This document shows, piece after piece, positions 1 through 64,000 of a stretch of DNA of 64,000 nt. A program made the translations under genes and the position numbers. The notes beneath the pieces are model-generated. The model saw nothing but the letters and a program-made list of their open reading frames with translations. It did no database searches and was not told the DNA's origin. Every line of letters begins with the position of its first letter. The stretch's first letter is position 1. This DNA is from Cymbidium sinense (lineage: Eukaryota > Streptophyta > Magnoliopsida > Asparagales > Orchidaceae): positions 152,387,601-152,451,600 of the forward strand of contig CM038221.1 in assembly GCA_021442155.1 (NCBI GenBank), in the 5' to 3' direction.

Positions 1-960
1 TAGCCAAAGAAATAAAAGCAGCTGCTCAGTCTGTAGTAGAGGAGTTACCTAGGAGAGTCTCCCCTCTGATCACAGAGAACAAGTCTCACCCCCTCTCTGG
101 ATTTGATGGAGAGGAAGACATTAAGAGGATCTTAGTGTCACCTTCACCTATAGTTCACTTTGAGACTCCTATTAGAGATAGGAGGTTATCTTAGGTATGG
201 TCGATTCCTCAAGTAGTGGGTTTATGGATGGTCGAGTCACCAATTTTATTAGATCATCTCATTCATTAGCATACATGCACATTAGAGGGCTAAGGCTTGT
301 GTATCATTACAAGTTATTAGAGGTATAATATTAGTAGCCTCACTCTGGACTTTCTATGTGCACTATTCACATCATATTGATCATTATATTGATACTATCC
401 ACCAAGAGAATCTTGCATAGAGAATGGTTGCCTCCACACACACTCTCACATCCACCATCTCCGATAAGTTTCATATTCCATAGTTCATCAAAGGCCATGA
501 AGGCATCATCAGGAAAAGAGCCCCATTGGTGATCTATGGCCAAGAGATCCCATTCATCTACACATCTAAAGAGCTCTCCTACTCCATCTTTTCAATTGTG
601 AAGAGGAATGGTGACCATGGAGCATCTAGTCATTCATCACCACCACCAAAATCTTGGGATAGCACAAAAAATGAGAAAATTCAATTGCCCCATGGTGATG
701 ATCCTCCAAAGTACCACTCCAATCTATGAGAATTTCTCCTCAGAGCATAGTTCACAAGATTAGCTCTTTTAGTAAGGGAGGTTAGATGTCTCTATTCCAT
801 GATCATCTTGAGCTTTTTTGTACATTGGATTCCCTAGATGACATTGTATAGTATTTCAAAGAAGAAAATTCTATATGTTTTCATTTAAGGAAGAAGGTCT
901 TTTTGATCTCAACAAAGATGATTTGTTGGAATGATGCATATGGTTGACAGGGGTTCCCTC
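1..960 (+). pseudogene. Pre-gag region of element C, broken
   Basis: No known domain is recognised. The region matches the pre-gag part of element A on the minus strand (about 50,120-48,560). Both share the segment reading 'tttatggatggtcgagt' (near 222 here, near 49,340 in A), a run of His/Ser/Pro codons near 630-660, and a stretch near 690 followed by closely spaced Pro codons. The longest open stretch is 526-729 (67 codons), which contains a SSHSSPPPKSW segment. Ogre-type elements carry an extra ORF upstream of gag; this stretch occupies that position, but homology to that ORF was not tested. It could equally be untranslated leader. Both copies are interrupted by stops. Confidence 0.5.
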
Positions 961-999
961 CTTGAAATCAATAGACTTTCAAAGGTGTTTCATAATTAC

Positions 1000-2900
1000 C
1001 CAAATCCTCAATAACTAAAGCAAAAGGATGAATAGATAGATAGGATGGGAAAGAGGTTGAATACTTGCTAGTAGTAGTTTGGCACTTGATCAAGCCCGGT
1101 GCATCCTACTATTAGAAATCCTTAGGTTGTGCATGTCTTGGATCAAGCCAAGACTTCACCTCCAATAGAGTAGGGTAACACTAGCTTATATAAGAAGTAG
1201 TGGATAGTACCTCTGTATAAGAAAAAAACATTAAACTCATGGTTAAGCAGTAAGTGAGAGAAGCATTGGTGCAAGCCCAAGGAGGATCATCAATTCCAAA
1301 AGGTAGACCCTACCTAGAGGAATTTGATGCTATCCAGTATCCTAAGGATATTGTGCCACCTTCTTTTAAGAGCTTTGATGGTAACGTTAACCCACCAAAT
1401 GCACTTAGCACTTGACCTCTTGTTGCAATCTTTGGTGGCGTGATCATTACTATTTTGACTTTTTTTGTAGCTTAACATAGATTTTGATTGGTACTCCCCA
1501 ACAATTTGAAGACTTTTGTTGAGTTGGAGCAACTCTTCATTAAGAGGTTCGTCGGAGCTCAATAAAGGGTATAACATCTTGTAGCACAACAACACCCCAT
1601 TGAGTCCTTAGTTGATTATATTCTCAGATGGCACAATTTGAGTATGAAATTTGAACCATAGCTGTCTGAACAACATTCCATTGAAATTCTACTAAAGAAT
1701 ATTCATGGCCCGATCGCTTTCATGCTTAAAGATTTTACCATCAAAACATTTAAGAAATTTAATCTCATTTACAAGGAGGCCAAATAGTTGCCTCTTCGAT
1801 CAATCATCAAAGCCAAAGCCACAAAAAGCATGATAAGAAGGAGTGTATTTGGAGCAAAACACTAGCTGGGATCAGATGAGAGACCTCAAGCTCCATTCCA
1901 CCACCCAGAGCCATCCTAGCTATAGCCTTTGCCATCTCCTCTCCATATTCACGGCACCTACTCCAAGTAGCTACCATCCACCTACTCTTTTGGATAAACT
2001 AAACAAACCTTATTCATTTAAAGGGAGGTAGTCAAGAAAATATTTAAGAATCTCTTAAAGAAACTGATTTTTTGAGCCTAGGAGGAAGTGGGCAAGCAAT
2101 GATCTTAATTTTTCCCCTATCATTTATAGCCATGTTTTGGAGGATTTTATTTATATTCAAATTGGATTGAAAGCTACAAGACATACATAGTTATCCCAAA
2201 GGAATACCTGGAATAACTACTAGTTGTTAGGGTAATCCAGGGGATACATGATCTTCTCAAAAGAAGGTTGGGATATCTCCTTATCAAACCTCTAAAAGAT
2301 TATTTCAAAAATCAGAAACTTTCCTTGCAGTTGCTAAAGACAACTTGGGAAAGTGGAGCTTAAGAGAGAGCTACATGCCCGGGATAGCCAAGTAGCAAAA
2401 CTACCTATCGACCTCCATTCCACCATTGCAGCTACTACTTCAGCTGACACTTCTACTTTAGCTAGCTCTTCTTCTAGTAGACATCTTGTATCGGTGGATG
2501 AGGGCATCAAATCCCTCACCCCACTTATTTTACTAGATTTCTACTATGTACCTCCATCTAAATCCAAGAAATCAAGGAATAAAGCTAGTTTGAATTACAT
2601 GTATCACTTACATGGGTTGTCTAATTCTACACTCTTAGAAAACTCTCCAAGTCTAAATAATAATAACTGATCTTCCTCTTTTTGATTGAGTTGGACTTTC
2701 TTCTCTGAATATATGGGTTCACCTCTTAGAAGACTTGGAATCATCAGATCGGAGAAGCTGTAGGTGAGCTAAATAGAATCTTCCACTAACCTAGCACAAG
2801 AGATCACCAGTCAACCTCAGTGGCAAGGTTCTCCTAGGACACCTCAAGATAAGGGAAATTGGTTTGGGATGATTGAGAAGCCCCTCCACAGGATGCTCCA
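1000..2900 (+). pseudogene. gag: gag remnant of element C
   Basis: Gag forms the retrotransposon particle and binds the RNA. Near 1,010-1,060 a frame reads LKQKDE..DRMGKRL, matching the coiled-coil-like N-terminus seen in A (48,254-48,547). The core capsid-like segment lies at about 1,480-1,790 across frames. It reads KTFVELEQLF, then a basic stretch, AQQHP.ESL.DYILRW.NLS, and ends in IHGPIAFMLKDFTIKTFK; A keeps the first part open at 47,870-48,184. The C-terminal part is open at 2,353-2,670 (105 codons; Ser/Thr-rich, then LLDFYYVPPSKSKKSRNKA), nearly the same as A at 46,463-46,894. At least four frame breaks separate these pieces. The boundaries are estimates from comparing the two copies. 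Confidence 0.8.
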
Positions 2901-3089
2901 CCCATGGATATGCTTGTGGAGGATCAGTCTAGAGTTGATTACAATGTCCTCGTACACCTAAGAAAGTTTCCAGCTAAACTAAGCATATATGATACCCTTG
3001 TCTTATCCAAAGAGATGAGGAAATCGTTAATCAAGACTCTTATTAATCTAGAGATATGATGTTGGAGAGGAGGCTCATTATTTAAGAGA

Positions 3090-3540
3090 AGCCCAAGGAG
3101 TCACTTTTTATGAAGACCTTCTTGGGGACAAATCCTCTACATTATAGTGATGGATAGATTGACTTTCCAAGTTCTTATTGATCCAGTGCATCGGTGAATA
3201 TTATGAGTCTAAAGACCCTTGCTACCAGGATTTCCATCTCTACACTCAGGAGATCGATGATGTTGAGGATTCAATGAACAAGAGGGCTTTAGGTTCCATA
3301 GTGTTACCTTTGGAAATAGGTGATTGGAAGATTGAAGCCAAGCTCTATATCATTGATTCGAATACTTCATTTACTGCTTTGCTTGGTAGGCCTTGGATAG
3401 ACCTAAACAAGATGATTCCATCTTTCCTTCATTAGTGCATCAAGTTCAGAAGGGATGTAATTGAATACTGTGTCAAAGGAGATGAAAAGCTATTTTCTAT
3501 TAGAGAGGTCAAGATATATGAAGATCCTACTATCTTCCTC
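3090..3540 (+). pseudogene. Retroviral-type aspartic protease remnant of element C
   Basis: This domain would cut the Gag-Pol polyprotein. The catalytic-loop strand is at about 3,160-3,215: VLIDP followed by a mutated loop, then IMSLKTLA in another frame; A reads RVLVDLSASVNIMSLKTL here. The family usually has D-T/S/G-G-A/S at this point, so the glycine is lost in both copies. The open stretch 3,178-3,435 carries the second half. It reads GSIVLPLEIGDW, the flap-side strand IIDSNTSFTALLGRPWID, and PSFLH; the ILGRPW-type motif is highly characteristic of Tat proteases. A frameshift near 3,170-3,200 and a stop after 3,435 break the gene. Confidence 0.85.
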
Positions 3541-3568
3541 AAAACATCTTTTCATGAACTATTAAATG

Positions 3569-3617
3569 CAAAGAAAAGAAAAAAGAAAGAAAAGAAAAGA
3601 AAAAAGAAAAGAAAAAG
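3569..3617 (+). repeat. A/G-only microsatellite (AAAGA-like) after the protease
   Basis: About 49 bases consist only of A and G in AAAGAAAAG-like steps. In the frame continuing from the protease they would encode a Lys/Arg-rich, strongly basic segment. Element A has a shorter pyrimidine mirror of it near 45,645-45,675. It may be simple slippage, or an expanded basic linker. Confidence 0.8.
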
Positions 3618-3619
3618 TA

Positions 3620-4610
3620 CAAGTGAGCGAGAAAAGGACATGAAGGAAGAAGTAGAGCCGCATGTTACATTCCACCCACAATTCGTTCCACCATATGGAC
3701 ATATGGGTAAGATGATCGACCTTCACCAGGCAGAGGCAGAGGCAGATACAGAGGAAATTCCATAGGTGGAAGACCCCCTAGTTGGTAGCTAGCCAACAGG
3801 GGTTATATTTCAGTTCACAGGAGTACCTTTACTATTCACATAGACTTGGAACCCATCTCAAGGATGAGTCTAATATGATTAGCATACTAGCTAACCCCTC
3901 TCAGTGAGTTTCATTAAAGGTGACACTCGAGTTGGAGAGTGATAAAGACCAGGCCTCTAAGTAAAGCACGAATATATTCGAATCAAGTTTATGTGTAACT
4001 ATCAGGCAACAGTTAGGAACCTTAGCTCTAACATCACTTTCTCTCAAAAAGTTGAAGGTTTAGTAGTTAAGGAAGCCCCTCAGTCTTATGTCAAGCGAGA
4101 TTCTATTGGGATCATCATCCTCAAGTCCAAAAATTGATGTAGGACTTGAGGATAATTCATATAAAGAATTAATGGAATTACCTTTTGATTGATACTTGCT
4201 TTCTGTTCTTAATCTTACAAAGAAGGGTTTGATTCCTTATACATGGTCCAAGCACAGGTCAGAGTATTTTGAGAAGCTATGGAATAATAGATGCAATCAA
4301 GATGGGGACTAGGATTGATAGTGGGTCGGTCGATGATGATTACTACTTAGTTGTCACCAATCATCTGGAATCTGATAGGTTCTTCTCAAACCACACTAGC
4401 TCTTATGAGGAGTGTTTAGACACTTTAGATGATCCAGATGATCTCCAAATCAAAGATGCACCTTCAAAATTTGAAGAGGAAATCCATTCAACAATTGACA
4501 TGCTCAAAGAAATCAACCTCAAGACAGAAGAAAATTCATGCCTGACATACATCAGTTCATTGCTGAATGAAGATGAAACTAATGACTTAGGCTATTAATT
4601 GAGTTTAAGG
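3620..4610 (+). pseudogene. Protease-RT linker region of element C
   Basis: This region lies between protease and RT and matches the minus-strand open reading frame at 45,016-45,558 in A. Near 3,725-3,790 an alternative frame is Arg/Gly-rich (PGRGRGRYRGNS), as in A. Further on both copies share the HRST.TIHI and EFPFDWYSP-type segments. The open stretch 4,269-4,598 (109 codons, acidic) contains RIDSGSVDDDYYLVVTNH and ends just before the RT start. Acidic and low-complexity sequence here is typical of the poorly conserved pol linker. In Ogre elements the protease-RT interval contains an intron; I see no convincing conserved splice pair and do not claim one. Stops interrupt the frame near 3,785, 3,910 and 4,190. 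Confidence 0.55.
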
Positions 4611-5510
4611 ACTACTTTGCATGGAGTTATGAAGAGATGCCCAAATTATCTTCTGACGTAGCAGTCCACAAACTGATAATAGACCATAAAACTAACCCTA
4701 TCAAGCAAGCTCCTAAACGCATGCGATTAGAAATTGAACAATAGGTAATTTTAAAGTCAAGAAATTGATCGATGTTGGTTTCATCAGGGAAGAAAATACC
4801 CTACGGTTGTGTGTCATCCTTAAGAAGAAGAATGACCAAATTCACATATGCGTCAATTTAGGGACTTAAATGTCTAAGGATGAGTTTTCTTCCTATACCA
4901 AAATTAATGGTGGACATCTCATCTCATGCAATATCTCTTCATGGATGGGTCATTTACAATATCAAGATGGCCCCGAGGATGAAAGAAACACTTTTTGAAC
5001 CCGATCAAAATCTATTATTATAAGGTCATGCCTTTCCTTAAAATGTTTGGTGCTACATACCAGCCATGACAGATCTTCAACAAGCTCATTCATCATCAAG
5101 TTGAGTGCTATGTTGATAACTTAGTAGTCAAAAAAAAAAAAGAAAAGGAAGGCCATCTCTTTGACTTGAGAGTAGTTTTCAAATAGTTAAGATAATACAA
5201 CCTCAAAATGAATCCCATGAAGTGTGCATTCAGAGTAGCTTCAGGAAAGTTCCTTGGGTTTGTTGTTTAACATCGGGGAATAGAGATAGATCCAGAAAAG
5301 ATCAAAACTATCTTCGAAATTCCACCCCCTAAAAGTTTAGCTCAACTCAGATCTTTCCAATGGCGATTTTCATATCTAAGATTCTTTATCTCCAATCTAT
5401 CGGGAAGATGGAAGCTATTTTCAGCACTTCTCAAAAAGAAGGCCAAGTTTAAGTGGGATGACAAGTTCCAGCATGCCTTTGAAGATATCAAGCAGTATTT
5501 GGTGAAAGCC
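4605..5510 (+). pseudogene. Reverse transcriptase remnant of element C
   Basis: RT copies the element RNA into DNA. The N-terminal LSLRTTLHGV..RCPNY segment matches A at 44,626 downward. Traces of the palm follow: FRDLNV, FMDGS, then YYKVMPF and FGATYQ. The active-site box reads ECYVDNLVVK at about 5,101-5,130, so the second Asp of YVDD is Asn. The thumb/connection part is the best preserved: NPMKCAFRVASGKFLGF near 5,210-5,260, DPEKIKTIFEIPPP near 5,290-5,330, then RSFQWRFSYLRFFISNLSG. At least five stops or frameshifts, plus an A11 tract at 5,131-5,141, break the frame. The GYNQIKMAPED box (4,945-4,985) has a small deletion. Confidence 0.9.
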
Positions 5511-5514
5511 TAGC

Positions 5515-5880
5515 TATCCCCAACACTCATCCCTCTATTGCATTAGACTTTCGATGCTTTGTTGGCCCAAGCCAACGATGAAGGGAAGGAGAGTGCTCTC
5601 TATTACCTCAGTCATTGTTTAATCCCTACTGAAGCAAACTACCCACCTATTGAGAAACATTACCTTTAATCCCAAAAGCTACTATATGCTTTCTCACAAG
5701 GTGAACTTAATTTCAAGAATCAATCCACTGCAGTATCTCATGACATGGACAATGTTATCAGGCTGGCATTATTCTCTCAGTTTGATATTACATTTACCCT
5801 CATGGTGAAAGGACCACGATTTCTTAGCATCCCACACCCACTTCTGTTGATTCTCTCGATGAATAAATCATGAACTTAGG
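5515..5880 (+). pseudogene. RNase H domain remnant of element C
   Basis: The domain would degrade RNA in the RNA:DNA hybrid. It follows RT directly. Readable pieces are FDALLAQANDEGKESALYYLS at 5,549-5,610, then EANYPPIEKHYL, a degenerate LLYAFSQ stretch, and SQFDITFTLMVKGP near 5,775-5,815. This matches the Tat pattern in which the domain ends with an LSQYDI-type strand, a basic loop and a proline-rich exit (here SIPHPLL). One internal stop follows EKHYL and a frameshift lies near 5,700. The catalytic Asp positions cannot be placed confidently because of the decay. Confidence 0.8.
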
Positions 5881-5884
5881 GGAG

Positions 5885-6300
5885 GTTGAATCGTTGGGAG
5901 ATGTATTTTGATGGTGCTTCCTTTCACAAGGAGAAGAACCATGATCTACTCTTCCAGAAAGGTAGGGGTAGGAATAGTTCTTTAACTCGACCATGATGTG
6001 ATGAGATTCTCATACTATCTCTCAATCCATACACCAACAATGAAGCCAAGTATGAGGCTTTGATTGTTTGAGTTAGCCATTATAGTTGTGTCAAGAGTCA
6101 ACATCTACAGATTCTCGGTGGTCATCAACCCGATTGCTAGGTCCTACAAGATTATAAAACCTAAGCTTCGTCACTACCATGAGTACACCATGAAGCCATT
6201 GGCCCAAATCCCTAAGGTCACCATCTACAAGGTTCCTCGAGGAGAGAACACAATAGCAGATGCTTTGGCCAAACTTGTCAAGGATTGGCATGTTTGAAAG
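5885..6300 (+). pseudogene. Second (archaeal-type) RNase H remnant of element C
   Basis: A second RNase H-like domain sits between the first one and integrase. The frame near 5,898-5,930 reads RWEMYFDGASFHKEK, with the first catalytic Asp in YFDGAS. Near 6,030-6,070 it reads YTNNEAKYEALIV, which contains the second acidic residue (NNEA.YEAL). The usual GDSQ segment is changed to GGHQ near 6,115. The end is open at 6,064-6,297 in another frame (HYHEYTMKPL, IYKVPRGENTIADALAKLV). Tandem RNase H domains of this kind are known for the Tat clade of Ty3/gypsy, so this segment is the main reason for the lineage call. At least two frameshifts are present. Confidence 0.8.
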
Positions 6301-7640
6301 ATGAGTATATTCCAATAAGGGTCCAAAATAGAAGAGTCCTATCCCTTATTGATGCTGAACTCATCGAGAGACTTTCTCTTGAAGGGGAGGTTGCATTTGC
6401 TAACAAAAATGAGGAGCTAGATTGGAGGCAACCGTTCATAGATTATTTGAACATCGACAAACTACCTCAAGAGAACTCATAACCCATCAGGTGAAACAGA
6501 GAGCTCTCTTATGCTCTCATGGATGACATCTTGTGCTGACAGTCTTTCAATCAAATGTGGTTACATTGTTTAGATAAACATGAAGCCCGTAAGGTCGTGA
6601 CTGAGGTACATTCAGGTCTATGCAAAGCACATCAATCCGATTCGAAGATGAAAGCAAAGATCAAGAGACTAGGATACTACTGGGCTTCGATGATTACAGA
6701 CTACATGGATGCGATTGAGATATGCCATCAGTGTCATGTACACGGTGTGGTCCTACATCAACCACCCAATATTCTACATCCTACATTGACCTCATGGCCA
6801 TTTGAGTGTTGGGGTACTGACATAGTGGGTCCTATCGATCCTCCTTCTCATAAGGGGAATCAGTTCATCTTAGGTGCCACCGACTACTTTTCCAAGTGGA
6901 AGCAATCCCACTCAGAGGTCACATATGTGCTCCAATTTTTTAGAACCATATCATATATAGGTTCGGGGTGCTTCGATGAATTATATTCGATAATAGCACT
7001 ACATTCAAGAGCACCAAGATTAACAGCTTTGCTAGGAGGCATGGTATAGATTAGAGATACTCCACCATCTACTATCCCATGGTAAATGGTCTAGCAGAAG
7101 CATTCAATAAAACTCTCATCCAGATACTAAAGAAGACACATGATGACAACAAGCGACAGTGGCATGAGCAGTTGGTTGAAGCTTTATGGGCATACTGAAC
7201 CACATACAAAACTTTAACTCAATCTACCCCTTTCTCCTTAGTGTATGGGTCCAAAGCTATTCTACCATTAGAAGTTCAATTCCTGTCACTAAGGATAGCA
7301 ATGGGTAGCAAGATCACTATAGAGCAGAATAAAAAGTTACAGTTAGAAGAGCTCAAAAGTTTGGAGGAGAGACGCCTACGGGTGTGCCAAAACCTTGAGT
7401 TATACAAAGCCAAAATGATTCAAGCTCATAATAAGCTGGTCCACCCTAGAACTTTTCATGTAGGAGAACTTATCCTAGTTCTAAGGAGACCAATTGTTGC
7501 ACGTCAAAGATGGGAGGCAAGTTTGAACCCACTTGGGAAGGCCCTTTATCATAGAAAAGGCCCAGGAGGATCTATCGACTTATTATTGATTGTAAGGGAA
7601 CACGATGCTTCCAATTAATGGGCTCTATTTGAAAAAAATA
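6300..7640 (+). pseudogene. Integrase remnant of element C
   Basis: Integrase would insert the cDNA into host DNA. The open stretch 6,555-7,049 begins with the HHCC zinc-binding fold: His in EVHSG and KAHQS, then ICHQC. The first part of the catalytic core follows, with the first catalytic Asp in CWGTDIVGPI and then GATDYFSKW. A frameshift near 6,930 separates the second Asp (FDNSTTF-like, near 6,990). The Glu is in VNGLAEAFNKTL near 7,084-7,120. The segment 7,241-7,618 starts at the VYGSKAILPLEVQ strand and ends with the C-terminal domain (a shifted frame gives FEPTWEGPF near 7,515-7,545). Upstream, 6,285-6,482 links RNase H to integrase. There are three or more frame breaks. Confidence 0.9.
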
Positions 7641-7764
7641 TTACCCATAAAAATCATGTTTGAAAATAATTATTATCAAAAGAATAAAATTCTATTCCAA
7701 ATTCATCAAAATCTTCTCTTCTTTTGAAGCATTTGCTTGTTTGCGAATCGCCATGACATGTTTA

Positions 7765-8030
7765 GGGTAGGTGTAAGAGAACCCAAGTGGAATCTTATCC
7801 CTCTTTTACAACATGAATACAATCAAACACAAATCTTGAGTGCTACTAGAATAGGTGTGAGAGAACCCAAGAGGCATTCTATTTCGACTAGCACAACTAA
7901 GTTAGGTGTGAGAGAACCCAAGCATCATCCTTTCTTAGTGGGATCACAACTACCATTCATGGCACCATTTCATCAATTCCCTAGCATGTTTTAGGATATG
8001 TGTGAGAGAACCCGAGAGGCATCCTATTCC
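7765..8030 (+). repeat. Irregular tandem repeat with GTGAGAGAACCC core (4 copies)
   Basis: The core 'ggtgtgagagaaccc' (with small changes) occurs near 7,769, 7,854, 7,905 and 7,998, each followed by an A/G-rich word and a C/T-rich tail. Spacing is uneven (about 50-95 bases). It lies just after the integrase end. Confidence 0.8.
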
Positions 8031-8149
8031 CTTCTAAACACAAACAAAAATAAACACATGTCTTTTTTATCTGCTATTTTGATGTAGCAAGCCCCATGGC
8101 ACTCACTTAAGGGCTCTAGTTGACATGCTCCTTGCTAGTATGTCAGTGG

Positions 8150-9870
8150 TCACTTATGTGAGTCCCCATGCTTTCTTCTTGACTTGATCATTGCAAACCA
8201 ACAAGCACCTTATTCGGTTTGGTAGGCTTCACTGCCCAGCCAGTAAGCTACCTCATGGTGATTTTGTTTAAGAATATGTGAGTCCCCATGCTTTCTTTGA
8301 ATTAACCATCATGGATCTAGTAGTATAGGTTTAGGATAAGTCCCGTGGCTCCTTTCCTCTTGACTACTCTTGAGTTGATATAAGTCCCCAGTGGCATTCA
8401 CTCAGTAGTCCTAGGTCGGATAGCACGCCAGTGACTATCCCAATAATCAGTTTCACTATAAGAGGATGTGAGTCCCTAATGCTTTCTTCCTAGGCTGGTT
8501 GTTGCAAACTAATGAGAACTTTAGGTTAGTTGATGTTCACTATGTTGGCATATGTGAGTCCTCGCACTTTCTCCTTGAGTTGGCCACCAAATACCTATAG
8601 ATATTATCTTCTCCAAGGTTTTGGATAAAGCCCTCAGCAGCCCCTTCCCCTGTGGGCATTCTACTTGGATCACATCCTTTATGACCCCATTTAGACACTA
8701 CCCGGGTTACTCTTGGATTGGAAGTCCCCCTTTCCTAGTAGCCACCCCTATGGTTGGAGAATTTGTTGGATGCAAATTCTCCCAGTTAGTAAATATGAGA
8801 TAGTCTAGGCTAGAAGCTCCTTCTTCATGATCTCTAAACCAATGTCCATATAAATAAACAAACAAAATAAATAAACCAATTAATTTGCTTGTGGATTAGG
8901 AATTCAAGCCCCCAATGACCCCTTTCCCAAGTAGGCATCCTATCTTTAAGGTAGTATCAACAAAACTCCTAATAGGAATTTCCTGACTACGCTTGTGATG
9001 AGATAAGTCCACTCGGCCTCTCTCCATATACCCTTAGTTGGGTTCAATCTATTTCCAGCAAGTTTCCGCATCATCTCTTTGGAAGATAAGTTTACTACAC
9101 ATTCTTTCTAGCATGACTATGCAACAACCACTAGGTCGGTCATGTTACCTTGCTAGTATGTCACATTGAAAGATGTGAGTTCCCGTGCTTTCTTCTTTAA
9201 ATTAACCATTGCAAATCGAAAGTCACCCATTTGGTTGGATAGTTCTCCCCTCGGCTGGAAGCTACTCCCTTTGGATTGTTAAATTTGAGCTAGACCAAGG
9301 CCAACATGGTCCCTACTCAATGCATCCATCTGACCAATATGATCCATCAAAAAAATATTAAAAATTAAAATTAATCTTGACTATCTTTGAGCGATTTAAG
9401 TCCCACATTCACTCAATAATTCTAGGTCGGTTGATTGTTGCACAAGATCACCCATTCCTTATTTTGGAAGATGTGAGTCTGCTTTCTTAACTTGACCATT
9501 TAAATCAGAAAATCCCTTTGGTTGGATAGTCCTACTATGTGGTTAGACTACCCCTTTAGATTGGTAAATTTGAAGTAGACCAGGCCTGACCCCTATTTAG
9601 TGCATCCTGATGGGTTTCCATTAAAATAACTAAAAAATGAAATTAACTTTGACTATCTTTGTGATTTAATTCCCAGGCATTCACTCAATAATCATGCTAA
9701 GTTAGTTCAATCTGTTGCCTGATCACCCCCACAACTACTTTGGAGGATGTAAGTCTATGCTTTCTTCCTTATTGCTGAAAGGCAACCCCTTTGGTTGGAT
9801 AGTCCTACCATGTGGTTGGTTGACTACCCATTTGGATTGGTAAATCTGCTAGCCCAAGGCTTACATAGCC
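8150..9870 (+). repeat. Degenerate tandem repeat with 'gtgagtccccatgctttctt' core, partly ~290-bp period
   Basis: The core recurs near 8,158, 8,278, 8,466, 8,554, 9,175, 9,474 and 9,747. It is combined with blocks containing 'cattcactcaataatt' and 'ttggttggatagt'. From about 9,120 onward the blocks follow one another at about 280-300 bases. The reverse complement of the same unit is amplified further in A at 34,200-36,300. Confidence 0.8.
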
Positions 9871-9939
9871 TCTATTCAGTGCGGTCCATCAAACCAATAG
9901 GGTCCATATCAAAATTCAAAATTAAAAATCTAAACAAAT

Positions 9940-10345
9940 TCAACCCGCCTCCCCAGTGGAGTCCAATCAAATAATCAAATCAATCAAATAAATCAGCTTC
10001 TCCTCAGTGAGATGCAAATCTTTCCAGTTCCCCAAGTGGAACCAATTCAATCCAACTTGACTTGCTCCCCTAGTGGATAGTTTACATTTTCATCCCCAAC
10101 GGATCCCGAATTCTAATCCCCCATCGGATTTCACAACATCTTTTCCTCAGTGGATGACCTGAACTTGCTCCCCTAGTGGAGAGTTCACTTTTTCATCCAG
10201 TGGAGCACCAAATCCTAAATAAACAAATCAAATCAATTTCTCCCTAGCGAGACACAAAATCAAATCAAACCTCTCATCCCCCAATGGATGACTGAACCTT
10301 TTCCCCTAGTGAAGGGTTCACATTCTCAATCCCTAGTGGATTCCT
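9940..10345 (+). repeat. Short tandem repeat built on 'cccctagtgga' / 'cagtggatgac'
   Basis: Words such as 'ttgctcccctagtgga', 'cagtggatgacctgaac' and 'ttctcc..agtgagatgcaaat' alternate several times with an irregular period of about 60-130 bases. The reverse complement is present at 33,790-34,190. In A/B the same GGATGA word is one side of the deletion junction at 44,222-44,231. Confidence 0.75.
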
Positions 10346-10744
10346 CCTTCACTCTCTTATGTTGTTGAAATGAGTAGAGTCACATTGCACTAAGCTCTTG
10401 ATTCCTACTACACCTTAGGTTGGGAGTAGATCATTTCTATTAGTTTTTGTGATCATTTGATGTTCTTGATCACCTCGATCAACACCAATATGTCTTTGTG
10501 TCTTGACACCTATTGGGAGAACTTTGTTGACCTCACTTTTGGAGTAAGCTTTTAATTTCTTCATCTTAGACATAGTACTCGTCTAGACATTAAGAGTTTC
10601 TTAGTCTTAAGACACTTCTAGTGATTAGGTGAACACTTAATTAGAAACTTGAAGAGTTAGCCATAGGAATAGGTTATGCCTTAAGGGGTATTAGGAAAAC
10701 TTGCCTACCTATAGCAGACCAAATCCTTACTTCCTTCTTCCAAG

Positions 10745-10915
10745 TCAAACTCAAAATTCAAATCAACCTCAAATTTAAATTAGCTTCAAATCCAAATTAA
10801 CTTCAAATTCAAATCAACTTCAAATTCAAATCAACTTCAAATCCAAAATCAACTTCAAACTCATATCAACTTCAAATCCAATTCAACTTCAAACTCAAAT
10901 CAACCTCTATTCTAA
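10745..10915 (+). repeat. 17-bp minisatellite in LTR C
   Basis: About ten imperfect copies of a 15-18-bp unit close to 'caaattcaaatcaactt' lie near the LTR start. In the reverse complement it occurs at 33,180-33,360 (A 3' LTR), 43,675-43,760 (B; fewer copies) and 60,425-60,625 (A 5' LTR; many copies). Copy number therefore differs between LTRs. Confidence 0.85.
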
Positions 10916-12689
10916 ATCAAACCTTAAATCAATTCTAATGGATTTTCTCAAATCATCAATCGATTCCAAATGATTAAAATCCATGATCAATTCTAAATCC
11001 AAAATCTTTTTGCCTTTGATTTCATCTTATGGACTTAGCTCAAATTAAATCCAAATCATTCCAAATTCAAAAGATTATCTCATAACCCATTTATATTCTC
11101 ATTTATATTCACAAATATAAATGAAATATAAATTCAAATACCTAAAACCAAATTCAAAACTCAAATCCAAATCTAACCTAAATCTAACCTAAATCCTTCA
11201 AGTCAAATTCTTGAACTTAACCAAATCAAACTCAAATCAATCCAAACCTTTGGATTTTCTCTTCAAACAATCAATCCTTCTATCATGAAGCCAAATTCAA
11301 TCATAAACTTCAATCATCAATCAAATCAAATCAAATCAAACCCATGTTCATCCTTTGAACTTGAAATTGTCAAATGAATCAAAACCCATTTGACTCCAAA
11401 TCACTTACTTGGATTTATATTTCAATCATAAGTCCATATGTGAGTTCAACCAAGCTTAAATCAAGCCTTGATCAAGCCAATTGACCACTTAGGCTCACTT
11501 GACCCAAAGTGACCTAAAACACCTTTTTGAGCCAAATTCTAATCCTACCCAAATTGGATTGAACTAAGCCCATCTAAGCCTCACATTATGAGCAACAATC
11601 ATCATAGGATGATCAATCACTCAAATTGGGTCAAACCAAGTCAAACCTAGCCTTTGACCAAGTCAACACTTAGCCCAAAGGACATCTAAACTAGCCAAAA
11701 TCCACCATATGCCAAATTGATTGAAACCATTGATCAAAACCAATCCATGATCAATGATTGAACTTGACCAAGTAATCATTTAAGCCAAACCTAGCTCAAT
11801 TGGCCACTTGACCTAAGTTGACCCAAATTGACCTACAAAGTCAAAATATGTCAAATCTTGATCTAAGCCAAATTGATTGCAACCAATGGGTCAAATTCAT
11901 TCTAAATCACTTGTTGAACTTGGCCAAAGAGCCAAATCATATCAAATAAACTCTAAATTCATTGAAAATTGGCACATACCATTTTTCAATCATTTCAAAT
12001 CTACCTAAATGAAAATAAAAGCCAAATGACTATTTTACCCCTGGGTCAAAAAACTATGACCAAATTCTTAAATTTGGCCAATTTTTGACCCTTGACATCC
12101 TCTAGTGAACCATTTTAAACACCAAGGTGTACATGATCAATGTTTGGTCATCCATGACCCAACCCAAATCAAACTCAAATCAAATTTCTCCACTTTGATC
12201 ACCTCCCACACTCATTTTTTAACCCATGTCACCACTTTCAAATCACAAAATGACCACATGGAGCTCCTAACAACCTAAATAACCCATTTAATCAGGAAAA
12301 TTTGATCAACAGAAGAATAAGCTTTGACCATCCGATCCAAGTAGGGCGAGATATACTCCCCCTCATTTTCACTCAAACCATATTCCTTGCATTCGATTGA
12401 GCTCAGAGGATCAAAGGCAAGCTTCTCCAAGCTAATCCAAGCATTCTCAAGCTCATTCCAATTTCCCTCTCTTGATTTTTCTTAATCCAAAAATAGGAGA
12501 GGTGGGAGGAAATTCCACTTTGCAAGCACCATCAAGGCACCAAGTCAAGCTTCAGATTTTCCAAGTCTCAAGCCACAAAGGGGAGTTGACTCAAGCCATT
12601 GAAGTAAGCTTTGGTCAATTGGAAGATCCACTTCATCTCAAAGATTGAAACCTTCAACAGGGTTTTATCTCCACTAGAAGAAGCTACCT

Positions 12690-13160
12690 CTCGCCATTTG
12701 GGCCGGTGATAGCCTCCATGAGGTATGCCTCAGCTTAAGTAGAAAAATCCTTGGTCCTTTGTGAAGGGAATTGTAATCCCATTGAAATTCAACCGTTGGA
12801 TATTCTTCTCCTTGCTTCTAGATGGTGCGGGTTGAATCTCCTTATCACGAGCTCAGTGTGAGGATCGTCAAACCATGGAGGATGGACGGTCTCCGTTTCC
12901 TACAACCAAAGGCAGGGATGAATCATGGGCCATCCATCGCGTATGTTTTGGATGGACGGTCTTGATTAAACATGCTAGATCCATTGATTTAATCCTTTGA
13001 AACCATGGGTTTGATCCTCACCATCCGATCCTTGATCGGACGACCTAGGAAAGAAAGCATAGCCAGGTAAGACAACCAATTTCAACATAAATAACCAATC
13101 TGCCACATGAAAAGTGCATCGCATCCGTCCACATGGCGAGATTAGTTATATAAGTAGGTT
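12690..13160 (+). promoter_or_regulatory. GC-richer promoter-like block of LTR C
   Basis: This is the only GC-rich and CpG-retaining part of an otherwise AT-rich LTR. It has inverted repeats: ATTCAACCGTTGGAT at about 12,788-12,803, an interrupted pair of CCATCC/GGATGG words near 12,930-12,960, and TCCGATC-ctt-GATCGGA near 13,023-13,040. A TATATAAG word follows at about 13,148-13,155. Position and composition suggest the U3 core promoter region, with the W-box-like array upstream. The equivalent block is seen in every other LTR. Promoter function is inferred only. Confidence 0.45.
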
Positions 13161-14519
13161 ATTTAATTACCCTTAATCATAGAAACTTCATACATCCATA
13201 ACTAAATGTAGAAAAATCATAAAAATACAAACTCAAGTTCATTTTAAAGATAGTTCAAAGGAAAATCCAATAAAATTATTTTTAATTGATTTTAAATAGT
13301 GAATTCTCCTTAATTAAGGTTTAATTAAAAACATAATAACCATAATTACTCCCTAATTACTTGAATAATTAATTCCAAATTTCTCAAATATATTTAGTGG
13401 GATGACCTCTACCTCCCCTAATTTTTTTAGAATTTATAAATGATTTAATTAGAAAAATCAATTAATGAATCCCTAATCATCTTTTTAATGTAATTAAGAG
13501 TAATTAAGCATGTGAATAGTGGTTTAATCACTTAATTAAGATAATTAAATATTGTTTAAGTAAGTAGGAGGTTTATGGAATGGGTTTGGGATATTTTCCC
13601 TAAGTTATTCTCTAAACCCCCTTTCTTCCTTAATCCAAACATAATTAAGGATTAATCAACTAATGACCTACTTAATTAGCTTAATAAAACTTTCAAAATC
13701 AATCTAAACTTAATAAATCCTTTGCTAGGTAGATCCTTAGGTGTTCAAAAGCCTAAGGTAAATTTAAGGAAATCATTTCCAACCTACATGTGTGGGAAGG
13801 TTATGAAAGTACTTAATTAAACCCTTTAGCTTAATTAATCAATAATTGTGAGACAATTGCATTAAGCCCCTTTATTTCTTAGGTGCATTGCTGATTTAAT
13901 TTCCATGTGGTTGCATACCATATGTTAGCTCATAATTGTTCGGTTAATTATGTTAAAGTGGTGTAGGTAAGGGGAAATTAATGGACTTAATTTACACCTT
14001 AACCTAAACAAAACATAAAATCAACTTAATGGTTCTAAAAATTAAACTAAATCAATTCACATGTGGGAAATGGGTTAGGACCAGCAAATCATTTCACATT
14101 TCTTAAATCAAATCAAACTCAAAATAAAAATAAAAATCCCTTTAAAGAAATTTTGATTCACTTTAAGTGATCTTATTTCATAAGATTGTCTTTAGGAATT
14201 AATTATGGTGAATGAAGTTATATGATTACGTCACTTTATTTCTTTCCAAGCATGCTAAATGTTATGTGCTATATGAAAATCATGCATTCATATCTTTTGA
14301 AAAATCAAATTAAATGAAATGTTTCCTTTATGTCAAAATTGCATGTTTTGGATAAAGTAAGAATATGAGTGGCTATTATTTCTATTAAATCAAAAATTAC
14401 TTTCAAAACTTATAAATCAAAGATTATAAATGAAGGTATGCTACTTATAAATACTTGTAAGCTTGCATGTGAATATAGCCTATAAAATGTGTTATATGAT
14501 TTTCTTCTCTTTTCTTAAC

Positions 14520-14524
14520 ATAGG
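14520..14524. other. Left target-site duplication of solo LTR S (ATAGG)
   Basis: ATAGG precedes the TGTGGTG terminus of S, and ATAAG follows its other end. Uninterrupted LTRs read ATGGG at this place (reverse complement near 29,185). The right copy differs by one transition. Confidence 0.8.
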
Positions 14525-16134
14525 TGTGGTGAAAAAGTTCTATAGAGGGGAGTCGCCTTTCAGATTTGTAGAGAAAAGAAAGAGGCAAAACCTATATAGA
14601 AATTCATCTAGGTAAGATGCCACACATGATTTGCAGATGTACTTATTCAGGTGATTGGATACGTCATCAAGGAAATAGTGTACTATCTCGAAAGATAGAA
14701 GTCACTATCCTTTAATGGAACCAATCACCTCAATAAGGACTCCTACGGATGATGGGTCTGGATATGTACCAGATATTTTTCTCCTACTTTACATGGAAAA
14801 GTAAAGCAAGGTTTATTTTAAATTAGGTTCGTTAAGTTCCTTACAGGGGCAAGCCCCCATAGTTAATTACATCCTAAGGGACGAGATCCCTTAGGAAAAC
14901 TCTCGATTAAGATAAATGATCATTATCTTTGAAGATTTTAATAGGAAGGACTATCAATCGATTGGTTTATTTTTGAAGATAATAATGGGATTGATCAAAA
15001 GAGGGAGTTATTATCGAAGCCAAAATGAAAGATAAGTAGAAAATTCACGATCTTTAGAGGAAACATGGGCTTTACATTTTATAAATTGATTTAGTTTATT
15101 TGAGTTGTATTTTTTATTAGAAAGTTAGGGCTTATGATTCCTTAACACAATATTAAGAAAATGCCCAAGAGGTGAGAAATTATGCTTGTGGCCCGCAAAG
15201 GGAAGAAGCAATCTTAGAACCTAAATTTAGGGAGCTTCGGCGAGGGCCGGAAGAGCAACCTAAATCTAAGAAAAAAAATGGGTATTTGGTTTGCCTCCAC
15301 AAGAAAGGATAAACCACCCAAAAGATTGGACTTACAACCACCTGGGGGTGGCCGCCAACTAACTCCTACGATTTTAAATTCATGTAGGCAAGTCTTTATG
15401 CTGATGCAAGATAGCTAAGCTGTTATTTATTAGAAAGAGACTAAGTCCTTAAACCCACTCCCTAAAGAGACTAGATCATGTAAAGGGACATGCTTCAAAT
15501 GACCTAAACCTAATGCATTTCAAGTTTCATTTTATTTTTATTTTGGACAATTAGTTTTGACTCAGGCTAATAGGATTTTTATGACTAATGCATGAGAAAG
15601 AAGATTATTGGCCAAAATTAGTGAGAAGGAAGTAGGTGAGTTTCCACCACGGCTCTCAAAGGTCAAGCTAAATTCTCTAGCAAAGATGGAAGCCCTCCAA
15701 TCAAGAGTGAAATAAGATGCATTTGTGCATGATATTATAAAGAAATGCTCATCTAGCTAAGGGGTTGCTAATTCTTTTATCTTGATTTTAATCCTAAGCT
15801 TTAGGTGAGATTATGAGTTGTTTAATTTTTTTATTTGAGTTGTTAAGTAGGGTAAAAGATTTATTTTTTCCTAAAGAGCCTAATCCTCATCCATGCCATA
15901 CATAAAGTAAGGAAGAAACTAGAAAAAGTATGCCACTTATTACAAAAGCTAAACAAATTATCAAATAATTTATAAAGCTAATCGCAAAAGGAATAAATGT
16001 TCGTTTGTGGTCGGGCACCACCTCACAAACTCAAAAATATCAAATGAGGGTAGCCGAGCTCTACCCTTATACAACCCAGATTACAAATGAATATAACAAT
16101 TAAACAAAGGAATTCATTGTTATGGGGGTCTTCA

Positions 16135-16185
16135 AGCTTTATTCTTCTTTCTTCTTTTCTTCTTTCTTCTTTGGTTCATTCTTTT
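16135..16185 (+). repeat. Pyrimidine microsatellite (TTCTTTC)n in LTR S
   Basis: This is a T/C-only run just after 'atgggggtcttcaa'. Equivalent runs are at 27,718-27,770, 38,185-38,235, 54,915-54,975 and 62,117-62,160. A purine version is at 23,545-23,615 in LTR C. It occupies a fixed place in the LTR with variable length. Confidence 0.85.
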
Positions 16186-18949
16186 GGATAGTTGGAAGGT
16201 GGATGCTCCAAGGCTTCACATGGTGCATAAGATATGATCTTATGACCAATGCTCATCCTAATCCCCATAATAAATCATTCCAAAATCCTAATTATATAAA
16301 TTTTTATATGAAAAGGAAAAGGAAAATCTAACTAACACTTGCAAAAAAAAGGTTAGTTAAATCACACCACATAAATCCCAAGCATGTATATTGCACTTAT
16401 CACCCCACACATGGGTGACTAAGTTCACCTGGCCTATGGATTATGCAAGGGGGTATAAGCACCTGTAAGTAAGAAGCAGTTATATTTTTATTTATGATAA
16501 CGCCCCTTAAGCACAATCCTTGCAGAAAAGAATAGTTAGACTAAGCACATCCTACCATTCTTTCTACGAGCATATACCCTAACTTCTAGTCTAAAATAGA
16601 TATCACAAAATAAAATATAACATCAAACCATGCACCGGCCTAACCTAAAGCTAGAAGTGGTGTCTCAGGCTAATGTGTGTGTTTTGAAGGCTTATGTGGT
16701 ATGCTTATCTTAGGACTTTGGGTTTAAGTTTTCTAAGTGTGAAAAGCATGTTCAACTTAGAGAAGGGTTTCATTTAAGTTGTTTAAGTATTTTGGGTTAT
16801 TTTTATTTCATGTTTTAATTTGGTTTAAGTGAAACCTACAATTAATTACTAAGTTATGAAGAGAGGGAAAGAGAAGAAGAACTCCTCTTTCCTTCTCTAA
16901 CCTTAAGTAATTGTCTAAAGTAGGTTCATATTTTAGTTTCATTTAGGTGAATGTTTTGATTATCTTTTAATCAATCCTAAGTTTAGATAAACTATAAACA
17001 AACCTATTCAAAAATAAAGGCATTTTAAGATTATATAAAATGAATCAAAATTCACTTAACACACATTACTTCATTTCTTTCCCAACATATATAACATGCA
17101 TATGGATGGACCCTAAGCATATCTATACATGCAAATGAGAGTAGTTAACACACTTTATGATGCATGCTAAGTAATCCATTTAAGAAAAATTTAGAAGTTA
17201 ACCATGTATGATTTTCTTAAGTAGAAAAGGTTTTCCTTATCCAAAATTTCACAAACATACATGGAAGTAAGAAAGGAAAAGTACGTACAATGCCATTGTT
17301 AACCAGAGGTGTAAGGTATAAGATCTACTTAGGATACTTAAAGCCTCACAACCTTGGGGTTGTCTAGACTAATATACCACTTTCCTTAAGTACAAACATG
17401 TATATGAAAGAAATGAAGTAGAAAAGGAAGATGCAAAAATTGTTTAATAAATTTGTTTTATTTGTGCAATTTATTCATGCAAGTGTAGGCAATCCTTATT
17501 AGATGATAGCATAGGGGTGAATAGGTTATAGAATTAAGTAAGTGTTGGGTTCTTTTCAAATGAACCCTACATCTTATCAACTCCTATTCAAGACTATGCC
17601 AACATAAGAAAGAAAGACTACACTAAACATGACTTTATAATCTATCACATGCAAGCTTATAATTAAGATATGAATAAGAACACTTTCAGATTTGATATTC
17701 CATTTACAAGTTTTGAAAATATTTTTGATTTAGTAGTGATAATAGCCACTCATATTTTACTTTAGCCAACACAAGCACATTTGACATAAAGTAAACAATT
17801 TTTTTTTATTTTTAAAATTTGAAACATGAAATTATGAATGCATGAATCACATGGAATACAACTTAACATGTTGGGAAAGATCCAAAGCAATGGATGAATG
17901 TAAATAAACTCACTTTACTTAAATCCTAAAGACATTCTTATAGAATAAGAAAATTTAGAATAAATTAAAGTGAATTTCAAAATGATTTTTGTTTAGTTTG
18001 AAGTTTGATTTAATTTTGAAAAGGTGAGATGAGTTTGCTATTCCTAACCCATTCCCACATGTGTTTTGTATTTTTTTTAATTTTTAGATAATTAAATCTA
18101 TTTTTAAGCATTGATTAGGTTAAGGTATGAATTAAGTGGCTTAATTAACCCTTACCTACACCTTAGAAAATTAACTAAGTAATTATGAGCCAATGAGATG
18201 ACATAAAACCCACAAGGAATTTAAATTTGCAATGCACCTAATAATGAAAAGGCCTAATGCAATTTGGCTCACAATTAAAAGTTAATTAAGCTAAGGGGTT
18301 TAACTTAAGTAATTTCAAAACACCCTTTCATACTTATGAAAGGGGTTTTAATTTCCTTGATTAAACTTAGGCTATTGAACACATAAGCATCTACCCAAAG
18401 TAGATTAATTAAGTTCTAAAACTTTTAGAATTTTGAAAATTATGATTAATTAATGAGTTAACCAATTAAGAAGAAATTAAGGATAAAAAGGGGTTTAGGG
18501 AATAGCTTAGGGTAAATGCCCCAAAATTATTCCATAAACCTCCTACTTATGGAATCTGGCCTTAATCAACTCTAATCATAAGGTAAATCCACTAATCACA
18601 CCTTAATTACCCTTAATTACATGAAAGGGGTAATTAGAGAATGAAGCAGCAATTTCCCCAATTGAGCCCTCAATAAATCTCAAGAAAATTAGGGGAGGCA
18701 GAGGTGATCCCCTAAAATGAACCTTAGAAGTTTGAGATTAATTGATGAACTAATTAAAGGATAATTATCTAATTAAGATTCCCAAAGAAACCCAAATTCA
18801 GAAAAAGGGAAATTCAAAATTCATTGAAAACATTTTTTAAAATATTTTAGATGAAATTATCTTTCCATGGAAATTTTCCTTTTATTTTTCTAATTTTTCT
18901 ATGAAGAGTTATGAATTTTAGAAGATCTAGAGATTAATTAGGTAAATAA

Positions 18950-19450
18950 CTAATCCCCCACACCAACCCATGGCGTGATGCGTGGCTGTCAAGACGCTTA
19001 CATGTGTCGCACGGAGCCACTGACTTAAATGTCACATAGAAAATGTGGCTGGCGGTGCACACGCTTTTGATCTCTATCGTTCGATCAAAGATCGGATGGT
19101 CAGAGATCTCCCCGTGGTTTATAAAATGGATAATGGGTATATAAACGTGGGAATAATATCGGTCGTCCATCCAAACCCCACGGGTGGACGGCCAGAGGTT
19201 CATCCTTGCCAAAGCTCAAGAAGAATGAGATCCACCCATGATCTAAGCTCAATTGAGCTCGACAGGCTTAAGCCCACACCATCATGCAATTACCAATACA
19301 TTCAATGGTAAGATCCTATGCATTAAACTCACTTCACAAAGGACCAACACCTATGAGAATTAAGTGAAAATCACATCCTCACCGGAGGTGATCGCTGTGC
19401 TTGATTCGAGGAGCTTCATGGAGAAAGCTGAAGTTTTGAGCACTTGAGGT
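18950..19450 (-). promoter_or_regulatory. GC-richer promoter-like block of LTR S
   Basis: The block is equivalent to 12,690-13,160 in reverse orientation. It contains CGATC-aaa-GATCG near 19,083-19,096 and an inverted pair, CGTCCATCC (near 19,165) with GGGTGGACG (near 19,183). The two arms have changed together relative to LTR B. Role inferred. Confidence 0.4.
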
Positions 19451-20094
19451 TGAGTGATCTATGGACCAACTCCTTAATTCCTTTGCATTTGATCAAGCTG
19501 GGTCCTCTTGCCTTTAGAACTCAGAGAGCTTGACTAACTGACTCCATGGAGTGTAAGAGCAATTGGATTAATTGGGAGGAGAAGAAGATATTGATCGAGC
19601 TCCCTATTTTCACTATGCAAGAATGGGAATTCAAATCCTCTCTAAGACCTTGGAAAGCTCTCATGATTGCTAAGGGTTCCTGGTCTCAATCGAGTGTGAG
19701 TGAATGAAAATGAATTAGGGGAGTATATCTCCCCATGACAATCGATGTAACATATTGCCATTTTGATCCAATTGTTGGAGAGGAGTTTGATGGTTTTGAG
19801 TGCACATGACCGTTTGATCCCTTGAGTGGAATGCCAACTTCCCATGTGTTGAAATTGAGCTTAGGGAAATTTGAAAACTTAATTTCCATATGGTGTTTGG
19901 TCTATGGTTCAAATGGGTCCCAAACCCATTGGGTTGGGTGCACTCATCACTAAGTCCCTTGAGCTTTTTGAAAGCCTCAAGTGATTGTGAAGAGGGTATG
20001 ACCAAAATACCCATGGGCTAAAGCTAAAAGTTCATATGCCCATTTGAAATATTTCTTTGGTTTGGTTCAATTTGGATTAGATTTGGTTTTGGCT

Positions 20095-20790
20095 CATATG
20101 ACTTCATTTAGGTCAAATGGGTCAAGTTGACCTATTTGACCCATTTGACCTATTTGGGGTAGGTCAAGGGTAGGTTTAGGTTAGGTTACATATGGAGTGG
20201 ATATCTTTGTTTCCAATCAATTTTTTAAGTTCAATTTTGGCTCAACATGACCCTTTAGGTCATGTTGGGTCTCAATTAGGCTAGGTTGGGTCTAGTTGGC
20301 CAATTGAGGCTTTGGTCAAGTTCAACAAGTGATTTGGGATGGACTTGACCCATTGGTTCCAATCAATTTGGCTTAGATCAAGTTTTGACATATTTTGGCC
20401 CTTTAGGTCAAAATGAGTTAACGTAGGTCAAGTGGGCCAATTGGGCTAGGTTAGGCTCAAATGTTGGCTTGCTCAAGTTCAAACATAAGTCATGAGTGAA
20501 CTTAGATCAATAGTTTCAATCAATTTGGCCTATGGTGGATTTTGTTTATGTAAGGTTTCATTTTAGGTTAAGTGTTGACTTGGTCAACCCTTAGGTTTGA
20601 CTTGGTTTGACCGAATTTGATTGATTGATCATCTCATGATGATTGTTGATCATGATAAGAGGGATATATGAGTTTGGTTCAATCTAATTTGGTTAGGATC
20701 AAAAGTTGGCTCATAAAAGCACTTTAGGTCACTTTGGGTCAAGTGAGCCTAAGTGGGTCAAATGGCTTGGTCAAAGCTTGATTTAAAGTT
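20095..20790 (-). promoter_or_regulatory. TTGACC/GGTCAA-dense array of LTR S
   Basis: Dozens of GGTCAA and TTGACC words in both directions occur within about 700 bases. They are densest at 20,110-20,170 ('gggtcaagttgacctattt' and similar). The TTGAC core equals the plant W-box recognised by WRKY factors. Binding is not shown. Confidence 0.4.
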
Positions 20791-21099
20791 GGTTGATCTT
20801 GTTTATGGACTTATGATTGAAATATAAATCCAATTACAAGTGGTTTGAAGTCAAATGGGTTTTGATCCATTTGAAAATTTCATATTCAAAGGAAGAATAT
20901 GAAAGGGATTTTCGGTTTGATTTTTCAATTTAGGTTTTGATTGAATGATTGGAGTTTGGATTTATATATGAGCTCATGATTGTAGGATTGATTGAACCAT
21001 GAGAGAAAATCAAGAATTTGGCTTGATTTGGAATTTATTTAGCTAAGTTCAAGATTTTGACTTGAAAGGCTTAGGTTTGATTTTGAATTGATTTGATTT

Positions 21100-21700
21100 G
21101 ATTTTGATTGTTTAAATTTATATTTCATTTATATATGTGAATATAAATGAGAATATAAAGGGATCATGAGAAAATTTCAAGGATTTGAAGTGTTTTAATC
21201 ATGATTTAGGTTAAATCCATTAAAGGGAATTTAAAAGATTCAAAGAAATTTTAAATTGAAATTTAATTTTTTTGAATTGGATTTGATTAATTTATATTTA
21301 TATTTCATTTATATATGAGAATATAAATGAGAATATAAATAAGTTTTGAAAAAATCCCATGAGTTTGAAATGGTTTGATCAAAGTTTAGGTTAAATCCAT
21401 TAATGGAAAATTAAGGGGTTTAAGAGATTTTCAAGGATTTTAAATTTGGAATTTAATATTTGAGTTGGATTTGATTGATTTATATTTCTATTTCATTTAT
21501 ATATGAGAATATAAATGCAATATAAATAAGTATTTGATCAATGTTTAGGTTGATTTTGGCTAAGTCCTTTAATGGAAAATTAAAGGGACTTAAGAAAATT
21601 TTCATAATTGATTTGGAATTTTGAATTTGATTTGATGGGTTCGAATTTATATTTCATTTATATATGAGAGTATAAATGAGAATATAAATGGATTATGAGA
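21100..21700 (-). repeat. Fourfold ~160-185-bp tandem duplication private to LTR S
   Basis: The island 'tatttcatttatatatgaga' followed by 'atataaatgagaatataaa' occurs at 21,120, 21,301, 21,486 and 21,648, with related flanks. The A, B and C LTRs contain a single copy (near 32,985, 43,541, 60,211 and 11,108). The expansion is therefore specific to this copy or its subfamily. Confidence 0.85.
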
Positions 21701-22129
21701 AAATCTCAAAGATTTGAATAGGTTTGAATCATGATTTTGGTTAAGTCCTTAAGAAAGTGTTAAGGACTTAGAAAATTTGAAGTTAGGAATTTTTGGTGGA
21801 TTTTGATATGGGTTTCAATCATGTCTTTCAATCATGAAATTGAATCATGGAATTGAATTAAGTTTGGAGAAAATCAAATAAAATTGATTTGGAGTTTGAC
21901 TTGAAAGAAGGAAAGTGAGGAATGGTTCAAGCTAAGGGTAGGAAATTTTCCTAACACCCCTAAGGAAAAACCTATTCCTATGGCTAACTCTTTTAAGTCT
22001 TCTAGGGCTAGGTAGAGTGTCCACCTAATTGCTAGATGTGTCTTAAGACTAAGGAACTCTTAAGGTCTAAGAGGAATCATATGCCTAAGATGGAGGGGTT
22101 GAGAGCTCATTCTAAAAATGAGGTCAATA

Positions 22130-25100
22130 ATAAGTTTGTATAGGATTTACAAAGTGCATAGTTCATTTGAAAAGAACATAACACTTGCTTAAATCTATTC
22201 TCATACACTTCTATGTTATGACTTAAGAAGAGCTTCACATTACACATGTAAATTGCATAACCAAATCAAATAAACAAACAAAAATCTTTTGCATGATTCT
22301 TTATCCATTTGCTTTCTTTTTGTATATACACATGTATTTAAGAAAAGTGATATATTAGTATGGACATCCCAAGTTTACAAGGCTTTAAGTAGCCCCAAGA
22401 AGGTCTTGTACTTATACCCTTGGTGTAGAAAACAATAGCGCCATACTCACTTATGTCTTTCATACATGTAAAGGTGCATTTGATTAATGGATAAAATAAT
22501 CCCTCTCTTTTCTACTTATCCAAATCATGCATCATGAAACATCCAAATTTTCTTAAGCAACATCTCTTTGCACTCATCATTAAGGTGTGCTAAGATTTGC
22601 ATTTGAATGTATAAATATTCTTAGGATTTATTCATGTGCATGATATACATGTTGGAAAGAAATAAATGGTTGTGTGTTTTGTGATAGTAATTCACCTTAA
22701 TTAATCCTAAACTGCCTTACTTATTGAATAGGTTTATTTAGAATAAATCTAAACTTAGGATTAATTTAAATACATAATAAAACATTCACTAAATAAAAAT
22801 AATTACTGAATCTACCTTGGAAATTACTTAAGGTAGGGAGGAAAGAGAAGTTCTCTTATCTTTTTCTCTCATTACAACACTTACTAATTAAGTGTAGGTT
22901 CATTCAAACCAAACCAAATCATCAAATAAAATTAACAAATCAACTAAAGCACTCAAATGAAATCACTCTAAGGTTGGACTCTTCATACTTAGAAAACTCC
23001 AACCTTAAAGTCTAGCTAAGACATGCCACAAAAGCCTTAAATGGCATACACATTAGGCTAAGTCACCATTTCTAGCTCTATGTTAGGGCGATGCATGGTT
23101 TGATGCTTGATTTTATTTTGTGATGTAATGTTTTAGTCTAGATGTTAGGGTGTATTTATGTAGACTAGATGATAGGGTGATCTTAGTCTAATCATTATCT
23201 TCTGTAGGGGATTGTGCTTAAGGGGTGCTGTAATAAAAAATATAAAAAATGCTTTTACTATGCAAGTTGCTTATACCCCTAAGCATAATCCAAATTAGGA
23301 CAGGTGGACTTGGTTACCCATGTGTGGGATGATAAGTACAATGTATTCCTATAAATGATTGGTTGTGTGATATGCTTAGCTAATCTTTGTTTTGTAGGTT
23401 TTAGTTAGATTTACTATTTCCCTTTTTCATGTAATTTTTCAATTAAAATTTGAATGAATGTTATGGGGGATTATAATGAACATTGGTCATAAGACTATTT
23501 TATGCAACATGTGAAGCCTTCGGAGCAACCACATCCCAACCAACCAAAAGAAGGAAAGAAAGAATGAAGAAAGAAGAAAGAAAGAAATAAATGAAGAAAA
23601 GAAGAAATGAAGAATGAAGACCCCAATAACATAAATTCTTTCTAAATTGTAATTAATTTATTTGTAATCTGGGTTGTATAAGGGTAGAGCTCGGCTACCA
23701 ACATTTCTTTTTAGGTTGTGCGGTGGTACCTGACCATAAATGCCTCTTATTCTTTTATGCTAGCTTTATAAAATTGTTTGATTTTTGTTTAGCTTGTGCA
23801 TTAAGATGGCATGTTTTTCCTAGTTTCTTTCTTGCTTTGATGAATGGCCTAGATGCGATTAGGCTCCTAGAAAAAAATAAATTTTTTATCAAATTAATCA
23901 ACTCAAAATAAAAATTAACAACTCATAACCTCACCTAAAGCCTAGGTTATAAATCAAGATAAAATATTTAGCAACCCCTTAGCTGGATGTTGTATGTCTC
24001 ACATCATGCATAAAAAACATCTTGCTTCACTCTTACTAATGGAGGGCTTCCACCTTTGCTAGGAAACTTGGCTTGACCTTTGAGAGCCATGGTGGAAACT
24101 CACCTCTTTGTTGATTTTGACCCATAACCAATTTTTCATGCATTAGGAATATGAATCTCATAGCCTGTGACAAATAAATTGTCCAAAAATGAAAATAAAA
24201 CTTAACAAAATTTGCATTAGAATTAAGTCATAATTCATGCCCTACATGATCTAGTCTCTTAGGGAGTGTGTTTAAGGACTTAGTCTCTTTATAAACAAAC
24301 AACAACCTAGCTATCTTGCAAAAGAATATGACTTACTTACATGTATCTAAAATCGTAGGAGGAGATAGTTGACAGCCACCCCTAGGCGATTGTAAGTCCA
24401 ACAATCATGTGGTTTATCCTCTCTTGTGGAGGTAAACCATATACCAATTTTTTCCTTAGATTTAGATCATGCTTGGCCCTCAACAAAGCTCCTTAGATTT
24501 AGGTTCTGAGATTGTTGTCTCTCCTTGTAGGCTACAAGCATAAATCCTCACCTCTTAGGCATTTCCATGATCTTGTGTTGTGGAATTGTAAGCCCTAGAT
24601 TTCTAGTAAAAATCTAACTCAAAAAATTAACTCTCTTCAAATTTCAAAAATATAAAGCCCAACCATAGGATAGTTTGAGATGCTTACTAGGCTTCTTAGT
24701 ATCATAAGCATCCTCTACTCATCTCCTTTTGAGATAATAACTCCCTCCTCTTGATGAATCCCACTTGATCTTTTAAAAATAACCAATTGATTGATAGACA
24801 CAGCTTTAAAATCTTTGGAGACAATGATCATTTACCTTAATAGAGAGTATTCTTAAGGAATCTCATTCCTTAAGATGTAATTAACTATGGGGGCTTGCCT
24901 CCATAGGGAACTTAATGAACCCGATTTAAAATAAACACTACTTTACTTTTTCATGTGAAGTAGGGGAAGAATCTCTGGTACATCCAAAGACCCATAGTCC
25001 TTAGGAGTCCTCATTTGGTGATTAGGTTTATTGTAGGATGGCAAATTCTGTCTCTTAATGTAGTACATCATTCCTCAATACCGTACCAGATCACCATAAT

Positions 25101-25208
25101 GAGAACACCTGTGGATCTACGTGATGTTAAACAAGATGTGTTATTTTTGTCTTCATTTATTTTTCAAAAGATAGATGAAGATGAAAATAAATAAAAAATT
25201 TCACCACA
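22130..25208 (+). mobile_element. Element C 3' LTR, second part, with LTR terminus
   Basis: The LTR resumes after S with ATAAG then 'tttgtataggatttac' and continues through the U5-side blocks in + orientation. These include the purine microsatellite (23,545-23,615), the block with 'ccaccccta' and 'gtaagtcc', and the palindrome-bearing end. It terminates TTTCACCACA at 25,208. The terminal 60 bases (25,140-25,208) match the tip of LTR B (36,583-36,650) in reverse complement. C and B therefore share a tip that differs from A, S and E. C's LTR without S is about 7.08 kb. No gene is present; the 23,723-23,911 frame is not conserved. Confidence 0.9.
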
Positions 25209-25861
25209 AGGAGTTAGTTGGCTGCCACTCTAGGCGGCTATAAGTCCATCAGTCGGGTGGTTTATCCTCTCTTGTAGAGATAAACCATATACCCATCTTC
25301 ACTTAGACTTAGGTTGTGCTTTGGCTTATGCCAAAGCTCCTAAGATTTAGGATATGAGGTAGCTATTTCCTTCGGGCTACTAGCATAAATCCTCAGCTCT
25401 TAGGCATTTCCACAACTCATGTGTTATGAGATTATAAGTCTTAGCTTTCTAATAAAATTCCAATTCAAACATATAATTCTCCTCAACTTCAATTATATAA
25501 AGCCCAACCATAGGATAGATTGAATGCTCACTAGGTTTCCTAGTATCATGAGCATCCCTACTCATCTCCTTTGGCTTCGATAATAAGTCTCTCCTTTTAA
25601 TCTATCCTATTTGATTTTCCAAATATAGTCAATTTATTGATAGTCCTATCTTTGAAATCTTTGGAGACAATTGTCTACAGAATCGAGAGTTTTCCTAAGG
25701 AACTCACCTTCTTGGATGTAATTAACTAGGGCTTGCCCTATGGGAGTTTTAATTTGATTTAAATAAACTTTTTATACATCCATGCAAAAGTGGAAAAATC
25801 TGGTATATTCAAAGACCCATCATGCCTTAGGAGTCCTTATTAGGTGATTGGGTCCTTATGA
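25209..25861 (+). mobile_element. Fragment of LTR D, target of element C
   Basis: Immediately after C's terminus the sequence re-enters the LTR at AGGAG then 'ttagttggctgcc', equivalent to 24,359 in C, and runs 653 bases to a point equivalent to about 25,030. This is what is expected if C inserted into an older + strand LTR. AGGAG would be the right-hand duplication; the left one is outside the window. D is cut off at 25,861, where LTR E starts in the opposite direction. Confidence 0.8.
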
Positions 25862-26140
25862 TGTTTATTTTTTTGTGTTGTGTGTATATGTTAGGGGACA
25901 CCATGGAGATCCAAGGATATATTTATTGAGGTGATCGTGTATGACATTAAGGAATAGTATACTATCTCAAAAGATAGAAATCACTACCCTATAATGAACC
26001 TAATCACCTAATAAGAACCCCTAAGGCATGATGGGTCTTCGAATATACCAAAGATTTTCTCCTACTTTACATGAAAAAGTTAAGCAAGGTTTATTTAAAC
26101 TAGGTTCGTTAAGTTCCCTATGGAGGAAAGCCTCCATAAT
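25862..26140 (-). mobile_element. LTR E, left part
   Basis: The start is TGTTTATTTTTTTGTG, a variant of the TGTGGTGAAATTTT tip. It is followed by 'ttaggggacaccatggagat', which aligns with 'ttagttgacaccacgtagat' at 36,659 in B. It continues until ATAAT at 26,136-26,140, where element A is inserted, and resumes at 60,845. The five bases before it (25,857-25,861, TATGA) would be the left duplication of E; its partner is outside the window. The exact start could be off by a few bases. Confidence 0.75.
26136..26140. other. Left target-site duplication of element A (ATAAT)
   Basis: It pairs with ATAGT at 60,845-60,849. Undisturbed LTRs read ATAGT here ('ccccc' + ATAGT + 'taattac', for example near 53,646). 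The left copy has one G to A change. Confidence 0.8.
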
Positions 26141-29100
26141 TATGGTATTTTTTTATTTCTCAAACTCTTTTGAAGGAATTTGAAAAATAAAAATTTTTGT
26201 TGTATGTTGTTGGGACAGCACGTACATTCGTAAATGTTCTCATTAGGGTGATCAGGTACAACATTGAGGAATGATGTACTATCTCGAGAGATAAAAGTCA
26301 CCATCTTACATTGGACCTAATCACATAATGAGGACTCCTAAGGACAATAGGTCTTCAAATGTACCAGAGATTCTTCCCCTATTTTATATGAAAAAGTAAA
26401 ATGGGATTTATTTTTTAAACTAAGTTCGTTAAGTTCCCTATGGAGGCAAGCCCTCATAGTTAATTACATCTTATGGAGTGATATTCCTTAAGAATACTCT
26501 CGGTTAATGTAAATGATTATTGTCTCCAAAGATTTCAAAGATAGGACTACCAACAAATTGGTTATTTTTAGAAGATCAAGTGGGATTGATTAAAAGGAGG
26601 GAGTTATTATCGAAACCAAAGGGAGATGAGGGGATGCCACTGCTAGAATGAGCATCCCAAACTATCCTATAGTTAGGCTTTATATTTTTGAAATTTGAAG
26701 AGAATTAATTATTTGAGTTAAATTTTTATTAGAAATCTAGGGCTTATAATTTCATAATACAAGATCATGGAAATGCCTAAGAGGTGAGGATTTATGCTTG
26801 TAGCCCACAAAGGAAACAACCACCTCTGAACCTAAATCTAGGGAGCTTTAAGGCCAAGGCACGACCTAAATCTAAGGCAAAAATGGGTATACAGTTTAAC
26901 TCCGCAAGAGAGGATAAACCACTTGATTGTTGGACTTACAACCGCCTGGGGGTGGCTGCCAACTAACTCCTCCTATGATTTTAAATACATGTAGACAAGT
27001 TTTATGCTTTTGCAAGATACTAGTTTGTTTATTTAGAAAGATACTAAGTCTTTAAACACACTCCCTAAGAGACTAGATCATGTAGGACATGAATAATGAC
27101 TTAAATCTAATGCAAATTTTGTTAAGTTTTATTTTTATTTTGGATAATTTATTTGACATGGGCTATAAGATTCATATGCCTAATGCATGAGAAATTGGTT
27201 ATGGGCCAAAATCAGCAAGAAGGAGGTGTGTTTCCACCATGGCTCTCAAAGGTCAAGCCAAGTTCTCTGGCAAAGGTGGAAGCCCTCCATTAGCAAGAGT
27301 GAAGCAAGATGATTTTATGCATGATGTGAGACATACAACATGTAGCTAAGGTGTTGAAATCTTTTATTATCTTGATTTATGTCATAGGCTTTAGGTGAGG
27401 TTATGAGTTATTAATTTTTAATTTTGAGTTGATTATTTTGATATAAAATTTATTTCTCTTAAGAGCCTAATCGCATCCAGGCCATTCATCAATCAATAAA
27501 GAAACTAGAAAAAACATGCCATCTTAATGCATAAGCTAAATAAACATCAAACAATTTTAAAAAGCTAGCACAAAAGAATAAGAGGCCGATGTGGTGGGGT
27601 ACCACCGTACAACTCGGAAAGAAATATGGGTAGTAGAGCTCTACTTTATACAACCCGATTACAAATGAATAATTACAATAAAAAAGGAATTCATGTTATG
27701 AGGGTCTTCAGTATTTAATCTTCATTTCTTCTTTTCTTTCTTTTCTTCCCTTCTTTCTTCTTTCCTTCTTCTGGTTGGTTGGGATGCGATTGCTCCAAGG
27801 CTTCACCTGGTGCATAAGACTTTGTCTTATGACCAATATTCATCCTAATTCCCCCATAACATTCATTCTAAATCTTAATTGCAAAAATTACATTAAAATG
27901 GAAAATGTAAAATCTAACTAAACATGTAAAATAGAGATTAGTTAAACATACCACTCAATTCCAAGCAGTTATAGAAATGAATTAGACTTAGCACCCTACA
28001 CATGGGTAACCAAGTCCACCTGTCCAAATTTGGATTATTCTTAGGAGTATAAGCAACCTGCACAGCAAATGCATTTATATATTTTTTTATTATAGCGCCC
28101 CTTAAGCACAATACCCTACAGAAGATAATAATTAGACTAAGATCATCCTATCATCTCGCACATACACCATAACATCCAGTCTAAAAACATTACAACACAA
28201 AACAAAATCATACATCAAACCATGCACCTCCTTAATATAGAGCTACAAATGATGACTTAGCCTAATGTGTGTGCCATTTAAGGCTTGTGTGACATGTCTT
28301 AGCTAGACTTTAAGGTTGGAATTTTCTAAGTGTGAATGATTCAACTTAGAGGGTGGTTTTATTTAAGTGATTTAGTTAGTTTGTTAATTTTATTTGATGA
28401 TTTGATTTTATTTTAATTAGCCTACTTAGTTACTAACTGTTGTAAAGAGAAGAAAAGAGAAGAGAACTTCTCTTTCATCTCTACCTTAAGTAATTTCTAA
28501 GGTAGATTCATTAATGATTTTTCTTTAGTGAATATTTTATTATGTATTTTAATTAACCCTAAGTTTATATTTACTCTAAATAAACTTATTCAATAAGAAA
28601 GGCATTTTAGGATTAATTAAAGTGAATTACTATCACATAACACACAATAATTTATTTCTTTCCAACATTTATACCATGCATATGAATAAATCCTAAGCAT
28701 ACCCATATATGGAATGCAAATCTTAGCACACCTTAATGATGAATGCTAAGAGATATTGCTTAAGGAAATTTGGATATTCCATGATGCATGATTTTGTTAA
28801 GTAGAAAAGAGGGACTCTTTTATCCATTAATCAAATGCGCATTTACAAGTATAAAAGACATAAGTGAGTACAACGCCATTATTTTCTACACCAGGTGTAT
28901 AAGGCACAAGACCTTCTTGGGGCTACTTAAAGCCTTGCAACCCTGGGATGTCCAGACTAATATACCACTTTTCTTAAATACATGTGCATGTACAAAAAGA
29001 AAATAAATGGATGAAGAATAATGCAAAAGATTTTTGTTTATTTGTTTGATTTAGTTGTATAATTTATATTTGTAAATGTGAGGATCCTTCTTAAGTCATA

Positions 29101-32100
29101 ACATAGAAGTACAAAGGAATAGATTTAAGCAAGTGTTATGTTCTTTTCAAATGAACTATACACTTTGCAAATCTTATACAAACCCATGTTAAGAAAAGTG
29201 AAGAAAATCATATAACACATTCTATGTTATAATCACATGCAAGCTTATAAGTATTTATAAGTAGCATACCTTCATTTATAATCTTTGATTTATAGGTTTC
29301 AAAAATAGTTTTTGATTTAACAGTGATAATAGCCACTCATATTCTTACTTTAGCCAAAACATGCAATTTGACATAAAGGAAACATTTCATTTATTTTGAT
29401 TTTTTGAAAGATATGAATGTATGATTTCATATGGCATATACAATATTTAGCATGCTTGGAAATAAATGAAGTGATGTAAGCATGTAACTTAATTCACCCT
29501 AATTAATTCCTAAAGATAATCCTATGAAATAAGATTATTTAAAGTGAATCAACATTCTTTAAAGAGATTTTTATTTTTGTTTTGAATTTAATTTTGAAAA
29601 TGATTTGTGAGAAAGAGTTTGCTGGTCCTAACCCATTTCCCCCATGTGTGAATTGGTTTAGTTTAATCATTAAGTTGATTTTATGTTTTGTTTAGGTTAA
29701 TGTGTGAATTAAATCTATTAATTACCCCTTACTTATACCACTTTAATATAATGATTAACTAAACAATAATGAGCCATTATATGATATACAATCACATAGA
29801 ATTTAAATTAGTAATGCACCTAAAAAATAAAGGAGTCTACTAATTGGCTCACAATCATTGATTAATTAAGCTAATGGGTTTTCATTAAGTACTTTCATAA
29901 CCTCCCCACACATGTGGGTTGGAAATGATTTCCTTAAACTTATCTTGTGCTTTTGAATACCTAAGAATCTACCCAGCAAATGATTGATCAAGTCCAGATT
30001 AGTTTTGAAATTTTGATTAGATTAATTAAGTAGATCATTAGTGGATTAATCCTTAATTATGTTTGGATTAAGAAAGAAAGGGGGTTTATGGAATAACTTA
30101 GGGAAAATATCCCAAACCCATTCCATAAATGTCTTACTTACTTAAATAATGTTTAATTATCTCAATTAAGTGATTAAATGACTCTTCACATGCTTAATTG
30201 CTCTTAATTACATTAAGGGGTGATTAGGGGTTCATTAATTAATTTTCCTAATTAACTCATTAATAAATTTAATAAAATTGGGGGAGGCAAAGGTCATCCC
30301 CCTAAACATGTCTGAGAAATTTGGAATTAATTAATTTAGTAATTAGTAATTAAGGTAATTAGAATTTTAATTAAACCCTAATTAAGGAAAATCCAAAGTT
30401 CAAAATCAATTAAAAATAATTTTATTGGATTCCCCTCTAGATTATCTTTAAAATGAGCCCTCATTTATATTTTTTTTCTGATTTTTCTTCATTTAATTAT
30501 GAATTTATAAAGTTTCTATGATTAATGAGTAATTAAACAACCCTAATTAATTAATTCCATTGGCACCATGTGGACTGCTGATGTAATGTGCTTTCCAAAT
30601 GGCACAATGAGATTGGTTATTTATGTTGTCACATCGCATGTCACGTAAGTCGGTGGTGCAATGCGCTTTCCCTGAGTTGTCTGATCAAGGATCGGATGGT
30701 CAGGAATAAGCCCGTGGTTTTAAATGATTAAATCAGAGATCTAACACATTTTAATCAGGGCCATCCATCCAAAACACATGGGATGGACAACCCATGATTC
30801 ATCCCTGCCTAAGCTGTGGGAGACAGGAGGCCGTCCGTCCTCCATGGCTTGAAGCTCACATGAGCTCAGTTAGGTAGAGATTCAACCCACACCATCAAGA
30901 AGCATAGAGGAGAACATACAACGACTAGATTTTAATGGGATGACAATTCCCTCACAAAGGACCAAGCATTTTTCAATGGAGGATCAGTTTTGCGTCATAC
31001 CTCATCGGAGGCTATCACCAGCACTTCCAATGGAGGAGGTAGCTTCATCTAGTGAGACGAAGCTCTGTTGAAAGTTTCAAGCCTTGATTTGAAGTGGATC
31101 TTCCAATTGATCAAACTCCCCTCTAATGGCTTGCAGCTTCCCTCTTCCCGTGGTGGAGACTTGGGATTTTCTTTGGGTGAGCTCACTTGCTTCCTTGATG
31201 GTGCTTGCAAAGTGAATTGGGATTTGGTTAAGAATTGAGTGACTTGAAAATTCCTTAGGCCTCCCCTATTTCGGCTATGAAGAAAATTGAGAGAGGGAAA
31301 TTCAAAGGAGCTTGAGAATGATTGGGAAACTTGGAGAAGCTTGCCTTTGATCCTCTGAGCTCAATCGAATGTAAGGAAGTTAGTTTGAGAGGGAATAAGG
31401 GGGAGTATATCTCCCCCTACTTGGATAAGGTGGTTGAGGCTTACTGTTCTATTTTGGATCAATTAATGAGATTGAATGAGCTATTTTGGTTGTTAGGAGT
31501 GCCATGTGCTTCAGTTTTGGTAGAGGAGTGGAGGGGGAGGAGGTGCACATGTGCTTGGTAAGTGTGGGAGGTGATCCAAGTGGAGAATTTTCATCAGAGG
31601 GGTTGGTTTGGCCTTGGGTTGGGTCATGTCTAACCCAAACCCATTGGGTCATGTGCACCACCTCCCTTGGTGTCCAAATGGTCCACTAGGAGGATGTCAA
31701 GTGGCGATGAAAAGGAATTGGAAAATTTTAAGTGAATTTGGCCATAGGTTACCCTTTGACCCAAGGATAAAATAGTCATTTGGCCTTGAATTTGATTTGG
31801 GCAGATTTGAGATGTTTCAAAAATAGGTTGGGCCAAATTTCAAAGAATTTGGAGTTGATTTGATATGATCTGGCTCAAGTTGACCTATTTAGGTCAAAAT
31901 GGGTCAATGTCAAGTTGACCAATTGGTCAAATTGGGTCAAGGGTTAAGTTCAAATGATCATTTGGAGTGATTTGGTATCATTTTTGTTTAATTTGATTTA
32001 TAGTTTTGGTTCATTTGAGTTCACTTAGGTCAAATGGGTCAAGTAATTTGACCCATTTGACCCAATTGGGTTAGGTCATGGGTTGGTTTAGCGTTGATCA

Positions 32101-33589
32101 TTTGAAATGTACAAGCTTTGGTTTCAAAATTTAGTTTGTTTCAAGTTGATTTGACCTTTGAAGTCAAGTTGATTCATGGTCAATTGGGCTAGGTCTAGTT
32201 GGCCAATTGGAGCTTTGGTCAAGTTCAACAAGTGATTTAGAATGAATTTGACCCATTGGTTGCAATCAATTTGGCTTAGATCTAGATTTGACCCATTTCA
32301 ACTTTTTAGGTCAACTTGGGTCAAGTGGCCAATTTGGCTAGGTTTGGCTCAAATGATGAGTTGGTCAAGTTTAATGATTGATTATGGATTGATTTAGATC
32401 AATGGTTTCAATCAATTTAGCCTATGGTGGATTTTGGCTAATTTGGGTTTCATTTAGGCTAAGTGTTGACTTGGTCAAAGGCTAGATTTGACTTGGTTTG
32501 ACCCAGTGATTGATCATCTAGGATGATTGTTTCTGCTCACAAGGCTTAGATGGCTTAGTTCAATTTGGGAATTAGAATTTGGCTCAAAAAAAAGTATTTT
32601 AGGTCACTTTGGGTCAAGTGAGCCTAAGTGGGTCAATTCTTTGATCAAGGCTTGATTCAAGTTTGGTTGAACTCACATATGGACTTACAATTGAAATATA
32701 AACCCAATTGCAAGTGATTTGGAGTCAAATGGGTTTTGATTCATTTGACATTTCAAGTTCAAAGGATGAACATGGGTTTGATTTTGATTGATTTGATTTG
32801 ATGATTGAAGTTTAAGTTTTTATATTTGGTTTGTGATGAAGGATTGATTGTTTGAAGAGAAAATCAAAGGTTTGGATTGATTTGAGAATTTGATAAGAAG
32901 TTCAAGAATTTGACTTCAAAGGTTGGATTTAGGATAGATTTGGATTTGAGTTTTGAATTTGGTTTTGGTTATTTGAATTTATAATTCATTTATATTTGTG
33001 AATATAAGTGAGAATATAAATGGGTTATGAGAAAATCTTTTAAATTTGGAGTGATTTGAATTTGATTTGAGCTAAGTCCATAAGATGAAATCAAAAGCTT
33101 AGGAAAGATTTTGGATTTAGAATTCAATCATGGGTTTCAATCATTTGATTTGGAATTGATTCATGATTTGAGAAAATCCATTGGAATTGAATTAAGGTTT
33201 GATTTGGAATTGATTTGAATTTGAGAAAATTAATTGAGTTGGTTTGAATTTGAAGTTGATTTGAATTTAAAGTTTTGAATTTGGAGTTGATTTGAATTTG
33301 ATGTTGATTTGAATTTAAAGTTTGTTTTGAATTTGAAGTTGATTTGAGTTTGAAGTTTGTCTTGAAAGAAGGAAGTAAGGATTTGGTTCAAGCTATAGGA
33401 TAGGCAAATTTTCTTAATACCCCTAAGACATGACCTATTCCTATGGCTAACTCTTCTAAGTCTCTAGGGTTAGGTTAAGTGTTCACCTAATCACTAGAAG
33501 TATCTTAAGACTAAGGAACTCTTATTATTTAGAGGAGTCTTATGTCTAAGATGAAAAATTGAAATCTCACTCCAAAAGTGAGGTCAACA
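26141..33589 (-). mobile_element. Element A 3' LTR (7,449 bp)
   Basis: On the + strand it starts TATGGTATTTTTTTATTT and ends GTGAGGTCAACA at 33,589, followed by internal sequence AAGGGTGCCC. Blocks in order are: hairpin CTATGG..CCATAG region and U5-like part (26,200-29,180), AT-rich middle, GC-richer block (30,560-31,060), W-box-like array (31,865-32,640) and the 17-bp minisatellite (33,180-33,360). Short frames at 26,784-26,966, 28,788-29,006 and 31,322-31,836 lie in conserved DNA but are not kept open in LTR B, so I do not call genes. Confidence 0.92.
30560..31060 (-). promoter_or_regulatory. GC-richer promoter-like block of A 3' LTR
   Basis: It contains ATCCATCC (30,767-30,774) and GGGATGGAC (30,780-30,788) as an inverted pair and GATC-aag-GATC near 30,684. 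CpG sites are partly lost compared with B, as expected for methylated, decaying DNA. Role inferred. Confidence 0.4.
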
Positions 33590-36582
33590 AAGGGTGCCCA
33601 ATATGTATGGTGTGACTGACATGGTACACCACATGTATTGGTGTTGATTGAGATGATAAAAAATGTCGAACGATCACAAGCACTAACAAAAATGATCTAC
33701 TCCCAACCCAAGGTGTAGAAAGAATCAAGAGCTTAGTGCAATGTGACTCTACTCATGTCAAAGACATAAGAGAGTGAAGGAGGAATCCACTAGGGATTAA
33801 GTATGTGAACCCTTCACTGAGGAAGTAGGTTCAAGTCATCCACTGGAATGAGAGGTTTGTTTTGATTTGCATCTTGTTGGGAGAAATTTGATTTGATTTG
33901 TTGATTTATGATTTGGTGCTCCATTAGGGATGAAAATGTGAACTCTCCACTAGGGGAGCAAGTTTAAGTCATCCATTGGGGAGAAGAGGTTGTGAAATCT
34001 GCTGGGGGATTAGAATTTGGGATTTGCTAGGGATAAAAGTTGTGAACTCTAAGGGGAGCAAGTTCAAGTTGGATTGATTTGATTGTTTGATTTGACTCCA
34101 CTAGGAGGTTGGTTGTATTGTTTTGTTTGTTTAGTTGGACTCTACTGGGAGAAGGGTTGAATTTCTTTCAGGTGTTTTAAAATTTTTTTGGATTTTGAGA
34201 TGGACCTTGTTGGTTTGCGATGGACCACACTGAGTAGGGGCCATGTCGACCTTGACCTACTTTAGTTTTACCAATCCAAAGAGGTAGTATACCATCCACA
34301 TGGTAAGACTATCCAACCAAAGGGGTTGCCTTTTGGTGCATTAGTCATTAGGAAGAAAGCATAGATTTACATTCTCCAAAGTAGGATCATATGTGGGTGA
34401 TCCATTGATAGGCAACATTAAACCCAACCTTAGGTCGACTATTGAGTGAATGCTACCGGGGACTTAAATCACCAAAGATAGTCAAAATTAATTTCATTTT
34501 AATTGATTTTATGGATCCCATTGATTTAAATGGGACTAAGTATGTTGGTCTTGATCACATCGATTTACTAATCCAAAAGGGTAGTCTACCAACCACATAG
34601 TAGGACTATCCAACTAAAGGGGTTGCCTTTCGATTTGCAATGGCCAAGTTAAGAAGAAAGCACAGAGACTCACATCTTTTAAAATAAGAAACCAGGGTGA
34701 TGATTGGCAATAAAATGAACCAACTTAGTCGATTATTGAGTGAATGCCTCTGGGACTTAAATCATAAAAGATAGTCAAAACTAATTTCATTTTCAATTAT
34801 TTTTGATGGATCCCATCAGGATTTATTTAAGTAGGGCCATGTTGGCCTTGGTCTAGTTTCAAATTTACTAATCCAAAGGGAGTAGCAACCAACCACATAG
34901 TAGGACTATCCAACCAAAGGAATGTCTTTTGATTTGCAATGGTCAAGTTAAGAAGAAAGGGTGGGGACTCACATATTCTAAAATAAGGAACCACTAGGTG
35001 ATGCTTGCAACAAATCAAACCACATAAGGTCGAATTATTGAGTGAATTCCTTGGGACTTAACCACAAAGATAGTCAAAATTATTTTTATTTATTAATTAT
35101 TTTTTATGGATCCCATTAGTTTTTGATGGGTCGACCGTAGGGGATGTCACGCTGACCTACTTCAGATTTACCAATCCAAAAGGGTAGTTTACAAACTACA
35201 TAGTAGGACTATCCAATCGAAGGGGTGCTTTTTGATTTGCAGTAGCTGTACTAAGATGAAAGCATAATAGACTTACATCCTCCAAAATAAGGAACCACTA
35301 GGGTGATTGGTTGCTATGCAATAAATTAAACCCGACCTAGGGTTGACTATTGAGTGAATGTCGCTGTGGACTTAAATCAGCTCAAAGATAGTCAAAATGA
35401 ATTTTATTTTTTTAATTGTTTGGTGGATCCCATTGATTTACGATGGACTACACTGAGTAGGAGTCGTGTTGGCCTTGGCTTATATTCAGATTTACCAATC
35501 CAATGAGAATAGCTTCCCGGTCGAGGGGAGAACTATCTAACCAAAGGGGTGCCTTTTAGTTTGTAACGATTAATTTAGGGAAGAAAGCACGGGGACTCAT
35601 ATCTTCCAAAATAAGGAACCATTAGTGATGCTTAAAGATAAATTGAACCGACTAGTTATAGAGAATATGAGGACTTAAATCACTCAAAGATAGTCAAGAT
35701 TAATTTCATTTTAATTATCTTTAATGGATCTCATTGGTTTGAATGGACTACGAAAGGGGCGGTTTTGGTCTACTTCAGACCAAAAAGGGTAGTCCAACCA
35801 CATGGTACATGAAGCCAACCAAAGGAGTGCCTTTCAGTTTGTAGTGGCTGTACTAAGAAGAAAGCGTAGTAGACTTACATCCTCCAAAATAAGGAACCAC
35901 TGGGGTGATCGATTTCTTGTGCAACAAATCAAACTCGACCTATGGCTGATTATTGAGTGAATGCCACTGGGGGACTTAAATCAGCTCAAAGATAGTCAAA
36001 ATTAATTTCATTTTTTTAATTGTTTAGTGGATCCCATTAGTTTGTGATGGACTGCACTGAGTAGGGGCTGTGTTGGCCTTGGCCCACATTCAAATTTACC
36101 AATACAAAGGGAGTAGCTACCCAGCCGAAGGGAGAACTATCCAACTAAATGGGTGCCTTTCAGTTTGCAATAGTTAATTCAGGAAAGAAAGCATGGGGAC
36201 TCACATCTTTACTAAATAAAAGACCATTGGGGTGACCGATTTCTTATGTAACAAATCAAACTTGACCTAGGGCTACCCATCAGTTTGCAACAGTCATGCT
36301 AGAAAGAATGCATAGTAGACTTACATCTTCCAAAGCAAAATGACTACCGGGGTAACCTGTTTGTGGTAAAATAGATTCAACCTGACCTAAGGGCAACTAC
36401 ATAGAGAGTGCTGACCCGAGGACTTATCTCAACTCAAGCGTAGTCAGGCAATTCCTATAGGTAGTTCTGCTGACATTGCCCTAAAGATAGGATGCCTGCT
36501 TGAGAAAGGGGCCTTTGGAGACTTGAATTCCTAATCCACAAGTGAATAGATTTTTTTGTTTATTTGTTTGATTATCGTGGAC
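33590..36582 (-). other. Element A 3' spacer, interrupted by B
   Basis: This is the reverse complement of about 8,848-10,524 in element C, enlarged by tandem repeats. It starts next to the LTR with AAGGGTGCCC, includes 'cttaggttgggagtagatca' equivalents near 33,700, and reaches the segment with 'gacttgaattcctaatccac' near 36,515. There B is inserted; the site corresponds to GTCCA at 8,844-8,848 in C. No gene is visible; the frame at 34,827-35,018 is repeat-derived. Confidence 0.88.
34200..36300 (-). repeat. ~300-bp tandem repeat, about 6-7 copies, in A 3' spacer
   Basis: The marker 'gatagtcaaaattaattt' recurs near 34,475, 34,770, 35,068, 35,388, 35,688 and 35,992. The marker 'actatccaaccaaaggggt' (with changes) recurs near 34,307, 34,607, 34,903, 35,208, 35,534 and 36,137. 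The period is about 295-320 bases. Each unit carries 'aagaagaaagca' and 'tggatccca' segments. Element C has only two to three recognisable units. Later copies (35,640-36,000) are shortened. Confidence 0.88.
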
Positions 36583-39500
36583 TGTGGTGAAATTTTTTTT
36601 ATTTTCATCTTCATCTATCTTTTGAAAAAAAATAAATGAAGACAAAAATAACACATTTAGTTGACACCACGTAGATCTGCAGATGTTCTCGTTAGGGTGA
36701 TCGGGTATGACATTGAGGAATGATATACTATCTCGAGAGACATAAGTCACCATCTTACAATGGACCTAATCACCTAATGAAGACTCCTAAGGCATATGAA
36801 TCTTCAGATGTACCAGAGATTCTTCTCCTACTTTACATGGAAAAGTAAAGTAAGTTTATTTTAAGTCAAGTTTGTTAAGTTCCCTGTAGAGGCAAGACCT
36901 CATAGTTAATTACATCTTCAGGAATGATATTCCTTAAGAATACTCTCGATCAAGGTAAATGATCATTGTCTCCAAATATTTCAAAGATAGGACTATCAAC
37001 AAATTAGTTATTTTTTGAAGATCAAGTGGGATTGATCAAGAGGAGGGGGTTATTATCGAAACCAAAAGGAGATGAGTAGGGGATGCTTATGACACTAGGA
37101 AGCCTAGTAAGCATCCCAAACTATCTTATGGTTGAGCTTTATATTTTTTGAAATTTGAAAGGAGTTGATTGTTTGAGTTAAATTTTTATTAGAAATCTAG
37201 GGCTTACAATTCCATAACACAAGATCATGGAAATGCCTCAGAGGTGAGGATTTATGCTTGTAGTCCACAAAGAAAATTAACAACCTCTGAACCTAAATCT
37301 AAGGAGCTTTGGCGAGAGCCAAGGCATGACCTAAATCTAAGAAAAAATGGGTATATGGTTTAACTCCACAAGAGAGGATAAAACACCTGACTATTAGACT
37401 TACAACCACCTAAGGGTGGCTGCTAACTAACTCCTCCTAAGATTTTAAATACATGTTGGCAAGTCTTATGCTTTTGCAAGATAGCTAGACTGTTGTTTAT
37501 TTAGGAAGAGACTAACTCCTTAAACACACTCCCTAAGAGACTAGATCATGTAGGGAATGAATAATGACTTATATCTAATGCAAATTTTTGTTAAGTTTTA
37601 TTTTTATTTTTGGATAATTTATTTGACACAGGCTATGTGATTCTTATGCCTAATGCATAAGAAATTGGTTATGGACCAAAATAAGCAAGAAGGAGGTGTG
37701 TTTCTACCATGGCTCTCAAAGGTCAAGCCAAGTTCTCTAAAAAAGATGGAAGCCCTCCATAAGCAAGACTGAAGTAAGATGTTTTTTATGCATGATGTGA
37801 GACATACAACATTCAACTAAGGGGTTGCTAAATCTTTTATCTTGATTTATAACCTACGCTTTAAGTAAGGTTATAAGTTCTTAAATTTTTTTAATTTTGA
37901 GTTAATTAATTGAATAGAAAATTTATTTTTCTTAAGAGACTAAATCGCATCGAGGCCATTCATCAATCAATGAAAAAAATAAGAGAAAATAGGCCATCTT
38001 AATGCACAAGCTAAACAAACATCAAACAATTTTTATAAAACTAGCGCAAAAGAATAAAAGGCTGATGTGGTCGGGTACCACCACACAACCTAAAAAGAAA
38101 TGTGGATAGCCAAGCTCTACCCTTATACAACCCGGATTACAAATGAATTAATTACAATTTAGAAAGAATTCATATTATGGGGGTCTTCATTCTTCATTTC
38201 TTTCTTTCTTTCTTCTTTCATCATTCTTTCTTTCCTTCTTTGGGTTGGTTGGGATGTAGTTTGCTCCAAGGATTCACATGGTACATAAGACATAGTCTTA
38301 TTACCAATGTTCATCCTAATCCCCCATAACATTCATTCCAAATCTTAATTGCAAAATTACACGAAAATGGGAAATGTTAAATCTGACTAAATTCTTCAAA
38401 ACAAAGATTAGATAAATATATCACACAACCCAAGCATGTATATAGGAATAAATTGGACTTAGCACCCCACACATGGGTAACTGAGTCCACCTGTCCTAAT
38501 TTAGATTATGCTTAGGGTTATAAGCAACCTGCACAACAAAAGCATTTATATTTTTATTACAGTGCCCCTTAAGCACAATCTCCTGCAGAAGACAATGATT
38601 AGAGTAAATTCATCCTATCATCTAGTCTATGCACATGCACCTTAACATCCAGTCTAAAATATTACAACACAAAATAAAATCAGGCATCAAACCATGCACC
38701 ACCCAAATATAGAGCTGGAAATGGTGACTTAGGCTTATGTGTGTGCCATTTAAGGCTCATATGGTATGTCCTAGCTAGGCTTTAAGGTTAGAATTTTATA
38801 AGTATGAAGGATTCAAATTAAAGGGTTATTTAATTTAAGTGGTTTAGTTGATTTATTAATTTTATTTGATGATTTGATTTGGTTTGAATGAACCTACACT
38901 TCATTACTTTGTGTTGTAAAGAGAGGAAAAGAGAAGAGAACTTTTCTTTCCCTACCTTAAGTAATTTCTAAGGTAGATTCATTAGTGATTTTTCTTTTTA
39001 GTGAATATTTTATTATGTGTTTAATTAATTAATAAGTTTAGATTTGCTCTAAATAAACCTATTCAATAAGAAATGCATTTTAGATTAATTAAGGTGAATT
39101 ACTATCACAAAACACATACCATTTATTTCTTTCCAACATGTATATCATGCATATGAATAAATCCTAAGCATATCTATACATTCAAATGCAAATCTTAGCA
39201 CACCTTAATGGTGAATGCAAAGAGATGTTGCTTAGGAAAATTTGGATGTTTCATGAATGCATGATTTTGTTAACTAGAAGAGGGATTCTTTTATCCATTA
39301 ATCAAATGTACTTGTACATGTATGAAAGACATAAGTGAGTACGACGCCATTATTTTTTACACCAAGGGTATAAGGTACAAGACCTTCTTAGGGCTACTTA
39401 AATCCTCGCAATCCTGGGATGTCCAGACAAATATACCATTTTTCTTAAATACATGTGCATGTACAAAAAGAAAATAAATGGATGAAGAATCATGTAAAAG

Positions 39501-41034
39501 GTTTATGTTTGTTTGTTTGCTTTGGTTATGAAATTTACATATGTGATGTGAAACACCTTCTTGAGTCATAACATAGAAGTGCATAGGAATAGATTTAAGC
39601 AAGTGTTATGTTCTTTTCAAATGAACTATACACTTTACAAATCCTATACAAACTCATGTTAAGAAAAGAGAAGAGAATCACATAACACATTTTAAGCTAT
39701 AATCACATGCAAGCTTATAAGTACTTATAAGTAGCATAAAGTCATTTATAAGCTTTGATTTATAAGTTTTTAATAATAATTTTTTATTTAGTAGTGATAA
39801 TAGCCACTCATATTCTTACTTTAGCCAAAGCATGCAATTTGACATGAAGAAAAGATTTAATTTATTTTGATTTTTTAAAAGATATGAATGCATGATTTTC
39901 ATATGGCACACAATATTTAGCATGCTTGGAAAGAAATAAAGTGATGTAAGAATGTAACTTCATTCACCCTAATTAATTCCTAAAGACAATCTTATGAAAT
40001 AAGATAACTTAAAGTGAATCAAAATTTCTTTAAAGGGATTTTTATTTTTGTTTTGAGTTTGATTTGATTTAAGAAATGTGAAGAGCTTTGTTGGTCCTAA
40101 CCCATTTCTCCTATGTATGAATTGATTTAGTTTAATTTTTGGAATCATTAAGTTGATTTTATGTTTTGTTAAGGTTATGATGTAAATTAAGTCCATTAAT
40201 TACCCCTTACCTACACCACTTTAACATAATTAACCTAACAATTATGAGCCAACATATGATATGCAACCACATGGAATTGAAATCAGCAATTCACCTAAGA
40301 AAGAAAGGGGCCTAATGTAATTGGCTCACAATTATTGATTAATTAAGCTAAAAGATTTAATTAAGTACTTTGATAACCTTCCCACACATGTGAGTTGGAA
40401 ATGATTTCCTTAAATTTACCTTAGGATTTTGAACACCTAATGATCTACCCAACAAAGGATCGATTTAGCTCAGATTGATTTTGAAAGTTTGATTAAACTA
40501 ATTAAGTAGGTCATTTGTGGATTAATCCTTAATTAAATTTAGATTAAGGAAGAAAGGGGGTTTAGGGAATAGCTTAGGGAAAATATCACAAACCCATTCC
40601 ATAAACCTCCTACTTACTTAAATAATGTTTAATTATCTTAATTAAGTTATTAAACTACTATTCACATGCTTAATTACTCTTACTTACATTAAGAGGGTGA
40701 TTAAGGATTCATTAATTAATTTTCCTGATTAACTCATTAATAAATTCCAGGAAAATTAGGAGAGGCAGAGGTCATCCCACTAAATATATCTAAGAAATTT
40801 GGAATTAATTAATAAAGTAATCAGGAGTAATTAAGGTTATTAAGTTTTCAATTAAACTCTAATTAAGAAAAAAACATTGTTTAAAATCAATTAAAAATAA
40901 TTTTATATTATTCCTCACTGAATTATCTTTAAAATGAAGTTAAATTTTTATTTTTATGATTTTTTTTAAATTTAATTATAAATTTATGAAGTTTTTGTGA
41001 TTAAGGGATAATTAAATAGCCCTAATTAATTAAC

Positions 41035-41490
41035 TAATCCCATTGGCGCCACGTGGACCGCAGACGTGATGCGCGCTTTCCATGTGGCACAGTCAGATTG
41101 TTTATTTAAGTTGTCAAATCACATTCACTGCGGTATACGCACTTTGGTTGTTCAATCAAGGATCAGATGGTTAAGATCAAACCCGCAGTTATGATGGATT
41201 AAATCAATGGATCTAGTGCATTTAATCAGGACCTTCCATCCAAAACATGCGGGATGGAGGGTCCATGATTCATCCCTGCCTTTGCTTATGGGAAACGGAG
41301 ACTGTCCGTCCTCCATGGCTTGATCCGAGCTCACTTGAGCTCAGATACGGCTGATTCAACCCACACCATCTAGAAGTAAGGAGAAGAACATCCAACGGTT
41401 GAATTTCAATGGGATTACAATTCCCTTCACAAAGGACCAAGGATTTTTCTACTTAAGCTCGGTTTTGAGGCATACCTCATCAGAGGCTAT
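41035..41490 (-). promoter_or_regulatory. GC-richer promoter-like block of LTR B with G-box
   Basis: This is the best preserved copy of the block. It contains CCACGTGG at 41,049-41,056 (the core CACGTG is a plant G-box). It has an inverted pair, GGACCTTCCATCC (41,229-41,241) with GGATGGAGGGTCC (41,251-41,263), and ATCCAACGGTTGAAT near 41,391-41,405. The words suggest a promoter or enhancer; transcription was not tested. Confidence 0.45.
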
Positions 41491-42354
41491 CACCGACGCT
41501 TCCAATGGTTGAGGTAGCTTTGTCTAGTGGAGATGAAGCCCTGTTTAAGGTTTCAAGCTTTGAGAAGAAGTGGATCTTCCACCAACCAAATCTCCTTCAA
41601 ATGGCTTGCGCTTTGGTCAGTCTACCCCTCCTGGCTTGGATGCCTGGGAAAAGCTTTGGGTGAGCTCGACTTGCTTCTTGATGGTGCTTGTAAGAACAAT
41701 TGGAGTTTGATTGAGAATTGAGCAAAGTGGAAATCTCTCTCACCTCCCCTATTTTGGCTTTCAAGAAATCTGAGAAGAGGAAATTGGAATGAGCTTAGGA
41801 ATGGCTAGGGAAACTTGGAGAAGCTTGCCTTTGATCCTCTGAGCTCAATCGAATGCAAGGATCGTGGTTTGAGTGGAAATGAGGGGGAGTATATCTCCCC
41901 ATACTTGGATCAAATGGCCAAAGCTTGCCTTACCATTTTGATCAATTTGATCTAATTGAATGGGTTGTTTAGGTTGTTAGGAGCTCCATGTGGTTTGATT
42001 TTGACAGAGGAGTGGAAGTGCTGAGGTGCACATGGGTTAAAATGAGTGTGGGAGGTGATCCAAGTGGAAAAATTTGATTAGAGGGGTCAGTTTGGCCTTG
42101 GGTTGGGTCATGGCTGACCCAAACCCATTGAGTCATGTGCACCACCTCCCTTGGTGTCCAAATGGTCCATTAGGATAATGCCAAGTGGCCATGAAAAGGA
42201 TTTGGCCAAATTCCAAGTGAATTTGGCCATAGGTTATCCTTTGACTCAAGGGTAAAATAATTATTTGGCTTTAATTTTGATTTAGGCAGATTTGAAATGA
42301 TTGAAAAATGGGTTGTGCCAATTTTCAATAAATTTGAAGTTTATTTGATATGAT

Positions 42355-43180
42355 TTGGCTCAAGTCGACCCATTTAGGTCAAATGGGTCAACTTGGGTCA
42401 AGTTGACCAATTGGTCAAATTGGGTCAAACCATGGGTTAGGTCAAGTTCAAATGATCATTTAGAGTGAATTGGTATCATTGGTTTGGTTCAATTTGGTTT
42501 ATATTTGGTTTTGGTTCATTTGAATTCACTTAGGTCAAATGGGTCAAGTTGACCAATTTGACCCATTTGACCCAATTAGGTTAGGTCATGGGTTGGTTTA
42601 GGCTTGGTTGATCATTTTAAATGTTTTACAAGCTTTGGTTTAAATCAATTTTGGTTTGGTTAAGTTTCAAGTTGATTTCACCGTTTAGGTCAAGTTGGGT
42701 TCATGGTCAATTGGGCTCGATTGGGTCTAGTTGGCCAATCGGAGCTTTGGTTAAGTTCAACAAGTTATTTGGAATAAATTAGACCTATTGGTTGCAGTCA
42801 ATTTGGCTTAGATCAAGATTTAACACATTTTGACTTTTTAGGTCAATTTGGGTCAACTTAGGTCAAGTGGCCAATTAAGCTAGGTTTGGCTCAAATGATG
42901 ACTTGGTCAAGTTCAATCATTGATCATGGATTGGTTTTGATCAATGGTTTCAATCAATTTGGCCTATGGTGAATTTTGGCTAGTTTAGATTTCATTTGGG
43001 CTAAGAGTTGACATGGTCTAAGGCTAGGTTTGACTTGGTTTGACCCAATTTGAGTGATTAATCATCCTATGATGATTGTTGCTCATAATGTGCAGCTTAG
43101 ATGGGCTTAGTTCAATACAATTTAGCTTAAAAAGGTGTTTAAGATCATTTTGGGTCAAGTGAGCTTAAGTGGGTCAATTG
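42355..43180 (-). promoter_or_regulatory. TTGACC/GGTCAA-dense array of LTR B
   Basis: At 42,360-42,600 nearly every 10-15 bases hold GGTCAA or TTGACC, often as face-to-face pairs such as GGTCAAGTTGACC (42,396-42,408). Equivalent stretches are at 11,450-12,130, 20,095-20,790, 31,865-32,640 and 59,050-59,860. TTGAC is the W-box core of WRKY factors; regulation is inferred. Confidence 0.45.
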
Positions 43181-43983
43181 GCTTGATCAAGGCTTGATTT
43201 AAGCTTGGTTGAACTCACATATGGACTTATGATTGAAATATAAATCCATTTACAAGTGATTTGGAGTCAAATGGGTTTTGATTCACTTGACAATTTCAAG
43301 TTCAAAGGATGAACATGGGTTTGATTTGTTTTGGTTTGATTTGATTTGATGATTGAAGTTTATGATTGAATTTGGTTTGTGATTGAGGGATTGATTGTTT
43401 GAAGAGAAAATCCAAAGGTTTGAATTGATTTGAGAATGATTTGGTTAAGTTCAAGAATTTAACTTGAAATATTTTAGGTTGGATTTAGATTAGATTTGGA
43501 TTTGAGTTTTGAATTTAGTTTTGGGTATTTGAATTTATATTTCATTCATATTTGTGAATATAAATGAGAATATAAATGGGTTATCAGAAAATCTTTTGAA
43601 TTTGGAATGATTTGGATTTGATTTGAGCTAAGTCCATAAGATGAAATCAAAATGGCATAAGAAAGATTGTAGATTTAGAATTGATTTGGATTTAAAGTTG
43701 ATTTGAGTTTGAAGTTGATTTGGATATGAAGTTGATTTGAATTTGAAGTTTGACTTGAAAGAAGGAAGTAAGGATTTAGTTCAAGCTATAGGGTAGACAA
43801 GTTTTCCTAATGCCCCTACGACATGACCTATTCCTATGGCTACTCTTCTAAGTCTCTAGAGATAGGTTAAGTGTTCACCTAATCACTAAAAATGTCTTAA
43901 GACTAAGGAACTCTTAATGTCTAAGAAGAGTCCTATGTCTAAGATGAAGAAGTTGAAAGCTCACTCCAAAAGTGATGTCAACA

Positions 43984-44230
43984 AAGGGCGCCTAATAGGT
44001 GTGGTGCGAGTGACAAGGCATACCACGCGTATTGGTGTTGACCGAGATGATCAACAACAACGGTCATAACTAACTGAAATGATCTACTCCCAACCCAAGG
44101 TGTAGAAGGAATCAAGAGCTTAGTGCAATGTGACTCTACTTAGGTCAAAGACATAAGAGAGTGAAGGAGGAATTCACTAGGGATAGAGTATATGAACCTT
44201 CCACTAAGAAATAGGTTCAAGTCATCCACT
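43984..44230 (-). other. Stub of element B 3' spacer
   Basis: It continues from the LTR with AAAGGGCGCC and 'ctacttaggtcaaagacata', homologous to 10,524 down to about 10,280 in C and to 33,590-33,840 in A. It ends at the deletion junction, where the sequence switches abruptly to reverse transcriptase. Confidence 0.88.
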
Positions 44231-44240
44231 CGAGGCCATC
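44222..44240. other. Deletion junction: A RT fused to B spacer
   Basis: Read on the minus strand, RT sequence GATGGCCTCG continues as AGTGGATGAC, a spacer word. Intact RT in C reads GAGGATGAAA here, while the intact spacer reads CAGTGGATGACC. The six bases GGATGA are common to both parents. Confidence 0.85.
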
Positions 44241-44640
44241 TTGATTTGGTTGTAGCCAGATGACCCATCCATGAAGGAGAAAACTACATGAGATGAGGCG
44301 ATATCCACCATTAATTTTAGTATAAGAAGAGAAAATTCATCCTTAGGACATGCCTTATTTAAGTCCCTGAAATCAATGCATATGCGAATTTGGCCATTCT
44401 TCTTCTTAATTGGGACAATACTGGCTAACCAGATAGGGTATTTTTCTTCCTTTATAAAACCTGCATCAATTAGCTTCTTGACTTCAAAAATGACCTGTTG
44501 TTCGATTTCCAATCGCATGTGTCTAGGAGCTTGCTTGATAAGGTTAACATTACATGGTCTGCTACATACGCCGAGATAATCTGGGCATCTCTTTATAGCT
44601 CCATGCAAAGCAGTCCTTAAACTCAATCAATAGCCTAACT
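44231..44640 (-). pseudogene. Truncated reverse transcriptase of element A
   Basis: It is open over 44,222-44,626 (134 codons, the last few from the spacer). It starts MSLRTALHGAIKRCPDYLG and continues with the fingers strand LIKQAPRHMRLEIEQ, VKKLIDAGFIKE, then IVPIKKKNGQIRICIDFRD followed by LNKACPKDEF. These are RT blocks 1-3, with the first catalytic Asp expected in the following palm strand (FSFMDGSSGYNQIKMA). The protein ends right after that strand. YVDD, thumb, RNase H and integrase are removed by the deletion. The family's RT is about 250-300 residues, so roughly half remains. It is much better preserved than the copy in C. Confidence 0.92.
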
Positions 44641-45600
44641 AAGTCATTGGTATCTTCTTTATTCAACAAAGAATTGATGTATGTCGGGCATGGATTTTCT
44701 TCTGTCCCGAGGTCGATTTCTTTGAGCTTGTCAATTATTGAATGGATTTCCTCTTCAATTCTTTAAGTGTATCTTTTATTTGGAGATCATATGGATCATC
44801 TGAAGTTTCTAAACATACTTCCTCAAAAGAGTTAGTGTGGTTTGAGAAGAACCTATCAAACTCCAGATGATTGGTGACAACTAAGCGTTAATCATCATCA
44901 TCGATTGGGCCCACTATACTGAATCCTAGTCCTGATCTTGACTGTGCATCCCTGCCTCTACTGTTCCACAGCCTCTTAAAGTACTCAAATCTGTGATTGG
45001 ACCATATGTAAGGAATCAAACCCTTTTTGTAAGATTATGAACACAAGGTGAGTACCAATCAAAAGGAAATTCAATTAATTCTATATATGAATTATCCTTA
45101 AGTTCTACATCAACTCCTGGATTTGAGGATGATGATCCCAATAAGGATCTCTTCAGCTTGACATTCATGGAAGACTGAGGGGCCTCCTTAACTACTAAAC
45201 CTTCAACTTTTTGAGGGGAAAGTAAGGTTAGAGCTAAAGTTCCCAACTGCTGCCTAATTATCTTACATAAACCTGATTTGAATACATTCGTGCTTTGCTT
45301 GGAGGCCTGGTCTTCATCATTGTCCGGCTCGAGTGTCACCTCCAATGAAACCTGCTGAGAGGGGTTGGCTGGTATGCTAATCACATGAGACTTATCCTCC
45401 GAGTTGGATTCCAAGGCTATGTGAATAGTAAGGGTACTTCTGTGGACTGGAACATAACCCCTATTGGCTGACAGCCAACTAAGGGCTCTTCCACCTCTGG
45501 AATTGCCTCTGTATTTGCCTCTACCTCTGCCTGGTGGAGGTCGAGTCATCCTACCCATATGTCTATATGGTGGAATGAACTGTGAGTGGAATGTGACATG
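44640..45600 (-). pseudogene. Protease-RT linker of element A
   Basis: The main open stretch is 45,016-45,558 (180 codons). It starts MGRMTRPPPGRGRGKYRGN, an Arg/Gly-rich segment that could bind nucleic acid. HRSTLTIHIALESNSEDK, an acidic stretch (EVTLEPDNDEDQ) and a final EFPFDWYSPC segment follow. The same order is present in C (3,720-4,250). From 44,980 to 44,640 the frame is broken by stops; traces of the acidic part open in C at 4,269-4,598 are visible. No enzyme domain is recognised. It is presumed to be a spacer in the polyprotein. Confidence 0.65.
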
Positions 45601-45654
45601 CGGCTCTACTTCTTCCTTGATGTCCTTTTCTCATTCACTTGTACTTTTCTTTTT

Positions 45655-46145
45655 CTTTTTCATCTTTTTTTTCTATTTGAATTTTGACCAAGTTCACGAG
45701 AAAAGATGTTTTGATTTTGAGGAAGATAGTAGGTCGCATCCTCATTTATGTCAACCTCTTTAATTGAAAATAGCTTTTTATCTCCTTTGACACAGTATTC
45801 GATTATACCTCTTTGGAACTTGATGCACTGATGAAGGGAGGATATAATCATCTTGTTATGGTGCATCGAAGGCCTATCGAGCAAAGAAGAGAATGATGTA
45901 CTCAAATCAATTATATTGAACTTGGTTTCAATCTTCCAGACACCTATTTCCAAACGTAACACTATGGAGCCTAAATCTCTCTCACCTTGTTCATTGAATC
46001 CTCTCAATATCACATGATCTCCTCAGAGTGTAGAGATACCAATCCTCAAGTACACAAGGGTCTTTAGACTCATAATGTTCACTGATGCACTTAGATCAAC
46101 AAGAACCCTAGAAAGTCTAAATCTGCCCATATCCACTGTAATGTA
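45655..46145 (-). pseudogene. Aspartic protease remnant of element A
   Basis: Near 46,110-46,060 the minus strand reads RVLVDLSASVNIMSLKTL. The catalytic Asp is in VDLSAS, where the family has D-G/T/S-G-A/S, so the Gly is replaced. A stop and frame change near 46,025 separate it from the open stretch 45,660-46,013 (117 codons). That stretch contains RDLGSIVLRLEIGVWKIE, IIDLSTSFSSLLDRPSM and SSLHQCIKFQRGIIEY. The usual LLGRPW is LLDRPS here. The order and spacing match C (3,090-3,540), and the C-terminal NSNRKKR leads into the basic microsatellite. Confidence 0.85.
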
Positions 46146-46462
46146 GAGGGGACGATTGGGCTACATATCCCCTAGAAGAAGGTCTTCATCTATGAAAGTG
46201 ACTCCTTGGGCTTCTCTTGAATAATGTGCCTCCTCTCTAACAGCGGTCAGCTAAGCTAAGCATATCTCTGGATTAAGAAGAGCATTGATTATGATTCCCT
46301 CATATCTTTGGATAAGATAAGGGCATCATATATGCTTAGTTTAGCTGACAACTTTCTTAGGTGAGAAAGAACATTGTAATCAACTCTGGGTTGATCCTCC
46401 ACAAGCATATCCATGGGTGGAGCATCCTATGGAGAGGCTTCTTGCTCACTAGTACCAATGAC

Positions 46463-48547
46463 TTATTTTCCCTTATCTTGAGGAGCTGCCTTAGGAAGTA
46501 GAACCTTGCCACTACGGAGGTTAACTTCGGTGATCTTTTGTGGCGAGTTAGTGGAAGATTCTACTTGCTCATCAGGCTCACCTATAGCTTCTCCTATAGG
46601 ACCCTTGAAATCAGATGATTTCAAGTCTATCTCAAGAAGTGAACCCATATTATTTAGAGAAGGAAAGTCCATCTCTGAATCAAAAAGAGGAAGATTGGAG
46701 TTGTTATAATTATTATTTAGATTTGAAGAGTTTTCTATGAGAGAAAAATTAGACAACCCATCAGAAGCAACACAGATGTGATTCAAACTAGCTTTATTCC
46801 TTGATTTCTTGGATTTAGAAGGAGATACATAGTAAAAATCTAATAAAGTAAGTGGGGGGGGTGAGGGATTTGATGCCCTCATTTGCCGATACAAGATGTC
46901 TGCTAGAAGAAGAGCTAGCTGAAGTAGAAGTGTCAGCTGAAGTAGTAGCTACAATGGTGGAATGACTCGGTGGGTTGCACTACTTGGCTTTCCAAAGTGT
47001 GTGGGTTATTCTCACCGCTTGTTGTTGAGCTCCCACTTTCCCTAAGTTGTCTTTGGCAATTTGCAAACCTTCCTTGATGTTGGAGGTTCAAGCTGCCTCA
47101 GGCCTACAAGGAAAGTTTTTTGATTTTTTAAATAATCTTTTTAGAGGTTCGGGATAATGAGATATCTCAACCTTCTTTTATTCTGAGAGGATCACATGTA
47201 TCCCCAAGGATTACCCTAATGAAACTGGATGGTTACTCCACTAGATATTCCTTAGGGATAACTATGGCGCCTGCCAGTCCTTGAATGTAAAAAAATCCTC
47301 CAAAATATGGCCTAACATGCGATGGTAGGGGCAAAAGTTAGGATCATTTCTCCTGCCCACTTCCTTCGGCTTCCTAGGCTCGGGTAGTTGAAAATCAGGT
47401 TTCTTTAAGAGGTTCTTAAATATTTTCCTAATTATCTTCCTTTGAAATGAATAAGATTTATCTAGTTTATCCTAATGATTAGGTGGAAGAGTAGCTATGG
47501 TGGTATGTAATAGGGTATGGTGAGGAGAAGGCCATGGAGGCTACTGGTGGATGGATGGCCTAGGTGGTGGTAGAAGGTGGAAGTGATGGTTGTAGAGCAC
47601 AAGGTCTGCTAATCACCTTGCTTCCCTTGTCCAATCACGCCTGGCTTCCTTTCATAAGCTTTCTATGGCTTTGAGTTTGTTGATTGATCTTGAAAAGGTA
47701 ACTGTTTGGCCTCTCCTTGTAGACTAGCCACCTTGTTGATTAGCTTCTAAAGTGTCTTGATGGTAAAACCTTTGAGCATGAAGTTAACTGGGCCATGAAT
47801 ATTCATTAGTAGAATTTCAATGGCGTGCTATTCACACAACTACGGTTCATATTTCATACTCAAATTGCATCATCTGAGAATATAGTCAATGAGAGACTCA
47901 CCAGGGTGTTGTTGTGCTACAATGAGATCACCCACAGTCACCCTTTGCTGAGCTCTAGCAAACCTATTGAGGAAGAGTTGCTCCAACTCAACAAAAGTCT
48001 TCACTGAACTATTAGGGACTTTAACATACCAATCAAAGGCTATTCCTACTAAACTACGATAAAAAAAGATGAATAAGAGCATCGTGCACCAAGGTACAAT
48101 TGGTGGCGCGCTATGTATGGTTCCCGCCATCAAAGCTCTTGAAAGAAGGTGGCATAAAACCCTTAGGATACTGGATAACATCAAATTCTTCTAGGTGGGT
48201 CTACCCTTTGGAACCGATGAACCACCTCGGGCTTGCGCCAACACTTCTCTCACTTATTGCTCAATCATGAATTTAATATCCTTTTCTTGTATGGAGGTAT
48301 TATCCACTACCTTCCTATACAAGGTGCCACCGCTCAGGTGAAGTCTTGGGATCCAAGACATGCAATAACTTAGTCGAGAGCTCCATAATAGTAGATGCAA
48401 TGTGGGGCTAAGTGCCAAAACCATTTCTAGCAAGTCTTCAAGCCTCTTTCCCATCCTATATATTTGTTCATCCTTCTGTTTAAGTTGTTGAAGGAGGTGT
48501 TGGGTCAAATGAGTTGTGTCATCCTGTTCGATCGCAACACCTTCCAA
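46463..48547 (-). pseudogene. gag: gag remnant of element A
   Basis: Three open parts remain. The N-terminus at 48,254-48,547 (97 codons) has LLQQLKQKDEQIYRMGKRLE, a likely coiled coil. The capsid-like core at 47,870-48,184 (104 codons) carries AFDWYVKVPNSSVKTFVEL, QLFLNRFARAQQRVTVGDL and AQQHPGESLIDYILR, the typical Ty3/gypsy Gag core. A zinc-knuckle-like word, FCPYHRMLGH, lies at about 47,304-47,333. The C-terminal part at 46,463-46,894 (143 codons) has LLDFYYVSPSKSKKSRNKA and a Ser/Asn-rich tail. Stops and shifts separate the parts. The matching pieces in C confirm the order. Confidence 0.85.
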
Positions 48548-48559
48548 ACCATACTGATC

Positions 48560-50130
48560 CTAAAGGAGGGAACCCTTGGAGTCTATCATATGCACCTCGG
48601 CTGAATCTTTCAACAAATCATCTTTGTTGGGATCAAAGCTAACTTTTTCTTCCTCTAAGTTAGACCGCATACCCTAGAATTTCCTTCTTCTCAACAAGAT
48701 AATGTGCTATGATGTCATCTAGGAGCGGTCTAACTGCGCAGGAAAAAGATCTTGGCTGACCGGTGGTGGGATCATGCTCATGAAAGGAGATGCATATGAC
48801 CTCCCCGGTATCTAGAGAGCTAACCCTATGAGGGCTACACTCACTAGAAGAAATGTGCTCCTAATTATCATCTACTATGGGAGGAGTGCTACTCCTGGGA
48901 GGATCTATCGCCATGGGGCAACTGAACTATCCCCTTCTCCCTTTTCTGCTGCTATGTCCAAGATTTGCTAAGGTGGTGGTTGTGATGGCATGACTACGAT
49001 GCTCTATGGTTTTCACTCCTTCTTCACCACAATTGAAGCAAGAGGTTGAGCAGGAGAGTTCAGCCTCGCCTTAGTTGGCAGTGTAGATGAAATGAAATCT
49101 TTTGATTGTAGTCGGATCACCAATGGACCTCTATTTTCCCCCGATGCTACATTCATGGCCTTTTATGGAACTGTGGAAGATGAAATACTGCTAAGATATG
49201 AGAAGGCTAGAGGAAGTCCACTGGAGGCAAATTATCCAGCATACCGATGTCTCTTCTAGTGGTGACATTGATACCCTCTCGGGCCCTCTCTCAGATAGGC
49301 TTGCAATGGGATGACTAGTGAATCTGGGACTCGACCATCCATAAGCCCCACCAACTCGGTGATGTAAGTCGAATAATGATCTCTCCTGTCTGTAGGAGCC
49401 TCATACAACCATGTGGAGGACATTGATACTCACATCTTCCTCATCAAGAGAGAGGGTGAAACTTGTTCTATGTATGTAAAAGGTAAACTATCCTGGGTGT
49501 CTCCTCTACTAAATTGAGAAACTTCCTCCATCTTTGATGACATGATGCGCTTGATCCATCATCTGCTGTCGTGATTGAGTCCCGCCGGGAGGAGTGCAAG
49601 AACTAGACCTACCTCAGGGAGACTATCCCTGAAGCTAGGGCAACCTTCCCCTTGGAAGAAGCCAACAAGTGGGTGTTAGCCCATACTGGGGCAACAATGA
49701 CAACAACTGAACGAATAGGTGCTGAAACTGCAACTACTACTAGAACTGCTATAGTTCCTCTTCAGTGAGGGAAACTTAAAGTCTTACAATATCTCAACAT
49801 GGATGACCAGCTTCTGCCCGGCCACCACACTCCTATTGACGGTTGTGAGGGTTGTCCCTTCACAAGTGATTCTGGCCCCTTCGAACCCTCAGCCAAAGTG
49901 AATGAGATGGACAAATTCAGTATGTGGGAGGCTGGCCCAATCCAACGCCAAATCCATCCTAAAAGGAAAAGTGAAGACATACTTCTAGGCATTGTGTAAC
50001 AACTTGAGAAATTGACAGAGTTAAAATATTGCAATTTTAAAAAACAAACCTCAATCAGATTTCTGCTTTTGTATTTTACTAAACTTTTGAATTGTGATTT
50101 AGAATTTGAACCCACACTCAACAATTTGAA
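48560..50130 (-). pseudogene. Pre-gag region of element A
   Basis: The longest open part is 49,762-50,124 (120 codons), with a Trp-rich FLLGWIWRWIGPASHI segment; no known domain is seen. Below it the frame is broken. Segments near 49,330 and 48,900-49,010 match element C (near 222 and 640-700). The complementary frame at 49,799-49,999 is probably a shadow. The location equals the extra 5' ORF of Ogre-type elements, but I cannot show relation. Confidence 0.45.
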
Positions 50131-50179
50131 AATTTTAAGTGGGACTCTTTGATTTTAGGAGAGATTTTTGAATTTAGAA

Positions 50180-51880
50180 TCCATTTTCAACAAATTTGTG
50201 TATGTTGGAAATAGGTTCAAATATTTTGAAGAGATTGATGCATCCATCTGTTCATATTTGAATTTGATTTTTGTGTTTGAGTACCCTTTATTTAACAAAT
50301 TTGAGTATGTTAAAATCAAGGGTCAATTGATTTTATTTGGGTTTACTCATTTAGCAAATTTGGGTATGCCAATGAGTTATTTGAAAATAATTTTCTTTTC
50401 TTTTACTTATTTGTGAATCATGAGTGAATTATGTGTGAGTTTGAAAATGGAATCTTTACTTACCAAATTTGGGTATGCTAAATAAAAGACCAAAATGTGT
50501 TTGATTTTTATGATTTTGAAATGAGGATCTTTACTTAGTAAATTTGGGTATGCTAACTAAAAGATCCAAATGTGTTTTGATTTTTTTTTTTTAAAGAGGA
50601 TCTTTACTTAGCAAATTTGGGTATGCTAAATAAAGTGTCCAAATGTGTTTGATTTTTATGATTTTGAAAAGAGGATCTTTACTTAGCAAATTTCGGTATG
50701 CAAAATAAAAGATCCAAAATGTGTTTAATTTTTTTTTTGTGATTTGATCTTGAAAAGAGAATCTTCACTTAGCAAATTTGGGTATGTTAAATGAAGAATC
50801 CAAATGTGTTTGATTTTTTATTTTTGAAAGAGGATCTTCACTTAGCAAATTTGGGTATGCTAAATGAAAGATCCAAATGTGTTTGATTTTTTATGATTTT
50901 GAAAAGAGGGTCTTTATTTAGCAAATTTGGGTATGCTAAATAAAAGATCCAAATATGTTTTTTTTTTTTAAAAGAGGATCTTCACTTAGCAAATTTGGGT
51001 ATGCTAAATAAAGGATCCAAAAGTGTTTGATTTTTTTTATTTGAAAAGAGGATCTTTATTTAGCAAATTTGGGTATCCTAAATAAAGGAACCTATGTGTG
51101 TTTAATTTTTGATTTTGAAAAGAGGATCTTTACTTAGCAAATTTGGGTATGCTAAATAAAAGATCCAAATGTGTTTTGATTTTTTGATTTTTTTTTTTAA
51201 AATGAAACCTTTTCTTAGCAAAATTGGGTATGTTAAGTTAAGAATCCAAGTGTGTTTGATTTTTTTGATTTTGAAAAGAGGATCTTTACTTAGAAAATTT
51301 GGGTATGCTAAATAAAGGATCCAAATGTATTTCATTTTTGATTTTCGAAAAGAGGACATTTACTTAGCAAATTTGGGTATGCTAAATAAAAGCTCCAAAT
51401 GTGTTTTATTTTAATGATTTTGAAAAGAGGATCTTTACTTAGAAAATTTTGGGTATGCTAAATAAAGGATCCCAATGTGTTTTTGGTTTTGATGTTTTGA
51501 TTTTTTAAAAATGAGAACTTTACTTAACAAATTTGTGTATGCTACAAAAGGTTCAAATGTATTTTTGGCTTTGATGTTTTGATTTTTGAAAATGAGAACT
51601 TTACTTAGCAAATTTGGGTATGCTAAATAAAGTTCAAATGTATTTTTTTTATGTTTTGATTTTTGAACATGAGAACTTTACTTTAGCAAATTTGGGTATG
51701 CTAAATAAAGTTCAAATGTGTTTTTATTTTTGATGTTTTAATTTTTAAAAATGAGAACTTTACTTAGCAAATTTGGGTATGCTAAATGAAGTTCAAATGT
51801 GTTTCTATATTTGATGTCTTGATTTTGAAAAGAGGGATCTTTATTTAGCAAATTTGGTATGCTAAATAAAAAAAGAAAAA
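50180..51880 (-). repeat. ~77-bp tandem array with conserved hairpin in A leader
   Basis: About 20 units with the core 'caaatttgggtatgctaa' recur at intervals of about 68-86 bases, for example at 50,463, 50,540, 50,610, 50,843, 50,921, 51,062, 51,138, 51,295, 51,370, 51,610, 51,686, 51,766 and 51,850. Every unit can form a stem: TTAGCA, loop AATTTGGGTA, TGCTAA, usually enclosed by an outer stem such as GGATCTTT/AAAGATCC or GAACTTTA/TAAAGTTC. Between hairpins are T-rich linkers ('tgtgtttgatttttt'). The array lies between the primer site and pre-gag, so it would be in the RNA leader. Open frames at 50,168-50,416 and 51,102-51,359 are repeat artefacts. Confidence 0.93.
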
Positions 51881-51889
51881 AATCCAAAA

Positions 51890-52900
51890 TTATTTTGAAA
51901 AAAGAAACTCTCATTTGACAAATTTGGGTATGTCAAATGGGAAACAATTATGTTTTATTTTTCAAAGATGAAATTTTTGTGTGTGATTGTTGCTTTTTGA
52001 AAAGAAAGAAATTCTAACTTAACACATGTGGGATGTGTTGAGTGGAATTTCAAATAGTGTAATTTTATTTGAAAATAAAACCTCCATCCAACATATTTGA
52101 ATATATTGAATAAAGAAGATTATTTTCAAATTTATACTTTTTGAAAAAGATAGAAATTTCAACTTCAACATATATGAGATATGTTGAAATGGAATTTCAA
52201 TGCTATGATATGATTTTATTTGGGAAAGAAATTTCATTTAATAAATTTGGGTATATTGAAAAAGGATGTTCATTTTTAAATATGTGCTTTTTGGAAAGAT
52301 GATTTTTTATTTTATTTTTGAAAAGATGATTTTTGATCTTGTTCTTGAAAAGATGATTGTTGATTTTATTTTGAAATGAAATCTTCATTCAATAAATTTG
52401 GTATATTGAATGATGTTCATTTTCAAATATGCGCTTTTTGAAATGATCATTTTTTTTTAAAAGATGATTGTTGATTTTGTTTTTGAAAAGATAATTGTTG
52501 ATTTTATTTTTGAAATGATGATTGTTAATTTTATTTTTGAAATGATGATTACTGATTTTATTTTTGAAATAAAATCTTCATTCAATAAATTTGGGTATAT
52601 TGAATGAGGATATCTATTTGTGCTTTTTGAAAAAATAATTTTTTATTTTGTTTTTTTTTTGAAATGAAATCTTTATTCAATAAATTTGGGTATATTGAAT
52701 GAGGATGTTCATTTGTGCTTTTCGAAAGGATGATTCTTTTTTTTTTTTTTTTTTGAAAAGATGATTGTTGATTTTATTTTTGAAATGAAATCTTCATTCA
52801 ATAAATTTGGGTATATTGAATAAGGATGTTCATTTGTGCTTTTTTGAAAGATGATTGTTGATTTTATTTTTGAAAAGATCCTGCATGTTAGATGAGGTTG
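51890..52900 (-). repeat. Diverged second part of the leader hairpin array
   Basis: The same loop is present but the stems are different: CATTTGACA/TGTCAAATG (51,912-51,939), CTTAACACAT/ATGTGTTGAG (52,018-52,042), TTCAACATAT/ATATGTTGAA (52,154-52,178) and ATTCAATA/TATTGAAT (52,388, 52,580, 52,677 and 52,795). Spacing is 70-190 bases because 'tgattgttgattttatttttgaaa' segments of about 30 bases are themselves repeated between hairpins (52,300-52,560 and 52,750-52,880). A T-run lies at 52,737-52,754. Frames at 52,019-52,388 are low-complexity. Confidence 0.9.
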
Positions 52901-53260
52901 AAATATTTTATTATGTGATTTTTTTTTGAAAAGTGAAATTTTTATGAAGGATTTATTTTTTCTTTATTTTAGAATGAACCTTACCTTACCATAGAAATGG
53001 TAAGGGAAGTTCAACAAAAATTTCTTAGTCATTTCTTTTTGTTTAGATTTTATTTTCACCTATTGGGGAACCCAACAGGGGTTTTAAGACCCACACAAAG
53101 TGAGGTCCTAAAACCTAAAGGATGTTGGCTAGCTTAGATTAAGAATGAAATAAACTAAGTGCCAATGGAAAAGAAAGATAGTCTTGGACTCATACAAAAT
53201 ATAAATCCACTATCGATACTTGGAGACAATGATCATTTACCAAAGATGGAGAAAGGAACC
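52900..53260 (-). other. Unique leader segment between hairpin array and primer site of A
   Basis: No gene is seen. It contains 'cctattggggaacccaac' and a perfect 20-base inverted match (53,220-53,239) to the adjacent LTR (53,700-53,719). Otherwise it is non-repetitive within the window. Confidence 0.7.
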
Positions 53261-53279
53261 ATCCCCAGCGGAGTAGCTA
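53261..53279 (-). other. Primer-binding site of element A (tRNA-Arg-like)
   Basis: The minus strand reads TAGCTACTCCGCTGGGGAT, 8 bases after the end of the 5' LTR (53,288). From memory, Ogre/Tat elements use a site close to TGGCGACTC.GCTGGGGA, complementary to the 3' end of a tRNA-Arg. This copy differs at two bases (G to A, G to T). It fixes which LTR of A is the 5' one and agrees with the gag-pol direction. Confidence 0.7.
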
Positions 53280-56200
53280 GAAAAATCTATGGTGTTTAAC
53301 TTTTTTATTTCTCAAACTCTTCTAAAGGAATTTGAAAAATAAAAAATATTTTGGTATGTTATTGTGACAACATGTAGATTCGCAGATGTTCTCATTAGGT
53401 TGATCGAGTATAGCATTGAGGAATGATGTACTATCTCGAGAGACAGAAGTCACCATCCTACAATAGACCTAATCACATATGAGGACTAAGGACAATTAAT
53501 GTCTCTACAATGGATCACATATGAGGACTCTAAGGACAATGGGTCTTTGAATGTACCAGAAATTCTTCCCCTACTGTATATGGAAAAGTAAAGTAGGATT
53601 TATTTTAAATCAGGTTCATTAAGTTCCCTATGGAGGCATGCCCCCATAGTTAATTACATCTTAAAGAATGAGATTCTTTAAGAATATTCTCGATTAAGAT
53701 AAATGATCATTGTCTCCAAAGATTTCAAAGATAGGACTATCAATAAATTGGTTATTTTTGAAAAATCAAGTGAGATTGATCAAAAGGAGGGAGTTATTAT
53801 TGAAGCCAAAGAGAGATGAGTAGGGGATACTCATGATGCTAGGAAGCCTAGCGAGCATCCCAAACTATCCTATAGTTGGGCTTTATATGTTTTTTAAAAT
53901 TTGAAGAGAGCTAATTATTTGAGTTGAATTTTTATTAGAAATCTAGGGCTTACAATTCCATTATACAAGATCATGGAAATGCCTAAGAGGTGAGGATTTA
54001 TGCTTGTAGCCAAAGGGAAACAACCACCTCAGAACCTAAATCTAGGGAGCTTTGGTGAAGGCCAAGGCATGACCTAAATCTAAGGCAAAAATGGGTATAT
54101 GGTTTACTTCCACAAGAGAGGATAAACCACCCGATTATTGGACTTACAACCGCCTGGGGGTGGATGCCAAATAACTCCTCCTACAATTTTAAGTACATGT
54201 AGAAAAGTCTTATGCCTTACAAGATAGTTAGGCTATTATTTATTTAGAAAGAGACTAAGTCCTTAAACACACTCCCTAAAAGACTAGATCATGTAGGGCA
54301 TGAATGATGACTTAAATCTAATGCAAATTTTGTTAATTTTATTTTTATTTTTGGATAACTTATTTGAAAGAGGTTATGGGATTCATATGCCTAATGCATG
54401 AGAAATTGGTTATGGGCCAAAATCAGAAGAAGGAGGTGTGTTTCCACCATGGCTCTCAAAGGTCAATCCAAGTTCGGCAAGGTGGAAGCCCTCCATTAGC
54501 AAGAGTGAAGCAAGTTGATTTTATGCATGATGTAAGACATACAAGATCCAAAGGGGTTGTCAAATCTTTAATTATCTTAATTTATGTCCTAGGCTTTAAG
54601 TGAGGTTATGAGTTGTTAATTTTTGATTTTGAGTTGATTAATTAGATAGAAAATTTATTTATCCTAAGAGCCTAATCGCATCCAAGCCATTCATCAACCA
54701 ATGAAGAAACTAGGAAAAACATGCCATCTTAATGCACAAGCTAAACAAACATCAAACAATTATATAAAGCTAGCACAAAAGAATAAGAGGTCAATGTGGT
54801 TGGGTACCATCGCACAACCCGAAAAGAAATGTGGGTAGCCGATCCCTACCCTTATACAACCCAGATTACAAATGAATAATTACAATCAAAAAGGAATTCA
54901 TGTTATGAGAGTCTTCATTATTCATTCTTCATTTCTTCTTTTCTTTCTTTTCTTTGTTTCTTTCTTCTTTCCTTCTTTTGGTTGGTTGGGATGTGGTTGC
55001 TCCAAGGCTTCACATGGTGCATAAGACTTGGTCTTATGACCAAGGTTCATCCTAATTCTCTCATAACATTCATTCCAAATCTTAATTGCAAAAATTATAT
55101 TAAAATGGGAAATATAAAATCTAACTAAACTTGCAAAATAGAGATTAGCTAAACACACCACACAATCCCAAGTAGTTATAGAAATGAATTGGACTTAGCA
55201 CCCCACACATGGGTAACCAAGTCCACCTGTCCTAATTTTGATTATGCTTAGGGGTATAAGCAACCTGAACAGCAAAAGCATTTATATATTTTTTATTACA
55301 TCGCCCCTTAAGCACAATCCCCTACAAAAGATAATGATTAGAGTAAGATCATCCTATCATCCATTCTACACACATGCACCCTAATATCCACTTTAAAAAT
55401 ATTACATCACAAAATAAAATATTGTATTAAACCATGTACCACCCTAACATAGAGCTAGAAATGGTGACTTAGCCTAATGTGTGTGTCATTTAAGGCTTGT
55501 GTGGCAAGTCTTAGCTAGGCTTTAAGGTTGGAATTTTCTAAGTGTGAAGGATTCAACTTAGAGGGTGGTTTCATTTAAGTGATTTAGTTGATTTGTTAAT
55601 TTTATTTAATGATTTGATTTGGTTTGAATGAACCTACACTTAGTTACTAAATGTTGTAAAGAGAACAAAATATAAGAGAACTTCTCTTTCATCCCTACCT
55701 TAAGTAATTTTTAAGGTAGATTCATTAATGATTTTTCTTTAGTGAATATTTTATTATGTGTTTTAATTAACCCTAAGTTTAGATTTGCTCTAAATAAACC
55801 TATTCAATAAGAAAGGCATTTTAGGATTAATTAAAGTGAATTACTGTCACATAACACATAATAATTTATTTCTTTCTAACATGTTTACCATGCATATGAA
55901 TAAATCCTAAGCATACCTATACATCCAATGTAAATATTAGCACACCTTAATGATGAATGTTAAGAGATATTGCTTAAGAAAATTTGGATATTCCATGATG
56001 CATGATTTTGTTAAGTAGAAAAGAGGGACTCTTTTATCCATTAATTAAATGCACATTTACAAGTATAAAAGATATAAGTGAGTATGACGTCATTATTTTC
56101 TACACCAGGGGTATAAGGCACAAGACCTTCTTGGGGCTACTTAAAGCCTCGCAACCCCGAGATGGCCAAACTAATATACCACATTTCTTAAATATATGTG

Positions 56201-57774
56201 CATATACAAAAAGAAAACAAATGGATGAAGAATCATGCAAAAGATTTTTGTTTGTTTGTTTGATTTGGTTGTATAATTTATGTGTAAATGTGAGGATCCT
56301 TCTTAAATCATAACATAGAAGTGAATAGGAATAGATTTAAACAAGTGTTATGTTCTTTTCAAATGAACTATACACTTTACAAATCCTATACAACCCCATG
56401 TTAAGAAAAGAGAAGAAAATCACATAACACATTCTATGTTATAATCACATGCAAGCTTATAAGTATTTATAAGTAGCATACCTTCATTTATAATCTTTGA
56501 TTTATTGGTTTTGAAAATAGTTTTGATTTAATAGTGATAATCACCACTCATATTCTTACTTTAGCCAAAACATGCAATTTGACGTAAAGGAGACATTTCA
56601 TTTATTTTGATTTTTCAAAAGATATGAATGCATGATTTCATATGGCGTACAATATTTAACATGCTAGGAAAAAAATAAAGTGATGTAAGAATGTAACTTC
56701 ATTCACCCTAATTAATTTCTAAAGGCAAACCTATGAAATAAGATTATTTAAAGTGAATCAACATTCTTTAAAGAGATTTTTATTTTTGTTTTGAATTTAA
56801 TTTTGAAAATGATTTGTGAGAAAGAGTTTGTGGTCTTAACTCATTTCCCCCATGTGTGAATTGGTTTAGTTTAATTTTAGAATCATTAAGTTGATTTTAT
56901 ATTTTGTTTAGGTTAAGGTGTGAATTAAATCCATTAATTACCCCTTACCTATACCACTTTAACATAATTAACCAAATAATTATGAGCCATTATATGATAT
57001 GCAATCACATGGAATTTAAATCAGTAATGCACCTAAGAAATAAAGGATCCTAATGTAATTGGCTCATAATCATTGATTAATTAAGCTAAAGTATTTTCAT
57101 TAAGTACTTTCATAACCTCCCCACACATGTGGGTTGGAAATGATTCCTCAAACTTACCTTTGGCATTTGAACACCTAAGGATCTACCCAGCAAATGATTG
57201 ATTAATTCTATATTAGTTTTAAAAGTTTGATTAGATTAATTAAATAGATCATTAGAGGATTAATCCTTAATTATGTTTGGATTAAGGAAGAAAGGGGGTT
57301 TAGGGATTAACTTAGGGAAAAAACCCTAAACCCATTCCATAAACCTCCTACTTACTTAAACAATATTTAATTATTTCAATTAAGTGATTAAACCACTGTT
57401 CATATGCTTAATTACTCTTAATTATATTAAGTGGTGATTAGGGGTTTATTAATTAATTTCCCTAATTAACTCATTAATAAATTCCAAGAAAATTGGGGGA
57501 GGTAAAGGTCATCCCCCTAATCATGTTTGAGAAATTTAGAATTAATTAATTAAGTAATCAAGAGTAATTAAGGTAATTATATTTTTAATTAAACTCTAAT
57601 TAAGGAAAATCCACTATTCAAAATCAATTAGAAATAATTTTATTGGATTCCCCTCTGAATTATCTTTGAAATGAGCTCTCATTTATATTTTTCTAATTTT
57701 TTACATTTAATTATGAATTTATGAAGTTTCTAAGATTAATGAGTAATTAAACAACCCTAATTAATTAACTAATC

Positions 57775-58230
57775 TTGTTGATGTCATGTGGACCGCTGAC
57801 GCGGCGCGCTTTCCACATGGCATGATGGGATCGGTTATTTAAGTTGTCACATCACATATCGCGTCAGCATGCAATGCTCTTCCTAGCCTGATCATGGATC
57901 GACAAAAGAATAAGCCTGGTTTTAAAGATTAAATCAGAGATAACACATTTAATGGGCCATCCATCCAAAACATGCGGGATAGATGACCCAAGATTCATCT
58001 CTTCCTAAGCTGCGGGAGACGGAGGTCGTCCGTCCTCCATGGCCTGATCTGAGCTCACTTGAGCTCAAATTAGGCAGAGATTCAACTCACACCATCAAGA
58101 AGCATAGGGGAGAACATCCAATGGCTAGATTTTAATGGGATGATAATTCCCTTCATAAAGGACCAAGCATTTTCAATGGAGGATCGGTTTTGAGTCATAC
58201 CTCACTGGAGGCTATCACCAATGCTTCAAA
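57775..58230 (-). promoter_or_regulatory. GC-richer promoter-like block of A 5' LTR
   Basis: This would be the promoter-side block driving element A. It has GACGCGGCGCGC near 57,797-57,808, an ATCCATCC/GGATAGAT inverted pair (57,959-57,982), and a sense-strand 'acttaaataacc' word near 57,835-57,846 that could serve as a TATA-like site. Role inferred from position. Confidence 0.4.
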
Positions 58231-60424
58231 TGGAGGGTAGCTTTGTCTAGTGGAGACAAAGCTCTGTTAAAAGTTTCAAGCCTTGATTTGAAGTGGATCT
58301 TCCAATTGACCAAACTCCCCTCTAATGGCTTGCAGTTTTGATCAAAATCCCCCTTCCCATGGTGGAGACTTGGGATTCACTTTGGGTGAGCTCGACTTTC
58401 TTCCTTGATGGTGCTTGCAAAGTGAATTGGGATTTGGTTAATAATTGAGTGACTTGGAAATTTCTTAGGCCTCCCCTATCTCAGCTATGAAGAAAACCGA
58501 GAGAGGAAAATTCAAAGGAGCTTGAGAATGCTTGGGAAACATGGAGAAGCTTGCCTTTGATCCTTTGAGCTCAATCGAATGCAAGGAAGTTTCTTTGAGT
58601 GGGAATGAGGGGGTGTATATCTCCCCCCTACTTGGATCGGAAGGCTGAGGCTTGCTCTTCCATTTTGGATCAATTGATGAGATTGAATGGGTTATTTTTG
58701 TTATTAAGAGTGTCATGTGCTTCAGTTTTGGTAGAGGAGTGGAGGGGAGAAGGTGCACATGTGCTAGGTGAATGTGGGAGGTGATCTAAGTGGAGAATTT
58801 TTATTGGAGGGGTTAGTTTGGCCTTGGGTTGGGTCATGTGCACCACCTCCCTTAGTGTCCAAATGGTCCACTAGGAGGATGCCAAGTGGCCATGAGAAGG
58901 AATTGGCCAAATTCTAAGTGAATTTGTCCATAGGTTACCCTTTGACCCAAGGGTAAAATGGTCATTTGGCCTTAATTTTGATTTGGACAGATTTTAGATG
59001 TTTCAAAAATAGCTTGGGCCAAATTTCAAAGAATTTAGAGTTAATTTGATATGCATTGGCTCAAGTTGACCCATTTAGGTTAAAATGGGTCAACCTGGGT
59101 CAAGTTGATCAATTGGTCAAATTGGGTCAAACCATGAGTTAGTCAAGTTCAAATGATCATTTGGAGTGATTTGGTATCATTGGTTTGGTTCAATTTGACT
59201 TATATTTGGTTTTGATTCATTTGAGTTCACTTAGGTCAAATGGTCAAGTTGACAATTTGACCCATTTGACCCAATTGTTAGGTCATGGGTTGGTTTAGGC
59301 TTGGTTGGTCATTTGAAATGTATTGCAAGCTTTGGTTTCAAATTTTGGTTTGGCTAAGTTTCAAGTTGATTTGACCTTTAGGTCAAGTTGGGTTCATGGT
59401 CAATTGAGTTGGGTCTATTGGAGCTGGTCAAGTTCAACAAGTGATTTAGAATGAATTTGACTATTGGTTGCAATCAATTTGGCTTAGATAGATTTGACCC
59501 ATTTTGACTTTTAGGTCAACTTGGGTCAAGTGGCCAATGACTAGGTTTGGCTCAAATGATGAGTTGGTCAAGTTTAATGATTGATTATGGATTGATTTAG
59601 ATCAATGGTTTCAATCAATTTGCTATGGTGGATTTTGGCTAATTTGGGTTTCATTTAGGCTAAGCATTGACTTCGTCAAAGGCTAGGTTTGACTTGGTTT
59701 GACTCAATTTGAGTGATTGATCATCCTAGGATGATTGTTGCTCACAACGTGAGGCTTAGATGGGATTAGTTCAATCCAATTTGGGTAGGATTAGAATTTG
59801 GCTCAAAAATGTATTTTTGTCACTTTGGGTCAAGTGAGCCTAAGTGGGTCAATTGGCTTGATCAAGGCTTGATTCAAGTTTGGTTGAACTCACATATGGA
59901 CTTATAATTAAAATATAAATCCAATTGCAAGTGATTTGGAGTCAAATGGGTTTTGATTCATTTAACAATTTTAAGTTCAAAGGATGAACATGGGTTTGAT
60001 TTGGGTTAGTTTGATCTTGATTGATGATTGAAGTTTATGTTTATATTTTGTTTGTGATTGAAGGATTGATTGTTTGAAGAGAAAATCCAAAGGCTTGGAT
60101 TGATTTGAGAATGATTTGGCTAAGTTCAAGAATTTGACTTGAAAGGGTATAGGTTGGATTTAGGTTAGATTTGGATTTGAGTTTTGAATTTGGTTTTGGT
60201 TATTTGAATTTATATTTCATTTATATTTGTGAATATAAATGAGAATATAAATGGGTTATGAGAAAATCTTTTGAAATTGGACTGATTTGTATTTGATTTG
60301 AGCTAAGTCCATAAGATGAAATCAAAAGCTTAGGAAAGATTTTGGATTTAGAATTCAATCATGGGTTTCAATCATTTGATTTAATTGATTCATGATTTAA
60401 GAAAATGCATTGAATTGAATTATG

Positions 60425-60625
60425 ATTTGGAATGATTTGAATTTGAGAAAATGAGTTTTGAATTTGAAGTTGATTTGAATTTAAGAAATTTGGAGTGATT
60501 TGAATTTGAAGGATTTGAATTTGAAATTGATTTGAATTTGAAGTTGATTTGAATTTGAAGTTTGATTTGAATTTGAAGTTAATTTGAATTTGAAGTTGAT
60601 TTGAGTTTGAAGTTTGACTTGAAAG
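60425..60625 (-). repeat. 17-bp minisatellite in A 5' LTR
   Basis: The unit close to 'ttgatttgaatttgaag' is repeated about ten times. It is the longest of the five LTR copies of this repeat and differs in length from its partner LTR (33,180-33,360), so it changed after insertion. Confidence 0.85.
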
Positions 60626-60844
60626 AAGGAAGTAAGAATTTGGTTCAAGCTATAAGGTAGGAAAGTTTTGCTAATTCCCCAAGGCATGGCCTATTCCTAT
60701 GGGAAACCCTTCTAAATCTCTAGGGTTAGGTTAAGTATTTACCTAATCACTAGAAGTTTCTTAAGACTAAGGAACTCTTAATGTCTAGAGGAGTCCTATG
60801 TCTAAGATGAAGAAGTTGAAATCATTCCAAAAGTGAGGTCAACA

Positions 60845-63800
60845 ATAGTTAATTATATCATAAGAAGGTGAGTTCCTTAAGAATACTCTCGATTAAAGTA
60901 AGTGATTGTTGTCTCCAAAGAATTCAAAGATAGGTCTATCAATAAATTGGTTGTACTTTTGAAAATGAAGTGGGATAGATCAAAAGGGGAGAGTTATTAT
61001 AGAAACTAAAGGAGATGAATAGGGAGTGCTCGTGATACTAGGAAGCCTAGTGAGCACTCCAATCTATCATATGGTTGGGCATTATATATTAAAAATTGAA
61101 AATTTATTTGTTTGAGTTGAACTTTATTAGAAATCTAGGACTTATAATTCCACAATACAAGGTATGAAATGCCTAAGAGGTGAGGATTTATGCTTGTAGC
61201 CCATGAAGGGAAATAACAACCTCAGACTCTAAATCTAAGGAGCTTTGGCGAGGGCCAAATCACAACCTAAATCTAAGGAGAAAGTGGGTATATGGTTTAC
61301 CTCCACAAGAGAGAGTAAGCCACCGACTGCTGGACTTATTATTTCCTGGAGTGGCAGCCAACTAACTCCTCATACACTTTAAATTCATGTAGGCAAGTCA
61401 TATGCTTTGCAATATGGTTATAGAAGAGGAAACTAAGTCCTTAAACCCACTCCCTAAGAGACTAGATCATTAAGGGCATGAATAATGACTTAATCTAATG
61501 CAAATTTTATCAAAATTTATTTGATTTTTGGACTTTTTGTTTTGACACAGGCTATAGGTTTTTGTATGCCTAAATGCATGAGAAATTGATTATGGGCCAA
61601 ATCAAAAGAGAAAGAGGTGTCTTTCCATCAAAGGCTCTTACATGTTAAGCCTTTATTCTCTGATACAGATGTAAGCCCTCTTTTAACAAGAGTGGAAGAA
61701 TATGATATGCATGATATTATACACATAATCACCTAGCTAAGGGGTTATTAAATATTTTGTTATCTTGATTTAATTCCTAGGCTTTTGTATGAGGTTGTGA
61801 GTTATTTTAAAATTTTAGTTATGAGTTGTTAGTGGGATAGAAAATTTATTTTTCATCCTAAGAGCCTAAACAGATCCAGGCCACACAGTAATCACCAATC
61901 ATAAATAAACTATGAAAAGGAATGTTATTTCTAATGCACAAGCTAAATAAAATATCAAACAATTTTATAAATCTATTGTAAAAGAATAAGAGACCGGTGT
62001 GGCCGGGTACCACCATACAACCCGAAAAGAAATGTGAGTAGCTGAGCTCTACCCTTATACATCTTGGTATAATGAAAGAATAATTATAATTATAAAATGA
62101 TAAGTGTTATGGGGGTCTTCATTCTTCATCCTCCATTCTTCACTCTTCATCTTTCATTCCTTCATCTTGATTTGCTCCATTTCTTTATTTCTTTTGGCTT
62201 GTTTGGGATGTAGCTTGCTCCAATGGCATCACATGGTATATAAGACATGGTCTTATAATCAATCTTCACCCTTGATCCCCATAACACTTCTCCTAATCCT
62301 AATGCAAATTTATATTAAGAGAAAGGAAAGTAAATCTAGCTGCACCTGCAAAATAAAGGTTATTTAAACACACCATACAACCCAAGCAGTTATATGAATA
62401 ATTTGGACTTAGCACCCCACACATGGATAACCAAGCCCACCTGTCCTAACTTGGGTTATGCTTAGCGGTATAAGCAACTTGCATAGCAAAACATATTTAT
62501 ATTTTTATTATAGTGTCCCTTAAGCACAACCCTCTGCATAAAGCATGATTAGGATAATATCAACCTAACATCCAGACTATGCACATACATCCTAACATCC
62601 AGCCTAAAATAATACATCACAAAACCAAACATTTATCAAACCATGCACCGCCCTAACATAAAGCTAGTAATGGTGATTTAATCTAATGTGTGTGTGTTAA
62701 GTCTTGTGTGGTATATCCTAATTAGGCTTTAGGGTTATAATTTGCTAAGTGTGGGAATTTAATTTATAAAGGGTTGATTTCTCTTTAAGTGGTTTAATTG
62801 ATTTTAATATTTTACTTAGTGTTTTATTTTGTTTCATATGACCTACACTTAGAAACTAAGTGTTATGTAGAGAAGAAAGAGAGGGAATATCTCTTTTATC
62901 CCTACCTTAAGTCATTTCTAAGGTAAGTTAATTAATGAATTTCCTTTAGTGAATAGTTTATTATGTGTTTTAATTAACCCTAAGTTTAGATTCACTCTAA
63001 ATGACCCTATTCAATAAGAAAGGCATATTTTAAGATTAATTGAAATGGATTACTATCACATAACACACATTCATTCATTTCTTTCCATCATGTATATCAT
63101 GCATATGAGTAAATCCTAAGCATACATATACATGTAATGTATATTCTTAGCATACTTGAATGATGAATGCAAAGAAGTGTATTTGGAATTTAAATATTTC
63201 ATTTTGATTGAATTATGAATGCATGTCTTTATTACATAAAAAGAGGGATTTTTCATCCATTAGCGAGGTACACATTCACAAGTATAAAACTTTTAAGTGA
63301 GTACAGTATCATTATTTTCTACACCAGGAGCGTAAGGTACAAGACCTACTTAGGGCTACTTAAAGCCTCGCAGCCCCAGGATGTCCAGACTAATATACCA
63401 CTTTTCTTAAATACATGTAGATGTATGAACAACTATAAGGATAGAAAACCCATGCAAAAGTTATGCTTGATTTATTTCATTTATGATTCTTATTCATACA
63501 TTATACATGCATATATAAGAGTTTTAAGTGAGGCACCAATATTTTATACACTACATAGGTACAAGACCAACTACTGGGCTACTTAAAGCCTCATGGATGT
63601 CTGACTAATATACCACTTTTCTCAAATAATGAATGTACAAAAAGAACCACATGAATAGGGAATCATGCAAAAAAATTATGTTTGATTTGATTATGTGATT
63701 TACATATGTGATAGAAAATTCTTCCTAAGTCTTAACATGGAGATGCATAGGAGTAGATTTAGACAAGTGTTATGTTCTTTTCAAATGAACTATACACTTG

Positions 63801-64000
63801 TAAATCCTATGTGAATCCATGTAGGATAAGGAAAGAGAACTTCATATTCCATATCTTATATTATTATCACATGCAAGCTTATAGATATTTGTAGTTAACA
63901 TCACTTCATTTATAATGATTGATTTATAGGATTTTAAAAATAGTTTTTGATTTAATTGATAATAGCCACACATATTTTTAATTTAAGTCAACACATGCAA
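60845..64000 (-). mobile_element. LTR E, right part (runs off the window)
   Basis: It resumes with ATAGT then 'taattatatcataag', exactly where the left part stopped (26,140). It continues in the same block order as A and B to the AT-rich middle at 64,000. A local duplication lies at 63,290-63,640. The frames at 62,104-62,367 and 63,215-63,586 sit in conserved LTR sequence but are not maintained in B. Whether E has an internal region cannot be seen. Confidence 0.88.
63290..63640 (-). repeat. Local ~225-bp tandem duplication in LTR E
   Basis: The block 'gggctacttaaagcctc' followed by 'actaatataccacttttct' occurs at 63,352-63,407 and again at 63,568-63,621. Both copies are preceded by 'ttttaagtgag' and 'tacaagacc'. 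The second copy is more eroded. Other LTRs have one copy. Confidence 0.85.

Follow-up and report, generated by a model that had tools for sequence, protein, structure and literature searches.

A tandem array of hairpins with a near-constant loop in the leader of a Ty3/gypsy retrotransposon of Cymbidium sinense

Ty3/gypsy elements fill large plant genomes, and to our knowledge the packaging and dimerisation signals of the plant elements are hardly known. A 64,000-nt stretch of the Cymbidium sinense genome (the window) raises the question of why a tandem array of hairpins should keep its loop while its stems change and stay paired. A preliminary description, made from the letters of the window, had reported about 30 such units in a retrotransposon leader and had read the paired substitutions as selection on structure, acting either in the genomic RNA or through DNA cruciforms. 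We give a probability of roughly one in two to the reading in which a high-copy Ty3/gypsy element has the array as its 5' leader, with the RNA fold and loop under selection for dimerisation or packaging.

Results

The array and its host element

The window is made up of plant-type repeat DNA and contains 31 hairpin units on the minus strand, which is the gag-coding strand and had been left unnamed in the preliminary description (Table 1; the loop bounds of four units were set by hand). The loop AATTTGGGTA is exact in 20 units and carries one mismatch in 6, so that 26 of the 31 differ by at most one base; two others have a 9-base loop, and three (52025, 52095 and 52172) have another loop at the homologous place. 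The count and the shared loop of the preliminary description are thereby borne out, and on inspection of the units the stems that it listed stand where it had placed them.

Table 1. Parts of the array and of the element that carries it, by position in the window
Feature	Positions	Strand	Details
Hairpin array, 31 units	50175..52831	-	Loop starts 59-193 bases apart; covariance model
Three divergent gag-side edge units with individual stems	50175..50384	-	Loops at 50193, 50298, 50357
Main class (class I), 19 units, period ~75	50448..51877	-	Inner stem mostly TTAGCA/TGCTAA
Outer-stem subclass of class I, GAACTTT/AAAGTTC	51512-51797	-	Part of main class
Unit with stem CATTTGACA/TGTCAAATG	51903..51948	-	Unit inspection and arm pairing
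Three altered-loop units (52025, 52095, 52172)	52007..52199	-	Two with another self-complementary 8-mer at the loop: CACATGTG, CATATATG
PBS-side units	52226..52831	-	52244 is TTTAATA/TATTGAA; class VI is four units with ATTCAATA/TATTGAAT (52395, 52588, 52683, 52804)
Further PBS-proximal hairpin, different loop	52976..53012	-	Core CTTACCAT/ATGGTAAG, 52985-53004
Primer binding site (PBS)	53262..53279	-	16/18 letters as in published PBS primer TCCCCAGCGGAGTCGCCA (iPBS 2395)
5' LTR	53290..60845	-	Minus-strand 3' end at 53290; homology ended at 60845 by another repeat
Array-gag intervening region, possible upstream ORF	49305..50000	-	49305-49536 common to copy 1 at window start
gag remnant, two open pieces	47870..48559	-	Retrotrans_gag in 47870-48190, E = 0.0014, below Pfam cut-off
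Reverse transcriptase (RT) remnant	44222..44626	-	RVT_1, E = 0.00056, below Pfam cut-off; broken off at 44222

Across the whole window, AATTTGGGTA with at most one mismatch was observed 46 times, compared with 11.9 +/- 3.7 in shuffled sequences. A motif-free scan yielded 63 hairpins scoring at least 18, and 17 of the 21 that score at least 28 sit at unit loops. A covariance model built from the 31 units returned the same 31 on the minus strand, as expected by construction, and found nothing in the rest of the window below E = 0.14; eight units also gave weak plus-strand matches (E = 0.0005-0.09). An Rfam search of the window at gathering thresholds matched no known RNA. The 16-mer core was found in 11 stretches of viral and 50 of prokaryote collections, with one match each, which we judged to be chance. 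The sense strand of 50100-52950 is A-rich and G-poor (A 43%, G 7.5%); it contains 24 ATG, compared with 33.5 in shuffles (14 of 500 as low), and the other strand contains 100, compared with 76.5.

The element that bears the array (copy 2) is a Ty3/gypsy retrotransposon, probably of Tat/Ogre-like type. Its gag and RT remnants, taken together with the integrase zinc-binding domain of a second element (copy 1), follow the gag-RT-integrase order of Ty3/gypsy, with RT before integrase. Copy 1 occupies 1-7.6 kb on the plus strand and is homologous to the array-element region up to the window edge; the zinc-binding domain lies in 6540-7049, downstream of its RT region (PF17921, E = 3e-06, above cut-off), and an RVT_3 match lies in 6064-6297 (E = 0.022, below cut-off). 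An additional archaeal-type RNase H before the integrase is a feature of Tat elements, and Ogre elements have an extra ORF upstream of gag and an intron separating protease from RT. In copy 2, an open stretch of 130 aa at 49762-50154 on the minus strand has no Pfam match.

The PBS matches primer 2395, which we take to correspond to tRNA-Arg, and a primer other than tRNA-Met is a Tat/Ogre feature. The sequence of primer 2395 is given in a table of PMC9245474, seen in excerpt, and the available part of the survey PMC6317226 names mainly Ala, Arg, Asp, Lys and Trp tRNAs as primers of non-chromoviruses. PBS and LTR end are 10-11 bases apart, more than the 0-5 used in the same part of that survey; elsewhere in the window, copies of the LTR repeat stop at nearly the same point as the one at 53290. 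We ruled out the array as the 3' UTR of a plus-strand element, with gag on the other strand and PBS and LTR on the far side.

Several further features of the locus were observed. Copy 2 ends within RT at 44222-44233, where an LTR remnant follows immediately. The LTR repeat is very long, at least 7.5 kb and perhaps 10 kb with a 300-base tandem region (53290-60845, 36590-44233 and 26137-36575), and two of its copies, judged by eye, abut directly at ~36585-36590. Tandem repeats of ~300 bases adjoin LTR copies at 34184-36274 and 9166-9934 and may represent this family's own 3' UTR array of the usual Tat type. A 19-base inverted repeat (89%; 53301-53346) lies immediately within the LTR end, and inspection by eye showed similar hairpins in two further LTR copies. 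The LTR copies also contain 17-base repeats resembling TTTGAATTTGAAGTTGA or its complement, at 33198-33359, 43672-43753, 60425-60623 and 10745-10920.

Copies elsewhere in the genome

In the host genome (3.5 Gb), the array DNA gave 2995 first-look candidates, of which 40 were scored. We fetched 20 of the best distinct array matches and probed them with pieces of the window, locating gag in 17, the upstream region in 19, the gag-side array edge in 19, and the PBS region and the LTR after it in 15 each. Array, PBS region and LTR stand in order in 15 of the 20, and gag, array, PBS region and LTR in 12; the copies without the PBS region are L070, L072, L073, L079 and L089. The PBS core motif CAGCGGAG[T/C] is present in 3 of the 20, with all 18 letters exact in L074 only and 17 of 18 in L093. 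The array of copy 1, with 20 units on a single strand, sits upstream of the window (L090). After it comes the upstream region, split into two halves by an insert of ~7.5 kb, the latter half continuing into the window. Because of the order of gag, array, PBS region and LTR and of this upstream array in copy 1, the array is a retrotransposon leader, as the preliminary description had placed it, and its RNA loop reads UACCCAAAUU.

Each copy has 12-32 loop units. A distant test set comprised four stretches upstream of other RT copies; three (L091, L092 and L093) contained arrays, and the fourth (L094) gave no match to any window probe. On the side, L070 carries an inverted piece of LTR on its upstream side, the LTR is followed by extra pieces in L081 and L088, and the insert at L090:2124-9633, within the upstream region of copy 1, holds LTR-like DNA. 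PBS-proximal hairpins with other loops also occur in L071, L074, L081, L082, L084 and L086, and the one of the form TAACAATC-TTGAA-GATTGTTA recurs in 6 of 21 scanned copies. The RT piece gave 82,973 first-look candidates in the host genome, 150 of which were scored; one match group (query from ~25 on, ~80-85% identity) is often stop-free and may be younger.

Pairing of the arms

The two arms of each unit fit each other far better than arms exchanged between units. For the 31 units, mean fold energy was -11.8 kcal/mol with cognate arms vs -7.6 with swapped arms on the plus strand, and -12.5 vs -7.6 on the minus strand; swaps matched the cognate energy in 0 of 10,000 trials on either strand and in 0 of 20,000 in a second run. 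The same held for 11 divergent class representatives (0 of 20,000), whose pair counts were reached in 1-14 of 20,000 swaps, depending on strand and length. Over pairs 1-10, 255 of 310 cells are Watson-Crick. Over 15 pairs (465 cells), 79.8% pair, compared with 74.0% for shuffled partners (0 of 500) and 35-50% for slid partners. In the MAFFT alignment, changes occur on both sides in 13 of the 15 pairs, and 50 cells are compensated vs 24.2 in shuffles (0 of 500).

Within class I (19 units), we found no compensation. The inner six pairs gave 107 of 114 with cognate vs 107.2 with swapped arms on the plus strand and 105 of 114 vs 105.5 on the minus strand, and ten pairs did no better (163 vs 161.7 and 174 of 190 vs 173.2, respectively); whole-unit energy retained a weaker cognate signal (56 and 268 of 20,000 on the two strands). 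The earlier claim of co-varying stems thus stands between divergent types and is not borne out by pair counts within the main class. The absence of compensation there would be expected if a broken copy had decayed once inserted, or if selection on the single units of a redundant array were weak.

In the distant stretches, 46 units defined by their loop, none of which had been used to define the structure, paired in the same register, with 67.6% Watson-Crick at pairs 4-12 compared with 18-36% for slid partners. Their cognate arms beat swapped arms (z -8.9, 0 of 20,000), and their outer stems differ again from those of the first family.

Tree-aware tests of covariation

We compared the units with a null in which columns evolve independently on a tree of the units; these trees were built from 42-43 columns and are weak. 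In the window, 170 of 186 inner pairs are Watson-Crick vs 127 under the FastTree null (0 of 500 runs) and 143 under the IQ-TREE null (2 of 300). For the 21-copy set of 354 distinct units, the observed count was 1899 of 2124 pairs vs a null maximum of 1761 (0 of 200), and with the distant stretches included 2103 of 2388 pairs are kept (0 of 500). The null reached the observed mean energy in 30 of 500 and 4 of 300 runs on the plus strand and in 5 of 500 and 0 of 300 on the minus strand.

Phylogeny-aware tests of single pairs gave no hairpin pair with E < 0.05 in any run (window, 21-copy set or distant stretches added). The best was pair 5, with E = 0.05 among 16 tested and E = 0.06 among 14; hairpin pairs made up 5 of the top 10 among 861 column pairs and 4 of the top 10 among 496, with neighbouring outer columns ranking above. 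Same-branch changes from one Watson-Crick pair to another were inferred 4-5 times in the window and 5 times in the 21-copy set. Double changes of any kind in the window numbered 8; 34 of 500 and 38 of 300 null runs had at least as many, which leaves no clear excess. The helix as a whole is constrained far beyond the tree-based null, and no single pair reached significance. The covariation check proposed in the preliminary description, and its reading of paired substitutions as selection on structure, are accordingly supported at the level of whole helices and fall short pair by pair.

Conservation of the loop

Class I and class VI share 98.5% identity in the loop and 51% in the inner stem. The preliminary description had held that unpaired mutations equally frequent in stems and loops would speak against selection on structure. 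Within class I, substitutions affect 3 of 189 loop positions, fewer than the 17 of 152 at pairs 7-10 (p = 0.0003), and the difference from inner stems (10 of 228) has a Fisher p of 0.16.

The two halves of the loop change at different rates: across the 354 units, 23 changes were inferred in AATTT vs 88 in GGGTA (p = 4e-10), and the criterion by which units were picked (at most one loop mismatch) was the same for both halves. The conserved half plus the closing base is the self-complementary word AAATTT, so that the array places a palindrome in hairpin loops close to the 5' end of the genomic RNA, a feature of dimerisation sites. A self-complementary word of at least six bases overlaps the loop in 30 of the 31 window units (in 52095 at another place), and it is mostly one conserved word. 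In a perfect-stem scan, all four hairpins of the 52172 type keep another self-complementary word, which in the three beyond the window unit is CATATG or ACATATGT; the scan also found at least four unit hairpins that have lost the self-complementarity of the loop word (L074, L081, L085 and L089).

Strand preference of the fold

In the window, mean fold z was -4.25 on the sense and -2.57 on the antisense strand, with 27 and 18 of the 31 units, respectively, below -2; 143 control stretches gave -0.58 and -0.31. The preference recurs in 384 units of 20 other copies (-5.18 sense vs -2.84 antisense, sense better in 326) and in the 46 units of the distant stretches (-3.72 vs -2.65, sense better in 37). 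The 249 spacers gave +0.45 sense and +0.63 antisense, and z fell below -2 in 4 of them vs 343 of the 384 hairpins.

On the sense strand, 377 of 409 units have U-G or U-A at pair 7, and 232 have C.A there on the other strand; in the distant stretches pair 7 is C-G in 14 of 46. Without pair 7, wobbles in pairs 1-12 of the 409 units showed no sense bias (185 sense G.U vs 206 antisense). We therefore rejected wobbles as proof of strand, which fails once pair 7 is left out. Of the two settings that the preliminary description had offered, genomic RNA is favoured by the stronger fold on its strand, and DNA cruciforms keep the point that both strands beat shuffles.

Discussion

Our analysis establishes where the array lies, that its units carry a fold signal and how change is distributed between loops and stems. 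From these patterns, we infer that selection has acted at the RNA level. In the minus-strand genomic RNA, with the array between PBS and gag, each unit would fold into a stem of ~10-16 pairs with the 10-base loop given above, and while the element was active selection may have held the fold and the loop and left the stem letters free. Local tandem duplication enlarged the array and left old divergent types at its edges and recent copies in the middle.

The hairpins most likely act in dimerisation and packaging of the genomic RNA, as cis-acting sites of its recognition. We favour this function because of the proximity to the PBS, the palindromic half of the loop, and the precedents of Ty3 PAL6 and the Ty1 kissing loops. 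The loop would offer the self-complementary AAAUUU (CAAAUUUG with the stem included in many units), through which two RNAs could meet by many weak loop-loop contacts, Gag perhaps helping. As this word consists of A and U only, a single kissing contact would be weak. A tentative and more specific proposal is a multivalent zipper, in which some 10-30 hairpins with the same weak self-complementary loop join two genomic RNAs by many kissing contacts; stem letters might then drift as long as pairing and the loop palindrome were kept. If true, packaging would here depend on a signal built from repeats, in contrast to retroviruses and yeast elements with their one or two sites.

The hairpins might instead act in RNA without dimerisation, the loop being read by a protein (Gag/NC or a host factor) or the fold serving translation, export or stability. 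Conserved loops on unconserved stems agree with such a role, as does the slight scarcity of AUG in the sense array, but we consider it unlikely: self-complementarity lies in the very half of the loop that is conserved (AAAUU as a protein site fits this too), and each of the four 52172-type hairpins retains a different self-complementary word, for which a protein site would have no need. A role in DNA, as cruciforms or as the site of a DNA-binding protein in the integrated copy, would account for the folding of both strands and for wobbles without strand preference outside pair 7. It is made very improbable by the lower sense z in most units of the other copies and the distant stretches, and by pair 7, which in 232 of the 409 units pairs only as sense RNA.

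Matching arms could also arise without selection. Templated correction of quasi-palindromes, by strand switching within the hairpin during replication or reverse transcription, would yield compensatory changes and longer perfect stems, such as those of 52025 and 52172, where part of the loop has turned into stem. We hold it to be improbable: it leaves the conserved loop and its off-centre palindrome unexplained, the C.A mismatch that pair 7 makes in plus-strand DNA persists in more than half of the units, and single unpaired changes persist in class I. That the array is a functionless, ordinary hypervariable Tat-type repeat grown from one palindrome is hardly credible. Such repeats are common in Tat/Ogre elements according to the available parts of PMC7004042 and PMC11963269, local duplication is evident and within-class covariation is absent; yet divergent types keep their pairing, the tree-aware nulls are beaten and the spacers between the hairpins lack the fold.

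Dimerisation and packaging thus remain our preferred function, and a repeated, loop-conserved hairpin is a concrete, testable candidate signal. The many copies of the family, with 2995 first-look DNA candidates, allow the constraint to be measured, and stems that changed and yet stayed paired suggest that the folded shape matters for the copying of the element.

Tandem repeats in Tat/Ogre elements are known, and a leader array of co-varying hairpins seems to be new as far as our literature search shows, as titles and abstracts of the open-licence PMC literature yielded no such array in a plant retrotransposon. The arrays of Tat, Ogre and Retand elements are likewise short tandem repeats inside a Ty3/gypsy element, family-specific and variable in copy number. 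In the available parts of PMC7004042 and PMC11963269, however, their place is downstream of pol, either within the 3' UTR or ahead of the 3' LTR, whereas the Cymbidium array is made up of hairpins whose loop is near-constant and sits between PBS and gag. Conserved packaging and dimerisation signals are mentioned for the copia-type element BARE in an excerpt of PMC3735527. In yeast, dimerisation of Ty3 RNA is driven by a 6-base palindrome (PAL6) in an apical hairpin close to the 5' end (PMC11381356, in part), and Ty1 uses kissing loops (PMC5454406, in part). With these and the retroviral dimerisation sites, as those excerpts portray them, the array shares a short complementary word, placed apically in a hairpin close to the 5' end of the genomic RNA. 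It differs in that the known systems have one or two sites and PAL6 is GC-rich, whereas the Cymbidium element has 12-32 loop units per copy, with a putative role in dimerisation and a palindrome of A and U only.
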